Source of the DNA: Alphaproteobacteria bacterium GM202ARS2 | GTDB taxonomy: Bacteria > Pseudomonadota > Alphaproteobacteria > GM7ARS4 | Length of the DNA stretch: 64,000 nt | Assembly: GCA_014323835.1 (NCBI GenBank) | Contig: JACONH010000003.1 | Span: 1-64,000, forward strand | Direction: 5' to 3' | Shown here: positions 1 to 64,000 of the stretch, one piece after another | How the letters are laid out: every line of letters starts with the position of its first letter | Position numbering within the stretch: position 1 is the first letter of the stretch | Translations under genes and position numbers: made by a program | Notes under the pieces: model-generated | Told to the model about the DNA's origin: nothing | The model's input: only the letters and a program-made list of their open reading frames with translations | Databases searched by the model: none

Positions 1-1365
1 GACGCCGCGGCATTCGATGTCGCTGTCGCCGTCCCAAGGGCATCGTTATAATTCGTCCCCGTGCGGGTGCGATACTTATACGCCCCGGGCGCTGCAACAC
101 AAATCCGAGCCACCAGCGTGCCACAATAGGCATTGGCAGCACTCTCAACAGCAACCGCTACCACCGAATAAAGACTGATATCACGCCCTTCAAATGACGC
201 TGGCAGAGCCGCCAACAAGCCCGCATCTTTTTCCGTCCCGCGCCCATCAGCTGCCGCAAACACAAAAATATCTTGCTTGCGTCTGTCAGCAAGGTCAGCC
301 AACACACCCAATTCAGGCGCGCCTGCCGTCAGCGCGGCATACAGGTCTTTATAGACACCACTATCTTTCACCAGCGCATCCACGTTCGTGGTATCGTCAC
401 CCACCGCACCGCCAGCACTACTGGCAGCCAGCGTGTTCTGTATCAGCACAATGTTACGGGTGCTATCAGCAATCACGTTGCCGCCACTTCTATCCCGTGC
501 CACATCGATGCCGCGGGCGCGGTAAATCAAATCTGTCGGGTTAAAGCCACTCGCCCCCGCTTGCACAGAGGTCAACACTCGCAATATCGCCCCCGGTGCA
601 ACACCATGAGTATTACCCGCCCCACCTTGACCATCCAACAAGCCGTTAATCAACGCCAACAAGCCCATCTGTTGCGCGCTTGCCAGGGCGGGAACGCCTG
701 AGGAATCGCCGTTGTTATCCTCTCGCACCGCGGTATCGCTGGTAACCACCAACTCATAGGATTCCACGTTGCCCGTGCTGGTATAGAAACGCCCGATGTG
801 CTGATAGTTCTCAGCACCCGTGCCAGAGGTCAGAATAAGGTGATTGTTCGAATCAATCATAAAGCGGAAGTTAGGCGTGGTGCCAACAATAGATGAACTG
901 CCACTGGTGAGCGTATTAAGGAACGTTGCCAGCTCCGTGCGTCTCGCCGCGGTGCTGTCAAAGGTCGAGCGGTCCACCGCTTCGAAGGCAGCACTGTTAA
1001 TGTCGGAGACCCGTATCGACACATAAGCCGCGCTATTAGCCGTAAAGCCCTCGTCATAGAGCCGCACGCGGTTGTCGTCATCGCTACCAAAGACGAGCGT
1101 TATGGCGGGGCGGTTGCCAATGTTGGTGGTGAGACGGAAACGAGTCAACGTATCAAAAGACGCACTACTGGCAGCAGAGGAAAACTCAGGGTGGGTCGGG
1201 TCAAAGCGCGTCGTTGTCACCACACTGATTTGACTGGCGTTACCAATACGCAGCTGGCTCAGGTTGCTAATCGCGGCATTGCTGGTTGGCACGCCACTGA
1301 CATACGCTTGCGCGACACCAATAGTCGCAAAGGAGTCTTGCGCTTGGTATTCGCTACGGATGTTC
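1..1365 (-). repeat. S8-like domain 5 of the giant protein (cut by window edge)
   Basis: Begins with EYQAQDSF and has VVTTTRFDPTHPEF near 1190. Thr stands where the catalytic Asp would be, seven residues before HPEF. The catalytic-His position, inferred by aligning QQMGLLALING with HGTAVASVMTG, is Gln. It continues with NTHGVAPGA, DIFVFAAADGRG and CGTLVARICVAAPG, and reaches ATATSNAAA at the left edge, where GTSxAAP would be. The rest lies outside the window. Confidence 0.75.
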
Positions 1366-4300
1366 TTAACGAGAGCAGTGCCTGTGCTGGCATCGCCCGT
1401 AAACAGTGCCAGCGCGGCATCGCGGTCGGTGATACCGGTTAACGTAATATCGACAAACGAGCCCACCACACAGCGACCCCTGCCACTGTCAAACTGATAG
1501 TTCAAATCCGTAGAGCAATCTGAGGCTCTATCAGCGGTGACACATCCCGTCCCGCTCCTGAAGCCCCGCCCGCCATCGGCAAAGCAGTTGCTCGCACTGG
1601 CTACGGCACAATTGCCCGCTACAACCGCACGCCCTCGAGATTGACACGTGGCATTAGCGATACATTCATTGGTCGAAGTGCCAGCCAAGCGAGAGAAGCT
1701 CCCTGTGCATGACGTCACACAGCTGCCCGATGAGCTCTGGAAGAAGTATGCCGCACCCGCATTGAAGCAGTTTGTCGCGTTGGCGGTGCTACAGTAGCGT
1801 GTGGCAAGCGTAACACCACCTCCATTCCTAACGGCGTCCGCACGCACACCTTCGCCGGCATCGCCACATACGCTATCGGCGACACAGGTCGAATCATTGA
1901 GACTCCTTAAGGTGAGGGTTTCACCGCTACACATGGCTTGGCACTGACTGCCCTGATACACTCTGCCGACATTGTCACAATCATCTGCGTTTCTAGCAGC
2001 AATACACAGTTGGTCAGAGTTCGCCCCTTGGTTGGGGTCTGTGCATGCGGACACGCAAACATTCTCTCTGTCGCCGTCGTCGTTAATGACACTCTCACCA
2101 AAATCAGCGGCACTATTACAATCAGACGGATTTTGCACACAACCCCTCGTGTCGTTGACATCATAGAATCCCATGGTGGCATCGTTACCGCCGGCGGCAT
2201 AACACGATACGCCACTTGCCGCGACACACACGCCGCCCATCAATCCTTCGCCTTCGCTGATACAGCTATCGACACAATCGGTTTCCGCCACATTAAAGAA
2301 CACACCGCCGCTGGTGCAGTTGGTCGCACTCGCCACCAAGCAGTTACCGCCAACAACGACACCATTTTTGCCACCGCTGTGCGCGCGGCCACAGGTCGCC
2401 GCCGAGATACATTCGTTGCCCCCTGTCAGTGCGCGCCGCGTGTTGCGAGTCGTATCGCTACATGTCCGCACACAGCCATCATCGATGTCGTGATAATACG
2501 TGGTTGTCCCTGCTTGGCGGCACGTCGTTGGCGTTGCCGCAACACACATCCGTGTCGTGTTGACACCCAAGTTATTCGTATCGACACACACCGATACGGC
2601 AACGCACTGATCGTTGCAGTTGCTCGCGCCGTCCACACAGGTTGCCGTGCCTGAACCCGCGTCATACAACCGCCCCGCCGCCGCGCAAGCCATCACCCGT
2701 TGCGTATCGCTTGAGATAGCCTTGCTGGTTGCAATATTGACGCAGTTGACCCCAAACACACCCTCGCCCGCGGCACAAGAAGCCACACAACGACCGCTAC
2801 CTGAATCGAAGCGCACATTAGCAGAGGGATGATTGCACGAGGTCCCATTTGGTGCCACGCACTGCCCGCTCCCACTATTAAAGCCCATCCCGTTGTCTTG
2901 CTGACAGGCTTGCGCGCTTGCGGTCACGCATTGCGTTGTGCTGCGCACCGCGCCTTGATTGCGGTTACACTCGGTTGTGGTCACGCACGTATTCATGCTG
3001 TCGCGAGAGCGAGTCAACTCACCGCCGCTACAGGTCTCAACGCATTGCGTATCGTCATAGTAATACGTGGTTGCCCCAGCATTAAAGCACGATGTCCCGC
3101 TGGCTACGACACACCCGCCCGCCGCGCCTGCGGTTGCTCGTCCGCCCATCGCCCCGATGCACGAGGTCTCCGTATAGCAACTATTCGTCCCGAGCGTCCC
3201 CACCCCTTTGAATTCGCTTCCCCCACAAGCCGTTGACGCATTACACATCATGGTTGCGACATTGTAGCTGCGTCCCGCATTCATGCAGTTGCTATCGTTG
3301 CGGGTTGCGGTGCATGTGAAGTCGCCCCTCGCCCCATCGCCGTCATCGCAAGCGTTGACACAATTATTACCATCGAAGAAAGCCGTTAACGGCCCAGCAC
3401 GACACGCTATCGCCGATGCCGCCACACAGGAGTCCGTCCCGTCATAGCCCAACCCTGAGCCTTCATCCAAACAATCCGCCGCGCTAGCAATACACCGCCC
3501 GCCGGGACTGCCCGAGAACACCCTGTTGCTCCGTCCGCAGTTGGGGCCCGATGCCATCTCGCACACGCCATTGACAACCGCGCCGTTAATGGTCGTCCCG
3601 AAGCAATCCGTTGCCGAGATACACGTATTCATGTTGCTGGCTGAGCGCGATATGCTGGTGCCACCGCTACACGTTGTCACGCAGTCGCTTCCTTGTAGGA
3701 AATACGTATCCCCGAGATTATAGCAGGTGCTCGCGCTCGCCGCGGTGCATGTGCCACTGCCCCGAGCCGAGCGTCCACCGCCCGCAGTCGCACATTCCAT
3801 CAGGCTATAGCACGTAGCCGCACCCCTCGAGCCCGCACCATCGCCAGCAAAGCGACCCGCACCACATGCCGTCACGCAAGCACTGCTCTCGAAGAACCGA
3901 CCCGCCTCCTGACAGTTATCGTTGCTCGCGGTTGCGGTGCATTGATTGCCCGAAACACCCTGCCCGGGAGGGCAATCGACGCCGTTAGCAAAACACGTCA
4001 AACTATCAACGCTCAAAACATTATTCGCATTTCGGCATTGCTGTTCCGTAATGCACATGGAGTCGCTGGCATTAAACACCGGCGTGCCACCACTACAAGA
4101 CGAGAGACACATCCCACCTTGTTCTCTAATCCCGCTGTTCTCGCTACACATCACGCCAACGCCGCGGCACACACCCGCACTCATATCAAAGCCACGTCCG
4201 CCATCTTTGGCACAGCCGGTTGCACTCGCTGCCACACAAGAGCCACCCACAACCACCTCGTCGCGGTCATCGCGACACATCACCTCAGAGACACAGCCCA

Positions 4301-7300
4301 CCGTTGCCCGATGCAACAGAGTCCGATTCTGGCACTGCTCCACCGTCGGCATCGCCACACAACGTCTATTCACCGCATCGCTTGCGGTAGAGACACCCTC
4401 ACTGCCCGCACACATCGTCCCCACCGCCAAACACGTCGTCCCTGCCGAGTTCACCAATCGCCCCGACGGACAAGCCGTCTCCTCAATACACGTATTATCG
4501 CCCTGACTGAACAAACCGCCCGCACCCGCACACGTTGCCGCATTACGAGACGTGCTACACGCCGTTGTCGTAGCCCCTAAGCCCTCCTGCAAACACGTCC
4601 GCACCGACACACAGCTCCTATCCCGACCCGTAATACCCACACCCAAAACCGAACCCACAATATTATCATTGGCACAAGACGATACACACAAACCATTTGC
4701 CCCTAACACCTGCCGATTGGCTTGACACTCCGCCTGTGACGTCAACGACGACGTCGCCGGCAGAGTCACCATCTCCATATTACAGCCCGCCCGACTCGAG
4801 CGCCGCACACCCGGACGAGTCGCACAATGCAAGTCCAACAAGCCAGCACCAAAACGCTGCTCCTTCGTTAGACCGCCCGACTCATCCACATAATCATTTT
4901 CACCATCCCTATCCAAGTCGAAGTTCTTCGCCGCCGTCGCCAACACCAACGCCACCATCTGCGCACTGGTAATCTGAGTGCCAAAGATATCCTCCAACAA
5001 AGCAAAGCCACCCGCCACCAACGCCGCGGCCGCATTCGCGCTAACACGTCGCGTCAACACTTCTTGGTATTCACCATCCACCTTGTTGCGATAACGATAC
5101 GCACCCGGCGCAGCAATACAAATGTCCGTCACAAGCGAACCACAAGGCGTTTGCCCCTCTTCTGCCGCTACCACCACAATGCTGGTATCAGCGATATTGT
5201 TAATACTCACACCCGCCACACCCATCGAGGCAAAAATACCCACATCATTACTTCTGCCATCAGCCGCAGCAAAGACAAACACATCCCGCCTCGCGTTTCT
5301 CACACCCCGCTGTGTCGAGCGCATCGCCGCTAACATATCCCGATAAGCACCACCATTACCGAAAGCACTATCAACTGCCGTCTGTGTCGCCTCGTCCTGC
5401 GAGCCCGTTGCCGAGAACGTATTGCTCATAAGCACAATGTTTCTCTCGTCCAAGTTTGCCCTATCGTTACTTACTGTCATGCGGTTGACAAGATCGTCCA
5501 CACTCAAGCCCGCCTCGCCAAAGGCTGGAGTCGTAACCACATCCAAAACCGCCCCCGGCGCAACGCCATGCGTATTCGCCAACGTCAACGCATCACTGCC
5601 ATCACCCGCATCCGGATTCAATAAGCCGTTAATCAACGTCATGACACCCATGTCCGCGGCATCAACCCGCGGCGTGAAACTGCCGGGGCCCCCACTCTGG
5701 GTATGAGCCGTCGCATCCGACGTAATCACAATCTGATAAGAGCGAATGTTACTCGCACCCGTATAAACACGCCCCAACATCTGCAAGGTCGTTATGTCAA
5801 GACGATTAACACCCGCACCACCACCAACATCAAACTCAATATAACGATTGTCATCACTCAAACGAACACTATAAGGCTCACGAACCTGCGAACCACCCAA
5901 AATACGCACCGCAAAAAACCGCAACAAACCATTCAAATCACCCGCATTGGAACGTAACTGATCAATCGTGCTTTCATCAAAACCCGCACTCGCCAATGTC
6001 GCACTCAACGCACGGCTCGAACCAAAGTCCGATAACGCCAACGGCGGTATCGGCACAGAAGAATACAACGTCCCACGCCTCGAACCATCCTCATAATCGA
6101 AAACATCACTATTCAAACGCGATTGCGTGAAGCGACTACTGCCCGCAAATAATCTCGAGTAAATGTCATTCAAACTCGTCCCACCCACATTGTCCAACTC
6201 AAAACGAGTCAAGGTGCGATACACCGCATCATCACGACTAGAAGAAAACTCAGGATGAGACGGATCAAAACGACTCGTGGTCACATACGATACACGACCA
6301 CGCATGCCTAACTGCAAGTCCGCCAACGAAGCCGTCATCATACTCGCATCACGACCATACGCACCCGCCGCACGCACCGCCACAAGTGACGGCTGATTAC
6401 GATGCTCCCACGCAATACGCTCCTGATCACTGCTCGGTGCCAACAACGCACTGCCCAAATCCACACCCGTAAAGAGCTGCTCAGCCTTCTCGGCATCATC
6501 AACGCCCGTCAACACCAAACTCAAGTCAGCAGGCTCCCGATTAAACGTCAACTGCTCAGGGGCACACATATTATACGCCCCATTCATATTACCCCCCAAC
6601 GTCTGACGAATAGCCCTCGCCGCATCACTCTGCTCGAAGACACCACGCAAGCCCGGTGAACACTCCAAGCCCGCCTGATAGTTGGCATCGTTGGGGTCGT
6701 CCGGATTGTCCGGGTCACGCCGACGATTAACACACGTCTTCGCTATCGGATCATACCCACGATACGCCAAAGCCGATTCCGTATCAAAGCCACCATCACC
6801 CACAACAAAAACACTCGCTACATTGCCACAAGCCGTCAACGCATCCGCAACACTCAACGTGGACACATCAACACAACGACCCGACACAACACCCTGTCCC
6901 AACGGACAATGCCCACGTGTGCCCTCACTCTCTGTTGCCGCACCCGTGCGACCAACATAACAAATCGTCCCGTCTATGCTGAGGTTGCGGTTATCACCCG
7001 AACAAGCCTGCTCAATCGTTTGCCCCGAACTTAAACTTTGACAACTTGCAGTATCATCATAAGACAACAAATAATACCCACCCGCTCTCGCACACACCGC
7101 ACCCACAGCTGCCTCCTCCTCTGCACTCGCCCCAGCCGAGACAACACCCGGTGACTCACAAGCCGTTCCCCCCTCATTCACACCCATGTTCATCGATACA
7201 CACTCAGTCGCAGCAACACAGGCACCACTCAATAAAACACGACCACCCCGACACCCCTCCGCCTCAGGGACACACCGCTGCAACACACTATCCAAAACCA

Positions 7301-10300
7301 TGCCCGCCGCACACGCACTCGCTACCCGCGCAACCTGCTCATCACAACCATCCCTATCCCGAGACGTCAACGGACGCGCCGCACACGCCAAATCCAATAA
7401 CCCAACACCAAAACGAGCCTCCTTCGTTAAACCCCCCGACTCGTCCGTATAGTCATTTACACCATCAGGAGTCACATCACTCGCACCACTCAAATCAAAG
7501 TTCTGACTCGCCGTGGACAAAACCCTCGCCACTAACTCCTGCGATGACACCGAATCACCAAACAACGACTCCAATAACGCCAAGCCCCCACCCACCAACG
7601 CCGCCGCGGCATTGGCTGACGCACCATCACTCAACGTATCGGCATAACTACCCCCCGACTTGTCCCTATAACGATACGCCCCCGGTGCCGAAATACAGAT
7701 GGCTTGCACCATGGCACCACAAGGCGTGCTTTCCTCATAGTTGCTGGCATCGGTATAACTCTGGTAACGCTCCGCCGCAACCACCACAATACTATAATCC
7801 CTCAACGCCGCCAGATTCGCCATGCCCGCAAAAATGCCCACATCATTCATCCCCGCCGTCACCGTGCCACCCGCATTAACATCACCACGTCCATCGCTCG
7901 CCGCGAACACGTATACGTCTTGCGTTGCGGTATCTTCAACGCCCGCACTCAACGCATCATAAATCGCCTTGTAATGCCCGCCCGCACTCGCATCGGTTAT
8001 ATCAACAGAACCCACCGCACCCGTTGCGATCGCATCATGGAACGTATTGCTGAGGATAACAATGTTACGCACAGGATTGAGTCCACCCCTGCCTATATCC
8101 CTATCACGCGCCTGATCCACAACATCTCTCGCGACACTATAATCACCATCACCACTGGTCTTGAGTTTCTCCACCGATAGAACACTGAGGCGCGCCCCCG
8201 GTGCGATACCATGGGTGTTGGAGTCACGTAAATTGTCGCTGGTGCTGCCGCTCGGGTTAATCAAACCATTAATTAACGCCATGACACCCCTATCAGCGGA
8301 ATCATCGGCAAAGGTGTTAGCAACAAAATCGGTATTGGTGCCATCGTTATTTTGTAGGACACCATTTACAAGTGAAGCAAAGAGTTGATAGCGTGCTAAA
8401 TTGCCCGCCTGATAGGCGCGCCCGACATATTGAAGATGCACATCGAGCGAAGTAGCACCAGATAGAGAGATATATATCCCGCGTGTGCCCGCGGCACTGA
8501 AGTCCACTCCTTGCAGATACAGTTGAAGGGTATCGGTTGCAGAGACGAAGCCCACTTCGTCCGAGGTGCCTTCGAAGACCGCTGCGCCACCCATAAGCGA
8601 GCGGAAGAAGGTAAGCAGTTCAGCCCGTCTTTCAGGGGTGCTAATGACATCGGATCTGGCACGTCCACCGCTGTCGGTGCTGGAATCCACGACTGCTTCT
8701 AAACCGACAGGGATAACAAACGTAGCCGTTGCAAAGTCTTGATTAAGGAAACGGACTTGGCGACTGGTATCTCGTGCGAACAGCCACTGCCCGAAATTCT
8801 CGATAGCGGTATCGCCACCAGCAAGGTCACCATCGATAAGAACATTACCGCGACGATTCATATTGCCACTAGCCAAGCCGCGATTTATACCAACATCCGC
8901 TAAGGTAAGCCGCGTCAGCACATCATAGGGGACGTTTTGGGCAGCGGGGGAGAATTCGGGGTGGGCGGGGTCGAACAGGGTGTTGGTGATGTAGCTGATG
9001 TGCGCGCCTTGTCCCATGGCGAGTTCATTCAAGCTATAGAGGGGTTGATTGGCATTATAGGAGTCGATACGTCTGAGATACGTATCTGCCGCACGGACTG
9101 TCTGCAGGCTCGGTTGGTTCTGGTATTCTTTGGCGATTAAGCCACGGACGTTGCCGATGGTATTGCCAATGCGGTTGTTGTCGGCATCCCTCTCGGCATA
9201 ATGGACAACGTTATCGGTATCGGCATGGAACAGCTGGTTGCGGGCGAAGTCGGCACTCTCGGCAAGATTAAAGCTACCCGTCTCGCTAATTGTTGCGTGC
9301 AACGGATAGCCTTCTTGGTTGCTGTCATTGGTGCAGCTGTTGCCGGCTTGGTTAATAAACAAGCCAGCATCGATACATTCGGCAACGGGGACACATCGGC
9401 TTGCCCTATCGCCACTGAGTCCGACACCCAGCACGTTGCCAATAGCACAATCGGCAGCTGTGGCGACACAACGCCCTTGTTCGCCATCGGTGCCTTCGAA
9501 GAAGGGATGTGATGCCTGACATTCACTGAGGCTTTGCGGTATTTTGCAGTAATGGACACCGTTTAAGGTGCCAACCCCTTGGGTTGGCTCGCACGTTGCG
9601 ACGCAACGGGTGCGGGAGACGTTCAGCATAAGGGGGGTTGCGTTATACCTATCAGCACAGCCTTTAACTTGGTCGGCAAGAGGAATGACACAACGCTCTG
9701 TGCCACTGTTCTCAGGGTCACCGACTTCGAAACCGCCCGCCTCACAGGCGGCGCGGGTCATACAACCGCCATTCGCGCTGTTCTGGGCGAGATAGTTACC
9801 TTCGCCTAAGCCCTGAGCGCGACAGGTTTGAGCTGCCTTGAAGACTTGTGGGGTGCCACTGACCGCCTTGGCATCGAGATTCAAACAACGTCCGTTGATA
9901 ATGACGCGACTGCTTCCCCTGACTCCGTCTGTCGGCTCTCTTAAGCAATAGGGGGCTTGGACGCAGGTATTATTGGCGATGTTTGTTACTCCCTCAGCAA
10001 TCGCTCCACCTGTGGCATTAAGAACCGCGCCTGTGCGGATACAATCGGCAACGGTGCGATTCAAATCGGTGGCACAGCTGCCATCGGCTTTGACACCCGA
10101 AGAAACCAGACATGTTATGGGTGTGGATGATGGGGGAAGGTTACAACGGGGGTCATTGGCACGGAGCACCGGGCTGGTGGCACAGGCTAAATCTAAGAGA
10201 CCGACACCAAAGCGCGCCTGTCCAACGGGAAAGAAAACTGAACTTGGACTAAAGGATAAAAGGCTACTGCCACCACTGGGGGGATTGAGATAGTCATTAT

Positions 10301-13300
10301 CACCATCTCCGTTGAGGTCAAAGGTCTTCGATGCGGTGCTGAGGATACGGGCGACCACTTCGGCACTGCTGAGGTCGGGGAAGATTTGGCCAATGAGGGC
10401 GATACCACCCGCCACCAGCGAGGCGGCGGCGTTAGCAGAGACCGCGGTTGCTAGGGTATCGTCATCGTCATAGACGTTGTCGCTGCCGCGGGCGCGGTAG
10501 GTATAGGAGCCCGGGGCAGCGATACAGAAGGCTTGCACCAACGCACCGCAAGGCGAATTCTCTTGGTAGTTGTCGTCATCGGTATAGCTTTGATAGCGTT
10601 CTGCCGCAACCACAACAATACTAAAGGGACGAATGACGGAGGCTGACCCGCTTACTTCCAAGGCAGGAATAGCCGCGAGAAACCCAACATCGCCCGCGCC
10701 TGAGGTTGTGGTGCCACCATCCCTTTTATCGCCCCTGCCATCCTGAGCAGCGAAAACGAAAATATCTTGTGTCGCGGTATCAGCCGTGCCTTCTGTGAGG
10801 GCTTTGTTGAATGAGTTATAAGCCCCCTCAGCTAATCCAGCAACTGCATTGATAGTCGTTTGCGTAACAGGGGTAGCATCACTGACAGCAATAACATTTT
10901 GTATCAGGACAATATCGCGGGTGGGATTGGTATTACGGATAACATCCATGCCTCTGGCGCGGGCAATCAAGTCCACAGGATTGTAACTCTCTCCATTACC
11001 GACTTTAGGCGACGTATACACATGCAACGCGGCTTCGGGGGCGATACCGTGCGTGTTCACTGCCGCTTCTTTCTCGTCACTGTTGGCGTTGGGGTTACGC
11101 AAGCCCGCTATCAGTGCCAGCAAGCCCATCTGGGCGTCATCGGCAAGCTCAGGGATGCCTGAGGTGAGATAGCTAACGTCAGAGCTGCTGGGCATCGTCC
11201 CAAGCAGATTGGTTGCCCCGGTCACCACGATTTCATGGGAGACAATGCCACCGCTGTTAGCATACAGCTGGCCAAGACGCTGAAGCCATTGCCCCTGATT
11301 ATTGCTGGTGCCGGGCTGATTGAGTAAGGTGATACGTCCATTGCCACTGCGTAAGTCAATGTAGAGATTCAAATTGCCACTGGCAAAACCATCCCCAATA
11401 AGACCATCGACCGTCAACACAACATCATTGTTACTCACGGTGTCCGTTATCATAACCATAGCGTTTTGAGCGGTGCCAAAGGGCGCGGATGCTAAAGCCC
11501 TATCACGCAATAAATCCTTGAGCGCGACAACAAAGGAAGGTGATTCGCCCGTAAAAGCCTCAGTCGGCAACGAGAAATAAAAGCTCCTATTATCACTACT
11601 CAGCCCCTCACTATAGCCCCGCACTTGAGAGCGTAGCTCAGGGGTAAAGAAGGCTTCGACGTTCTGTTGCCAGGTTAAAGGTGTGCCGTCAGATGGTAGC
11701 ACACTATCACGAACATACAACCGCACCAGCTCCTGTGCATCGCTGGTATCGAATTCGGGATGGGTCGGGTCGAAACGAGTGCCGGTTATCACCCGTATGG
11801 TCTGTCCTTGCCCTAAGTTCAACGGGTCATTCTCGCCCACACCATAGCCATAAGCATGAGCAGCCCGCACCCACATCAAACTGGGTTGATTCTGGTGTTC
11901 CTGTCTCTGCCAATCCTGCGACCCGCGCCCTGACAACGCGCCAGCAAACAAATTCACCACTGAGCTATTAATACCCGTATCGCTATTCCCCGTCTCGCCA
12001 AACAGGGGGGCTTGGATGTTGCCATCGCCACGCCCGGCACTCGCCAAGCGTTCTTGTTCCTCATTCTCACTGATGCACAAGCCAACAAAGGCACCTTGTG
12101 TTGGCACCCGACGATTCTGCCCCAGACTATCTGTCGTAAGCGTGCAACGGTTTGTATCAACGCAGCGAGGAGAGTCATCCTCAAGAAGAGCGCCGGTTAT
12201 AGATTGTTCATAGCCAACAGAGCAACTGGCGAAACTCGCCTCGACACACCGATTCTCTTCAGGGTCATAGCCCAAACCATGGGTCATAATACATTCTTCT
12301 ACACTACGGAGACACTGCGTGCCATCAAGGGAGAGAACGGCTCTGCCGGGGACGGCGTTACTGATATTGTTGGACGCTGCCAAACACAGTGCGCCATCGT
12401 TATTGGGCGCAACACAGCGACGGGTCGCACTATCAAAACCAACAGAAAACGTATCCGCACAATCTGAACGAGCCACGCATATCGTCTCTGTTCCGCCAGT
12501 TGAAGCATAAGTCGCATTATCAGGCGCGCTACTCAAACATGTGCCTTGCGTGACACACATCTGCACATCAATATTCAAAAGACCGCCCGCCTGCTGGCAC
12601 ACACCGACCTCAAAACATATCGAGAGCTCTGCAACGTAGAGTTCCCCCGTTCCGTTACATTCCGCCTCCGCCTTGTCGTTGGTCACAGTATCATTACACG
12701 CACCCTCCCGCACACCCGCACCACCACTCAAACACCTGCTGGCTTCAATACACACATTATCCGCGACACCCGCCACAAAGCCCGCCCCGCTGGCAAAACC
12801 CGCAGGACACGTGGTAACACAACGTGCCGACACATCGCCCGCCGCGGCAACAAACTGCAGTTCAAGGTCACCACACCGCTCAGCCGTCGCGGCAAAGCGC
12901 GCCCGGAACTGCGGGTCTAAATCCTCATTGTCCGCTATGGCGGGATTCACCAGCCGCGCACAACGCTCGCCACGTAGGCTCGGGCGACTGGCACACTCCA
13001 TATCAAACAAGCCATGCCCATAACGCGCACTGCCACCATGCTGGACGTAATCATTCTGCCCATCCGCATCCAAGTCAAAGTTCTGTGCTGCCGTGACTTT
13101 CACCCGATTGAGTAGTGCCGCGGTGTCTAACTGGCCAGCAAAAATCTCCTGCAAGACCGCAAAACCACTGGCAACGAGTGCCGCCGCCGCCCGAGATGTC
13201 GCCTCAGCGGTCGCTAATCTGTCGTTGTCGTTATACCCATCCCTACCCGGATCCCGATAGTTATATCTGCCCGGTGCCGCAATACAATAATCCCGCGCCA

Positions 13301-16085
13301 ACGCCCCACATGAACCCTCGCCACGCTCCGCCGCCACAACCGCCAAATAATGCGGTAACGGCGTCAACATCGTCTCAGGTGCCTCCAACGTAAACGCCCG
13401 CCCATCACCCAACGTTACCACCACACGATTGGTCTGCGGCACAAATTCAAAGCGCGCCCGCGCATCCAAGCCCTCTATCAAGGCGGTCGGGACATTCTCA
13501 AAGACAAAAGGCGCGTTGGTCTCCCTATCTACAATCTCTAAAGCATTAACATCGGTAGACGCCCGTATCACCGCATCAAGCACATAAGACGTGCGGGTAT
13601 CCAACGTAAACGTGGTCGTGCCATCCGCCAACGTCACACCCACAACACCCCCCGCCATCAAAACAAAACTCGCGGCATTCCCCGCATCCAATGCGGTGAA
13701 TAACGCCCGCGGCACACCCTCGAACTCAACGGCATCCTGACCCTGAATGAAACGCAAACGCGCATTGTTGCTCGCAACAAAAGCCGTATCGCCATTGCTG
13801 GTGATAGAATCCCGCGCCACCTGCAACAATAAATCCCGATACTGCTGAGGGGTGCCCGCTACAACATCATGTCCCGCATGAGTCAAATCAACAACAGACG
13901 AAGAAAAGTCATACTCGGTGCCCCCGACAGTAATCTTCAAAACATAAATGCCATTGCCCGAATCTTCATAAGCAAAAGTCGCCGTCGAGCTCAAAGCATC
14001 AGACAAAGCCTCAGGGACATTACGAACAACCAGCTGATTGTCATTCGCATCGGATAAGGTGAGAACCCCGCGCTCTTCGGTGTATTCAATGGCACTGCCC
14101 CCCTCAGCCGCGGCGGCGGTTAAGATTTCTAACATATAATCGTCTTCCCGCCCATAACTGCGTAACGCTCGTTGTAGGGAGCGCGCCGCCTCAGTGCGGC
14201 GACGATTGGCGACCTCGTCCAAGTAAAACGGCAAGCCCGCAAATAAACCAATGTCGCTGGATTCTTCCGCGCCCGCAAAAATCAAGGCATCATACTCGTT
14301 CATGCCATCGCCCCGCACCCTCGACGCATGACGATAACTCTGTAAGCGAGTCAAACCCGCGATAATGTTGGTGCCACGGTCGCCACGATACCGCAACGTG
14401 GACTCCAAGCCATAACGACCCGTTATCAGCAACTCTAAACCTTGGGCGCGAGTGAAAATATCCGTGGGGCCACCGCCAATACCTAACGTACTCCCCGTTG
14501 TCGCGGCAAATTCATTCTGCCTTGAAACAGCATAGCGATTGTCCTCCGTTGCACCCTTACGCAAGACAACCGCACCCACATCATTACGCACAAAATAATC
14601 CGCCAACACATTCGTAAATGTCCCATTCGTTAACGAGCGGAATATACGAAGCAACTGCGTGGTGCTCGGTGCCTCAGGGTTTTCATAAGCAAGAACCTGA
14701 CTAATATCCGTCGCGGCAAGGCGGTTATCCAACAAAATCACATTGCCTCGTCTCTGCGTGGGGCCTGCTCCCGCCTGCAACACCGAGTCATACAAATTAA
14801 CACCCCCTTGAATCTCCCGCACACCACCAGAGACACCGTCTACAGTGTTACCCGTCTCCCGCAAGCCATGAGTCGTCAATATCCGCAAAGACGCCCCCGA
14901 CGCCAAGCCATGCGTCGCAACCGACAGCGCACCCGCATCATCGGAGTCCTCAGGATTAACCAAACCCCGTATCAACGCCAACATCCCCACATCCTCAACA
15001 TCAGCATCCGTCCACGTGCTGTCGCCGATATACACCCTCGAACTGCCACGCAACTGCGTGTAACCCGCTTGCACCGTCTGTATGGACAGACGACCACCAC
15101 TATACGTATAGCCCACTAACTGCAAGTCTGGGACTTGGTCGTTGGTGTCGGTCTTCATCCGCACCGATAAACCATTGGCAATTAAATCCTCAATGACCGT
15201 GCGAGAACCCACAAGATACGCAGGAACCCGATTGAACGCAAAAACCGCCGGTAAGCTAATCTGAACCTGCAATACACCACTATCGCTCGTCGTCTGATAA
15301 CGATGAAAACCCCGTATCACCGGCAAAATGCCACTGGGAACACTCGGCTCGTCCGCAAAGTCAAAAGTGCCAACAGGCAACGCATCGCCTACTCTGCCAA
15401 TGTCCGAAACCCAAACCCGAACCAACGTATCGCCATCAGTGCGGGCAAGGGCAAACTCAGGATGCACGCCCACCGTATCCTGCAACGTCCCACCCGTAAA
15501 ACGCCCATGACGGCGGTCGGTTATGTAACTAATCGTCGAACCCGCACCCGTATAGTCATACGCTATACCACCATCTTGGAAAGCATTCAGCCCGCCCGTG
15601 CTACCGCCATCGCCACTGCGGTCATACAACGCTATGCCCGCTCCGATACGTTCGAAGGAAGGCTGATTGCCATACTCAAAGCGGAAACGGCTACGTTCTT
15701 GTGTTTGCGTCGGTGTGGGCGCTCCAAAGCCAAACACATCCTCATCGTCCTGCGTAAAACGGCGCGTGTCCTCCCGCAACGTGTTCGCAAACTCAGGATC
15801 AATAGAACCCACCGAAAAACCCGTCGAACCCCGCAACGTCACCGCACCTCCACCCACCATACCCATGCCATCATCAGGGTCGCTCGGGTCACTCGGGTCA
15901 GTGGGCGTGGTCGGCGTGGTCGGGATAACGCGCTCAGCAACGCCTCCACCCACAACCGCCGGATTCACCAACGGAGAAGAACTATCACCACCAGATGAAC
16001 AGGACGCAACAAAACCAAACAATAAAGGAATAACGCTCAAACGAAGGCGAGCAAAACGAAACATAAACAAGGATTTGTGGAACAC
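1..16085 (-). CDS. Giant lipoprotein of tandem degenerate S8 subtilase domains and Cys-rich stretches (3' end off window)
   Basis: A single minus-strand frame of at least 5,361 codons, entering from the left edge; I saw no in-frame stop. The start chosen is GTG at 16085 because AGGAGA lies 7 nt upstream (16093-16098); in-frame ATGs at 16106 and 16064 lack a good site. The N-terminus has several basic residues, a hydrophobic run and a lipobox ending V-A-S-C followed by Ser/Gly, so it is predicted to be exported and lipidated. The body repeats one plan five times: an E-x-x-x-Q-x-S entry, a beta strand, (D)P-x-HPEF, a THG(I/V)AP-like segment, a VFAA-like strand, CG-x-x-V-x-x-x-CIAAPG, an Ala-rich helix where GTSxAAP would be, a FDxxxDGxNDY acidic loop and GxGLLDLxCA. 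These are subtilase landmarks, but the catalytic residues are mostly replaced. Cys-rich stretches with roughly one Cys per ten residues separate the domains. Function unknown; a surface binding or adhesion role is inference. Confidence 0.85.
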   Translation of the reverse strand, partial: MFHKSLFMFRFARLRLSVIPLLFGFVASCSSGGDSSSPLVNPAVVGGGVAERVIPTTPTTPTDPSDPSDPDDGMGMVGGGAVTLRGSTGFSVGSIDPEFANTLREDTRRFTQDDEDVFGFGAPTPTQTQERSRFRFEYGNQPSFERIGAGIALYDRSGDGGSTGGLNAFQDGGIAYDYTGAGSTISYITDRRHGRFTGGTLQDTVGVHPEFALARTDGDTLVRVWVSDIGRVGDALPVGTFDFADEPSVPSGILPVIRGFHRYQTTSDSGVLQVQISLPAVFAFNRVPAYLVGSRTVIEDLIANGLSVRMKTDTNDQVPDLQLVGYTYSGGRLSIQTVQAGYTQLRGSSRVYIGDSTWTDADVEDVGMLALIRGLVNPEDSDDAGALSVATHGLASGASLRILTTHGLRETGNTVDGVSGGVREIQGGVNLYDSVLQAGAGPTQRRGNVILLDNRLAATDISQVLAYENPEAPSTTQLLRIFRSLTNGTFTNVLADYFVRNDVGAVVLRKGATEDNRYAVSRQNEFAATTGSTLGIGGGPTDIFTRAQGLELLITGRYGLESTLRYRGDRGTNIIAGLTRLQSYRHASRVRGDGMNEYDALIFAGAEESSDIGLFAGLPFYLDEVANRRRTEAARSLQRALRSYGREDDYMLEILTAAAAEGGSAIEYTEERGVLTLSDANDNQLVVRNVPEALSDALSSTATFAYEDSGNGIYVLKITVGGTEYDFSSSVVDLTHAGHDVVAGTPQQYRDLLLQVARDSITSNGDTAFVASNNARLRFIQGQDAVEFEGVPRALFTALDAGNAASFVLMAGGVVGVTLADGTTTFTLDTRTSYVLDAVIRASTDVNALEIVDRETNAPFVFENVPTALIEGLDARARFEFVPQTNRVVVTLGDGRAFTLEAPETMLTPLPHYLAVVAAERGEGSCGALARDYCIAAPGRYNYRDPGRDGYNDNDRLATAEATSRAAAALVASGFAVLQEIFAGQLDTAALLNRVKVTAAQNFDLDADGQNDYVQHGGSARYGHGLFDMECASRPSLRGERCARLVNPAIADNEDLDPQFRARFAATAERCGDLELQFVAAAGDVSARCVTTCPAGFASGAGFVAGVADNVCIEASRCLSGGAGVREGACNDTVTNDKAEAECNGTGELYVAELSICFEVGVCQQAGGLLNIDVQMCVTQGTCLSSAPDNATYASTGGTETICVARSDCADTFSVGFDSATRRCVAPNNDGALCLAASNNISNAVPGRAVLSLDGTQCLRSVEECIMTHGLGYDPEENRCVEASFASCSVGYEQSITGALLEDDSPRCVDTNRCTLTTDSLGQNRRVPTQGAFVGLCISENEEQERLASAGRGDGNIQAPLFGETGNSDTGINSSVVNLFAGALSGRGSQDWQRQEHQNQPSLMWVRAAHAYGYGVGENDPLNLGQGQTIRVITGTRFDPTHPEFDTSDAQELVRLYVRDSVLPSDGTPLTWQQNVEAFFTPELRSQVRGYSEGLSSDNRSFYFSLPTEAFTGESPSFVVALKDLLRDRALASAPFGTAQNAMVMITDTVSNNDVVLTVDGLIGDGFASGNLNLYIDLRSGNGRITLLNQPGTSNNQGQWLQRLGQLYANSGGIVSHEIVVTGATNLLGTMPSSSDVSYLTSGIPELADDAQMGLLALIAGLRNPNANSDEKEAAVNTHGIAPEAALHVYTSPKVGNGESYNPVDLIARARGMDVIRNTNPTRDIVLIQNVIAVSDATPVTQTTINAVAGLAEGAYNSFNKALTEGTADTATQDIFVFAAQDGRGDKRDGGTTTSGAGDVGFLAAIPALEVSGSASVIRPFSIVVVAAERYQSYTDDDNYQENSPCGALVQAFCIAAPGSYTYRARGSDNVYDDDDTLATAVSANAAASLVAGGIALIGQIFPDLSSAEVVARILSTASKTFDLNGDGDNDYLNPPSGGSSLLSFSPSSVFFPVGQARFGVGLLDLACATSPVLRANDPRCNLPPSSTPITCLVSSGVKADGSCATDLNRTVADCIRTGAVLNATGGAIAEGVTNIANNTCVQAPYCLREPTDGVRGSSRVIINGRCLNLDAKAVSGTPQVFKAAQTCRAQGLGEGNYLAQNSANGGCMTRAACEAGGFEVGDPENSGTERCVIPLADQVKGCADRYNATPLMLNVSRTRCVATCEPTQGVGTLNGVHYCKIPQSLSECQASHPFFEGTDGEQGRCVATAADCAIGNVLGVGLSGDRASRCVPVAECIDAGLFINQAGNSCTNDSNQEGYPLHATISETGSFNLAESADFARNQLFHADTDNVVHYAERDADNNRIGNTIGNVRGLIAKEYQNQPSLQTVRAADTYLRRIDSYNANQPLYSLNELAMGQGAHISYITNTLFDPAHPEFSPAAQNVPYDVLTRLTLADVGINRGLASGNMNRRGNVLIDGDLAGGDTAIENFGQWLFARDTSRQVRFLNQDFATATFVIPVGLEAVVDSSTDSGGRARSDVISTPERRAELLTFFRSLMGGAAVFEGTSDEVGFVSATDTLQLYLQGVDFSAAGTRGIYISLSGATSLDVHLQYVGRAYQAGNLARYQLFASLVNGVLQNNDGTNTDFVANTFADDSADRGVMALINGLINPSGSTSDNLRDSNTHGIAPGARLSVLSVEKLKTSGDGDYSVARDVVDQARDRDIGRGGLNPVRNIVILSNTFHDAIATGAVGSVDITDASAGGHYKAIYDALSAGVEDTATQDVYVFAASDGRGDVNAGGTVTAGMNDVGIFAGMANLAALRDYSIVVVAAERYQSYTDASNYEESTPCGAMVQAICISAPGAYRYRDKSGGSYADTLSDGASANAAAALVGGGLALLESLFGDSVSSQELVARVLSTASQNFDLSGASDVTPDGVNDYTDESGGLTKEARFGVGLLDLACAARPLTSRDRDGCDEQVARVASACAAGMVLDSVLQRCVPEAEGCRGGRVLLSGACVAATECVSMNMGVNEGGTACESPGVVSAGASAEEEAAVGAVCARAGGYYLLSYDDTASCQSLSSGQTIEQACSGDNRNLSIDGTICYVGRTGAATESEGTRGHCPLGQGVVSGRCVDVSTLSVADALTACGNVASVFVVGDGGFDTESALAYRGYDPIAKTCVNRRRDPDNPDDPNDANYQAGLECSPGLRGVFEQSDAARAIRQTLGGNMNGAYNMCAPEQLTFNREPADLSLVLTGVDDAEKAEQLFTGVDLGSALLAPSSDQERIAWEHRNQPSLVAVRAAGAYGRDASMMTASLADLQLGMRGRVSYVTTSRFDPSHPEFSSSRDDAVYRTLTRFELDNVGGTSLNDIYSRLFAGSSRFTQSRLNSDVFDYEDGSRRGTLYSSVPIPPLALSDFGSSRALSATLASAGFDESTIDQLRSNAGDLNGLLRFFAVRILGGSQVREPYSVRLSDDNRYIEFDVGGGAGVNRLDITTLQMLGRVYTGASNIRSYQIVITSDATAHTQSGGPGSFTPRVDAADMGVMTLINGLLNPDAGDGSDALTLANTHGVAPGAVLDVVTTPAFGEAGLSVDDLVNRMTVSNDRANLDERNIVLMSNTFSATGSQDEATQTAVDSAFGNGGAYRDMLAAMRSTQRGVRNARRDVFVFAAADGRSNDVGIFASMGVAGVSINNIADTSIVVVAAEEGQTPCGSLVTDICIAAPGAYRYRNKVDGEYQEVLTRRVSANAAAALVAGGFALLEDIFGTQITSAQMVALVLATAAKNFDLDRDGENDYVDESGGLTKEQRFGAGLLDLHCATRPGVRRSSRAGCNMEMVTLPATSSLTSQAECQANRQVLGANGLCVSSCANDNIVGSVLGVGITGRDRSCVSVRTCLQEGLGATTTACSTSRNAATCAGAGGLFSQGDNTCIEETACPSGRLVNSAGTTCLAVGTMCAGSEGVSTASDAVNRRCVAMPTVEQCQNRTLLHRATVGCVSEVMCRDDRDEVVVGGSCVAASATGCAKDGGRGFDMSAGVCRGVGVMCSENSGIREQGGMCLSSCSGGTPVFNASDSMCITEQQCRNANNVLSVDSLTCFANGVDCPPGQGVSGNQCTATASNDNCQEAGRFFESSACVTACGAGRFAGDGAGSRGAATCYSLMECATAGGGRSARGSGTCTAASASTCYNLGDTYFLQGSDCVTTCSGGTSISRSASNMNTCISATDCFGTTINGAVVNGVCEMASGPNCGRSNRVFSGSPGGRCIASAADCLDEGSGLGYDGTDSCVAASAIACRAGPLTAFFDGNNCVNACDDGDGARGDFTCTATRNDSNCMNAGRSYNVATMMCNASTACGGSEFKGVGTLGTNSCYTETSCIGAMGGRATAGAAGGCVVASGTSCFNAGATTYYYDDTQCVETCSGGELTRSRDSMNTCVTTTECNRNQGAVRSTTQCVTASAQACQQDNGMGFNSGSGQCVAPNGTSCNHPSANVRFDSGSGRCVASCAAGEGVFGVNCVNIATSKAISSDTQRVMACAAAGRLYDAGSGTATCVDGASNCNDQCVAVSVCVDTNNLGVNTTRMCVAATPTTCRQAGTTTYYHDIDDGCVRTCSDTTRNTRRALTGGNECISAATCGRAHSGGKNGVVVGGNCLVASATNCTSGGVFFNVAETDCVDSCISEGEGLMGGVCVAASGVSCYAAGGNDATMGFYDVNDTRGCVQNPSDCNSAADFGESVINDDGDRENVCVSACTDPNQGANSDQLCIAARNADDCDNVGRVYQGSQCQAMCSGETLTLRSLNDSTCVADSVCGDAGEGVRADAVRNGGGVTLATRYCSTANATNCFNAGAAYFFQSSSGSCVTSCTGSFSRLAGTSTNECIANATCQSRGRAVVAGNCAVASASNCFADGGRGFRSGTGCVTADRASDCSTDLNYQFDSGRGRCVVGSFVDITLTGITDRDAALALFTGDASTGTALVKNIRSEYQAQDSFATIGVAQAYVSGVPTSNAAISNLSQLRIGNASQISVVTTTRFDPTHPEFSSAASSASFDTLTRFRLTTNIGNRPAITLVFGSDDDNRVRLYDEGFTANSAAYVSIRVSDINSAAFEAVDRSTFDSTAARRTELATFLNTLTSGSSSIVGTTPNFRFMIDSNNHLILTSGTGAENYQHIGRFYTSTGNVESYELVVTSDTAVREDNNGDSSGVPALASAQQMGLLALINGLLDGQGGAGNTHGVAPGAILRVLTSVQAGASGFNPTDLIYRARGIDVARDRSGGNVIADSTRNIVLIQNTLAASSAGGAVGDDTTNVDALVKDSGVYKDLYAALTAGAPELGVLADLADRRKQDIFVFAAADGRGTEKDAGLLAALPASFEGRDISLYSVVAVAVESAANAYCGTLVARICVAAPGAYKYRTRTGTNYNDALGTATATSNAAA
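1460..4800 (-). repeat. Cys-rich stretch 4 of the giant protein (~1,100 residues)
   Basis: The longest of four Cys-rich linkers, built from many short units of about 30-45 residues, each with several Cys and phrases such as CV-A-S, GxGFxxxxxxC, CNxAG and YYxDxxxCV. No CxxC zinc pattern dominates, so the spacing suggests disulfides outside the cytoplasm. It ends in a module LTGITDRD-x-A-x-x-LFTG that also closes the preceding Cys-rich stretch. The other linkers are about 280-320 residues, so this one has expanded three- to four-fold. Confidence 0.7.
4800..6415 (-). repeat. S8-like domain 4 of the giant protein
   Basis: Runs from EHRNQPSLVAVRAAGAYG to RFGAGLLDLHCA. YVTTSRFDPSHPEF has Thr at the Asp position. 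ADMGVMTLING has Ala at the His position. SANAAAALVAGGFALL has Ala at the Ser position. The oxyanion/AAPG region CGSLVTDICIAAPG and the acidic loop FDLDRDGENDY are well preserved. So the fold signature remains but none of the triad is visible. Confidence 0.75.
6540..7370 (-). repeat. Cys-rich stretch 3 of the giant protein
   Basis: About 280 residues with frequent Cys, between domains 3 and 4, ending in the LTGVDDAEKAEQLFTG module before domain 4. Same composition as the other linkers. Confidence 0.65.
7370..9130 (-). repeat. S8-like domain 3 of the giant protein
   Basis: Runs from EYQNQPSLQTVRAADTY to ARFGVGLLDLACA. YITNTLFDPAHPEF has Asn at the Asp position, ADRGVMALING has Ala at the His position, and ASANAAAALVGGGLALL has Ala at the Ser position. 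It retains DVYVFAASDGRGD, SIVVVAAERYQ and CGAMVQAICISAPG. Confidence 0.75.
9190..10140 (-). repeat. Cys-rich stretch 2 of the giant protein
   Basis: About 315 residues, Cys-rich, between domains 2 and 3. It starts directly after GLLDLACATSP of domain 2. No recognised domain family. Confidence 0.65.
10140..11910 (-). repeat. S8-like domain 2 of the giant protein
   Basis: Runs from EHQNQPSLMWVRAAHAYG to ARFGVGLLDLACA. RVITGTRFDPTHPEF has Gly at the Asp position, AQMGLLALIAG has Ala at the His position, and VSANAAASLVAGGIALI has Ala at the Ser position. NTHGIAPEAAL, DIFVFAAQDGRGD, CGALVQAFCIAAPGSY and FDLNGDGDNDY match the landmarks of the ordinary-sized subtilases at 49-56 kb. Confidence 0.78.
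12040..12985 (-). repeat. Cys-rich stretch 1 of the giant protein
   Basis: About 315 Cys-rich residues between domains 1 and 2, with units such as CIMTHGLGYDPEENRC. Predicted extracytoplasmic and disulfide-bonded by analogy with the other linkers. Confidence 0.65.
12990..15690 (-). repeat. S8-like domain 1 of the giant protein, enlarged by an internal insertion
   Basis: Runs from EYGNQPSFERIGAGIALYD to ARYGHGLFDMECA, about 900 residues against 540-590 for the other complete domains. It is the least eroded: ISYITD may keep the Asp and ATSRAAAALVASG keeps a Ser, but the His position (EDVGMLALIRG) is Glu. The extra length is mainly three copies of a beta-rich unit placed before the VVAAERGEGSCGAL strand. 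Confidence 0.72.
13380..14110 (-). repeat. Three ~80-residue repeats inside domain 1
   Basis: Three successive units share (N/G)VP-x-AL-x-x-x-L-x-x-x-A-x-F followed by a strand, a turn with Gly and a T-F-x-L strand. The three cores are NVPEALSDAL, GVPRALFTAL and NVPTALIEGL. They interrupt the subtilase-like domain between the VFAA-like and VVAA-like strands. No copy is seen in domains 2-5. Confidence 0.6.
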
Positions 16086-16092
16086 GGGCTTA

Positions 16093-16098
16093 TCTCCT
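16093..16098 (-). promoter_or_regulatory. Ribosome binding site that fixes the GTG start of the giant gene
   Basis: AGGAGA on the minus strand, 7 nt before GTG at 16085. Neither of the flanking in-frame ATGs (16106, 16064) has a comparable site. Confidence 0.65.
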
Positions 16099-16139
16099 GC
16101 TAACATAAAAAAACACCCCCACACACAATACAACACCAC

Positions 16140-16168
16140 ACTATACGAAGGCACAGGGGACGTGTCAA
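16140..16168 (-). promoter_or_regulatory. Sigma-70-type promoter of the giant gene
   Basis: On the minus strand, TTGACA (16163-16168) and TATAGT (16140-16145) are separated by exactly 17 bp: a perfect -35 and a 5/6 -10. Transcription should start near 16133, giving a ~48-nt leader before the GTG at 16085. Confidence 0.75.
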
Positions 16169-16439
16169 CGTAATTTATGCTAGGCTGGGGTTTTATCCAC
16201 AGCTCGATTGGCGGGGGGGATGATACACATATATATACGTGTCATATATACGTGGTTGGCGGCGAAAAAATCACTGGCAAAGGCGCGAGGGGATACCTAT
16301 ATACAGATATGACGGAGTCTAGGAAAAGGCTTGCCGTAAAAAATACGTAAAGAATACGTTGTTTTTTTGTTGACTTGCCTCTAGAGATGCGCGAGCAACA
16401 CACAAGAGACGTATTCATATCAATCCGTAGGAGCAAAAA
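16169..16439. other. Intergenic region between divergent giant gene and ClpP-like gene
   Basis: This region, with the promoter and leader next to it, makes up the 354-nt divergent gap (16086-16439). It contains an AT-rich near-palindrome ACACATATATATACGTGT (about 16225-16242) followed by a second ATATATACGTG copy, and AGGAG at 16429-16433 serving the plus-strand gene. I could not assign a convincing promoter for the plus-strand gene. Confidence 0.55.
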
Positions 16440-17132
16440 ATGACAGATAGGCGCACATTTATACGATTCATGGCACAGGTCACGCCCTCGTCCGCGGAAA
16501 GGTTGCTCGCTATCATCGACAGCAAATTAAGAGACGGAGCAGACAACTTTCACCTGCTCATCAACTCGCCCGGCGGAAGCGTCGAGCACGGCATGGCTAT
16601 ATACAACTTCCTAAAAGGACTCGTCGGCGTAGACGTAACAACCTACAACTTCGGCACCGTCGACTCCATCGGAGTCATCATCTTCTGCGCCGGCAAAGAA
16701 AGAGTCTGCGTGCCACACGCACGATTCTTACTCCACCCCGTCAAATCAACCTTCCACGGAAACCCCACACTAGACGAACACGGCGTAAAAGAAGTGCAGG
16801 ATAGCCTGAAAATCGACCAAAGCAATATCGCAAAAGTCATCACTCATACCTGCGGAACATACTCAAAAGAAGACGTGCTGACAAAAATACACGAAAGAAC
16901 AACCCTCGACCCAGAAACCGCAAAAGAATTCGGACTCGTCACAAAAATAGACTCCGCTCTCATACCCACAGGACAAATCTACGACGTCATCAAAGAATCC
17001 GAATCCGCATACCAACACACAATACCAACAGACTACATGAAAGCAAAACGAGAGTCATACATCAAAAGAGGGAGCACATACGTCAAAAGAGGAAGCACAT
17101 ACCACAAGTCTAACTTCACAAAACTATGGTGA
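16440..17132 (+). CDS. Orphan ClpP-class serine protease-like protein
   Basis: A 230-residue protein with the ClpP/crotonase-like landmarks in order: LLINSPGGSVEHGMAIYN (residues about 39-56), TVDSIG (~73-78) in place of the ClpP GxAASMG nucleophile loop with the likely nucleophile Ser76, and ARFLLHP with His99 matching the ClpP MIHQP histidine. The ClpP RD(R/T)F acidic residue is not evident: the matching stretch reads ERTTLDPETA. The C-terminal 35 residues are basic and carry a KRGSTY repeat not found in housekeeping ClpP. AGGAG lies 6 nt before ATG. No Clp ATPase is adjacent. Plausible roles are a peptidase or scaffold partner for an ATPase elsewhere, or an inactive homologue; the sequence does not decide. 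Confidence 0.7.
   Translation: MTDRRTFIRFMAQVTPSSAERLLAIIDSKLRDGADNFHLLINSPGGSVEHGMAIYNFLKGLVGVDVTTYNFGTVDSIGVIIFCAGKERVCVPHARFLLHPVKSTFHGNPTLDEHGVKEVQDSLKIDQSNIAKVITHTCGTYSKEDVLTKIHERTTLDPETAKEFGLVTKIDSALIPTGQIYDVIKESESAYQHTIPTDYMKAKRESYIKRGSTYVKRGSTYHKSNFTKLW
17058..17099 (+). repeat. Two tandem 21-nt repeats in the ClpP-like gene
   Basis: Two near-identical 21-nt units encode Y-(I/V)-KRGST twice, in the basic C-terminal tail. A third partial copy (TACCACAAG) follows. Confidence 0.75.
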
Positions 17133-17142
17133 AAAAAAACAA

Positions 17143-17158
17143 TGTTTCACGTGAAACA
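17143..17158. promoter_or_regulatory. parS: parS centromere site (perfect consensus)
   Basis: TGTTTCACGTGAAACA, identical to the 16-bp ParB/Spo0J-binding parS consensus shared by most bacteria. It sits 10 nt after the stop of the ClpP-like gene, between two convergent genes. ParB itself is not in the window. Confidence 0.85.
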
Positions 17159-17255
17159 TCTAGGCGGGCGGGGCGAAAACACCGCCGCTGCGGTATACAT
17201 ACGTTGCGGGGGGCGTCACGGGGGGGGCGCACCATAAAAAACAAAAAAATAAAAT

Positions 17256-17271
17256 TGTTTCACGAGAAACA
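17256..17271. promoter_or_regulatory. parS: parS-like site, one mismatch
   Basis: TGTTTCACGAGAAACA differs from parS at one central base (T to A at position 10). It lies 2 nt beyond the sctU stop codon and 97 nt from the perfect site. Confidence 0.7.
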
Positions 17272-17273
17272 AT

Positions 17274-18338
17274 TTACACGTCACCCGACTTAATCTGCTG
17301 CAACCAACGAAACACCGCCGCTATCTCCTCAATCATGTCAGACGGTATATAATGATCCACCTCAACGCCACGATACAACTCCCGAGCCAACGGAACATTC
17401 TGCATAATCGGGATACCCTCCTTCTCCGCCGTCTTAATAATCAACCGCGCCATACCACCCTCGCCCTTCGCCAACAACACCGGCAACGGAGTCTTGTCCT
17501 TGTCATAATACAAAGCAACCGCTATGTGACGAGGGTTCGTCACAATCACCGACGCCGTCTTAACCTTCTCCGCAACCTGATTCATCGCTATCTCCTGAAA
17601 CATCTGCTTGCGCTTGGACTTAATGTGCGGGTCACCCTCCATCTCCTTGAACTCCCGCTTCACCTCGTCCTTCGTCATCATCAACTCCTTAATGTGCAAC
17701 TTGCGCTTCAACAACAAATCCGCCGCTCCAACAACAACAAAAACCAAACACGTAAACAACAACAGCAATCCAACCATCGATACATACAACATCACAATAC
17801 AAACCAATCCACACGACGAAGGCGCCCATAATAAGTCTCGTAAAAAGTCACGGATGATATGAAATAATATAAAAGATAAAACAATGACTTTTAAGATGTT
17901 AAACAGAAACTCAAGGAGTTTCTTCTTGCCTAAAAGATTCTTCGCATTGCTGACAGGATTCAACTTCTTTAAGTCGGGCTTCAAGGCTTCAAAAGCCAGA
18001 AGGGGGCCTGTCTGCAACACATGCGCCAAAACGCCCACAACTATCACCGTCAACACAATCGGCACAATAATGCCCGTCGCAACCGCAAACACCACCGCAA
18101 ACACATTGCCGAGAGCAACATCAAAAGGCTGCGACAAAAAATCACCCCCCGCAACAACCATCACTCGTAAGTCCGCCCCCCAATCCTCATGCAAGAAAGC
18201 AAACGTGCCACACAAACCACACAGCAATAAACTAGACGCAAAGTCCTTGCTCAGCGCGACTTGGCCTTTCTTGCGGGCATCACGCAACCGCTTGGGAGTC
18301 GGCTGCTCAGTCTTCTCGCCACTGCTGTTGCCGCTCAT
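17274..18338 (-). CDS. sctU: Type III secretion export switch protein SctU (YscU/FlhB family)
   Basis: 354 residues. The N-terminal SGEKTEQPTPKRLRDARKKGQV is diagnostic of FlhB/YscU, followed by four hydrophobic segments (about 35-210), the basic linker KELMMTKDEVKREFKEMEGDPHIKSKR, and a cytoplasmic domain ending DHYIPSDMIEEIAAVFRWL. PSSCG, KEMEGDP and VLRWL-like wording match YscU more than FlhB. The autocleavage motif, NPTH in most members, reads NPRH here (N268-H271): Asn and Pro at the cleavage site are kept, Thr is replaced. It overlaps the sctT stop by 4 nt (ATGA). It would control substrate switching in the inner-membrane export gate. Confidence 0.9.
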   Translation of the reverse strand: MSGNSSGEKTEQPTPKRLRDARKKGQVALSKDFASSLLLCGLCGTFAFLHEDWGADLRVMVVAGGDFLSQPFDVALGNVFAVVFAVATGIIVPIVLTVIVVGVLAHVLQTGPLLAFEALKPDLKKLNPVSNAKNLLGKKKLLEFLFNILKVIVLSFILFHIIRDFLRDLLWAPSSCGLVCIVMLYVSMVGLLLLFTCLVFVVVGAADLLLKRKLHIKELMMTKDEVKREFKEMEGDPHIKSKRKQMFQEIAMNQVAEKVKTASVIVTNPRHIAVALYYDKDKTPLPVLLAKGEGGMARLIIKTAEKEGIPIMQNVPLARELYRGVEVDHYIPSDMIEEIAAVFRWLQQIKSGDV

Positions 18339-19135
18339 TGTGCCAGCTCGCCAATGCGGGTCGCAACACGCTCAATCTCTAAAAACTCACGGCGCAAATA
18401 CGGAAACAACACCCCCACATAAATATACAACACAAATATCGCAACGCCACTCTTCACCGAAAACGCCACATTAAACACATTCAACTGCGGCGCAAAACGA
18501 CTCACCAACGCCAACGATAACTCGGACAACATCATCGCCAACAACACAGGAGCCGCTATCAACAAAGCAATGCGCACCAGTAAATCAACCTCGCTCAGCA
18601 CAAACAGCGCACCCTCCAGCGTAATGCGGGGCAACGGCGACTCAATGGGCCACACGGCATACGAGCCATACACCAAACTCAAAAGGATAAAGAAACCACC
18701 CGACACAATAAAGTAAATGATAAAAACATTCAGCATAATCATCGCCAAAGGCGAAGCCTGATTGCCCGACAACGGGTCATAGGAACTGGCTATGGTCGCA
18801 CCACGCTGATTGTCAATGAAAAAACCCGCCCCCTGAACGCCCCAAAAAATAATCGCTACAACAAAACTCAGCAGCACACCAACCGCGACCTCCTTTATCG
18901 CCAGCAAACCATAATACTGACCGACAAATAAGCCACCGCTGAGGAACTGCTCCACCAATACCAGCACTATCGGCAACGATAACGCACCCATCACCGCCGC
19001 TCGCATCGAGCCCGATACCCACTGCGGCGACAACACAGGCACAAACGTAAAAAAACCAACCATACGAGCCGAACCCAACGTCAATGCCTTCACCCACGGC
19101 GAAACAACAACAAAAAGCTCCGTCAAAGCATCCAT
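18335..19135 (-). CDS. sctT: Type III secretion export apparatus protein SctT (YscT/FliR family)
   Basis: 266 residues with several membrane segments. The FIDNQRGATIASSYDPLSGNQASPL and SELSLALVSRFAPQLNVF signatures are typical of injectisome SctT. It starts 4 nt after sctS and ends overlapping sctU. It forms the export gate with SctR and SctS. Confidence 0.9.
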   Translation of the reverse strand: MDALTELFVVVSPWVKALTLGSARMVGFFTFVPVLSPQWVSGSMRAAVMGALSLPIVLVLVEQFLSGGLFVGQYYGLLAIKEVAVGVLLSFVVAIIFWGVQGAGFFIDNQRGATIASSYDPLSGNQASPLAMIMLNVFIIYFIVSGGFFILLSLVYGSYAVWPIESPLPRITLEGALFVLSEVDLLVRIALLIAAPVLLAMMLSELSLALVSRFAPQLNVFNVAFSVKSGVAIFVLYIYVGVLFPYLRREFLEIERVATRIGELAQ

Positions 19136-19139
19136 AACG

Positions 19140-19412
19140 TCAGCGACCCTGTATAGACGCTATCAACTGAAAGGAATTCTGCGTGAAACGATACAACTCC
19201 TCGCCCGTCGTCGCCGCCGTCCAGTAAATGGCGAAACTCACCGCCAATAACTTTATCGCAAAGGAGAGGGTTTGCTCCTGAATCTGCGTCAATGCCTGCA
19301 CCAGACTCACCAGAACACCCGTCAGTGCCGCAACCGCTATCGGCGGCAACGACAACGACAACACCAATAACAACACCGCCGACATGTGCTCGACAACTTG
19401 GCTTACGTGCAT
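19140..19412 (-). CDS. sctS: Type III secretion export apparatus protein SctS (YscS/FliQ family)
   Basis: 90 residues, two hydrophobic helices, with LSLPPIAVAALTGVLVSLVQALTQIQEQTL, the core wording of SctS/FliQ. GGGAGGA lies just upstream of the ATG on the minus strand. sctR ends 15 nt upstream. Size matches the family. Confidence 0.9.
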   Translation of the reverse strand: MHVSQVVEHMSAVLLLVLSLSLPPIAVAALTGVLVSLVQALTQIQEQTLSFAIKLLAVSFAIYWTAATTGEELYRFTQNSFQLIASIQGR

Positions 19413-19427
19413 AACAATCCTCCCCGC

Positions 19428-20072
19428 TCAATAGGTAAACACCAAACCACGAATCAACTGCGACCAGCCATCCACAACAACAAACAAAAATAACTTCAAC
19501 GGCAACGATATGGTGAGCGGCGAGACCATCATCATGCCCATCGCCAACAACAAGTTCGACACAATCAAGTCAATCGCTATAAACGGCAAATACAGCAAGA
19601 AACCAATCTCAAAAGCCGCGGTCAGCTCCGTTATCATAAAAGCGGGGATAAGAGTCGCAAAACTCTCTCGGTCAATGCTGGCAACCAGCTCCTCGGGCCA
19701 GATTTTCTCCACCGTGCGAATGAAAAAGTCATGCTCGAGTTCGTCCGTGTGCTCCAGCAAGAACATCCGCAGCGGGTCAGCAATCACCGCAATGCTGTCG
19801 AAGACCTCCGAGACCGACGCAAAAGAACGAGTCTCCGCTATCGCCGCCATCTGCGAAAAAACCGGCGCCATAATATACAACGTCAAGATCAACGCCAAAC
19901 CATACAACGCCATGTTGGGCGGTATCTGCTGAATGCCCAAAGCATTACGAACCAACGACAAAACAACCGCTATCTTGACAAAAGACGTCGTCATCAAAAC
20001 AAAAAACGGCACCAAAGAAACCGCTCCTGCCAATAACGCCAAGTGCGATATCTGCGTCAAATCACCGCCCAT
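19428..20072 (-). CDS. sctR: Type III secretion export apparatus protein SctR (YscR/FliP family)
   Basis: Start taken at ATG 20072 (MGGDLTQI), giving 214 residues, the normal SctR size. The open frame extends upstream to 20177 but would overlap sctQ by over 100 nt. TSFVKIAVVLSLVRNALGIQQ and IPPNMALYGLALILTLYIMAP are much closer to YscR/HrcR (SFVK, RNALG, PPNM) than to flagellar FliP, and no FliP-type cleaved signal is evident from this start. It overlaps the sctQ stop by 11 nt. This protein is the best evidence that the cluster is an injectisome. Confidence 0.9.
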   Translation of the reverse strand: MGGDLTQISHLALLAGAVSLVPFFVLMTTSFVKIAVVLSLVRNALGIQQIPPNMALYGLALILTLYIMAPVFSQMAAIAETRSFASVSEVFDSIAVIADPLRMFLLEHTDELEHDFFIRTVEKIWPEELVASIDRESFATLIPAFMITELTAAFEIGFLLYLPFIAIDLIVSNLLLAMGMMMVSPLTISLPLKLFLFVVVDGWSQLIRGLVFTY

Positions 20073-20589
20073 CACCCAGCTCGGTAATAACGAAAGACGT
20101 CTTGCCCCGCTCCCCGCTGTCGTTGCCACTGCCATCCGCAACAACACGCAAACGAGCCACAACAACACCATGAACACGCAAGGTTACCTGCTGGGCATCG
20201 CCCTCTAGGGTCAAGCGCGTGCCAACAGAAAGAGAACGCAAACCCGCTACATCCAACGATAAACGACCTAACTCAACAACACCATCCAGACGCAACGACT
20301 CCCACTGCTGAGGCGATAATAAAGGCTCTGCTGCGGGGGCGGTATCATCAGCACTGTCCGCTAAAACCGCGGTCGTGGACTCCTCAGAGTCGAGCGCGGG
20401 CGCAGGTTCAGGTTCGGCTACGGGTTCTGGCGCGGGGTCTGCCCCTGCCTCAGTTACGGGGTCTGGTGCGGGCTCTGCCCCTGCCTCAGCTTCCGCCTCC
20501 ACTGCGGGTTCCGCTCCTTGTGAAGCGGGGGGGGCGGGTGTCTCTGGCACTTCTGGCTCGACTTGCGGCTCGACTTGCGGCTCGGTCAT
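20062..20589 (-). CDS. sctQ: SpoA-domain cytoplasmic ring protein, SctQ/FliN-like
   Basis: 175 residues from ATG 20589 (MTEPQVEPQ); an upstream in-frame start at 20631 is possible. The first ~100 residues are a low-complexity Pro/Glu/Ala-rich acidic segment made of near-repeats (AEPAPDPVTEAGADPAPEPV). The last ~70 residues form one SpoA domain: VELGRLSLDVAGLRSLSVGT followed by VTLRVHGVVVARLRVV. Full-length SctQ proteins are usually about 300 residues, so this is a short, FliN-like form. Its position directly before sctR is the standard one. Confidence 0.8.
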   Translation of the reverse strand: MTEPQVEPQVEPEVPETPAPPASQGAEPAVEAEAEAGAEPAPDPVTEAGADPAPEPVAEPEPAPALDSEESTTAVLADSADDTAPAAEPLLSPQQWESLRLDGVVELGRLSLDVAGLRSLSVGTRLTLEGDAQQVTLRVHGVVVARLRVVADGSGNDSGERGKTSFVITELGDGR

Positions 20590-20625
20590 GGATTCCACAC
20601 GCTCAAAGCACCCTGCCCTCCAACA

Positions 20626-20641
20626 ACACATATATATGTGT
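20626..20641. repeat. Perfect 16-bp AT palindrome upstream of sctQ
   Basis: ACACATATATATGTGT, a perfect inverted repeat in the 55-nt gap between nadK and sctQ. Near-copies occur at about 16225-16242 (upstream of the giant gene) and 22791-22807 (upstream of the 69-residue protein gene). It could be an operator; that is inference. Confidence 0.5.
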
Positions 20642-20644
20642 CAA

Positions 20645-21406
20645 TTAAACGACAAACTGCTCGGCAATAATGCGGTGCGCCAGCTCATAGCCTTCATCAA
20701 AAAGCAACGGGATTTTAATATCACTGCGCTCCCGCACCTCCACCGAGACAACATCGCGCACCTCCTCGTAGTCAGCCACACAACTCACTGGGCGGCGCTC
20801 GCAGTCGTCAATGTCAAAACGAATATGAGACGAACGCGGCAACAACGCACCCCGCCAACGGCGCGGACGAAAGACACTAATCGGAGTCAACGACAAAACA
20901 CCCGCCTCCAACGGAATAATGGGGCCCCGTGCCGAAAAGTTATACGCCGTGCTCCCCGCTGGTGTCGCAACCAAAACACCATCACATACCAACTGCCCCA
21001 AACGCTCGACCCCATCGATGCTGAGACGGATACGAGCCGTCTGGCGTAGCTCTCGCAACAACGACACCTCGTTAATGGCAAGAGCCTTGTGCTGCGTGCC
21101 TTGCTGCGTGCGTGCCTCCATCTGCAACGGATGCAAATACGACAGACGAGCCCCCGAAATACGAGCATGCAAGTCCTCATCCGTGCGGTTGTTCAGCAAA
21201 AAACCCTCCTTGCCACAATTCAAACCATAAAACGGCAAGCCACGCTCCATCAAACGATGCAACGTATGCAACATCGTGCCATCACCACCCAAAACAACAA
21301 CAACCTCAGCTCTATCAAGAGAACATTGACCATAGCGCGACACAAGAGTCTCGTAGACCTGTGTCGCCGTGTCGCTCATGCCACGCACGAAATGCAAAGC
21401 CTTCAC
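20645..21406 (-). CDS. nadK: NAD kinase
   Basis: Phosphorylates NAD to NADP. VVVLGGDGTML carries the invariant GGDG motif; CGKEGFLLN, AINEVSLLR and the Gly-rich loop DGVLVATPAGSTAYNFSA follow in family order. Start taken as GTG 21406 (KALHFVRG), which gives 253 residues and the usual N-terminal beta strand; the frame is open to GTG 21442, which would overlap moaA by 17 nt. It is followed 55 nt later by sctQ on the same strand. Confidence 0.9.
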   Translation of the reverse strand: MKALHFVRGMSDTATQVYETLVSRYGQCSLDRAEVVVVLGGDGTMLHTLHRLMERGLPFYGLNCGKEGFLLNNRTDEDLHARISGARLSYLHPLQMEARTQQGTQHKALAINEVSLLRELRQTARIRLSIDGVERLGQLVCDGVLVATPAGSTAYNFSARGPIIPLEAGVLSLTPISVFRPRRWRGALLPRSSHIRFDIDDCERRPVSCVADYEEVRDVVSVEVRERSDIKIPLLFDEGYELAHRIIAEQFVV

Positions 21407-21425
21407 CGCCACAGCCCTATGTCCC

Positions 21426-22412
21426 CTAGCCACCCGTGACACTCATGTGACGGCTCACCGCACCCGAACGCACATTCATAAAAGAAGCAAAGTCATGCCC
21501 CTGCGGCTTCGACCACAAGGCACGGCGCAAAGCATCACGCACAACACCATCATCAGCCCCCGAACGCAACAACGCCCGCATATCACACGAACCCTCATGA
21601 CCCAGACACGTATACAGCTGCCCCACACACGTAAGACGCACTCGATTGCACCCCTCACAGAAATGCGCACTGAGCGGCGTGATAAAACCAACATGAATAC
21701 CCAAAGACGGCACAAAATAACGCCTCGCCGGGCCAGAAGAACAGCCCTGCTTTGCTGCTACCTCCATCTCGAATTCCCTAGCCATCTGCGCCTGCACCCC
21801 CTGCAAAGACACAAACTGTTGCTCACGACACATCGGCATCTCACCCATAGGCATAACCTCAATCATCGTCATGTCATAACCCCGCTCCGCACACCAATAC
21901 ACCATGTCCATAAGAGCATGCTCGTTGACACCCCGCAACGCAACAACATTCACTTTGATTTTTATACCCAGCCCCGCAGCTTTTTCCATGCCCGCCAACA
22001 CACGCCCCATATCACCCCCACGAGTCACCTGACGATACATCGCCTCGTCCAACGAGTCCAACGAGACGTTGATACGCTCAACACCACAAGCCCGCAACCC
22101 CTCAGCATACTCGGCAAGGCGCGTGCCATTCGTCGTCATCACCAACTCAACGCCCTTATGAACCGACAAACGCCGCAAAAAATCCATAACGCCACGGCGC
22201 ACCAACGGCTCACCGCCCGTCATACGCAACTTACGCACACCCATCTCAACAAACAACGAACACAGACGCTCCAGCTCCTCGAAGGTCAATAAATCCTTCT
22301 TAGGCAGAAAAACCATGCGCTCCTTCATGCAATACACACAACGCAAATCACACCTGTCCGTCACTGACACACGCACATACGTAACCTGACGACCATAAGA
22401 ATCACGCAACAC
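21426..22412 (-). CDS. moaA: GTP 3',8-cyclase, molybdenum cofactor biosynthesis
   Basis: Radical-SAM enzyme for the first step of molybdopterin synthesis. The DRCDLRCVYC motif holds the CxxxCxxC [4Fe-4S] site, MTGGEPLVR is the SAM-binding GGEP, FCEGCNRVRLT and CLGH hold the second cluster, and the chain ends in the required Gly-Gly. The frame stays open through the upstream tRNA gene, so the start must lie after it: GTG 22412 (or TTG 22409), giving 328 residues. That places the start codon 14 nt beyond the tRNA 3' end with no recognisable Shine-Dalgarno site. Confidence 0.9.
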   Translation of the reverse strand: MLRDSYGRQVTYVRVSVTDRCDLRCVYCMKERMVFLPKKDLLTFEELERLCSLFVEMGVRKLRMTGGEPLVRRGVMDFLRRLSVHKGVELVMTTNGTRLAEYAEGLRACGVERINVSLDSLDEAMYRQVTRGGDMGRVLAGMEKAAGLGIKIKVNVVALRGVNEHALMDMVYWCAERGYDMTMIEVMPMGEMPMCREQQFVSLQGVQAQMAREFEMEVAAKQGCSSGPARRYFVPSLGIHVGFITPLSAHFCEGCNRVRLTCVGQLYTCLGHEGSCDMRALLRSGADDGVVRDALRRALWSKPQGHDFASFMNVRSGAVSRHMSVTGG

Positions 22413-22426
22413 ACGCGAATTGCGGG

Positions 22427-22510
22427 TGCGGACGGCGAGACTCGAACTCGCACACCGATTACCAGCGAGGGATTTTAAGTCCCTTGTGTCTACCATTCCA
22501 CCACGTCCGC
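22427..22510 (-). tRNA. tRNA-Leu (anticodon UAA)
   Basis: 84 nt on the minus strand: GCGGACGTGG acceptor start, anticodon arm GGGACTTAAAATCCC with anticodon TAA, a class-II variable arm, GTTCGAGTC T-arm and a closing CGTCCGC acceptor strand. CCA is not encoded (ACCC follows). Confidence 0.93.
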
Positions 22511-22522
22511 TTTCATGCCGTA

Positions 22523-22732
22523 TCATAGCGTATACTCCCTGCCCCTAGGGGCAACCTGCACGCCTGTCAACACCATATAAACAAGAGCAATAACGCCAAC
22601 AAGAGCGACCCATATCAACGCATAGCGCATCACATCGCCCCTCGGTTGACGAGCAATATACGGAAACAAAGGCGCAAGCAACGCCATCAAACCGACTCCA
22701 TAAAGGAGATGAACCAGCGTGTCACCACTCAT
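22523..22732 (-). CDS. Small two-helix membrane protein
   Basis: 69 residues, MSGDTLVHLLYGVGLMALL then a loop with PYIARQPRGDVMRYA and a second hydrophobic helix, ending APRGREYTL. The pattern (helix, RRxPxG-like loop, helix) resembles the N-terminal membrane portion of the alphaproteobacterial TIGR02281-type aspartic protease proteins, but the protease domain is absent because the tRNA gene begins 13 nt after the stop. It may be a truncated remnant or an independent small protein. Confidence 0.55.
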   Translation of the reverse strand: MSGDTLVHLLYGVGLMALLAPLFPYIARQPRGDVMRYALIWVALVGVIALVYMVLTGVQVAPRGREYTL

Positions 22733-22853
22733 TGATTTATGACCTCACCCGCGCCTCATGTCCCTATGTTCATGTATCCAGTTGTCTCCGACACATATAT
22801 ACGTATGGTATATAGTCTACCTCGTGGATAAAAAATAGCGTATAGTATGCCTG

Positions 22854-22926
<73 letters not shown>

Positions 22927-23093
22927 TTACAAGCATGCCTGCGGGCAGAGCGCACCTACCTTTCGGCATTGCACGTCCACCCCCGCGAGGGCCCCCGCGC
23001 CCTCCATGCAACCCCATGAACGTCTGTCCCACACAAGCCCTATAAGCCTTTTGCATTGTGCCACGAAACGCCTTGTCATAAAAGCCCTTTCTC

Positions 23094-24437
23094 ATGTCTT
23101 TAACGTTGCACTGCCGTTACCGCAAGCCCATCGGGGGGCGTTTGCGTGTCCCCAGCGATAAGTCGATAGCGCACCGCGCCCTTATCCTTTCTGCCCTCGC
23201 ACAAGGCGAGTCACGTCTGTATGACCTCCTCGAAAGCGACGACGTCTTAGCCACCGAACAAGCCCTACGAGACGGCTTCGGAGTCGCTATCCACAAAGAA
23301 CCCGCAAGCAACGTCCGCATCGTGCAAGGCATGGGCGGTTACTGGCAACAGCCCAACCATGGGCTCGATATGGGCAACTCTGGCACCGCCGCACGTCTGC
23401 TCATCGGGGCGGTTGCCAGCCAAACCATACGTGCCCGCTTCGATGGCGATTCGTCCCTACGCGGACGACCCATGCAACGTATCACCGAGCCCCTCACCAG
23501 CTGCGGCGCCCAATTCCAATGGCACAAAAAACCCCACTATTTACCCCTGACCGTGCAAGGCACCATGCCACCGATGCCGTGCCAGTGGACGTCACCCGTT
23601 GCCTCCGCACAAGTCAAATCCGCTCTGCTCCTAGCCGGATTGAAAGCCCACGGCATGACCTCTATCACCGAACCCGCCTTGTCCCGAGACCACACCGAGC
23701 GGATGCTTCAGCACTTCGGCGTCGACGTGACAACCCAATTACATGACGATAACAGCGCGACCATAACGATGGCCGGTCGCCAAGTCCTACAGGCGCGCAC
23801 AGTGCGTATTCCTGCCGACCCCAGTAGCGGTGCTTTTCCTACCGCCGCAGCATTGATGACAAACGGGTCTTTGACTCTCACGGGGGTTTGTCTTAATCCG
23901 TTGCGGCTCGGTTTCTACTCTGCCCTCACAGCGATGGGGGCAAAGGTGGCTTACTCGAAGACGACAACACAAGATAACGAGCCTATCGGCGATATAACCA
24001 TTGATCCACCCCCGCGCTTGTCCCCCATCGATTGGCCCGCCCACCACGCACCCATGATGATTGACGACTATCCCGCCCTTGCGGTTCTTGCCGCACACGT
24101 AGACGGCACCACCCGTCTGCGCGGCTTGGCTGAACTGCGAGTCAAAGAAAGCGACCGTCTCACCGCACTGTGCGACAACTTAAACCGCTGCGGCACACAA
24201 GCACACATCGACAAAGACGACCTGATTATCATCGGCAAAGCCCCACAGCACCAAATCGAACAGCCTGCGACAATTGATGCGCAAGGCGACCATCGCATCG
24301 CTATGGCTTTTCTCGTCTACGGCATGGCAAGACGCACACAACCCATTATCGTGCGCGGGGCAGAAACAATCACCACCAGTTTTCCAGACTTTGTCGCGAC
24401 CATGAATACACACGGGGCGGGAATCGACAGCACATAA
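23094..24437 (+). CDS. aroA: 3-phosphoshikimate 1-carboxyvinyltransferase (EPSP synthase)
   Basis: 447 residues. Joins shikimate-3-phosphate and PEP in the shikimate pathway. VPSDKSIAHRALI, LDMGNSGTAARLL, DGDSSLRGRPM, SAQVKSALLLAGL, the PADPSSGAFP loop and RVKESDRL appear in the usual order; the NSGT motif context is of the class II type. It is followed 7 nt later by cmk, the conserved alphaproteobacterial arrangement aroA-cmk-rpsA. The 167-nt gap to the tRNA-Ala gene should hold both divergent promoters; I see a GC hairpin (22987-23004) but no clear promoter boxes. Confidence 0.95.
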   Translation: MSLTLHCRYRKPIGGRLRVPSDKSIAHRALILSALAQGESRLYDLLESDDVLATEQALRDGFGVAIHKEPASNVRIVQGMGGYWQQPNHGLDMGNSGTAARLLIGAVASQTIRARFDGDSSLRGRPMQRITEPLTSCGAQFQWHKKPHYLPLTVQGTMPPMPCQWTSPVASAQVKSALLLAGLKAHGMTSITEPALSRDHTERMLQHFGVDVTTQLHDDNSATITMAGRQVLQARTVRIPADPSSGAFPTAAALMTNGSLTLTGVCLNPLRLGFYSALTAMGAKVAYSKTTTQDNEPIGDITIDPPPRLSPIDWPAHHAPMMIDDYPALAVLAAHVDGTTRLRGLAELRVKESDRLTALCDNLNRCGTQAHIDKDDLIIIGKAPQHQIEQPATIDAQGDHRIAMAFLVYGMARRTQPIIVRGAETITTSFPDFVATMNTHGAGIDST

Positions 24438-24444
24438 AACGCCT

Positions 24445-25122
24445 ATGAACCCTGTTGCCCTGCCGATACTCATTACCATCGATGGCCCTGCTGCCAGCGG
24501 TAAAGGCACGCTCGCCCGCAATTTAGGGGCGATGTATCAGCTGCAATGGCTCGATAGCGGTCTTATCTATCGCGCCCTTGCCTTCGAGCTGGCTGAACAC
24601 TCGTGGGGGAGTCTGACAGCCCACGAGCAATATGCGCTTTTGTCTCGCCTGAAAGAGCCTTCTGTTCTGGATAATCCCCGTCTGCGTCTCGATGCAGCCG
24701 CGGCCCATGCGTCACGTATCGCCCAAGATGCGAGTCTGCGACAGAGTCTTTTGCCCCTGCAACGAGAGATGGCGTATCATCCGCCACCCCCCTTGCGCGG
24801 CACCATCATGGACGGCAGAGACATCGGCACTGTTGTTCTGCCTGAGGCTCCCTACAAAATCTACCTCACGGCTGATCCAACAGCACGGGCAAAAAGACGC
24901 AACAAAGAGTTGCAAAAACGCGGCACATCGGCTACACTAACATCCGTCTTGGCGGATATAGAGCAGCGCGACCACAACGACCGAGAACGAACAACGGCAC
25001 CCCTCACCAAAGCCGAAAACAGCATCGTCATCGACTCAAGCCAGCTCTCTATCCAACAAATGACGCAACAAGCATGCCAAAAACTCCAACAAAAAGGCTT
25101 GCTTAAACCCAGGCAACGCTAG
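24445..25122 (+). CDS. cmk: Cytidylate kinase
   Basis: 225 residues. ITIDGPAASGKGTLA is the P-loop; DSGLIYRALA, GRDIGTVVLPEAPYKIYLTA (CMP site) and AKRRNKEL with the lid RDHNDRERTTAPL follow. Phosphorylates CMP/dCMP. Lies between aroA and rpsA, 7 nt after aroA. Confidence 0.95.
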   Translation: MNPVALPILITIDGPAASGKGTLARNLGAMYQLQWLDSGLIYRALAFELAEHSWGSLTAHEQYALLSRLKEPSVLDNPRLRLDAAAAHASRIAQDASLRQSLLPLQREMAYHPPPPLRGTIMDGRDIGTVVLPEAPYKIYLTADPTARAKRRNKELQKRGTSATLTSVLADIEQRDHNDRERTTAPLTKAENSIVIDSSQLSIQQMTQQACQKLQQKGLLKPRQR

Positions 25123-25173
25123 AAAAGGCAAAAAACCCAACATAGCGAAAGCCACAACCAAAAGAGAAAAACC

Positions 25174-26907
25174 GTGGCAGAAGAAAACTTCGCCAATATG
25201 TATAACGAAGCCATGGCTCACCAGCCTAACCTAGAAGGCACAAGAGTCATCGGCAAAGTTGTCGATATACAAGGCGGACAAGTCCTCGTCGATGTCGGAC
25301 TCAAGTCCGAAGGCTACATTCCCCTCTACGAATTCGAAACCGAAGGGCAAAAAACCCCAACCGTCGGAGACGACGTCGAAGTCTACGTCGAAAGACTCGA
25401 AAATAAATACGGCGAGACTATGCTCAGCCGACAAAGAGTCCTGCGAGAAGCATCATGGGATAAAATCGAAGAACTCTACAACAACAAAACCCACGTCACA
25501 GGACGAATCATCAACCAAGTGCGCGGCGGATACATGGTAGACGTCGAAGGCACACAAGCCTTCCTGCCCGGCTCACAAGTAGACCTCAGACCCATCCCCG
25601 AAAACGAATCCCTCATCGACACAACAAAAGAATTCATCATCATCAAAATGAACCGCAAACGCGGCAACATCGTCATATCTCGCCGAGCCATCCTCGAAGA
25701 AGAACGCAACGTCGCAAGAGACGCCCTCTTCTCTAAACTGAAAGAAGGGCAAATCGTCACAGGCACAATCAAAAACATTACCAACTACGGTGCCTTCATC
25801 GACCTCGGCGGGAGCGACGGCTTGATGCACATGACCGATATCTCGTGGAAACGGATTCACCACCCCTCAGAAGTGCTCAAAATTGGCCAACAAGTCGAAG
25901 TCAAAGTCATACGATTCAAACCAGAAGCTCAACGAATCAGCCTCGGCATGAAACAACTCGTCGACGACCCATGGAAAGACATCGATAAAAAATACCCAAC
26001 AGATAAAACATTCACAGGACTCGTCACAAAAGTCACCGACTACGGCGCCTTCACAGAACTGGAAGACGGAGTCGAAGGGCTCATACACGTCTCCGAAATG
26101 AGCTGGTCAAAACGCAACGTCCAACCCAGCAAAATCCTCGCCGAAGGAGAAAGCGTCAACGTCAAAGTGCTCAACATCGACCACGAAAGAAGACGCATCA
26201 GCCTCAGCCTGAAACAATGCCTCGAAAATCCCTGGAACATCTTCACCAAAAGTCACGCCATCGACGATACCATCGAAGGCGCCATCCGCAATATCACAGA
26301 AATTGGCCTCTTCGTTAAACTGCAAGAGGAAATTGACGGACTCGTCCATATCTCCAATATTGACTGGCTCGAGCCCGGCGAACAAGCCATCAAAAAATAC
26401 AAAAAAGGCGACTCCATTCAAGCCAAAATCATCGATATCGACGAAAAGAAAGAACGAGTCGCACTCAGCATCAAAGACACCGGCGATAACCCCGTCGAAA
26501 CAGCCCTGCAAAATCTCAACAAAGGCGACACCGTCACAGCAACAATCAGCGACATCAAAGCACGAGAAATCAAAGTCACCGTCCTTGATATTCTCACAGG
26601 CACCATCCGCAAGAGCGACCTCGCCCTAGAACCCAACGAAAGAGACATGAAACGATTCGCCCCCGGCGAAAGAGTCGATGCCATCATCACCAACATCAGT
26701 AGCAAGGATAAACTCCTACAACTCTCAATCAAAGCACGAGAAGAAAAAGAACAGCAAGAAGCACTGGAAAAATACGGCTCCTCAGACTCAGGGGCAAGCC
26801 TGCAAAAAATTCTCGGAGTCGCCATGACAAAAGCACAAAAAGAAAAGGAGGAAAAACAAAAGAAAGAAACCAAAACGTCTGCCGACAAAAAAAGCACAGA
26901 CACATAA
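25174..26907 (+). CDS. rpsA: 30S ribosomal protein S1
   Basis: 577 residues starting at GTG 25174 (AEENFANMYNEAM). Six S1 RNA-binding repeats are visible: VIGKVVDIQGGQVLVDVG, VTGRIINQVRGGYMVDV, VTGTIKNITNYGAFIDLGG, FTGLVTKVTDYGAFTELEDG, IEGAIRNITEIGLFVKLQEE and the weaker VTATISDIKAREIKVTVLD. The C-terminal tail is Lys/Glu-rich. Binds mRNA on the small subunit. In many relatives ihfB follows; here sppA does. Confidence 0.95.
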   Translation: MAEENFANMYNEAMAHQPNLEGTRVIGKVVDIQGGQVLVDVGLKSEGYIPLYEFETEGQKTPTVGDDVEVYVERLENKYGETMLSRQRVLREASWDKIEELYNNKTHVTGRIINQVRGGYMVDVEGTQAFLPGSQVDLRPIPENESLIDTTKEFIIIKMNRKRGNIVISRRAILEEERNVARDALFSKLKEGQIVTGTIKNITNYGAFIDLGGSDGLMHMTDISWKRIHHPSEVLKIGQQVEVKVIRFKPEAQRISLGMKQLVDDPWKDIDKKYPTDKTFTGLVTKVTDYGAFTELEDGVEGLIHVSEMSWSKRNVQPSKILAEGESVNVKVLNIDHERRRISLSLKQCLENPWNIFTKSHAIDDTIEGAIRNITEIGLFVKLQEEIDGLVHISNIDWLEPGEQAIKKYKKGDSIQAKIIDIDEKKERVALSIKDTGDNPVETALQNLNKGDTVTATISDIKAREIKVTVLDILTGTIRKSDLALEPNERDMKRFAPGERVDAIITNISSKDKLLQLSIKAREEKEQQEALEKYGSSDSGASLQKILGVAMTKAQKEKEEKQKKETKTSADKKSTDT

Positions 26908-26922
26908 CCCATAGGTGGCTTT

Positions 26923-27888
26923 ATGACGACAACGCGCCCCCCGTTACCGCAAGCCCTCATGGACAAAATGCGCGGCATCGAAAAAACGACACGCTGGCGC
27001 GCCCTAGCCGTCATGGCGGTGCTGGTCGCCATCGCCCTGCACGGCTTCTTGCGACAAGACATTGTTCTAGGCCCTGTCATTGCCCGTCTGACCGTCGAAG
27101 GCTTTATCGAAAATGACCAGCAACGCCTGCAAAGCCTCTACGCCCTACAGGAAGAACCCGGCAACGTCCAAGCCCTCATCGTTTATATCAATAGCCCCGG
27201 CGGCACCATCGTCGGCGGCGAAGCCCTCTATAAAGCCATCCGCACCATCGATAAAAGCATGCCTGTGGTCGCCGTTATGGGCGAAGTAGCAACATCCGCA
27301 GCCTATATGACCGCCCTCGCCGCACGCCACGTCCTCGCCCACGAAGGCACCATAACAGGCTCTATTGGCACTATCTTACAAACCTTCAATGTCATCCCGT
27401 TGCTCAAAAATCTCGGTATTCTACCAGAAACCTTCAAAAGCGGGCCCCTCAAAGCATCACCGAGTCCTTTCGAGACCACGACAGAACCCGTGCGTGTCGC
27501 CACAAGACAGATGATTGCTGAAAGTCAAACCCTGTTTCTGCAACTGGTGCAAGCCCGACGCTCCCTAGAAACAGGTGTCATCGAGACCATGCGCGATGGA
27601 CGAGTCATCTTAGGGAAAGAAGCCGCACGCAACCAACTCGTCGATGCCTTAGGGGGCGAAAAAGAAGCACGCCAATGGCTTGCCGACAACCACAATATTT
27701 CTCAACATACCCCCATTATCGATATCGACTACAAGGATGAGCCAGCCCTCGGCTCTCTGCTGGTAACCGCCGCCCTGCAGTTTTTAACCCAACTGACCCA
27801 GGGGCATACGGGTGTATCCAACGTCCATCCCCCCACCATGCTTTCTTCGCAGCAACAAGGCTTGTTGTCCTTGTGGCTTGCCCCATGA
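26923..27888 (+). CDS. sppA: Signal peptide peptidase SppA, short form
   Basis: 321 residues with one N-terminal membrane anchor (residues about 27-44). VYINSPGGTIVGGEALY, GEVATSAAYM with nucleophile Ser125, and ETFKSGPLKASP with the general base Lys172 give the Ser/Lys dyad of the single-domain SppA (S49). AGGTGG precedes the ATG. Degrades signal-peptide remnants in the membrane. Confidence 0.92.
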   Translation: MTTTRPPLPQALMDKMRGIEKTTRWRALAVMAVLVAIALHGFLRQDIVLGPVIARLTVEGFIENDQQRLQSLYALQEEPGNVQALIVYINSPGGTIVGGEALYKAIRTIDKSMPVVAVMGEVATSAAYMTALAARHVLAHEGTITGSIGTILQTFNVIPLLKNLGILPETFKSGPLKASPSPFETTTEPVRVATRQMIAESQTLFLQLVQARRSLETGVIETMRDGRVILGKEAARNQLVDALGGEKEARQWLADNHNISQHTPIIDIDYKDEPALGSLLVTAALQFLTQLTQGHTGVSNVHPPTMLSSQQQGLLSLWLAP

Positions 27889-27905
27889 CCCTCCCCATAA
27901 CCCTT

Positions 27906-28133
27906 ATGACTCGCTACTTTGTCCTTGGCGGCACCTACCAGAACACCCGCTTCGAGACTCTCCAAGACGGACACACCCTCGAGCGCCATGGGCCCTTTAA
28001 CAGCTGGCAGGATGCCCTCGAGACATGGCAACAGCTCTCGTGGCAACACGTCGATGATTGCCTCGTCCGCTATCACATCGCTGACGAGAACGACACACCC
28101 ATGTCTCAAGACTCGAAGAAGGACGCTTCGTAA
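27906..28133 (+). CDS. DUF4170-type small protein
   Basis: 75 residues from ATG 27906 (MTRYFVLGGTYQNTRFETL); an earlier in-frame ATG at 27873 would overlap sppA. The pattern YFVxGGxYxxTxFxTL, LERHGPFNSWQDALETWQ and VDDCLVRYHI matches the small alphaproteobacterial DUF4170 family of unknown function. Its last 28 nt overlap the 3' end of trpE on the other strand. Confidence 0.75.
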   Translation: MTRYFVLGGTYQNTRFETLQDGHTLERHGPFNSWQDALETWQQLSWQHVDDCLVRYHIADENDTPMSQDSKKDAS

Positions 28134-29653
28134 GCAGCCTGTAATAAAGCACGAGCCTTATTGCGAGTCTCCTCGTATTCTGTGTCGGCATCGCTATCCG
28201 CAACGATACCGCCGCCTGCTTGCACATACAGGGTCTTGTCTTTTATGACGGCAGTGCGCAGAGCAATGCAGCTGTCCAAGTCTCCTGTGCATGAAAAATA
28301 GCCCACCGCCCCCGCATACAAACCACGAGCACAAGGCTCCAGCTGGTCGATGATTTCTATCGCACGTAACTTAGGCGCACCACTCAACGTCCCCGCAGGA
28401 AAACCCGCTATCAAAGCATCCAACGCCCCTTGGTGATCGCCACACACCCCCTCCACATTCGATACAATGTGCATGACATGCGAGTAATTCTCGACAATCA
28501 TCTTCTCGGTGACACGCACCGACCCCTTGCGTGCCACTCTGCCGACATCGTTGCGCCCCAAATCGAGCAACATCAAGTGTTCCGCACATTCCTTCGGGTC
28601 TCGCAACAGCTCATCTCGTAAAGAGCGGTCTGCTTCCGGACTGTCTCCCCGTGGGCGCGTGCCCGCGATGGGGCGGATGGTCACAACCCCTTCGCGCAAA
28701 CGCACCAAAAGCTCTGGGCTTGCCCCCACCGCCGCCCAATCATCAAAAAAGAAATAAAACAAAAAAGGAGACGGATTCAAACGCCTCAGCGCGCGATAAC
28801 AGGCAAAAGCCGAACCCTCATAGTCCACCGAAAAACGCTGCGACAGGACAACCTGAAAAATATCGCCATCAACAATATACTTCTTGGCTTGGCGGACCCG
28901 CGAGGCATAATCGTCGCGGCTCATGTTGGAAGCAACATGGGCAAACAAGTCGTCTCTCTCTAGCGGTTGCCACGCCTTTAAGGCAGCGTGATCCTGTTCT
29001 TTTTTGCGTAGCCGTGCCATCAGCTCGTCCAAGTGCTTCTCGGCTTGCTCCCACGCTTGTTGCGCGCTGATTTTTGTCGCTGTGTCGCGTCTCTGCCAGC
29101 ACGTATACGCAACAAGGACGACTCCCGCGACCCAATCGAAAATAACCATCATTGTCGGACGCATAAAGATGCCATCATAAAGCCCGAGCCTGTTGTCCTT
29201 ACTGGCGGTGGTGGTCTCTGTGCGAATCCTATCCATCAAATGGACGCAGTCATAGCCGAGATAGCCGAACACGCCCGCCAACATAGGCGGCAAACCCGTC
29301 GGAAGAGCCATCTGGGCATCATCGATAAAGGCGCGCAGCGACTCGAGCGCGCCCTTCTCCTCTGCTACAAAAGGATGCTCAGGTGTGCCAGCACGTATTT
29401 CTGCTCGATTGCCGCGGCAACGCCATACTTTGTCGGGCGCCATGCCTATGGCTGAATAGCGTCCACGCTCCGTGCCGCCGCGCCCCACCGACTCAAGCAA
29501 AAACGTCCACGGACAATCCGTGCCCAGACGCAACAACGCCGACACAGGAGTCAACGTATCCGCATACAAACGCCGCCAAACCACTTGCGAATGCCCCTCG
29601 TCCCACCCGCGAGAAAATGACTCGTATGTCGGTGGCCGTACGTCACGAACCAT
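28106..29653 (-). CDS. trpE: Anthranilate synthase component I
   Basis: 515 residues. Converts chorismate to anthranilate with the glutamine amidotransferase TrpG (not in the window). PSPFLFYFFFDDWAAVGASPE, IRPIAGTRPRGDSPEAD, LLDLGRNDVGRV, FPAGTLSGAPK and YAGAVGYF are the family signatures. It starts 2 nt after ppiD, the last gene of the long minus-strand run. I saw no Trp-rich leader peptide or attenuator in front of it, as expected for a downstream gene of an operon. Confidence 0.95.
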   Translation of the reverse strand: MVRDVRPPTYESFSRGWDEGHSQVVWRRLYADTLTPVSALLRLGTDCPWTFLLESVGRGGTERGRYSAIGMAPDKVWRCRGNRAEIRAGTPEHPFVAEEKGALESLRAFIDDAQMALPTGLPPMLAGVFGYLGYDCVHLMDRIRTETTTASKDNRLGLYDGIFMRPTMMVIFDWVAGVVLVAYTCWQRRDTATKISAQQAWEQAEKHLDELMARLRKKEQDHAALKAWQPLERDDLFAHVASNMSRDDYASRVRQAKKYIVDGDIFQVVLSQRFSVDYEGSAFACYRALRRLNPSPFLFYFFFDDWAAVGASPELLVRLREGVVTIRPIAGTRPRGDSPEADRSLRDELLRDPKECAEHLMLLDLGRNDVGRVARKGSVRVTEKMIVENYSHVMHIVSNVEGVCGDHQGALDALIAGFPAGTLSGAPKLRAIEIIDQLEPCARGLYAGAVGYFSCTGDLDSCIALRTAVIKDKTLYVQAGGGIVADSDADTEYEETRNKARALLQAAYEASFFES

Positions 29654-29655
29654 CT

Positions 29656-31572
29656 CTAAAGAAAGTCCTCGCTCCCATCAAGCAACTCTTGAATGGAACG
29701 CTCATTAATATCAATCGGATAAATCAAACGCAAATAACGCGCATACTGACTCACCAAGTCCTGACGCAACGATTGCTTGATAGACTCTCGTAGCGTTTCC
29801 ACGTCATCGCCTTCTTTTGGCGTTTCGATAATGTCTCGTAGCAGAGCAACCATGTACGAACCGCCGTCCACCTCGACAGCGACCGCCTCCCCCCGCTCAG
29901 CAGCAAACAACGCATCGACCATAGCCGCAGGCACCTCCTCCTCGACAAAGTTGGAGCGGGTAAACGGCTTAATCGGCACAACCTTTAAGGACAACTTTTT
30001 GGCGATGCTCGCCAACGATGCCTTTTTATTCAGTTGTCCTTTGATGTCTTCTATGCGTTCTCTCAGGATGGCACTTTTTTTCTCTTGTGTGAGCACCTCG
30101 ATGATATCTTTTCTTGCCTCCTTAAAGGTCTTTTGGCGCGGCAGCGTTTCGTCATCGACACGCACGACAAAAAAGCCGACTTCTGTTTCTATCACGTCAC
30201 TGGTCTCGCCCACAGGTGTTTCGAAAAGGCGACTGACGACTCGGGCGGGGTCGGGCAACGAGTCCACCTCCTTGCCTTGTGCCGACAAGCCTGCCGAATC
30301 AATCGAGTCGATGGCACGCACCTCAACATTAATAGCTTGGGCTGCCTCCTCGAGGGTACCACCCCCAGCAAAAGCATCTTCCACCTGCCCATAAAGGTCA
30401 AACAACGCATCCATACCTTCATCGAGAATCAGCTCGTCACGCAAAGCCTTTTTAACATCGTCAAAGGGTGTAACCTTTTCCTCTTCGATGTTATGCACCA
30501 GCATAGCATGCCAGCCAAAAGGCGAGCGCAACGGGTCGCTCACCTTGCCCTTTGCAAGAGAAAAGACGTCATCAGCAAGGTCTTCGATGACTTGGTCTTT
30601 GCGGTTCCAGCCAATGTCCACATCCTCTTTGTCCTTGTCGAACAGGTCTTTAGCCACCGCTAGAAAGTCTTCGCCCTTTCTCACTCTTTCAACGGCGCGG
30701 CGGATAGCGTCTTCATCATCGCTGAGGATTTGATAAATGTCTCTTCTTTCTGGCTGCGTATAGGCATAAGCCTTGCGTTCGTCATAGAGTCCACGCAAAC
30801 GCTCATCATCGATAGCCATCTCTTCCCCCAACTGATAGACATCCACCGCAAGAAGACTGACCTGTCGATACGTGGGAGTCATCAAAGAGTCTTTGTTCTC
30901 TTCATACCAAGCCCGCTGCTCTTTGCTGGTGATTTTATCAGGGAGAGACACACTTTCTGCCTTAAGGATGATACTATCGGCAGAGCGCGCCTCGCCGCGA
31001 TAGGCAACAAGCGGCGAAATAATGGCTGCAGGTGCATGCAAAATACCCGCCATCGATGCGGTCAACTGCTGACGGCGCATATCTTGCCGCAAGCCCTTGA
31101 TGAAACGCTCCTCCGTATATAAGTTGTCACGCAACACTTGCCGAAAAACCAGCTCGTTAAAGGTGCCTCGTTCATCATGAAAGTCCGGCGTGGCAAAGAT
31201 AACCTGCCGTGCCTGCGTGTCCCCTGCCGCCAGCCCCAAATCGAGGGATGCCTGATCAAACAAAGCCCGATTGACTAAATCCGACACCACACTATCGATG
31301 AAGCCCAACTTTTTGCCCATGTCATAGTCGAGACGTCTGCCAAGGGCTGCCCGCACCTGCTCGGTCTGAGCATTATACAACCGCAAAAAGTCGTTGCCCT
31401 CAATTTCCACATCGCCCACCTCCGCAATGACCACGTCCTGATTGGTCAACGTGAAAATGTCGGTAATGCCCCACAAAGCAAAACTCGCTATCAACAAGAC
31501 GCTCAAGGGAAGCAACAACAAGCGCGTCGCTTTCCTCTCCATCATAGATTGTATGGATTGCAACAACAACAT
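29656..31572 (-). CDS. ppiD: Periplasmic folding chaperone PpiD (SurA-type, parvulin domain)
   Basis: 638 residues: a short cytoplasmic N-terminus, one membrane helix (about 17-37, LLLLPLSVLLIASFALWGITD), a SurA-like chaperone region, a central parvulin-like segment (RRDIYQILSD ... GEDFLAVAKDL ... FGWHAMLVHNI) and a long C-terminal helical part. It helps fold exported proteins at the inner membrane. It lies between guaB and trpE; ppiD next to trpE is common in alphaproteobacteria. Confidence 0.88.
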   Translation of the reverse strand: MLLLQSIQSMMERKATRLLLLPLSVLLIASFALWGITDIFTLTNQDVVIAEVGDVEIEGNDFLRLYNAQTEQVRAALGRRLDYDMGKKLGFIDSVVSDLVNRALFDQASLDLGLAAGDTQARQVIFATPDFHDERGTFNELVFRQVLRDNLYTEERFIKGLRQDMRRQQLTASMAGILHAPAAIISPLVAYRGEARSADSIILKAESVSLPDKITSKEQRAWYEENKDSLMTPTYRQVSLLAVDVYQLGEEMAIDDERLRGLYDERKAYAYTQPERRDIYQILSDDEDAIRRAVERVRKGEDFLAVAKDLFDKDKEDVDIGWNRKDQVIEDLADDVFSLAKGKVSDPLRSPFGWHAMLVHNIEEEKVTPFDDVKKALRDELILDEGMDALFDLYGQVEDAFAGGGTLEEAAQAINVEVRAIDSIDSAGLSAQGKEVDSLPDPARVVSRLFETPVGETSDVIETEVGFFVVRVDDETLPRQKTFKEARKDIIEVLTQEKKSAILRERIEDIKGQLNKKASLASIAKKLSLKVVPIKPFTRSNFVEEEVPAAMVDALFAAERGEAVAVEVDGGSYMVALLRDIIETPKEGDDVETLRESIKQSLRQDLVSQYARYLRLIYPIDINERSIQELLDGSEDFL

Positions 31573-31578
31573 CGCACT

Positions 31579-33150
31579 TTATGAGGAAGAAGACGGATAG
31601 TTGGGCGCTTCTCGGATAATCGTCACGTCATGGACGTGACCCTCCTGTAGAGCAGCCTTACTGATACGGCGGAAACGCACCTGCGTGCGTAGAGCCTCTA
31701 GGTCGCCCGCCCCCAGATACCCCATCGAACTCTTTAAGCCACCGACCATTTGATAGAGAACATGCTTGATATCGCCTCGAAACGGCACTTGTCCCTCGAC
31801 ACCCTCAGGCACCCATTTACCCTGTAACGTGCCTTCTTTTCTGCCTTCGCCCTGAAAGTAGCGTTCACCGCCGCCCTTTTTCATGGCTGCCATCGAGCCC
31901 ATGCCTCGATAGACCTTGTAGTGACGCCCTTGATGCAAAAATATTTCCCCCGGGCTTTCTCTTGTGCCCGCGAACAGCGAACCTGCCATGATACTGTCCG
32001 CACCCGCAGCCAATGCTTTAGCCACATCGCCAGAACTTCTAATCCCCCCATCAGCAATAAGAGGCACGCCACGCTCACGACAACTCGGGGCAACCTCAAA
32101 AATAGCCGTCAACTGCGGCAAGCCAACACCAGCCATAATACGCGTGGTGCAAATCGAGCCCGGACCAATACCCAACTTAATACCATCCGCCCCCGCCTCT
32201 ATCAAATCACGGGCTGCCGAAGCCGTCACAATGTTACCCACCACAATATCTAAGTCATAACGCTTGCGTAAATCCTTCAAGGCATCGCGCACATAACGGC
32301 TATGACCGTGTGCCGAGTCAATAACAAGAGCATCGACTCCCGCGTCCACAAGAGCTTCCGCCCGCGCACGCACATCACCAAGAACACCCACCGCCGCCGC
32401 CACTCGCAGACGACCATGATCATCCTTGCTGGCATCAGGATAGGCAGACGCCTTCTCAATATCCTTCACCGTAATTAAACCAACGCAACAATACGACTCA
32501 TCAACAACCAACAACTTCTCGATACGATGACGATGCAACAAACGAGTCGCCTCCCTCGAGTCTATCGGCTTTGTCGCCGTCACCAAATTGTCTTTCGTCA
32601 TAACGTCCTGAACCAACACCGTTGAGTCATCGGCAAAACGCATATCCCGATTGGTCACAATGCCCACCAAACGTCCTTTCTTTCTATCCACCACCGGAAT
32701 GCCCGATATGTTATGACGCTCCTTCAGCTGAAGGGCTTCCCGTAGTTTCTGGTCGGGATAAATAGTAACCGGATTAACAATAATCCCCGATTCATGTTTT
32801 TTGACGAGTCGGACTTCTTTTGCCTGTGACTCGATGGACATGTTTTTATGAATGACGCCCAAACCGCCGCTTTGAGCCATAGCAATCGCCATAGCACTTT
32901 CCGTCACCGTATCCATAGCTGCCGATACCAACGGCATGCGTAAAGCAATATGGCGAGAAAACCGCGTATGCACCGATGCTTCCGACGGCACGATTTGGGA
33001 ATAACTTGGCACCATTAAAACATCATCGAAAGCAAGCGCTTCTTCTTGTGCCACCCGCGCGCCAACAGGAGGCGAATCCGCCCTCAGCGGTGACTCTCCC
33101 GGCGAGTCGTCCGTTGGATGATACGTTTTCAGAGGTTTGACGTTTCTCAT
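31579..33150 (-). CDS. guaB: IMP dehydrogenase
   Basis: Oxidises IMP to XMP, the committed step to GMP. From ATG 33150 it is 523 residues; the frame opens with GTG 33162 directly after hisF, also possible. It carries a ~30-residue extension before the usual ALAFDDVLMVPSYSQI. Two CBS domains lie at about 130-240 (IVNPVTIYPDQKL ... GIVTNRDMRF ... LVTATKPIDS), then VIDSAHGHS, the catalytic loop GPGSICTTR, IADGGIRSSGD, and the flap YRGMGSMAAM. Co-directional with hisF (12 nt) and ppiD (6 nt). Confidence 0.95.
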   Translation of the reverse strand: MRNVKPLKTYHPTDDSPGESPLRADSPPVGARVAQEEALAFDDVLMVPSYSQIVPSEASVHTRFSRHIALRMPLVSAAMDTVTESAMAIAMAQSGGLGVIHKNMSIESQAKEVRLVKKHESGIIVNPVTIYPDQKLREALQLKERHNISGIPVVDRKKGRLVGIVTNRDMRFADDSTVLVQDVMTKDNLVTATKPIDSREATRLLHRHRIEKLLVVDESYCCVGLITVKDIEKASAYPDASKDDHGRLRVAAAVGVLGDVRARAEALVDAGVDALVIDSAHGHSRYVRDALKDLRKRYDLDIVVGNIVTASAARDLIEAGADGIKLGIGPGSICTTRIMAGVGLPQLTAIFEVAPSCRERGVPLIADGGIRSSGDVAKALAAGADSIMAGSLFAGTRESPGEIFLHQGRHYKVYRGMGSMAAMKKGGGERYFQGEGRKEGTLQGKWVPEGVEGQVPFRGDIKHVLYQMVGGLKSSMGYLGAGDLEALRTQVRFRRISKAALQEGHVHDVTIIREAPNYPSSSS

Positions 33151-33162
33151 CGGCAATATCAC

Positions 33163-33948
33163 TTAAGGTCTTTCTGGCACTGTGCGGACGTGGATGCCTC
33201 TTTCTTTCATATAGCCTTTAACATGGGGGATTGTCCACTGGTCAAAGTGAAAAATTGAAGCCGCCAGAACTGCGGATGCACCGCCTTTTTTGAGGGCATC
33301 GACCAAGTGTTCGGGGTGCCCAGCCCCACCTGAAGCGATGAGGGGCACCCGCACGCTGGCACTCACCTGCTGCAACAAGTCAATATCGAACCCTTGTCCG
33401 CTCCCGTCCCTATCCATAGATGTCAGCAAGATTTCGCCACAGCCGCGCTGGGCAACTTCTTTTGCCCATGCCAAGCCATCTTTTCCGCAGTTGCGTCTGC
33501 CACCATGCGTATAAACATCCCAACCCTTTGTGGCATCATCGGCATCGCGCCGTTTCACATCGATAGCCACAACAACACATTGACTACCAAAACAGCGCGC
33601 CGCCTGCTCGATAATCGTAGGCTCGGCAACCGCTACCGAATTAATCGACAACTTATCAGCCCCTTTCGTCAATAACTGGCGCATATCGTCAATGGTTTTG
33701 ATACCCCCGCCCACCGTCAACGGCATAAAGCACGCTTCTGCCACGTCTTGCACCACTTTTAAGGTTATGGCTCTTTCTTCATGGGTTGCGCTGATATCGA
33801 GAAAAACCAGTTCATCCGCACCCATCTGGTCATAGCGCATCGCTTGTGCCAACGGATCACCCGCATCGCGTAAATCACGAAAATGTGTGCCTTTGACGAC
33901 ACGACCGCCATGAACATCGAGGCACGGTATGATACGTTTTTTAAGCAT
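33163..33948 (-). CDS. hisF: Imidazole glycerol phosphate synthase, cyclase subunit
   Basis: 261 residues from ATG 33948 ([20 protein letters not shown]); an upstream frame to 34017 would overlap hisA too far. A (beta/alpha)8 barrel with [52 protein letters not shown] and [11 protein letters not shown]. Works with HisH to make IGP and AICAR. Overlaps hisA by 8 nt. Confidence 0.95.
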
Positions 33949-34690
33949 GAGGAAATGCCTGTAAGGTTCGGCGTAAATCGAGTCGTCCATCATAAAAGGC
34001 ACGCCCGCTGATAACACCCCCCAAAGTCGGTATGTTCAAGTCATGCAACATCCGCACATCATCGAATCCACGAATACCCCCTGAGGCGATAATCATTTTA
34101 TCGCTGTGTTCTGCCACCGCCCGCAAGCCCTCGACATCAGGACCCAAAAGCGCGCCGTCTCGTCCAATGTCCGTATAAATGATACCCCCCAGCCCGTAGT
34201 CTTGCAGAGCCTCCACAGCTTGCAACAAGCTTGTATCCCCATCGACTGTCCAACCGCTACTCGCCAGTTTGCCGTTGCGACAATCGAGAGCCACAAAAAT
34301 GCGCGACGGATAGCGCGCACACACATCATCCAATCCATCCACAGCACGTCCGTCCCGCAAGTTTTCAGCAACCAGTGTGCCTAAGATGACTCGTTCGACT
34401 CCACGTTGCAACCATTGCTCTGCCTGCTTCAAGCTGCGGATACCGCCGCCCAGTTGGATACGTAGCTGCGGGCACTCGTCTACCACCCGCTCGATAAGCG
34501 CGCCATTGACCGCATGCCCCTGAAGGGCACCATCTAAGTCCACCACATGCAACCACCGCACACCTAAAGCAACAAAGGCTTGGGCTTGTGCGAGAGCATC
34601 CTCCTGATAGACAGTCTCTTTGGCAAAGTCGCCATGCAACAGACGCACACAACGTCCTTCCTTAATATCGAGAGCAGGGTAGACAATCAT
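33941..34690 (-). CDS. hisA: ProFAR isomerase
   Basis: 249 residues: [68 protein letters not shown] and [11 protein letters not shown] are the HisA landmarks with both catalytic Asp residues (D8 and the later D in YTDIGRDG). Lies 1 nt after hisH. Confidence 0.95.
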
Positions 34691-34691
34691 C

Positions 34692-35354
34692 CTACACCCG
34701 CCAACGAATAAAATTACGTAGCAACCTCAAGCCCACCTGTTGACTTTTTTCTGGGTGAAACTGCGTGCCGACAACGTTATCCCGCGCCATCACCGCGGGA
34801 AAGGGACGACCATACGTGCTGTGTGCCAACACCTCCTCGCTACGGGTGCAACAAAAGTGATAGGAATGAACAAAATAGACATCTGCCTCCTCGTCTTTTT
34901 TATCGGCTATATCTTCTGCTATGGGGTGTATGGGGTGGGCTTGTGCCTGTGTTGCCGTCCACGATAGGGTGTTCCAGCCCATGTGCGGTATTTTCAACGA
35001 GTCATCCACATCAAAGGGGCAGACTTCGCCTTGCAACCAGCCGAGTCCTTTGTGTTCACCAAATTCGATTCCCCGTGTCGCCAACAGCTGCATGCCGACA
35101 CAAATGCCGAGGAAAGCCTTGCCTTGCTCCTTATGGCGAGTCAATGCCGCGACATGCTCGCCCTCTAAGCCGCCTAATCCCTGCATGCAATCGGCAAAAG
35201 CCCCCACACCGGGCAGAATGACGTGGCTGGCTTGTGCCAGTTTTTTTGCCTCACGACAGAGCGAGACCTGCCCCTTGATAGCGTAGTCTTGCATGACTCG
35301 TTCACAGGCTTTTGCGACTGAGCGCACATTGCCTGAGCCATAGTCGATAATCAT
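34692..35354 (-). CDS. hisH: Imidazole glycerol phosphate synthase, glutaminase subunit
   Basis: 220 residues from ATG 35354 (MIIDYGSGNVRSVAKA). Class-I amidotransferase: ILPGVGAFADCM, the nucleophile Cys in LGICVGMQLL, HMGWNTL, YFVHSYH and the His/Glu pair in GTQFHPEKSQ. Supplies ammonia to HisF. The longer open frame to 35669 is a shadow over the neighbouring gene. Confidence 0.95.
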   Translation of the reverse strand: MIIDYGSGNVRSVAKACERVMQDYAIKGQVSLCREAKKLAQASHVILPGVGAFADCMQGLGGLEGEHVAALTRHKEQGKAFLGICVGMQLLATRGIEFGEHKGLGWLQGEVCPFDVDDSLKIPHMGWNTLSWTATQAQAHPIHPIAEDIADKKDEEADVYFVHSYHFCCTRSEEVLAHSTYGRPFPAVMARDNVVGTQFHPEKSQQVGLRLLRNFIRWRV

Positions 35355-35365
35355 GACCGAGCACG

Positions 35366-35752
35366 TCACGATGGCTTTTCTCGAAAACGCATGAGGGCAT
35401 GCCGCACCGATAAGGCTTCCTGTGCGCCGCGTGCCTGCCAGCCCTTCTGTATGAGAATCTGGGCTCGCCAGCCGTTGGCAAAACCGCCCACGAGAATCAT
35501 CACCGCAAGAGTCAACGGCACATCCACCCACAAAAATGCGGCGATTCCTTCGTTCCAGAGCAACCAGAACGTCAGCGAGTTCAAGCACGAATCGATGGCT
35601 ATCAGGGCGATTCCCATACCCCACAAGCGATGATACAAAGCCCAAAATCCTCGAAACAGAGCCGCCCACACATTAAAGCCACAGGACACAGCGATGGCTG
35701 CCCCTCCCCCTGAGGTGTCTTCCTCTTTTTCATAGATGACATAAAATGCCAT
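35366..35752 (-). CDS. DUF2628-like membrane protein in the his operon
   Basis: 128 residues from ATG 35752 (MAFYVIYEKEED). FNVWAALFRGFWALYHRLW is followed by two hydrophobic segments and a soluble tail. The wording and the position between hisB and hisH match the DUF2628 proteins found in many alphaproteobacterial his operons. Function unknown. Ends 11 nt before hisH. Confidence 0.75.
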   Translation of the reverse strand: MAFYVIYEKEEDTSGGGAAIAVSCGFNVWAALFRGFWALYHRLWGMGIALIAIDSCLNSLTFWLLWNEGIAAFLWVDVPLTLAVMILVGGFANGWRAQILIQKGWQARGAQEALSVRHALMRFREKPS

Positions 35753-35774
35753 AACAAAACGTCTCCGTTGCGGT

Positions 35775-36380
35775 TTACAGCGTGCCCTTCGTCGAGGGTA
35801 TGGCTTCTTTTTGCCGCTCATCGATGGCGATGGCTTGCCGCAAAGCACGAGCACAGCCTTTGAAGGCTGCCTCCGCACTATGATGACTATTGCCACCCGC
35901 CAGCTGACGGACATGCAACGTCACACCGCTATTCAAAGCAAAAGCATGGAACCACTCTCGTATGGACGCAGTCGCCAGCGTGCCCAGTTTTTCATCGCTG
36001 AAATTGACCGACCACGACAATAAGCCTCGCCCCGAGCAATCGAGGGCAACCAAAACAAGGGCTTCATCCATCGGCACAAGAGCATGGCCATAACGAGCAA
36101 TGCCCCGCTTATCACCCAGAGCTTGCTTGATCGCAAGACCCAAAACAATGCCCACATCCTCGGTCGTATGGTGACAATCCACCTGCGTATCGCCTCGCGC
36201 CTTCAGCGTCACATCCATCAGGCTATGACGAGTCCACAGCTCCAACATGTGGTCGAGGAAACCGATGCCGCTTTTAATGTCATAGCGTCCCTGCCCATCG
36301 AGCACCACCTGCACATCGATGGTCGTCTCTTTTGTCTGCCGTTTCAGCTCGGCGCGTCTATTATGGGTTGCCTGTTGCAT
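35775..36380 (-). CDS. hisB: Imidazoleglycerol-phosphate dehydratase
   Basis: 201 residues. Mono-functional HisB with the metal-binding motifs GIGFLDHMLELWTRH, DCHHTTEDVGI, ARYGHALVPMDEA and GGNSHHSAEAAFKG. First gene of the eight-gene minus-strand run and divergent from the ABC-binding-protein gene; the 57-nt gap leaves little room for two separate promoters. Confidence 0.95.
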   Translation of the reverse strand: MQQATHNRRAELKRQTKETTIDVQVVLDGQGRYDIKSGIGFLDHMLELWTRHSLMDVTLKARGDTQVDCHHTTEDVGIVLGLAIKQALGDKRGIARYGHALVPMDEALVLVALDCSGRGLLSWSVNFSDEKLGTLATASIREWFHAFALNSGVTLHVRQLAGGNSHHSAEAAFKGCARALRQAIAIDERQKEAIPSTKGTL

Positions 36381-36437
36381 AAAATAAGCCTAAAAAGAAT
36401 CCTAGAGGTTTATGATACCACCTGAGGCTTTATCATA

Positions 36438-37772
36438 ATGCGCGCACCCCTTCGATACAACCCTCTTGCCCCCGTTGCTATAATGGTATGTGCGGGCTTT
36501 TTTATGGGTGTCGCTTTGTTTGTCGTTGTTTCTGCTGAAGATGTATCCGCCCGCGCCCTGTCACAGGAAGAACTGGACGAGCGAATCGAAAGAGACAAAG
36601 AGCGCCGCCGCAAACGGCAAGAACGCCAAAAAGAAAAAGGCACCACCCTCCAGAAAAAGGTCACCTTGACCGTCCCTATCGGTATCTTGGTGCTGGAAAA
36701 GGACATTCCGCCTGCCTTGTCTAATCTCGACCCAATAATTCAGCGAGAAGGCTTCGATGGGGCACGCCTCGCTATCGAGGACAATCTCACCACCGGGCGT
36801 TTTATCGGGCATGACTATAGCCTCGAAAAGGTCTTTGTCGGCAAAGACGAGGATCCCGTTGCTGCCTTTCTCGAACTGGCACAGAAGACCAACTATATTA
36901 TTGTGGCTGTCCCCAAAGAGCTTTTGCTTCAGCTGGCGGACTTACCGCAAAGCCAGTCGCTGATTTTGTTTAACATTGCTGCTCAAGACGACTCGTTGCG
37001 TAACGAGGCATGCCGTGACAACGTCTTTCACATTATTCCTAGTCGGGCGATGCGTGCCGATGCTCTTGCCCAATTTTTGTTGCGTAAACGATGGACGAAG
37101 TGGTTTGTCATTCGCGGCGTCGCCCCCGAAGATGATGCCTTTGTCGCCGCCCTACAAAGAGCAGCTAACACCTTTGGCATCAATATTGTCGAGGAGAAAA
37201 CGTGGGACAAAATAGCCGATATCCGCCGCACCGCAAAAGCGGAAGTGCCTCTTTTCACCAAGACCGCCCCTCAACATGATGTGATGATTCTTGCCGATGA
37301 ACAGGGACTCTTTGGCGAGTTCATCCTCTGGCACAGCTGGCAGCCGCGCCTTGTCGCTGGCACACAGGGCTTGCGTGCCGTCTCCTGGCACCGCAACCAC
37401 GAGCGATGGGGTGCCATACAAATGCAAAGCCGATTCCGAAGACAAACAAGACGATGGATGGGCGAATGGGATTACGGCGCATGGGTCGCCGTGCGCGCCA
37501 TCGGCGAAACCATCACACGCATACAAAAAGACAAACCAAAAGATGTCAAAGACTATCTCCGTAGCGATGCTTTTGCTATCGCTGCTTACAAGGGAATCAA
37601 AGTCACATTCCGTCCTTGGAATGGCCAGCTGCGTCAGCGTATTCTGTTGTCGGCACCACGTTCTATGGTATCGGTTGCCCCACAGGAGGGCTTTCTGCAT
37701 CCCCGCACACCCCTCGACACGCTGGGCTATGACCGACCCGCATCAACCTGTAACCTCAACCCACAAGAGTAA
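36438..37772 (+). CDS. Periplasmic binding protein of PQQ-alcohol-dehydrogenase-associated ABC system
   Basis: 444 residues. An N-terminal hydrophobic segment (about 12-33) is followed by a Lys/Arg/Glu-rich stretch (RIERDKERRRKRQERQKEK) unusual for an exported protein, then a receptor-family ligand-binding-type domain (PIGILVLEKD ... DGARLAIEDN ... LILFNIAAQDD ... HIIPSRAMRADALAQFL ... WDYGAWVAVRAIGE). This matches the ABC-binding family found beside PQQ-dependent dehydrogenases. First of six co-directional genes. Confidence 0.75.
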   Translation: MRAPLRYNPLAPVAIMVCAGFFMGVALFVVVSAEDVSARALSQEELDERIERDKERRRKRQERQKEKGTTLQKKVTLTVPIGILVLEKDIPPALSNLDPIIQREGFDGARLAIEDNLTTGRFIGHDYSLEKVFVGKDEDPVAAFLELAQKTNYIIVAVPKELLLQLADLPQSQSLILFNIAAQDDSLRNEACRDNVFHIIPSRAMRADALAQFLLRKRWTKWFVIRGVAPEDDAFVAALQRAANTFGINIVEEKTWDKIADIRRTAKAEVPLFTKTAPQHDVMILADEQGLFGEFILWHSWQPRLVAGTQGLRAVSWHRNHERWGAIQMQSRFRRQTRRWMGEWDYGAWVAVRAIGETITRIQKDKPKDVKDYLRSDAFAIAAYKGIKVTFRPWNGQLRQRILLSAPRSMVSVAPQEGFLHPRTPLDTLGYDRPASTCNLNPQE

Positions 37773-37778
37773 CCCACC

Positions 37779-38759
37779 ATGCGACCCTACCCTATCCTTT
37801 TTGCTTTGTTCGTCAGCCTTGTGCCCGTCTCCGCGCCCGCCCAGCTGCCCGAAGGGCGACCCCTTGCCTACATCACCAACGAAAAAGACAACACCATTTC
37901 TGTTCTCGATGTTCTCGAAGGCGAGGTCGTCTTAACCGCCCCCGTTGGACGCCGTCCCCGCGGCATCATCCTCAGCCAAGACAAAAAGCAAATTTACATC
38001 TGTGCCAGCGACGATGACCGAGTCGAAATCCGCGATGCCGATACCTTGAAGCTGATACGCTATCTGCCCTCGGGACCCGACCCTGAACTGTTTATTCTTC
38101 ATCCCGATGGCAGAACCCTCTTTATCGCCAATGAAGACGACAACATGGTCACCGTTGTCGATGTCCCCGACCAAGCCGTCATCGAAGAAATCCCTGTCGG
38201 AGTCGAGCCCGAAGGCATGGGACTCGACCCGAAAGGCAACGTGCTCGTCAATACGTCCGAGACCACCAACATGGCACACTTCATCGATACCGATAGCTTG
38301 GAGATTGTCCACAACACGCTCGTGGATGCGCGCCCGCGGGTTTCCCTCTACACAAAAGACGGAACAGAAGTGTGGGTCTCCTCCGAAGTCGGCGGCACAG
38401 TCTCGATTATCGACCCCAACACATACGAGATTCAACACATCATACGCTTTCAAATCCCCGGCGTCACCGACGATGCCATCCAGCCTGTCGGGGTGCGTCT
38501 CACCGATGACGGGCGTTATGCCTTCATTGCCCTGGGCCCCGCCAACCGAATCGCCGTCGTAGACCAGAAAACAAAAGAGGTTCTCAAGTATCTTTTGGTC
38601 GGACAACGAGTCTGGCAGCTGGCTTTCACGCCCGATCAGAAATGGCTCGTAAGCACCAACGGCGTCAGCAACGATGTTTCGATTATCGATGTCGAGGAAC
38701 TCGAGGTTACCCGTTCTGTTCGTGTCGGTCGCTTTCCTTGGGGCGTTGTTATCCGCTAA
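37779..38759 (+). CDS. YVTN-type beta-propeller protein of the PQQ-associated cluster
   Basis: 326 residues with a signal peptide (to about residue 21, VSAPAQ). Repeating blades such as AYITNEKDNTISVLDVLEGEV, IYICASDDDRVEIRDADTL, LFIANEDDNMVTVVDVPD, VWVSSEVGGTVSIIDPNT and WLVSTNGVSNDVSIIDVEE form a seven-bladed periplasmic propeller. Proteins of this kind are linked to PQQ-dependent catabolism. Starts 6 nt after the binding-protein gene. Confidence 0.82.
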   Translation: MRPYPILFALFVSLVPVSAPAQLPEGRPLAYITNEKDNTISVLDVLEGEVVLTAPVGRRPRGIILSQDKKQIYICASDDDRVEIRDADTLKLIRYLPSGPDPELFILHPDGRTLFIANEDDNMVTVVDVPDQAVIEEIPVGVEPEGMGLDPKGNVLVNTSETTNMAHFIDTDSLEIVHNTLVDARPRVSLYTKDGTEVWVSSEVGGTVSIIDPNTYEIQHIIRFQIPGVTDDAIQPVGVRLTDDGRYAFIALGPANRIAVVDQKTKEVLKYLLVGQRVWQLAFTPDQKWLVSTNGVSNDVSIIDVEELEVTRSVRVGRFPWGVVIR

Positions 38760-38777
38760 CCATCTGTCGTTGCCGTC

Positions 38778-39524
38778 ATGTCTACGTCCCCTCCGCCCCT
38801 CGATATACGTACGTTGCACTATGCTTATGGTCGCCATGTTGCCCTTAATGGATTGAGTTTTTCTCTTGCTCAGGGCACCTTCACTGTGCTGTTGGGCTTG
38901 AATGGCGCGGGCAAGACGACTCTTTTTTCTCTGATTACGCACCTGTATACGCTACAGCGCGGCACCATCTCGTTGTTCGGCTATGACTTAGCACGGCAAA
39001 GTCTCAAGGCATTGCCCTTCATGGGCGTCGTTTTTCAGCAACCCACCCTAGACCTTGATCTCAGCGTCTATCAAAATTTGCGCTACCATGCGGCGTTACA
39101 CGGCATGGCACCGTCTCTTGCCAAACAACGTATCGCTGAAGAGCTGGAGCGTGCCTCGTTGCAGAAGCTCGCCAACGACAAAACCCGCCGTTTGTCCGGT
39201 GGCCAACGTCGTCGCGTCGAGATTGCCCGTATGTTGCTCCATCGCCCGCGCCTGTTGCTTCTCGATGAGCCCACCGTCGGCCTCGATATCGAAAGCCGAC
39301 AGAATATTCTGAGTCACGTCCGCCACTTGTGCCAGCATGAGACCATCACTGTTCTATGGGCAACCCACCTGATTGACGAAATCGACAAAAGCGAAAAAGT
39401 CATTGTCCTGCACCAAGGGCAGCTGCTCGCGCAAGGCGATAGCCAACACATAACAAAACAGACGAAGACCGCCTCGATACGACAAGCCTTCGATGTGCTC
39501 GTCGGTTTGGCACCTCAGACCTAA
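38778..39524 (+). CDS. ABC transporter ATP-binding protein, PQQ-associated
   Basis: 248 residues: Walker A GLNGAGKTTL, Q-loop VFQQPTLDLDLS, signature LSGGQRRRVEIARML, Walker B LLLLDEPTVGLD and switch His in LWATHLID. The context makes it the partner of the permease 12 nt downstream. Confidence 0.9.
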   Translation: MSTSPPPLDIRTLHYAYGRHVALNGLSFSLAQGTFTVLLGLNGAGKTTLFSLITHLYTLQRGTISLFGYDLARQSLKALPFMGVVFQQPTLDLDLSVYQNLRYHAALHGMAPSLAKQRIAEELERASLQKLANDKTRRLSGGQRRRVEIARMLLHRPRLLLLDEPTVGLDIESRQNILSHVRHLCQHETITVLWATHLIDEIDKSEKVIVLHQGQLLAQGDSQHITKQTKTASIRQAFDVLVGLAPQT

Positions 39525-39536
39525 AGGTACACCGCC

Positions 39537-40364
39537 ATGACGCAAGCCACCCACCACGCCCTCACACTTGGCCATTACCTGCGGTGCTTTAATGGCATCA
39601 TGCGGCGAGAAGCCTTGCGTTTTGTCCATCAGCGAGAACGTTTTCTGTCGGCGCTGGTGCGCCCCATCGTCTGGCTCGCTGTTTTTGCAGCAGGCTTCCG
39701 CTCTGTTCTCGGTGTTGCCATCATCGAGCCCTATCAAACCTACATCACCTACGAAGTCTATATTCTGCCCGGCTTGCTCGCCATGATTCAGCTGTTCAAT
39801 GGCATGCAAAGCTCGCTGTCTATGGTCTATGACCGAGAAATGGGCTCGATGCGCACCCTGCTTATCAGCCCGCTACCGCGTTGGTTTCTGCTCGTCTGTA
39901 AGCTCATGGCTGGAACCCTCGTTTCTGTCGTGCAGGTGTACGCCTTCCTCCTCATCGCATGGCTCTGGGGCATAAAAATTCCCCCTATAGGCCTGATAAC
40001 GCTCTTGCCCGCCCTCCTGCTCAGCGGCATGATGCTCGGCGCCTTCGGCATGTTCCTCTCCTCTGCCATACGCCAACTAGAAGGATTCGCCGGCGTGATG
40101 AATTTCGTCATCTTCCCGATGTTCTTCGCCTCGTCCGCCCTCTACCCCCTATGGAAAATCGAAGAGTCAAGCCAATGGCTCCCCTACGTCTGCAACAGTA
40201 ATCCGTTTACTTACGCTGTTGAAATGCTACGTTTTAGCTTATATGGACAAATAGACCCTTTATCCGCCATACTGGTTGCAGGATTCTTGTTTGTCTTCTT
40301 GAGCCTTGCCTTGTATGGTTACGACCCTGCCCGAGGTTTTCTTGCTCGCAAAACTGGCCTCTAA
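39537..40364 (+). CDS. ABC-2 type permease, PQQ-associated
   Basis: 275 residues with about six membrane segments and ABC-2 features (PIVWLAVFAAGFRSVLG, YEVYILPGLLAMIQLFNGMQSSLSM, YDREMGSMRTLLISPLPRW). Similar to the PedC-type permease of PQQ-alcohol dehydrogenase gene clusters. Substrate not deducible. Confidence 0.85.
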   Translation: MTQATHHALTLGHYLRCFNGIMRREALRFVHQRERFLSALVRPIVWLAVFAAGFRSVLGVAIIEPYQTYITYEVYILPGLLAMIQLFNGMQSSLSMVYDREMGSMRTLLISPLPRWFLLVCKLMAGTLVSVVQVYAFLLIAWLWGIKIPPIGLITLLPALLLSGMMLGAFGMFLSSAIRQLEGFAGVMNFVIFPMFFASSALYPLWKIEESSQWLPYVCNSNPFTYAVEMLRFSLYGQIDPLSAILVAGFLFVFLSLALYGYDPARGFLARKTGL

Positions 40365-40422
40365 CCCGCATCCCCCGACCCCCGACCCCCACTCCCGCCA
40401 CACCCCACAATCCTTATAAGCC

Positions 40423-40857
40423 ATGCCTTTTGTTTTTGTTGTTCTCTTGCTCCTTCCGCTCTTGCTTGTGCCCCACCCCGCTATCAGTGAGGGCGACCTC
40501 GCCATCAAAGCAGAAAACATCACGCTCCATCTCGGCAGCGCCGACAGCGACTACCATACCGAGCCGAAAACTATGAACCTTACCACCGGGCAAGCCTATC
40601 GCCTCGAAATCATCGCCCACGGCTACAAAAGCTACACGTGGCAAGCAGAAGAATTCCTAGAAAATGTTTGGCTACGTTCCATCGAAGCCGAAGGAGTCGA
40701 AATAGAAGCACCGACCATCTACGAAATAGAGTTCGATGACGCCAACGAGCCCATCGAAATAGAAATCACGTTTGTTCCTATCCGCCCTGGCACGTACCCC
40801 TTCTCTGTCAAAGGTCTGGAAAGCCGAGGCATGCAAGGACAATTCATCGTCCGCTAA
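40423..40857 (+). CDS. Secreted cupredoxin-like small protein of the PQQ-associated cluster
   Basis: 144 residues with a strongly hydrophobic signal peptide (about 3-22). The body is beta-rich: TTGQAYRLEIIAHGYKSYTW, VEIEAPTIYEIEFDD, ITFVPIRPGTYPFSVKG, MQGQFIVR, which is the cupredoxin-like arrangement, but the Cys/His/Met ligand set of blue-copper proteins is not present. Role unknown; perhaps a periplasmic companion of the dehydrogenase system. Confidence 0.6.
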   Translation: MPFVFVVLLLLPLLLVPHPAISEGDLAIKAENITLHLGSADSDYHTEPKTMNLTTGQAYRLEIIAHGYKSYTWQAEEFLENVWLRSIEAEGVEIEAPTIYEIEFDDANEPIEIEITFVPIRPGTYPFSVKGLESRGMQGQFIVR

Positions 40858-40876
40858 CCAGGAGACCCATAAAGCC

Positions 40877-41512
40877 ATGTTGATACGCCTTCTTTGTGCA
40901 CTGAGTGCTATCTTTCTGTTTGCCACGCAAGGCTCCGACGCCCTTGCGACCCCCTATGAACAACCGAAAGGGTGGCCCTGCGAACAGGTCTATAATCCCA
41001 CTATTCCTCTAGGGACAATCTGGCAAGGTGCCCCCATCGATGCCTACAAAGAGACGTGGTGGGAAAACAACGCCCTCGATTCCGTGCTAGAACAACTGGA
41101 AGACTTAACCCTCAACGAACAAGATGTCGAGAACGCCATCGATAGCTTCATAGAGACCAACGACGACAGCGACCAAGAAAAAAACTTGTTGCAGCTGTTT
41201 ACGGGTCTGTATGAACGCATGACGCACCTCTATCAACGCCAGCTGGAAGGTATTCTGCGCTTTTCTCAACGCCAACAGCAACTCGCGCAAAAAGTCTCGG
41301 AAGCCGCCGCCGTCCTCCGAAATAAACGCAAAGAAGGAGCAACCCTCGCCGATAGTGCCTACAAAGAAGCAGAAGCCGACCTCGAGTGGATCACCCGCGT
41401 CTTCGATGAACGACAAAAATTGACCCTCTATATCTGCGAAGAGCCCATCTTTTTACGGCAACAACTGGGCTTTCGTGCCCGTGCTATCCAAAAACACCTG
41501 AGGCAACCATAA
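40877..41512 (+). CDS. Secreted helical protein of the PQQ-associated cluster
   Basis: 211 residues from ATG 40877, with AGGAGA upstream. Signal peptide of about 24 residues (IRLLCALSAIFLFATQ ... ALA), then GWPCEQVYNPTIPLGTIWQGAPID and a long alpha-helical region. WPC-x-Q ... WxGxPID is the recurrent start of a secreted family found next to PQQ-dependent dehydrogenase genes. No function is known to me. Confidence 0.6.
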   Translation: MLIRLLCALSAIFLFATQGSDALATPYEQPKGWPCEQVYNPTIPLGTIWQGAPIDAYKETWWENNALDSVLEQLEDLTLNEQDVENAIDSFIETNDDSDQEKNLLQLFTGLYERMTHLYQRQLEGILRFSQRQQQLAQKVSEAAAVLRNKRKEGATLADSAYKEAEADLEWITRVFDERQKLTLYICEEPIFLRQQLGFRARAIQKHLRQP

Positions 41513-41519
41513 AAATCCA

Positions 41520-41548
41520 TTGCGTTACAGCTCCTCTTCCCTTATACT
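41520..41548 (+). promoter_or_regulatory. Likely promoter of the RNase E gene
   Basis: TTGCGT (41520-41525), 17-bp spacer, TATACT (41543-41548). Transcription would start near 41555, about 420 nt before the rne start codon. Confidence 0.6.
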
Positions 41549-41976
41549 AGACGTAAGGATTTACTATCTGGAAGATTGCAAGACGATCATCGTACGTATC
41601 AAGCAAGACGACCGACAGATATCATGACACACACCCAGAGACAGAAGCAGGGGCAGACACAGGGGCAAGAAAGGGGGCAAGCCTATGTTTCTCAACCCTC
41701 TTCAGCATGGAGCCTTCTACCAGAATCCATGCGCCCATGCACAGAAAGGCTCACTGAACTGTCCGATGGGCTGGCACAGCACACGTCCCTCTAACCTAGG
41801 GGCCTAACCTAGGGGGACGGAGGGGCACCTTCGTGTCTCTCTCGCCTGCCCCATCACAGGGAGGGCAAAAGGGGGGCGATAGAGGGGACACCAAAGGAGG
41901 GGGAACAAGTGTCATGCGGGTAACGATACGTCAATGATTGTCTGCCGTCTTCAGGAAACTTATCATGGAGACACCT
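41549..41976 (+). other. Long untranslated leader of RNase E
   Basis: About 420 nt without a convincing gene. It contains Gln-codon-like CAGGGGCA repeats (41650-41690), a 12-nt direct repeat CTAACCTAGGGG at 41791-41802 and 41804-41815 (each with a CCTAGG palindrome), and G-rich runs. A 57-72-codon frame here has no ribosome binding site. In E. coli the long rne leader mediates autoregulation; the same is inferred, not shown. Confidence 0.45.
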
Positions 41977-43761
41977 ATGACACGCATACTCGTAGACTGC
42001 CACAACAACACCGAAACACGGGTCGCCGTTGTTCTCAACAATAAGCTAGAATACTTTTACCACGAGGATCAAAAGCAACCATCCAGTCGTGGCAATATTT
42101 ATCTTGCCAAAGTCATGCGCATCGAGCCGTCGTTGCAAGCGGCTTTTGTGGACTACGGACAAGAACGACAAGGGTTTCTTCCCTTTACGGAAATTCACCC
42201 GGATTACTATCAGATTCCCGTGGAAGACCAAAGTGCAACAGCACCTGCTGGCAACGATAAGGCCGATGTCGTCTATATCGATGACTCTACCGATATTGTC
42301 AAACAGCTGGATGGCGAACAAGGCACACGCTCTTTCGATGAGACATCAAGCGGTGGTCGTGGATCTGGCGGGGGGTCTGACAGATCTTCGTCATCTCGCC
42401 CTTACCTCATTCAAGACGTTATCCGCAACCACCAGCTGATGATGGTGCAGGTGCAAAAAGAAATACGCAATACGAAAGGCGCGAGCCTGACCACGCGCAT
42501 CTCTTTGTGTGGAGTCCACACGGTCTTGTTGCCCAATACCGAAAATGGCGGCGGTATCTCGAGCAAAATCACCGATGAAAAAAAACGAGAGCATCTCTCT
42601 GCCGTCATAAAAAAGCTGGGGCTCCCCGATGGCATGTCCCTGATTCTGCGCACCGCCGCCGCCGATGCCAGTGCCAACGATATCAAAAAGGATTACACCA
42701 CCCTCATGCAGCTGTGGGATACCATTCGAGAAACCGCTGTTACATCAACAGCACCGTTGCTCGTCCACGAAGAAGCCCGATTGATGCAGAAGGTCGCGCG
42801 AGATTATTACACGTCAAACATTCAAGAGATTGTCGTTGGCGGTGACACAACCTACGAAGACGTGCGCACCGCCATGCAAACCTACCGCCCCAGTCAGGTC
42901 AAAAACGTCAAACGTTATCAAGGCAATGACTTAACCATGTTCGAAGAATTCGGCGTCGAAGAAGACCTGCGCGCCCTGTATGGACGCATCGCACCCCTTT
43001 CTAGCGGTGCTTATCTCGTCATTGACCTAACAGAGGCGATGGTCGTCATCGATATCAACTCGGGCTCTAACACCAAGAACCGCAACATTCAAGAGACGGC
43101 ACTGGCGATTAATCTCGAAGCTGCCGAAGAAATTGCCCGCCAACTCAGGCTACGAGAACTCTCGGGGCTGATTGTCATCGACTTCATCGACATGGCAAAC
43201 AGCAAGGATAGCATCAAAGTAGAAAACTGTCTGCGGGAAGCCTTACAGAAGGATCATGCCCGCTCGAGTCTGGGGCATATCAGTCATTTTGGTATCCTTG
43301 AAATGACGCGTCAGCGTCTCACCAAGAGCTTCACGGAAAGTCATAGCCAGCTGTGTCCGGCCTGTGGCGGTAGCGGGCGCGTGCAAGCCCCACAAACCGT
43401 TCTTTATGCGTTGTCTAACACCCTACAAAAAAAGATACGCACCAGCAGCGGCACAACAGATTATCAAGTCTCGCTTCCTGCCTCTCTCGCTGAGTTCTGT
43501 CTCAACGATTCGATGGACGTGCTCAAAGCCATTATCGATACCCATAACGTCACCATCAAGTTGTCCATTGACCCCACGCTTGGCAACGGCGATTTCCGTA
43601 TCCACGACGGCAATCGGGTAACCGTCCATACGTCATCGCCAAACCTCGAAGTCGTCAAGAATACCAGCTACAGGTCTTCTGCTCCTCGCGCCCGTAGCCA
43701 ACCGACAAAAAGCCAGAAGCGAGGGTTTTTCGGTTCTACCTTTGGTCGCCGAAGCAAATGA
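41977..43761 (+). CDS. rne: Ribonuclease E/G family endoribonuclease
   Basis: 594 residues from ATG 41977 (MTRILVDCHNNTETRVAVV), GGAG 7 nt upstream. The N-terminal S1 domain is interrupted (about 92-145) by an acidic then Gly/Ser-rich insertion, as is usual in alphaproteobacterial RNase E. The DNase-I-like catalytic core shows VVIDINSGSNTKNRN and LSGLIVIDFIDM with the Mg-binding Asp residues; the Zn-link CPACGGSGR follows, then a small domain and a basic tail. The long degradosome scaffold of typical alphaproteobacterial RNase E is absent, so it is RNase G-like in length. Its stop overlaps an upstream ATG of the hprK frame. Confidence 0.9.
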   Translation: MTRILVDCHNNTETRVAVVLNNKLEYFYHEDQKQPSSRGNIYLAKVMRIEPSLQAAFVDYGQERQGFLPFTEIHPDYYQIPVEDQSATAPAGNDKADVVYIDDSTDIVKQLDGEQGTRSFDETSSGGRGSGGGSDRSSSSRPYLIQDVIRNHQLMMVQVQKEIRNTKGASLTTRISLCGVHTVLLPNTENGGGISSKITDEKKREHLSAVIKKLGLPDGMSLILRTAAADASANDIKKDYTTLMQLWDTIRETAVTSTAPLLVHEEARLMQKVARDYYTSNIQEIVVGGDTTYEDVRTAMQTYRPSQVKNVKRYQGNDLTMFEEFGVEEDLRALYGRIAPLSSGAYLVIDLTEAMVVIDINSGSNTKNRNIQETALAINLEAAEEIARQLRLRELSGLIVIDFIDMANSKDSIKVENCLREALQKDHARSSLGHISHFGILEMTRQRLTKSFTESHSQLCPACGGSGRVQAPQTVLYALSNTLQKKIRTSSGTTDYQVSLPASLAEFCLNDSMDVLKAIIDTHNVTIKLSIDPTLGNGDFRIHDGNRVTVHTSSPNLEVVKNTSYRSSAPRARSQPTKSQKRGFFGSTFGRRSK

Positions 43762-43844
43762 TACGTGCAATGATAAAGGGAATGATACGTACGCTGACAT
43801 CTTTTTTTCTGGCGCGCTGTCCGCAAGGAGAAAGCGATGATGCC

Positions 43845-44258
43845 ATGACGGTGCATGCCACCACCGTATGCTGGAAAGGGCGCGGCTTGTTATTACGTGG
43901 GGCAGCAGGCAGCGGCAAGTCCGACCTCGCCCTCCGCTTGATTGCTCAAGGGGCACGGCTCATCGCCGATGATTTGACCACCCTTTATAGGAAAGGCGAT
44001 AGACTCGAAGCCCGACTGCCGAATGTGCCGTCCTTTTTCCGCGGCAAACTGGCTTTACGGGGCGCAGGCCTTCTCCATATGCCCTATCGACAGAAAACAC
44101 GCATCCATTTGGTCGCTGACCTCTCGCCCGAACCAAGCGATGACCCCTATCCTTCTCTTTCCTGTCAGCTGATGGGGCTGACAATTCCTCGTATTGTCTG
44201 CTCGCCTTTCGAAGCATCGGCAGACATAAAGATGCTCTACGCGCTGCAGCAACGATGA
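43845..44258 (+). CDS. hprK: HPr kinase, short alphaproteobacterial form
   Basis: 137 residues from ATG 43845 (MTVHATTVCW); the frame is open to ATG 43758, which overlaps rne. P-loop GAAGSGKSDLALRLI, LIADD, and GLLHMP-like region are present; the N-terminal domain of Gram-positive HPrK is missing, as in the alphaproteobacterial form. It would phosphorylate HPr on Ser51. Overlaps the EIIA gene by 4 nt. Confidence 0.88.
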   Translation: MTVHATTVCWKGRGLLLRGAAGSGKSDLALRLIAQGARLIADDLTTLYRKGDRLEARLPNVPSFFRGKLALRGAGLLHMPYRQKTRIHLVADLSPEPSDDPYPSLSCQLMGLTIPRIVCSPFEASADIKMLYALQQR

Positions 44259-44689
44259 TTGGTCTCATTTTGGTTGCCCACGACAAGATTGCCGCCGACT
44301 TTATCAAGGCTCTCGAGCACGTCGATGGCGCCCCGCAAGAGGCAATCGCGAGTCTGTCCGTCACTGACAAGGCGAGTCCTGCCGACTACCACGAGACCCT
44401 CAAGGAGATGATTGAGTCCCTCGACCAAGGCGATGGCATTATCATTTTGACCGATGTCTATGGGAGCACGCCCGCCAACATTGCTTGTCGAGTCATTGAC
44501 CACCCCAACATCGAGATTATCAACGGCATGAATCTGCCGATGTTGGTCAAGTTGGCTGAATTGCGCAAACGCGCCGCCCAAGACAAAAAACCCTCATCGT
44601 TACATGCCATCGCAACAGAAGCCTGCAACGCCGCCCGCAAAAATATTTACCTTGCCACCGATGTCTGGAAAAAAGCCCGTAATGTCTGA
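44255..44689 (+). CDS. PTS EIIA component, mannose family, regulatory
   Basis: 144 residues. His9 in LILVAHDKIA is the phospho-acceptor; LTDVYGSTPANIA and MNLPMLVKL are family signatures. No EIIB/EIIC gene is nearby, so it probably has a regulatory rather than a transport role, as in other alphaproteobacteria. Overlaps hprK by 4 nt and ptsH by 8 nt. Confidence 0.9.
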   Translation: MIGLILVAHDKIAADFIKALEHVDGAPQEAIASLSVTDKASPADYHETLKEMIESLDQGDGIIILTDVYGSTPANIACRVIDHPNIEIINGMNLPMLVKLAELRKRAAQDKKPSSLHAIATEACNAARKNIYLATDVWKKARNV

Positions 44690-44966
44690 CACACCCACTC
44701 ATTCCAAAACGATAACCATCTCGAACAAGCTGGGGTTGCATGCCCGCGCTGCCGCCAAATTCGTCAAAACGGTGATGAAGCATGATGCCGAGCTCACTGT
44801 GCAACGAGGCAGTTTGACAGCCAACGGACGCTCTATTCTCGGCTTGATGATGCTCGCCGCCACCAAGGGCAGCCAGATTACCTTAAACGCCAAGGGCGAA
44901 GACGCCCTTAAAGTCATCGAGGCTCTCACAGAGCTGATTCAACAAAAATTCGGCGAGGAAGCCTAA
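44682..44966 (+). CDS. ptsH: Phosphocarrier protein HPr
   Basis: 94 residues from ATG 44682 (MSDTPTHSKTITISNKLGLHA). His20 in GLHARAAAKFV accepts phosphate from Enzyme I; Ser51 in GRSILGLMMLAA is the HPr-kinase site. TAATG overlaps the next start. Confidence 0.93.
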   Translation: MSDTPTHSKTITISNKLGLHARAAAKFVKTVMKHDAELTVQRGSLTANGRSILGLMMLAATKGSQITLNAKGEDALKVIEALTELIQQKFGEEA

Positions 44967-46747
44967 TGGAGCAACACGAAACCATTTTGCGCGGACTGGG
45001 CGTCTCGACAGGCATCGCCATAGGCCCCATAACCGTGCAAGCCAACGATGTGCCGACAATTCCAGAAACAGCCATCGGCGACACAAAGGTCAAAAAGGAA
45101 TGCGCCCGCCTACAAGAAGCACTGGCACGCACCCGCCATACCCTAAAGGATTTGAAAAGCAAAACCTCAGGTCTTCGAGCGAATCTCTCTTCCGCCCAAT
45201 CGATTTCCCGCGAGATTAACCTCCTCTTGGATGCGCACCTGCACATGCTCGAGCCTTCGTCGCGTCTGGTGCGCACGATGCAACACCATATTGAAGGCGA
45301 CAAGATGAATGCTCTATGGGCGGTTGCCCAAGCCGTCGAGACGCTGGCGAATCAGTTTCAGGCGATGGACGACCCCTACCTTGCTGCCCGTGCTGGCGAT
45401 GTGCGCGAGCTGGGCTCACGGGTTCTGCGCAGCTTTAACGGCGAGACAGCCCTCAGCCATAAATACCCCAGCGGTCATATCATTCTTGCCGATGATTTTA
45501 CGCCAGCAGACACTGTTTTGCTTGATCCTGCCCATGTGCTTGCCATAGCCACTGCCAGCGGCGGCAGAGAAAGCCACACCGCTATCATGGCACGTGCCAT
45601 GAACATTCCTGCCGTTCTTGGTGCGCCCGACCTTGCGACACAGAGCTACCCCAGCGGCACCCCTGCTATTCTCGATGGCTCGGAGGGAATTATTATCCTT
45701 AATCCTCGCCCCGATACGCTCAAAATTTATCAACAGAAAAGAGCCTCCGCCCAACAGCAACAACGCCAATTCTCACAGCTGCGGGACAAACAAGCCAAAA
45801 CCACCGACGAGCAAAAAATCACGCTCCTTGCCAACATCGAATTGCCCCGAGAATGTGCCCACGTCCTCGATAATGGCGCCGAAGGGGTCGGGCTCCTGCG
45901 CAGCGAATTCATCTACATGAACCGAGACGACCTGCCCGACGAAAACGAACAATACCTTTTTTATCGAGACATCATCGAAAAAATGGATAAACGCCCCGTG
46001 ACCATCCGCACCCTCGATGTGGGCGGCGAAAAGCTGGCGACATCCATGGGCGATATGCTCAACGAGAAAGGCGAAAATCCTGCTCTTGGTCTGCGTGCCA
46101 TTCGTTTTGCCCTGAAGTTTCCGCACATTTTCCGCGTGCAGCTGGCGGCTATCCTACGTGCCTGCCAACACGGACAAGGACGTATCTTGCTGCCGATGAT
46201 TTCCTGCGCGCAAGAAATCATCGAGGCACGCTCGATTCTTGCCGATGTCGCCGCCGAACTGAAAGAGCGCGGCGAAAAAATCAACGAGCCCCTGCCCTCT
46301 ATCGGTATCATGATTGAGACTCCCGCCGCCGCCCTTGCCGCCAACAATATAGCTCACCTGTGCGATTTTTTCTCGATTGGCACCAACGACCTGACAATGT
46401 ATGCCCTTGCCATCGACCGCGGCAACGAAGAAGTCGCCCACCTATATACGCCGCTCAATCCTGCGGTGCTGCATCTGATTCACCTTGCTAGCCTTGCTGC
46501 GCACAAACACGCCATTCCCCTTGTGGTCTGCGGCGAGATTGCCGCTGACCCCTTTTATACGGCTCTTTTGATTGGCTTAGGGGCACACGAGCTCTCCATG
46601 AGCCCGGGGGCAGTGCCAAAAGTCAAAAACCGTATTCTCTCCATTAACGCCAAAGGCGCCCACGACCTCGCCCAACGCGCCCTCAAAGCGCGGGATGACG
46701 AACAAATCAATGGCATGATGGAAGCCTTTCATGCTAAAGAAAAATAA
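44966..46747 (+). CDS. ptsI: PTS Enzyme I (phosphoenolpyruvate-protein phosphotransferase)
   Basis: 593 residues without a GAF domain, so PtsI-type rather than PtsP. The phospho-His is H204 in GGRESHTAIMARAM; PEP-binding parts include GVGLLRSEF(I)YM, RTLDVGGEKL, FSIGTNDLTMY and ALLIGLGAHELSMSP. It transfers phosphate from PEP to HPr. Confidence 0.93.
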   Translation: MEQHETILRGLGVSTGIAIGPITVQANDVPTIPETAIGDTKVKKECARLQEALARTRHTLKDLKSKTSGLRANLSSAQSISREINLLLDAHLHMLEPSSRLVRTMQHHIEGDKMNALWAVAQAVETLANQFQAMDDPYLAARAGDVRELGSRVLRSFNGETALSHKYPSGHIILADDFTPADTVLLDPAHVLAIATASGGRESHTAIMARAMNIPAVLGAPDLATQSYPSGTPAILDGSEGIIILNPRPDTLKIYQQKRASAQQQQRQFSQLRDKQAKTTDEQKITLLANIELPRECAHVLDNGAEGVGLLRSEFIYMNRDDLPDENEQYLFYRDIIEKMDKRPVTIRTLDVGGEKLATSMGDMLNEKGENPALGLRAIRFALKFPHIFRVQLAAILRACQHGQGRILLPMISCAQEIIEARSILADVAAELKERGEKINEPLPSIGIMIETPAAALAANNIAHLCDFFSIGTNDLTMYALAIDRGNEEVAHLYTPLNPAVLHLIHLASLAAHKHAIPLVVCGEIAADPFYTALLIGLGAHELSMSPGAVPKVKNRILSINAKGAHDLAQRALKARDDEQINGMMEAFHAKEK

Positions 46748-46784
46748 ACCTTAACCCCACACAAACCTACCGACGAGAAAACCT

Positions 46785-48092
46785 ATGAGCACCCATAAAC
46801 CCAACGAAACCCAAACCTATAAAGTTGCCGACATTTCTCTTGCCGACTGGGGCAGAAAAGAAATCAGCATCGCCGAAAGCGAAATGCCCGGCCTCATGAG
46901 CCTGCGCGACCAGTACCGCGACAAAAAACCCCTGCAAGGGGCGCGCATCACCGGCTGCTTGCACATGACCATTCAGACCGCCGTTCTCATCGAGACCCTC
47001 GTCGACCTAGGCGCACAGGTGCGCTGGAGCTCCTGCAACATCTTCTCGACACAAGACCACGCCGCCGCCGCCATCGCCGTGCAAGGCATACCCGTCTTCG
47101 CTTGGAAAGGCGAAAGCGAAGAAGAATACTGGACATGTATCGATAAAACCCTCAAGGGAGACGGCTGGCAACCCAACATGCTCCTCGATGACGGCGGCGA
47201 CCTGACACAATACATCCACAACAAACACCCCGATATGCTCGCCGACATCAAGGGCCTGTCAGAAGAAACAACAACAGGAGTCATGCGACTCTACGAAATG
47301 CAAGAACAAGGCACCCTCAAAATGCCCGCCTTCGACGTCAACAACAGTGTTACAAAGTCCAAATTTGATAACATCTACGGATGCCGAGAAAGCCTCGTCG
47401 ACGGTATCAAAAGAGCCACAGACGTTATGCTCGGCGGAAAAAGCGCCGTCATCTGCGGCTACGGCGACGTCGGTAAAGGATGTGCCGAATCCCTACGAGG
47501 ACAAGGGGCACGCGTGCATATCACAGAAATCGACCCCATTTGCGCCCTGCAAGCCGCCATGGACGGATTCCCCGTCGTTACCCTCGATGATATCGCACCC
47601 CATGGCGACATTTTTGTCACCGCAACCGGCAACAAAGATGTCGTTACCATCGAACACATGCGCAAAATGAAAGACCGCGCTATTCTGTGCAACATTGGCC
47701 ACTTCGATAGCGAAATCCAAGTGGAAGCCATGCGCAATCTGACGTGGACGCCGATTAAACCACAAGTGGACGAAGTCACGTTTTCCGATGGCAAACGCCT
47801 TATTCTGCTTGCGGAAGGACGTCTGGTCAATCTTGGCTGTGCCACCGGGCACCCCAGTTTTGTCATGAGCGCCTCCTTCTCCAATCAAGTGCTCGCCCAA
47901 ATCGAGCTGTGGCAGAACCACGCCCAATACGACAACAAAGTCTACGTTCTGCCCCGCCACCTCGATGAACACGTAGCCCGCCTTCACCTCGATAAAGTCA
48001 ACGCCAAACTGACCCCCTTGACACAAGAACAAGCCGACTACATCGGCGTCAAAGTCGATGGCCCCTACAAATCCGACTCGTATCGCTACTAA
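46785..48092 (+). CDS. ahcY: Adenosylhomocysteinase
   Basis: 435 residues. Hydrolyses S-adenosylhomocysteine. [53 protein letters not shown], the NAD-binding [17 protein letters not shown], and the terminal KxxxYRY (YKSDSYRY). Adjacency to the PTS phospho-relay genes is conserved in alphaproteobacteria. It abuts the convergent reductase gene with no gap. Confidence 0.96.
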
Positions 48093-49121
48093 TCAGCGCG
48101 CTTGTTTCTCCTTGTAAGTTTTCGGATCCCCCTTAGCGGTCGAATACTGAAAACGCGGGGCTTTGCCCGCGTGCAACAAACGATAGATTTGCTGAGCCGC
48201 CAGAGACGCCTCCGAGAAGCCACATAAAATCAAATTAAGCTTGTTGTCATACCCCGCACTATCACCAACCGCAAACACACGTGCCTTCGATGTCGCCATC
48301 GTTGTCGGCTCAACCCACACATCGTTGTCTTTAAGAGCTAACCCCCAATCCCGCACAGGGCCCAACTGCGACACCAAACCAAAAAACGCCAAAACATAAT
48401 CCGCATCAAGTGACTTTGTGTCACCTTTTAACGTCTTGACGCCAACACGTTTGAGCGTGCCGTCTTTGTCACCGTCCAAAGACTCCAACATGTAAGGAGT
48501 CACCAACGTAAGTTTTTTTCTGTCATGCAAGTCATGCAGTTTTTTCACCATAGCAGGAGTCGCACGAAACTTGTCTCGGCGATGCACCACGTAAACATCT
48601 GCCTTGTCCGCCAAAGCACAAGCCCAATCCACAGCCGAGTCACCCCCACCACATATCACGACTTTTTTGCCGACAAAACGGGCGGGGTCGGTGACACGAT
48701 AAAAGACACTTTTATCCTCGAACACCGCCAAATTGGAGATAGGCGGTTTGTTCGGCACAAAAGCCCCGCCGCCCACTGCCAGAATGACGGCTTTGAACGC
48801 CATCTCTTTGCCTGCCTCATCGCCCAATACCAGATAGTCGTCTTGCCCCCTAAGGGACACAATCCGCCGTTGTAAATGATAGGTCGGCTCGAAAGGGGCT
48901 GCTTGCTCCTGCAAACGAGACACCAGCACCGACGCTTCAATGTGGGGATAGCCCGGAATATCATAAATTGGCTTGTGCGGATACAAAGCCGCACACTGTC
49001 CACCCACCTCTTCCAGCGAGTCAAAGACATGGCAACGTAAATCCAACTGCCCACAAGCAAAAACCGTAAACAAACCGACGGGACCCGCCCCAATAATCGC
49101 AATATCATTCACCTGAGCCAT
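48093..49121 (-). CDS. Ferredoxin/flavodoxin-NADP+ reductase, thioredoxin-reductase-like type
   Basis: 342 residues. FAD motif IIGAGPVGLFTVFACG, VGGQCAALYPHKPIYDIPGYP, NAD(P) motif VVICGGGDSAVDWA followed by VVHRRDKFRA, and VFAVGDSAGYDNKLNLI. The redox CxxC of thioredoxin reductase is absent, and the AALYPxKxIYDIPGYP wording is that of type-2 ferredoxin-NADP reductases. Stop codon is immediately next to the ahcY stop. Confidence 0.88.
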   Translation of the reverse strand: MAQVNDIAIIGAGPVGLFTVFACGQLDLRCHVFDSLEEVGGQCAALYPHKPIYDIPGYPHIEASVLVSRLQEQAAPFEPTYHLQRRIVSLRGQDDYLVLGDEAGKEMAFKAVILAVGGGAFVPNKPPISNLAVFEDKSVFYRVTDPARFVGKKVVICGGGDSAVDWACALADKADVYVVHRRDKFRATPAMVKKLHDLHDRKKLTLVTPYMLESLDGDKDGTLKRVGVKTLKGDTKSLDADYVLAFFGLVSQLGPVRDWGLALKDNDVWVEPTTMATSKARVFAVGDSAGYDNKLNLILCGFSEASLAAQQIYRLLHAGKAPRFQYSTAKGDPKTYKEKQAR

Positions 49122-49268
49122 GGTTGCTTCCCCATTAAAAATAAGGACATTAAAGAAAGAGTATCCACATATCTAAGCCCAACCGCTCGGCAGAACAGAG
49201 CCTTCTTTATTTTTATGGTGCTGTCGAGTATAACGCAGTAACACGCCCGCACAAAACAAGAATCGACA

Positions 49269-51566
49269 ATGATGAAGCCTTTTTATCCTCTTTTTGCTTT
49301 AGCCCTGACTGCCTGTGGCGGTGGTGGCGGCGGTGCGGGCGGCGGCTCACAAACCCCCGTTCCTTTCACGTTTAATATTCCCGCCTTTTCTTCTGCTCCC
49401 CCCAACGATGCCGCCTACAGCACACAAACCCTTCCCATACCCAACGATATGGAGGCTATCACGCAAGTGGAATACGGGAACACCTCGCACCTGGCAACCA
49501 TTAAGGCAGATGCTGCCTATCGACAAGGACTAAGCGGTAAAGGGATAACCCTCGGTATGCTCGACCGTCCCATCCAGCTCGACCATCCCGAATTCTGTCA
49601 TAGCGAAGAGAATGAGTTCAGCCTCGATGATAACTGCGACAAAGCCATCAACTACGACCACAGAAGTCTTTTTGACAACACCGACGGTTTCGATGCCAGT
49701 ATAAGCCATGGCACGGCGGTCGCGTCCGTTATGACGGGTGCCTACAACCGCGCCGCCACCAGCACTAGTCCCGGCGGCGGCATGATGGGAGTCGCCTACA
49801 ACGCCAACTTGATTGTTTTCGGTATCAGAATCAACGTAGCCACCCAAGTAGAAAGCCAGCAAGACCCGCCCCCAGACCCCATAAATCCCATAGATGAGTT
49901 ACGAAAACAAAACAATGATTTGGCATTCATTTATTCTGCCGTTAATCGCATCGGCGTCGACGTTGTGAATGCCAGTTTCGGTATTCTCTTTTCTGCCCAC
50001 GAATACACAAAGCGCGACTTAGAAACCCACTATTCCCTTGCTCTTTCTGCCTTTAGTAGCAACAGACGCACTGTTTACGTCTATGCCGCCGGCAACTCTA
50101 ACAAGGAGAGCCCCAGCGTTACCGCTGCCTTCCCGGCGTATTTTCCCGCTATGCAAGACAGAGTGCTTGTGGTGGTCAATGATACCGTCGGACAAACTAA
50201 CGACCAATCGAATAAGTGTGGCGTCGCCAAAGATTTCTGTCTGGCTGCCCCCGGGGTTGCCGTCCGCACCGCCGCCAATAACGATGGCTATCAAGATGCC
50301 AACGGCACATCTTTTGCTGCCCCGCAGGTCACCGGGGCGATGGGCTTGCTTCTCGAGGGCTTTGCCAGCCAGAATATGACTCCGCAACAAGCCCGAACCC
50401 GCCTCCTCGACACCGCCGATAAAACATTCTCGACCTATGATGAAGACCTGCACGGACAAGGGCGACTCGATATCGAAGCCGCCCTACAACCTACAGGCAT
50501 GTCCTCCCTACGCACCGCCAACGGTACCCCCAACGGCAACGCCCTTCCCCTACTCAGTAGCACGTTGACCCTACCCGCACCCTTCGGCGATGCCCTCCAG
50601 CATAGCGGACATCACTTGACGTTTTTCGACTCCCTCGATACCGCCTTCCTAACACCCCTCAGCCACCATATCCGTAGCCGTTTTACCTCTACCCTCGATA
50701 CGATTCTCGCGACCACCACCACCGACTCAATTGTTTCACGAGAAACAATTGCAGCAAAAAAATCGAATGTTTCACGTGAAACAATTTCAGCTGAAAATTC
50801 GCCCAACAATTGGAATGTTTCACGTGAAACAATTGCATCTGCCGTTACGGGCAACCCTTATTTTACTTTACTCAATCAGCGTAGTTTCAATCATTCGTTG
50901 TCGACCCCGCACAAAGCCTTCAACATGGTGTTCAGTGCGGTTGCCCCTTCTGGCGACAACCAACAGAACAACCAGTGGGGCGTTGCTCTACGCACCAAGT
51001 TGACCCCAGCCATTACGGCTGATATGGGCTATGCTGACGAAGGCAATCAGCTGCTTTCTGGCTATGGTCGCGCTGGCTTTGCCTTTCAGCCGCGCCATAC
51101 GCTCTATAGCAACATCGATGGCCGTTATAGCTTAGGGGCGCGCACGGATTTATGGCTACGTGCCTTTATGAGTCACAGCCGCGCTGCCCCACAACCGCAC
51201 AGCCTTATTCGGGGGCTTACCCCCATTCTCAGCACGGCTTTCGATGTCCGTTTGACGCACCATAAGGTGCTTACCGACAACGACAAGATTTCCTTGCACG
51301 TCAAACAGCCTCTCAAAGTCGAAGACGGTGCCATGACACTGCATTACGCCACATGGCGCGACGCCAGCCAGTTGCTTTATGGCAGGCAGACGTTGTCCTT
51401 AACGCCGACATCCCGCGCCTTGCATTTTGGTGTCAACTATGCCACACCCTTACCTATGACCCGCAGTCACCTGACCCTTACGTCTGCCTATATCGTAAGC
51501 CCCAACCATAGCCAACGGAGTCAAAACGAATGGCTGGGCGCGCTGCAGCTTTACGTCCCCTTCTAA
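49269..51566 (+). CDS. NalP/SphB1-like lipoprotein subtilase with C-terminal barrel-like region (1 of 3)
   Basis: 765 residues. Signal peptide with lipobox ALTAC (Cys16) and a Gly-rich linker. S8 subtilase domain about 65-410: Asp99 in GMLDRPIQLDHPEF, His147 in SHGTAVAS, Ser348 in GTSFAAPQVTGA, all present; CGVAKDFCLAAPG holds a likely disulfide. After GQGRLDIEAALQPTGM a linker (~410-530) contains three VSRETI peptides encoded by parS-like palindromes. The last ~230 residues alternate like outer-membrane strands and end in F. By analogy with Neisseria NalP and Bordetella SphB1 it should be a surface protease that processes other surface proteins. First gene of a tight operon; no strong promoter seen in the 147-nt gap upstream. 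Confidence 0.85.
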   Translation: MMKPFYPLFALALTACGGGGGGAGGGSQTPVPFTFNIPAFSSAPPNDAAYSTQTLPIPNDMEAITQVEYGNTSHLATIKADAAYRQGLSGKGITLGMLDRPIQLDHPEFCHSEENEFSLDDNCDKAINYDHRSLFDNTDGFDASISHGTAVASVMTGAYNRAATSTSPGGGMMGVAYNANLIVFGIRINVATQVESQQDPPPDPINPIDELRKQNNDLAFIYSAVNRIGVDVVNASFGILFSAHEYTKRDLETHYSLALSAFSSNRRTVYVYAAGNSNKESPSVTAAFPAYFPAMQDRVLVVVNDTVGQTNDQSNKCGVAKDFCLAAPGVAVRTAANNDGYQDANGTSFAAPQVTGAMGLLLEGFASQNMTPQQARTRLLDTADKTFSTYDEDLHGQGRLDIEAALQPTGMSSLRTANGTPNGNALPLLSSTLTLPAPFGDALQHSGHHLTFFDSLDTAFLTPLSHHIRSRFTSTLDTILATTTTDSIVSRETIAAKKSNVSRETISAENSPNNWNVSRETIASAVTGNPYFTLLNQRSFNHSLSTPHKAFNMVFSAVAPSGDNQQNNQWGVALRTKLTPAITADMGYADEGNQLLSGYGRAGFAFQPRHTLYSNIDGRYSLGARTDLWLRAFMSHSRAAPQPHSLIRGLTPILSTAFDVRLTHHKVLTDNDKISLHVKQPLKVEDGAMTLHYATWRDASQLLYGRQTLSLTPTSRALHFGVNYATPLPMTRSHLTLTSAYIVSPNHSQRSQNEWLGALQLYVPF
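50732..50747. promoter_or_regulatory. parS: parS-like site inside subtilase gene 1, one mismatch
   Basis: TGTTTCACGAGAAACA, same variant as at 17256. Read in frame it encodes VSRET. Confidence 0.7.
50768..50783. promoter_or_regulatory. parS: parS site inside subtilase gene 1, perfect
   Basis: TGTTTCACGTGAAACA, exact consensus, 36 nt after the previous site and in the same frame (NVSRET). Confidence 0.82.
50816..50831. promoter_or_regulatory. parS: parS site inside subtilase gene 1, perfect
   Basis: TGTTTCACGTGAAACA, exact consensus, 48 nt after the previous site, same frame (NVSRET). Confidence 0.82.
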
Positions 51567-51579
51567 CACCTATCTGTTC

Positions 51580-54180
51580 ATGCTTGTTCGTTCTTTCTTG
51601 TTGTTGTGTGGACTCACCCTAACAGCATGTGGCGGCGGTGGCGGCGGCGGTGGCAGTAGCGGGATGGATGACCGTCTCTCTAACATGAATGGCAACGGGG
51701 AGAATAATAACCCTACCGCCAACCCTGACATGAATGGCAACGAGGAGAATCCTGTCCCTCTCGTCAACTCGAACAGCAACGACGTGACACCACGCACTGT
51801 CAGCCTAGACAACTTGGCGGCTTTTGAGCATAGAAGGCAACAGACAACAGCACCCAACGGTAACCCGAAGCAGAACCGATTGCCCCTTTCCGCCAACGCG
51901 CTAGCCTCAGTTGGCGAATACAGACGTAGCCCCCATTTAAGCACCATTGGTGCCGATGCTGCCTATCGCATGGACTTGAGCGGACAAGGCATAACCCTCG
52001 GCATTCTTGGGCGCGGCATGGATCTGAGTCACCCTGAATTTTACAATAAAGTTATCACCTACGACCAAAGCACCCTTTACGGCGGCAGTGACGGCTATGA
52101 CAGCGACGAAGACCATACGACTCTCGTCGCATCCTTTATAGCGGGTGCCTATAACGGCCCGACCCTGAGCGGTGTGGGCGGCGGCATGATGGGAGTCGCC
52201 TACAACGCCAACATCGACCTTATTGCCCGACCGGTAGGGGGCTATACCGATAGCACCTTCGCACAAATCTATGGCTATTTCAACGCTCGCCAAACCCCCG
52301 TTATCAACATCAGCTCAGGGCTATCCAATACCATTAACCGAATCCCGTTCTTCTGCTCCAATGTTCCAGACCTGACGACAAACACAATTAGCCGAGAACC
52401 ATTTACGTGTTCCGATGATAATCTCAAAAATGTCCGCATAACCGACCCAAATCTTTCTGATTTGATTCGAAAGGCTAGAGAGATAAATAATGCCAATAAC
52501 AACAGGGACATAAACTTTCAATTACGCTATACGCCACAAATTAACGCGACCGATGAGAATGGCAATCCAACCATCGCCGCTGACGACTTAGAAGACTTAA
52601 CCGCCTTCGTTAATCAAAACTTCCCCGATGTCATCCAAGCCCTACGTGACAACACGGAAAGCGTTTTTGTTTATGCTGCCGGCAACGGTGACAATAGAGA
52701 GAATAGCCTAAATCCAACCGCACAGCATCCGAGTCTGTCATCCTCCTTGCCGGTGCTTGTGCCTGAACTGCAAGACCGATTCCTCGTTGTCGTCAATGCC
52801 GACACCAATGGCATCGATTCAGGCTCGCACCGTTGTGGCGTTACAAAAGCCTTCTGTCTCGGTGCCCCCGGTGAAGACATTCTCGGGGCAACCAACATTC
52901 TCGAATCAGACAACGACAGAGAATATCGCTCAGTCAGTGGCACATCTTTTTCTGCTCCGCTTGTCACAGGAGCGATAGGCTTGCTCCTCGAGCACTTCGC
53001 CAGCCAAAGCATGACATCCCGCCAAATCGCCGTGCGCCTGCTTGCCACCGCCAACAAAAACTTTGCCTCCTACAACGAAAACGAAGTGGGACAAGGTATC
53101 CTCGATATCGAAGCAGCCCTACAACCCACAGGCATGACGTCCCTACGCACCGCTACCCCCAACGGCAACGGCAACGCGCTCTCCCTCAGTAGAAGCACCC
53201 TCACCCTACCCGCACCCTTCGGCGATGCCCTCCAACATAGCGGACACACCCTTACCTTTTTTGATTCCCTCGATACCGCCTTCCTAACGCCCCTCAACCA
53301 CCATCTCCGTAGCGGTTTTACCTCCACTTTCGATACCTTCACCAGCATCGACTCGACTGTTTCGCGCGAAACAATTGCAGCTAAAAATTCAAATGTTTCA
53401 CGAGAAACAATTTTACCAAAAAACTCGAATGTTTCACGTGAAACATCTTTATCTGCCGACGCTTCTAACCCCTATTTTTCTTTACTCAACCAGCGTAGTT
53501 TCAATCATTCGTTGTCGACAGGTAACAAAGCCGTCAACATGGTGTTCAGTGCGGTTGCGCCTTCTGCGGGCAATCAGCAACAAAGCCAATGGAGTGTGGC
53601 GTTACGCTACAAGGCGAGTCCTCACACTACCGCCACCTTCGGCTATGCTGACGAAGGCAATCAGCTGCTTTCTGGTTATGGTCGTCATGGCTTTGCCTTT
53701 CAGCCGCGCCATACGCTTTATGGTCATATAGCGAGTGCCTATCGTATCACGCCCCGCGCCGACATAGCACTGCGGGCGTTTACGAGTCATAGCCGTGCCG
53801 CGCCGCAGCCCAACAGCCTTATCCGCCAGCTCACGCCCATCCTCAGCACCGCCTTCGACATACGTCTCACCCATAGGGACACCTTCACCCCACAAGACCG
53901 CCTCAGTCTGCAACTGAAGCAACCCCTCAAAGTCGAAGACGGTAAAATGGTGTTACACTATGCCCGCTGGCGTAACGCGACCCGCATGCTTTATCAGTCA
54001 CAGACCCTGTCGTTGACGCCCTCGTCCCGCTCGTTACATGTGACGATGCACTATGAAACCCCGATACCGATGACCACAGGGACGCTGTCCTTATCGGCGG
54101 CGTATCTCTCCAACCCCAACCATAGCCGTTATGAAGCCAACGCGTGGCTCGGGCTTTTGCGTTTCCATGTTCCGCTCTAG
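51580..54180 (+). CDS. NalP/SphB1-like lipoprotein subtilase paralogue with degraded catalytic Asp (2 of 3)
   Basis: 866 residues. Lipobox LTLTAC (Cys17) and eight Gly, then a disordered Asn-rich stretch. The S8 domain (about 115-515) keeps Ser456 in GTSFSAPLVTGA and His179, but the Asp loop reads GILGRGMDLSHPEF with Gly144 where gene 1 has Asp99, and the His loop reads DHTTLVAS instead of SHGTAVAS. So proteolysis is doubtful. It carries an insertion of about 100 residues (roughly 240-350) relative to gene 1. From GDALQHSGH to the C-terminus it is very similar to gene 1, indicating a recent duplication. Three parS-like palindromes encode VSRET in the linker. Starts 13 nt after gene 1. Confidence 0.85.
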   Translation: MLVRSFLLLCGLTLTACGGGGGGGGSSGMDDRLSNMNGNGENNNPTANPDMNGNEENPVPLVNSNSNDVTPRTVSLDNLAAFEHRRQQTTAPNGNPKQNRLPLSANALASVGEYRRSPHLSTIGADAAYRMDLSGQGITLGILGRGMDLSHPEFYNKVITYDQSTLYGGSDGYDSDEDHTTLVASFIAGAYNGPTLSGVGGGMMGVAYNANIDLIARPVGGYTDSTFAQIYGYFNARQTPVINISSGLSNTINRIPFFCSNVPDLTTNTISREPFTCSDDNLKNVRITDPNLSDLIRKAREINNANNNRDINFQLRYTPQINATDENGNPTIAADDLEDLTAFVNQNFPDVIQALRDNTESVFVYAAGNGDNRENSLNPTAQHPSLSSSLPVLVPELQDRFLVVVNADTNGIDSGSHRCGVTKAFCLGAPGEDILGATNILESDNDREYRSVSGTSFSAPLVTGAIGLLLEHFASQSMTSRQIAVRLLATANKNFASYNENEVGQGILDIEAALQPTGMTSLRTATPNGNGNALSLSRSTLTLPAPFGDALQHSGHTLTFFDSLDTAFLTPLNHHLRSGFTSTFDTFTSIDSTVSRETIAAKNSNVSRETILPKNSNVSRETSLSADASNPYFSLLNQRSFNHSLSTGNKAVNMVFSAVAPSAGNQQQSQWSVALRYKASPHTTATFGYADEGNQLLSGYGRHGFAFQPRHTLYGHIASAYRITPRADIALRAFTSHSRAAPQPNSLIRQLTPILSTAFDIRLTHRDTFTPQDRLSLQLKQPLKVEDGKMVLHYARWRNATRMLYQSQTLSLTPSSRSLHVTMHYETPIPMTTGTLSLSAAYLSNPNHSRYEANAWLGLLRFHVPL
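53358..53373. promoter_or_regulatory. parS: parS-like palindrome inside subtilase gene 2, two mismatches
   Basis: TGTTTCGCGCGAAACA: still a perfect palindrome, with the two changes symmetric about the centre (CACGTG to CGCGCG). Encodes VSRET in frame. Confidence 0.55.
53394..53409. promoter_or_regulatory. parS: parS-like site inside subtilase gene 2, one mismatch
   Basis: TGTTTCACGAGAAACA, 36 nt after the previous site, same frame (NVSRET). Confidence 0.7.
53430..53445. promoter_or_regulatory. parS: parS site inside subtilase gene 2, perfect
   Basis: TGTTTCACGTGAAACA, exact consensus, 36 nt after the previous site, same frame (NVSRET). Confidence 0.82.
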
Positions 54181-56461
54181 GTTTATATCCTTTTTATGCC
54201 GACGCGCCGTTGGGCTGGGGCTTGTTGCTGTGACGTTTGCTGCCTGTAGCAGTGGCTCAAGCGGCGGCGGGAGTGTGTCGTCCTCGGGTTCGTTTCGGGG
54301 GCTTCCCCTAAGTGCCTTTGGTAGCGAATTCGGTGAGCCCGACCACCCCAACAACTATGGTCTATCGCTGATTGCGGCAGACGGCGAGACCGCCAGAAAC
54401 TACGATGGCGGCAGTAGCGAAAGACTTCTTGGTGTCTTGGATACCGCCGTCTTTGCCAACAGCCCCGAGTTAGAAGGGCAAAACATTCGAAACATTAATC
54501 GCCCCGAAGACCGAGCAAGCGGCATCTTCAATCCGCTTCTGGCAACGGAGCTATCGCACGGCACGGCTGTTGCCAGCATCATGGTCGGCAGAAGAGATGA
54601 CCGCGGTATGCGCGGCGTTGCCTACAACGCCCGCCTGTTGACCTATGCGATTCCGTTGGGCTCGCCCGCACGTATCTATAATCCTATCGATATCAACGGC
54701 AACTACGACTTTTATGCCTCAACGATGCAGCGATTCATCACTGAAGGCGCGGAAGCCGTCAATATGAGCTTCGGGTGGTCGGGCTTGATAACCTCATACA
54801 CCCAACAGAGCGTGCAAGCCGCCTTCGGACAAACCATCGCCGTGTTGCGGCAAAGCGGACAAGCCCGTCGAACCGTGTTCGTCATTTCTGCCGGCAACGC
54901 ACACGGACGACCGTGTGCACCCAGAAACCCGCTCTGTGCCGATATCGTTGATGGCAACGGCAACGTGGACGCAACCCATCCCGAAGTCCTTGCGGGTCTG
55001 CCGCGTTACTTTGACGAGTTGCGCGGCCACGTCGTTGCTGTAGCTGCTGTGGATGGAAACCGAGCCCTTGCGGGTTTTTCCAATGCCTGCGGTGCCGACT
55101 CGGCAACATGGTGCATCGCCGCACCCGGCGTCAATGTTGCCGTCGCCTCAGGCAACGACGGACAACCCTATGCTCGAGTCAACGGCACATCCTTCGCCGC
55201 ACCCTACGTTACCGGGGCGATTGCCATCATCCTCGAACGCTTCAGCGCGCAAGACATGACGCCACAAGAAGCCGCAACACGGATGCTCGCTACTGCCGAC
55301 AAAAGCTTCACCGGCTACGATGAAGCCACCTACGGTGCGGGTATTCTCTCCATTGAAAACGCCCTACAACCCGCCGGCATGACCGTCTTCATGCGCGCCG
55401 CCGCACCCCCCTTAACGGTCGCCCCCACTGTCGTTTATTTGCCCTATAGCGCTGGCGATGCCCTACGCCACAGCAACGGAACACTTACGTTGTTTGATTC
55501 TCTCGGTGTTGCTTTCCGTGTGCCCCTTCGTCATTTCATCCGCGCCCCTGCTCAACCGCTCTTTTTCCGTCGTCTGCCCCGCCATACCCTTGCTGAGCGC
55601 ACCCATCGAGTAACCGATACGTGGCTTATCGCCCGCAACGTAGCCATCGATGCACACTTGCCGTTTTTATCCACCGCCCGCAATAGCCCTTCTTCTCTCC
55701 ATAACCCCTACTTCGAGTTGCTGTCATCCACCGCCACAACAGTGTTACACCACCGCCACACCCGCTATGGCACGTTCCACATCGCGGTTACCGGCGCAAC
55801 CCCTGCTTCGACCCCCGCCTCGACCCCCGCCTCGACCCCCACCTCGACCTCAGAGGGTAGCCAGCTTCAGTGGGGCAGTTTTATCCATTACACGCCTGTG
55901 CCTTTTGTTTCAGCCCAGCTGGGTTACATCGATGAAGGTGCCCCTTGGCTGGGGGGTAGCAGTCAAGGCGCGCTTGCCATCGAAGCACGCCATACCCTTT
56001 ATGGCAACATCAACATTCATCAGCGTCTCAGCGATAACTGGCATGTTCTTGCCCGCGGCTTTGTCGGACAAAGCACAGTGGCACCAACGACCCAGACGAT
56101 TATCGAGACCATCACGCCCCTTATCACCACGGCTTTTTCTGTTTCAGTGCGCCGCCAAGCGGTCTTCCACCCTAACGACCAGCTGCGTCTACAGCTGCAC
56201 CAGCCGCTGCGCATCGAGCGCGGCACCTTACAGCTGAACTACGGCACGTGGCGCACCAGCGACACCATCATCTACAGCAAACAAGCCCTATCCTTAACGC
56301 CTTCAGCCCGAGAACAACGGCTCTCTATGGACTACGCCACACAGCTGCCCCTAAAAAACAGTGCATTAACCGTCTCCGTTGACTATATCCATAATCCCTA
56401 CCATAGCGCACACAGAAAAAACGCCCTCCAAGCAACGTTTGACATCGCTATAACATTTTGA
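54167..56461 (+). CDS. NalP/SphB1-like lipoprotein subtilase (3 of 3)
   Basis: 764 residues from ATG 54167, whose first 14 nt overlap the end of gene 2 (translational coupling); an upstream start at 54131 would add 12 residues before the signal peptide. Lipobox FAAC (Cys27). Triad intact: Asp92 in GVLDTAVF, His131 in SHGTAVAS, Ser342 in GTSFAAPYVTGA. The passenger-like part ends GAGILSIENALQPAGM; a barrel-like C-terminus ends in an aromatic Phe. It lacks the VSRET linker and parS motifs of its two neighbours, and instead has a Pro-Ala-Ser-Thr repeat before the last region. Confidence 0.85.
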   Translation: MFRSRFISFLCRRAVGLGLVAVTFAACSSGSSGGGSVSSSGSFRGLPLSAFGSEFGEPDHPNNYGLSLIAADGETARNYDGGSSERLLGVLDTAVFANSPELEGQNIRNINRPEDRASGIFNPLLATELSHGTAVASIMVGRRDDRGMRGVAYNARLLTYAIPLGSPARIYNPIDINGNYDFYASTMQRFITEGAEAVNMSFGWSGLITSYTQQSVQAAFGQTIAVLRQSGQARRTVFVISAGNAHGRPCAPRNPLCADIVDGNGNVDATHPEVLAGLPRYFDELRGHVVAVAAVDGNRALAGFSNACGADSATWCIAAPGVNVAVASGNDGQPYARVNGTSFAAPYVTGAIAIILERFSAQDMTPQEAATRMLATADKSFTGYDEATYGAGILSIENALQPAGMTVFMRAAAPPLTVAPTVVYLPYSAGDALRHSNGTLTLFDSLGVAFRVPLRHFIRAPAQPLFFRRLPRHTLAERTHRVTDTWLIARNVAIDAHLPFLSTARNSPSSLHNPYFELLSSTATTVLHHRHTRYGTFHIAVTGATPASTPASTPASTPTSTSEGSQLQWGSFIHYTPVPFVSAQLGYIDEGAPWLGGSSQGALAIEARHTLYGNINIHQRLSDNWHVLARGFVGQSTVAPTTQTIIETITPLITTAFSVSVRRQAVFHPNDQLRLQLHQPLRIERGTLQLNYGTWRTSDTIIYSKQALSLTPSAREQRLSMDYATQLPLKNSALTVSVDYIHNPYHSAHRKNALQATFDIAITF
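55804..55850 (+). repeat. 12-nt tandem repeat in subtilase gene 3
   Basis: About four copies of a 12-nt unit (ACCCCCGCCTCG and variants) encode a (TPAS) run between the protease-derived part and the barrel-like part. The unit is a multiple of three, so copy-number change would keep the frame. Confidence 0.75.
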
Positions 56462-56499
56462 TACGCTGTCCACGAGAGCCCTGAAGCCGAGATGCCCAT

Positions 56500-57198
56500 A
56501 TGAGCCCTGCTGCCACCCCCCCCAGAAGCACCACGAGCACCAGACGCCAAAAGCGTCATGCACCCAGGCACGGCCATTGGGGTGCCATAACCCTGGTGAT
56601 TATCCTTGTGGTCGGCATTTTTCTGCCCACAGGCGGCGACTTACAAAAAGAAATCCATAGCCGTATCGATGCCACTCTTGGACATGAAACCATTCAAGCC
56701 TTTGTAACACCTCTGTCCAATGCGTTTACCACCGCCACCCCATCTACCGACTCTGCCCCTGTTGCTGCGTCCCCCCAGCCACAACAAAACGACTCTGAAC
56801 CCGTGTCGATGATGCGTATGACCACAAAACATTCGAAGCGCACCATCCTTATCAGCTCACGCCTCTTTGCCAAAAGCCGTCATGCCCTCAAGAAAAACAT
56901 CTCGTATATCACAACAACCTATGAAAGCTTTTACGCCTCCACCGACTCTATTGCCCCGCCTGATCCCACCAACCTTATGCACTTCCAAGCCATCGACAGC
57001 ACGCAATTCGAAGACTGGCAACAAGGAGGCATCGTCGATAACGGCATCTTGAACCTTGCCCTGCCAGCAACAGACCCACAACAAGACGAAGAAACCCTGC
57101 GGTTCAGCCTCAGAGGCGACAACGTCCGCAACATCGATAAAGATATTACCCTCGAGAAAAGCCTCGGGGCACTGCTCGCTATCGAAAGCGACTTCTAA
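56500..57198 (+). CDS. Unrecognised single-pass membrane protein at the end of the subtilase operon
   Basis: 232 residues. A basic, Thr/Arg/His-rich N-terminus (1-27), one hydrophobic helix (about 28-44, AITLVIILVVGIFLPTGG), then a region of moderate complexity with a Ser/Pro/Gln-rich linker (about 80-100) and an acidic C-terminus. I recognise no family. It begins 38 nt after the third subtilase, which suggests co-transcription and a supporting role for the exported proteins; that is inference. Confidence 0.55.
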   Translation: MSPAATPPRSTTSTRRQKRHAPRHGHWGAITLVIILVVGIFLPTGGDLQKEIHSRIDATLGHETIQAFVTPLSNAFTTATPSTDSAPVAASPQPQQNDSEPVSMMRMTTKHSKRTILISSRLFAKSRHALKKNISYITTTYESFYASTDSIAPPDPTNLMHFQAIDSTQFEDWQQGGIVDNGILNLALPATDPQQDEETLRFSLRGDNVRNIDKDITLEKSLGALLAIESDF

Positions 57199-57253
57199 GC
57201 TCCCCCCCCTCCCCCCCAACAGCTCACATTCAGCTAAAAAGAGCTAAAAAACG

Positions 57254-57281
57254 TTGCCAGGTAGACAAAATATGCTATCAT
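57254..57281 (+). promoter_or_regulatory. Possible promoter of nrdJ
   Basis: TTGCCA (57254-57259), 16-bp spacer, TATCAT (57276-57281). Both boxes are imperfect. It lies just upstream of the putative NrdR box. Confidence 0.4.
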
Positions 57282-57304
57282 CGCGGTGCAACTGCCACCT
57301 AATA

Positions 57305-57320
57305 CCACTATATGTTGTGG
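57305..57320. promoter_or_regulatory. Putative NrdR box upstream of nrdJ
   Basis: CCACTATATGTTGTGG matches the NrdR repressor consensus ACACWATATWTWGTGT at 13 of 16 positions and lies 40 nt before the nrdJ start, downstream of the proposed promoter. NrdR boxes normally occur in pairs; I did not find a convincing partner at the usual spacing. Confidence 0.5.
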
Positions 57321-57359
57321 ACAATCTTGTGTGAATCATGTTAAAAAGGCGTGCATAAA

Positions 57360-60300
57360 ATGAGGATAGAGCGTTTTTATACCCAAGCGAACACTTCGCC
57401 CTACGATGGCGTTGCCTTCCGTCGTGCCAGTAGCACGATTACCAACCCCGATGGCTCTGTTGTTGCCACCTGCAAAGACTTTATGGTGCCCGAGTCATGG
57501 TCGCAGATTGCCTGTGATATTCTGGCTCAGAAATACTTTCGCAAAGCCGGCGTTCCCGACAAGATTGAGGCGGTTGCAGAAGACAATGTGCCGTCCTGGC
57601 TTTGTCGCGGCAGACCCGCAAAAAAGGCACGTTTCGGGGGTGAACGCGACGCACGGCAAGTCTTCAACAGAATAGCCGGTACCTGGACGTATTGGGGGTG
57701 GAAGCTGGATTACTTCGACAGCGAAGAAGACGCACGCGCCTACTATGACGAAATGTGCTTCATGATGTGTCACCAAGTCGGTAGCCCCAATTCGCCGCAG
57801 TGGTTCAACACCGGGTTGCACTGGGCTTATGGCATCGATAGCGAGGGTCAGGGGCATTTTTATGTGGATCCGCTCACGGAGACGATGACTCGGGCGACCT
57901 CGTCCTACGAGCATCCCCAACCGCACGCCTGTTTCATACAAAGCATTAAGGATGACCTCGTCAATGAGGGCGGTATCATGGATTTGTGGGTGCGGGAAGC
58001 ACGCCTCTTCAAATATGGCTCAGGCACAGGAAGCAACTTTTCCGATTTGCGCGGCAAAGACGAACCCCTATCTGGCGGCGGCAAGTCCTCAGGGCTTATG
58101 AGTTTTCTACGGGTGGGTGATCGCGCCGCCGGTGCCGTCAAGTCCGGCGGAACAACACGGCGTGCCGCAAAAATGGTTTGCGTCGATATCGACCATCCCG
58201 ACATCGAAGAATTCATCACATGGAAGACCATCGAAGAACAAAAAGTCGTCTCGCTGATTACCGGCTCGAAAATCACCGAACGCTACCTCAAACGCATCAT
58301 GCAAGCCTGCCAGCAAGGAAGCGGCGAGAACAAATTCGACCCGCGCCATAACCCCGAGCTGCAACGCACCTTGCGCGATGCTCGTCGCCACCTTATCCCC
58401 GAATCCTACATCCAGCGCGTCCTAGAATATGCCAAGCAAGGTTTCACCGACATCGAGTTCCAAACCTATGATAGCGATTGGGACAGCGAAGCCTACCTGA
58501 CGGTGTCGGGGCAAAACGCCAACAATTCGGTGCGTCTCAGCGATGCCTTCATCGATGCTGCCCGCAACGGCAAGCCGTGGCACTTACGCAACCGCACCGA
58601 CAAAAGCGTTGCTCGCACTGTGCCTGCCCATCATCTCTGGGACAAAATTGCCCACGCCGCGTGGGAATGTGCCGACCCCGGCGTCCAGTTCGATACCACA
58701 ATCAACGAGTGGCACACCTGCCCACGCTCGGGGCCCATTCGTGCCTCCAATCCCTGCTCGGAATATATGTTCCTCGATGATACCGCTTGTAATCTTGCCA
58801 GCGTCAATTTGCTCGCCTTCCACAGCGACGAAACCCCCTTCGATAGCGATGCCTTCGTCCATGCTTGCCGTCTGTGGACGCTGACGCTGGAAATCTCTGT
58901 TGCTATGGCTCAGTTTCCGTCCCAAGCCATCGCCCAGAAATCCTTTGAATTCCGCACCCTCGGGCTGGGCTACGCCAACATCGGCGGCTTGCTCATGGCA
59001 TCAGCCTGTGCCTACGACAGCGACGACGCCCGACAAGCAACCGCCGCCATCACCGCTTTAATGGCTGCAACCGCCTACGAGACCTCCGCCGAGCTCGCAA
59101 AAGAAAAAGGCGCCTTCCGCCATTTCGCCGAAAACAAAGACGATATGCTACGGGTCATCCACAATCATGTCCACGCCGCCCACGGCAAAACCACAGGCTA
59201 TCAAAAACTCAGCATTGTGCCCCCGCCCCTCCATAAAGAACGCTGCCCCTTGCCCGATGTCGCCACTCGAGCCCAAGACAGCTGGAAACGCGCCCTCGAA
59301 AAAGGCAAAAAATACGGCTACAGAAACGCCCAAACAACCTGCATCGCACCCACAGGCACCATCGGCTTGCTCATGGATTGTGATACCACAGGCATCGAAC
59401 CCGACTTTGCCCTCGTCAAATTCAAAAAACTCGCAGGCGGCGGCGGCTTGCGCATCATCAACACAACCGTGCCAACCGCCCTCAAAAAACTCGGCTATAG
59501 CCAAAAACATATCAAAGATATCGAAACCTACATCATCGGCCATAGAAACCTCAAAGAGGCACCCCATATCAATCACACAACCCTCAAAGAAAAAGGATTC
59601 GATGACAAAAGATTACAGATTATCGATAAGGCACTCAAGGATGCCTTCGATATTCGTTTTGTCTTTAACCCGTGGACTCTCGGAAAAGATTTCTGCCACA
59701 ACACCCTCGATATTCCCAAAGAGAAACTAGAAAGTAGCCAGCTGTCGATGCTCGAGCTGCTCGGTTTCAGTGCGGAAGCCATCGACGAAGCCAACACCTA
59801 TTGTTGCGGAAGCATGACCATCGAAGGCGCACCCCACATCAAAAAAGAGCACCTGCCCATCTTCGATTGCGCCAACCCGTGCGGAAAAAAAGGCAAACGA
59901 GTCCTATCCACACAAAGTCATATCCGTATGGTCGCCGCCGCACAGCCCTTCATCTGCGGGGCTATCTCGAAAACAATCAATATGCCACGCACCGCATCCG
60001 TCAAAGACTGCGAGGATGCTTATCTCTTGTCATGGAAACTCGGCTTAAAAGCCAACGCCCTTTACCGAGACGGCTCAAAGCTGTCACAGCCGCTCAGTGC
60101 CGTGCTTGCCGAACAGGAAGACGACCATGACGATACACGCCAAAAAATGGTGCATCATCTCATTCACGAAACCCAAAGGCGACTCAGAAAACGCCTACCG
60201 CAACGGCGACAAGGATACACCCAAAAAGCCACCATCGGCGGACACAAACTCTATCTGCGCACCGGCGAATATGAAGACGGCACCATCGGCGAAATATTCC

Positions 60301-60857
60301 TCGATATGCACAAAGAAGGTGCCGCCTTCAGGAGCCTGATGAACAACTTCGCTATGGCGATATCCATCGGCTTACAGTATGGCGTGCCCCTAGAAGAATT
60401 TGTCGATGCCTATACTTTCACCCGCTTCGAACCCTCAGGGCTGGTTGCCGGCAACGACCATATTCGTATGTCCACCTCCGTTCTCGACTATATCTTCCGT
60501 GAGCTGGCTATCTCGTATCTGGGCAGACACGATCTCTCGCACGTCAGTAGCGATGACTTGCGCGCCGATTACGTCGGACCCGAAAAAGAAAAAGACAAAA
60601 AAGAGACAGAGACCGCCTCAGAAACCGCTCTAGCACCAAGCCCCGGCTATAGCCGTCACCAGCTGCAAGTTGTCAGCGGCGCGCCCACGTCTGTCGGTCA
60701 TGGCAGCAGCAATGCTTCTTTGTCCACCGATGCCGAGCAAGCCCGCTTACAAGGCTATGAGGGTGATGCCTGCCAAGAATGTGGCAACTTCACCTTGGTG
60801 CGCAACGGCACATGCCTCAAGTGCCAATCCTGCGGGAGCACCACCGGCTGCAGCTGA
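57360..60857 (+). CDS. nrdJ: Adenosylcobalamin-dependent ribonucleoside-diphosphate reductase (class II)
   Basis: 1,165 residues from ATG 57360 ([20 protein letters not shown]). Reduces ribonucleotides using B12 instead of oxygen-dependent radical generation. Landmarks: [13 protein letters not shown] and [51 protein letters not shown] followed by [17 protein letters not shown], and a C-terminal zinc/redox region CQECG ... [13 protein letters not shown]. Length is normal for the long NrdJ form of alphaproteobacteria. No B12 riboswitch fits in the 161-nt upstream gap. Confidence 0.95.
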
Positions 60858-60891
60858 ACCATTCCCACTCCCTCCGTGCCGCGCCCCCCTC

Positions 60892-61386
60892 ATGCCAGCA
60901 GCAAAAATCAGCCCCCTTCACAGCAACTTGCAAAAGCATGGCATCACGTTGCCGCAACCCGCTAAGCCTGCCGCGCACTATCTACCCGTTAAATCCCATG
61001 CTATCGGCAACAATACGTTGCTGTTCGTCTCCGGGCAACTGCCCCTGAAGGATACAACACTCATGCAAGGCATTGTCGGAAGCACCTTAACCATCGACGA
61101 AGCCATACAAGCGGCGCGCCTGTGTGCCCTTCATGTTCTCGCCCAAGTCAATCAGGCGTGTCCCCCGACAAGCCTTGCGACCCTGACATGCTTACAGCTG
61201 CGGGGGTTTGTTGCCTGCGACAGCCAATTCACCCAACAACCCAAAGTCATCGATGCTGCCTCCCAGCTGATAACGCAACTTCTCGAGGACAACGGATGCC
61301 ATGCTCGTGCCGCCGTTGGCGTCAGTTCTTTGCCTCTCGGTGCCTGTGTCGAAGTAGAAGCCTTATTCGCCTATTCGGCAACCTGA
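60892..61386 (+). CDS. RidA (YjgF/YER057c/UK114) family protein
   Basis: 164 residues from ATG 60892 (MPAAKISPLHSNLQKHGITLP). LLFVSGQLPLKD, DEAIQAARLCALHVLAQVNQ and the terminal ARAAVGVSSLPLGACVEVEALF with the conserved Arg match the ~155-residue Rid subfamily rather than the 128-residue RidA itself. Probably deaminates reactive imines, or a related role. Its last 16 nt overlap the 3' end of apt. Confidence 0.85.
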   Translation: MPAAKISPLHSNLQKHGITLPQPAKPAAHYLPVKSHAIGNNTLLFVSGQLPLKDTTLMQGIVGSTLTIDEAIQAARLCALHVLAQVNQACPPTSLATLTCLQLRGFVACDSQFTQQPKVIDAASQLITQLLEDNGCHARAAVGVSSLPLGACVEVEALFAYSAT

Positions 61387-61901
61387 ATCAGAGTCGAAAG
61401 CGGGCACGTCACGTTGCTGCGTCCTCGCAGACTGGTTAGTTCGAGAAGAGCAACCGCCCCGCGCACCTCTAAGCCGATGCTCGTAAGCAGTTTGACGCTC
61501 GCTTTAAGGGTGCCTCCTGTCGCGAGAACATCATCCACCACCACGACTTTTGTGCCTGCTGCCACCATGTCGTTTTGCACTTCGATGCAATCGCTCCCGT
61601 ATTCTAGGTCGTAGGTGTGACGGGTGACGTTGCCCGGTAGTTTGTTCTTTTTGCGCACCATGATGACGCCGCAATGCAAAAGATGGGCTAAGCCAGCGGC
61701 GAGAAGAAAGCCTCGAGCCTCGATGCCAGCCAGCACCGAGCCATCATAGGCACGCACCAGCGGGGCTAAACTCTCGAGGGTGGTCTGCCATACGTCCGGG
61801 TCAACAAGCAACGGCGCAATATCGTAAAAGACAATGCCCGGCTTGGGAAAGTCGGGAACAAGGCGAAAATGACGTTTCAGCCTATCAGCCGCTGTGCTCA
61901 T
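61371..61901 (-). CDS. apt: Adenine phosphoribosyltransferase
   Basis: 176 residues. FPKPGIVFYDIAPLL, GIEARGFLLAAGLA, RKKNKLPG and the PRPP-binding loop VVVVDDVLATGGTLKA. Salvages adenine to AMP. Overlaps the clpA stop by 4 nt on the same strand. Confidence 0.95.
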   Translation of the reverse strand: MSTAADRLKRHFRLVPDFPKPGIVFYDIAPLLVDPDVWQTTLESLAPLVRAYDGSVLAGIEARGFLLAAGLAHLLHCGVIMVRKKNKLPGNVTRHTYDLEYGSDCIEVQNDMVAAGTKVVVVDDVLATGGTLKASVKLLTSIGLEVRGAVALLELTSLRGRSNVTCPLSTLIQVAE

Positions 61902-64000
61902 GACGACACGGGCATTGCCGTTGATGAGCTTTTTGTCGTCTTTTTTGTTTTTTTGGCTGGGGCTTCTTCATAGCGGAAGGTCAGTTTGTCTTTGTGCGCG
62001 CCAATGTGGACGGTGCCACCTTTTTTGAGTTTGCCGTCTAGAATCTCGTTGCTGAGGGGGACTTTAATATGGGCTTGTAAGACCCGTGCCAGAGGGCGGG
62101 CGCCGAATTCGGGGTCAAAGCCTTTATGCACCAGCCAGCGGCGGGCTGCGGCAGACAATACAAGCTCAGCGCGATGCTCGTGCAATAAGCTTGCCAGCTG
62201 ACGCACCTGTTTATCGATGATGCGCCCCATAGACGCTGCCGATAAAGACTTAAAGGTAATCGTGGCATCCAAGCGATTGCGGAATTCCGGTGAAAAAAGC
62301 GCACGTAGAGCGTCATCGTTATCCTGTCCGCCTTTTTCATGGAAGCCTAAGGCTGGCTTTGTCAATTTATCGGCGCCGATGTTGCTGGTCATAATCAGGA
62401 TAAGGTTGCGGAAATTGACGTTGCGCCCTTGATGGTCTTGTAGCGTGCCGTAGTCCATGACTTGTAGTAAGACGTTGAACAGGTCGCTGTGGGCTTTTTC
62501 GATTTCATCGAGCAACAAGACGCAGTGCGGGTTCTGGAGGACGGCATCCGTCAGCATACCGCCTTGGTCGAAGCCGACATACCCCGGCGGCGCGCCTATC
62601 AACTTAGAGATGGCGTGGCGTTCCATGTATTCGGACATATCGAATCGCTTGAGGGGCACGCCCATTTCTTGTGCCAGCACCCGGGCAGCTTCGGTCTTAC
62701 CAACACCAGTAGGCCCACAAAAGAGGTAGCTGCCCATAGTTTTTTCCGCATCACGCAAACCCGCACGGGACAATTTGACCGCCGCCACCAATGCCTCTAG
62801 GGCGGTATTCTGCCCAAAAACAGATGCCTTCAAACGCGACTCCAGATGACGCAGCGACACCCGAGCACGCCTCGATAAATGACGAGACGGCACACCCGTC
62901 GCCTTGGCGACACTATCCTCAATCATCGTGCTATCGATGAATGTGCCCGCCTTAGCGCCGTGCAAACGTTGCCACGCACCCACTTCATCCATGATATCGA
63001 TGGCTTTATCGGGCAGACGTCGGTCGCCCATGTAGCGACACGATAACTCGACAGCGCGCTGTAAGGCTTCTTCTCGGTAGCGCACCTGATGATGCTTTTC
63101 GTAGCGGGCTTTCAGTCCCAACAGGATTTTCAAGGCATCCTCTTGTGAGGGCTCAGCGATATCGATTTTTTGGAAGCGGCGCACCAGAGCTCGGTCTTTT
63201 TCGAAGTGGGTGCGATACTCTTTGTAGGTCGTAGAGCCAATACAGCGTAGCGCACCACGAGCAAGAGACGGCTTCAGAAGATTAGAGGCATCCATAGAGC
63301 CGCCGCTGGTCGCACCCGCTCCCACCAGCGTATGTATTTCATCGATGAACAATAACGCCTTGCCGTGTGCCTCGATGGCCGATACCACCGCCTTAAGACG
63401 TTCTTCGAAGTCGCCGCGATAGCGCGTGCCCGCAAGCAGTGAACCCATATCCAACGCATAAATGACAAATTCTCGTAACGGCTCGGGCACAGCTTTTTCG
63501 TGAATACGCAACGCCAAGCCCTCAGCAAGAGCCGTTTTGCCAACGCCCGGCTCACCAACAAACAAGGGATTGTTTTTACCGCGCCGACACAGAATCTGCA
63601 TCGTCCGAGACATCTCAAGGTCTCGTCCAATCAACGGGTCGATAGCCCCTTCTTCTGCTCGACGGTTTAAGTCCACACACCACTGTGACAAGACTTTAGC
63701 CGAGTCTACGGACTCGCTTTCTGTGTCGCGCTCGCTGGTATCATCGTTGGAAAAACGAGAAACCGATATCCGCACCGACGGCGGCGATGAACGCACCGTC
63801 CCGTGGGAAAGATAATGAACAACAGAATAGCGACTAACACCCTGCTTTTGCAGAGCATAGACCGCATAGGATTCTCGCTCGGAAAACAGCGCAACCAATA
63901 AATGCACCGAAGACAACGTCCGCTTACGAGACGAACGCACATGCGTATCGGCACGGCGCAAAACACGCTGAAAACTCAACGTCAAAAAGACTTCGTTGTC
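61898..64000 (-). CDS. clpA: ATP-dependent Clp protease ATP-binding subunit ClpA (N-terminus off window)
   Basis: The minus-strand frame is open to the right edge: residues [17 protein letters not shown] before the first in-frame start-like codon (TTG 63985) match the middle of the ClpA N-domain, so roughly the first 70 residues lie outside. First AAA module: [29 protein letters not shown]. Second: [26 protein letters not shown], and the ClpP-docking IGA-type loop is not obvious. It ends in a Lys/Thr/Ser-rich tail ([11 protein letters not shown]) longer than usual. Unfolds substrates, including those delivered by ClpS, for ClpP. Confidence 0.92.

Follow-up and report, generated by a model that had tools for sequence, protein, structure and literature searches.

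The window analyzed here, a stretch of 64,000 nucleotides, covers the opening 64 kb of contig C3; the genome it belongs to amounts to 1.83 Mb in 49 contigs. It holds a giant gene with S8 (subtilase)-like domains, a set of type III secretion genes and three S8 lipoprotein genes; the features, in window coordinates, are as follows.

16140..16168, minus strand: promoter-like site TTGACA-17-TATAGT, sigma-70-like (11/12), upstream of the giant-gene start
3..16085, minus strand: giant gene, 5,361 codons from GTG 16085, 3' end beyond the contig (mechanical ORF to 16154)
15999..16085, minus strand: lipoprotein signal peptide, lipobox FVAS/C (Cys codon 15999-16001; Cys52 in the longest frame)
12990..15692, minus strand: pseudo-S8 domain D1, 901 aa, triad positions D/E/R, insertion of ~280 aa at about 13365-14207
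11925..12989, minus strand: Cys-rich linker 1, 355 aa, 23 Cys
10179..11924, minus strand: pseudo-S8 domain D2, 582 aa, triad positions G/A/N
9165..10178, minus strand: Cys-rich linker 2, 338 aa, 21 Cys
7380..9164, minus strand: pseudo-S8 domain D3, 595 aa, triad positions N/A/N
6435..7379, minus strand: Cys-rich linker 3, 315 aa, 17 Cys
4821..6434, minus strand: pseudo-S8 domain D4, 538 aa, triad positions T/A/N
1380..4820, minus strand: Cys-rich rod, 1,147 aa, 103 Cys, repeat C-x11-16-C-x3-8 in 6-Cys units of ~63 aa
3..1379, minus strand: pseudo-S8 domain D5, triad positions T/Q/N, cut by the contig end at ...TSNAAA
16440-17132, plus strand: ClpP-like protein with scores far under the ClpP cut-offs, located between the giant gene and the type III set
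17274-20631, minus strand: non-flagellar type III secretion export genes SctU, SctT-like, SctR and SctQ-like
49269..51566, plus strand: single-copy S8 lipoprotein of the active type, triad intact, C-terminal barrel-like domain
51580..54180, plus strand: second S8 lipoprotein, Ser intact, Asp and His positions apparently altered, C-terminal barrel-like domain
54131..56461, plus strand: third S8 lipoprotein, of the active type (LDT/SHGT/GTSFAAP), C-terminal barrel-like domain

The frame of the giant gene (positions 3-16154, minus strand) comprises 5,384 codons without a stop and remains open down to base 3, since window and contig begin at the same point; no sequence to the left of it exists on contig C3. 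The start codon is most likely GTG 16085, which is preceded by the promoter-like site and, between the two, by a ribosome-binding-like AGGAG. Counted from this GTG, the gene has the 5,361 codons in a single frame given by an earlier note on this DNA, and the product so far, with its C-terminus missing, has a mass of 557 kDa and a pI of 4.6. The FVASC lipobox, with the lipobox pattern applied as in PMC8151025, supports the description of the product as a lipoprotein in the same note. An in-frame stop, named there as arguing against a single giant protein, is absent from the 5,384 codons, and the repeats differ at about 60% of synonymous sites and are thus not assembly copies. A chance origin of the frame is excluded by its stop-free length, by profile homology to S8 proteins (E=1.2e-28) and by purifying selection among the paralogous domains.

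Five S8-like domains, D1-D5, with S8 landmarks (HPEF, a CIAAPG-type motif and GLLDLxCA), were found in this frame, in agreement with the earlier count; the landmark residues are 231/957/1048 in D1, 1465/1877/1985 in D2, 2398/2820/2918 in D3, 3300/3679/3771 in D4 and 4988/5352 in D5. Both alignment with the S8 proteins of the window and motif-anchored reading gave D, G, N, T, T at the Asp position of D1-D5 and E, A, A, A, Q at the His position, which reproduces the earlier assignment (G, N, T, T in D2-D5 and E, A, A, A, Q in D1-D5, respectively); within this gene the Asp is kept in D1 alone (by alignment, beside an insertion). The replacement of Ser by Ala proposed for D2-D4, on the other hand, had been read one column off: the GTSFAAP column aligns with SANAAA or TSNAAA in D2-D5, and the residue at the Ser position is Arg in D1 and Asn in D2-D5. 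The oxyanion-hole Asn (AAGN in active paralogs) is replaced as well, by Asp in D2-D5 and by Glu in D1 (IFAGAE). In the homologous domains described below the Ser position reads R, N, N, N, N for C12a and N, N, D for C12b, while C17 and G001 each have N. An intact triad is absent from all 15 pseudo-domains, and the catalytic Ser has in every case given way to Asn, Arg or Asp. Judging by these residues, no domain is able to work as an S8 peptidase. The insertion in the S8 body of D1 (about 13365-14207) holds internal repeats, VEFEGVPRALFTAL / FVFENVPTALIEGL.

By motif and profile, the S8 homology of the pseudo-domains is firm: a profile built from nine pseudo-domains, compared with 18 S8 lipoproteins by hhalign, gave a probability of 99.8% (E=1.2e-28) over 241 columns, which span the region from the His helix to the C-terminus. 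The Pfam S8 model PF00082 matched one C12b domain at 1.1e-5, and in the window gene the check with an S8 HMM suggested by the earlier note recognized D2, just above the cut-off (1.2e-4; 21.9 bits vs 21.8), but not D1 or D3-D5; the mycosin model matches D2 at 3e-6. With the pseudo-domain profile, active paralogs of the same genome scored 52.7 bits at most, one in the sister genus reached 75.3 bits, and the sole match in a PDB sequence search was a weak one to an S8 protein (E=0.048). The S8 fold itself is deduced from the sequence, because the AF2 model of D2 (seven window sequences) has a pLDDT of 35 and is unusable.

The product of the window gene has at least 179 Cys (C-terminus missing), with only two or three in each S8 body, including a conserved CG...C pair common to the active relatives; Cys-rich rod sequence as a whole makes up about 40% of the passenger. 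In the long rod the Cys spacings alternate between about 11-16 and 4-9 residues, and the unit has the consensus C-x13-CVxxC-SGG-x10-C-x5-C-x12-CxASAxxC. An AF2 model of the Cys module (ten window units, pLDDT 72) predicts hairpins and short helices arranged in a chain, or ladder. In Foldseek its nearest structures were furin-like Cys-rich regions from the insulin and IGF (IGF1R) receptors, followed by R-spondin and TNF receptor; at E>=0.26 they are not significant, being suggestive of a disulfide rod and not of homology. The module had no Pfam match at E<=1 and was not found outside the source genome among 289 genomes. P2X chains, which came up in a PDB sequence search (E=0.3), were taken as a chance likeness of the Cys pattern.

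The giant gene is neighboured by type III secretion genes, among which NCBIfam recognizes SctU, SctR and a part of SctQ, and Pfam an SctT-like protein. An operon of the giant with these genes is ruled out by the ClpP-like gene lying between them on the opposite strand and by the giant's own promoter-like site. Together with 31 ankyrin-repeat matches in the genome, the type III genes make host association likely and a host-facing role of the giant plausible; the source bacterium is thus probably host-associated, on circumstantial grounds. The genome also encodes DsbB. Genes for NAD kinase and MoaA lie just upstream of the type III genes on the same strand; the NAD kinase belongs to the PRK04761 type, which, together with a truncated HPr kinase-EIIA-HPr-EI cluster, points to an alphaproteobacterium. 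Among the S8 lipoproteins of the window, the second one (51580-54180) has kept GTSFSAP and has LGRG (ILGRG) at the Asp position and DHTT (EDHTTLVAS) at the His position; it is possibly a single-domain, half-way pseudo-subtilase.

Profile search of the source genome and reading of the frames identified three paralogs of the giant. C12a (C12:104410-122218) has 5,936 codons, five pseudo-S8 domains and 253 Cys; on its 3' side a 577-codon frame with a C-terminal domain is split off by a short out-of-frame tandem duplication. This duplication (~49 bases; L009:1150-1260, C12:122149-122259) displaces the reading frame immediately ahead of the C-terminal domain, and it may stem from real slippage (a phase switch) or from an assembly error. 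C12b (P0002) is complete, with 3,381 aa and, in this order, a lipobox-like start (VGAC), a Cys-rich part, three pseudo-S8 domains, a Pro-rich linker and a C-terminal domain ending in Phe, a terminal residue common to many outer-membrane proteins. The C17 giant has one pseudo-S8 domain and a C-terminal domain, its 5' part being split over frames. The lipoboxes are VSSC in C12a and VAAC in C17. Upstream of the frame-split giant on C17 (L010:1950-2888) a lipobox is followed by two glycine runs (ACGGGGGGDGGGGGG), and this G-rich tract could be a slippage site. The same contig encodes a 537-aa lipoprotein (L010:12465-14078) with a C-terminal domain of the giant type (37% identity) and a short passenger without S8. 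In short, the family consists of lipoproteins with strings of triad-less S8 domains and disulfide-type Cys-rich rods, and its complete members among the paralogs end in a barrel-like domain.

The C-terminal domains of C12a, C12b and C17 are 83-90% identical to each other and homologous to those of the S8 lipoproteins at 49269-56461 of the window and on contig C20 (E=2e-19 to 6e-10). Their hydrophobicity alternates as in the strands of a barrel (z 1.9-3.1 vs -0.4 to 0.5 in S8 cores). The domain had no convincing match in Pfam and its profile had none in the PDB; PF03797 matched none of ten family members, and hhalign against 20 sequences of PF03797 loci from the class reached a probability of 1.6% at best. 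Because of this lack of similarity we infer secretion by the C-terminal domain and do not claim membership in the classical autotransporters; by analogy, the giants would work like a subtilase autotransporter lipoprotein.

An orphan tail of such a domain opens contig C2 (32 codons, 81% identical). Since no giant other than that of C3 lacks its 3' end, and no tail other than that of C2 lacks a body, the two contigs probably join, and the tail on C2 is probably the end of the window giant. D5 is not grouped on the tree with the type of domain found last before the barrel (C12a D4 and D5, C17, C12b D3), a weak placement, and it shares the highest identity with C12a D2; therefore a sixth pseudo-S8 domain may sit in the gap between C3 and C2.

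We analyzed the distribution of pseudo-array domains in 59 relatives and in larger sets from the class (385 genomes) and the phylum (399 genomes), and found them in the source genome only. The one relative outside it is a single-domain protein in the family's only other genome (G001, sister genus; L057:10774-14844, minus strand), which combines a Cys-rich N-terminal part, a single pseudo-S8 domain and a C-terminal domain, but lacks a lipobox and contains one TAA in frame; all remaining matches examined were single S8 proteins with GTS intact. A search for the pseudo-S8 motifs in 84,980 GTDB species genomes, with narrow patterns and in a collection from which near relatives may be missing, yielded no relative, and none was found in viral contigs or plasmids. 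Among the genomes examined, the putative non-catalytic use of the subtilase fold as a repeat was found only in one bacterial family.

In the phylogenetic tree a branch with 100/100 support divides the 15 pseudo-domains, including the sister-genus copy, from 15 S8 sequences of the active type, which indicates that catalysis was lost long ago and that the arrays arose by later duplication. The copies have a median identity of 49%, and even in the closest pairs about 0.5-0.7 of synonymous sites differ (near saturation), with pN/pS of 0.32-0.59. For the C-terminal domains, dN/dS is 0.05-0.09 in the two pairs with unsaturated dS, a sign of strong purifying selection. Hence the passenger is constrained, yet much freer than the anchor. 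Recent gene conversion of the C-terminal domains is ruled out by their pS (0.59-0.79), and duplication of the repeats during assembly by the divergence at about 60% of synonymous sites.

Parts of this architecture have precedents. NalP of Neisseria and SphB1 of Bordetella have, like the giants, a lipobox signal and an S8 passenger, and their C-terminal outer-membrane domain would correspond to the barrel-like one of the giants' paralogs (Ssp of Serratia has this layout without the lipid), and single-copy active relatives of this kind are present in the same window. The giants differ from them in having lost the triad throughout, in having three to five S8 domains instead of one, in their Cys-rich rods, in their length (from 3,400 to over 5,900 aa vs about 1,000) and in a C-terminal domain that the autotransporter Pfam model does not recognize. 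CspA/CspC and CspBA of Clostridioides difficile resemble the giants in their degenerate-triad S8 domains, two S8 domains being joined in one chain (PMC6636752), whereas these proteins act in spore germination, have one or two domains and lack the lipid anchor, Cys-rich rods and outer-membrane domain; the CspC and CspBA models (NF040808/NF040809) did not match D2 at E<=1 and matched the active paralogs weakly. The Pmp proteins of chlamydiae, which are host-associated too, likewise form a multigene set of autotransporters on the surface and are unusually rich in Cys, with up to 18 (PMC8151025), while the giants have at least 179 Cys and S8 domains in place of the Pmp repeat passenger; GGA[ILV] and FxxN are not in excess in the window giant (3 and 8 occurrences vs 1.5 and 10.7 after shuffling). 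Furin-like and growth-factor-receptor repeats form disulfide-ladder rods of small hairpins like those of the modelled Cys module, which differs from them in being bacterial and without a Pfam match (Foldseek E 0.26 and worse), and the likeness may be convergent. The view of the earlier note that tandem inactive S8 domains are not a known family needs qualification, as pseudo-subtilases and the active-inactive tandem of CspBA were known already, but the assembly described here was not found elsewhere: no known system with the whole of it was found, and the literature searched contained no paper describing inactive subtilases in tandem within surface proteins of bacteria. Pseudo-subtilases had been known to act singly as regulators (CspC) or to form half of a tandem (CspBA); they appear here as a repeated building block of predicted 0.5-MDa surface proteins.

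We consider it probable, by a modest measure, that the giant is a duplicated, protease-dead S8 lipoprotein that serves as a surface binding protein of the beads-on-stalk kind, with a C-terminal anchor and partners in a eukaryotic host. The ancestor would have been an S8 lipoprotein with the general layout of NalP and SphB1, in which catalysis was lost once, before the two genera of the family split; the dead S8 domain and the Cys-rich module would then have been duplicated within the passenger. The product would be exported by Sec, lipidated, anchored in the outer membrane through its C-terminal domain and passed on to the surface, where the pseudo-S8 domains could act as rigid binding heads kept off the cell by the rods; proteins or surfaces of the eukaryotic host would be their most likely partners. 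Of the proposal in the earlier note that the protease fold is reused in a very large surface protein, the tandem dead S8 domains in a giant lipoprotein and a non-proteolytic use are upheld, a structural or binding role being conjectural. Surface export has a difficulty of its own: passengers of autotransporters are usually Cys-poor, with Pmp (up to 18 Cys) as an exception (PMC8151025), and at least 179 Cys count against it. Cys pairs 4-16 residues apart would, however, close no more than small loops, and the same review regards such loops as compatible with translocation. With at least 179 and 253 Cys in closely spaced pairs, the giants raise a testable question about type V-like export. The wider claim, that these are lineage-restricted giants in which the subtilase fold, without catalysis, recurs as a bead for recognition along disulfide rods and which are exported by a non-Pfam C-terminal barrel coping with hundreds of cysteines, is put forward tentatively, at less than even chances.

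Other explanations of the dead domains were weighed against this binding protein. If the pseudo-S8 domains had kept a substrate-like cleft, they might bind host proteases, protease substrates or defence proteins as decoys or inhibitors, as do the inactivated protease paralogues of the scabies mite, which are likewise multicopy with dead active sites and are reported to inhibit complement (PMC5553898). Conserved but dead domains whose copies diverge to a median identity of 49% are what a binding repertoire would lead one to expect, while arrays on long rods exceed the needs of a soluble decoy, and we regard this explanation as rather unlikely. The mite proteins are eukaryotic and soluble, each a separate chain, and not tandem bacterial S8 proteins. 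Slightly less likely still is a role as partner of the active subtilases, in which the pseudo-domains would serve the S8 lipoproteins of the genome as binding partners, scaffolds, maturation factors or regulators, as CspA and CspC, S8 pseudoproteases, act with the active S8 enzyme CspB (PMC6636752); these lipoproteins lie 33-40 kb off on the same contig and have the C-terminal domain in common with the giants, but their genes are neither adjacent to the giant nor co-oriented with it, and the class is rich in active S8 lipoproteins without any pseudo-array.

Decay of the genes, or an assembly product without function, appears improbable. The frame shift in C12a, the split 5' part of the C17 gene and the in-frame TAA of the G001 relative would fit it, but two frames remain free of stops over 5,384 and 5,936 codons, a complete paralog of 3,381 aa exists, both passenger and barrel show the constraint described above, and the synonymous divergence of the repeats argues against assembly. 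Catalysis by other residues of the pseudo-domains, for which the new conserved motifs NTHG[IV]AP and SANAAA might be cited, seems most improbable of all, as the triad positions vary among the copies, no consistent set of nucleophile and base is seen and the oxyanion Asn is gone.

A different elaboration of an S8 lipoprotein was observed in another genome of the class (G055, L060:5019-10778), which encodes a 1,920-aa protein with intact GTSFAAP and a long array of repeats of another type preceding the S8 domain.
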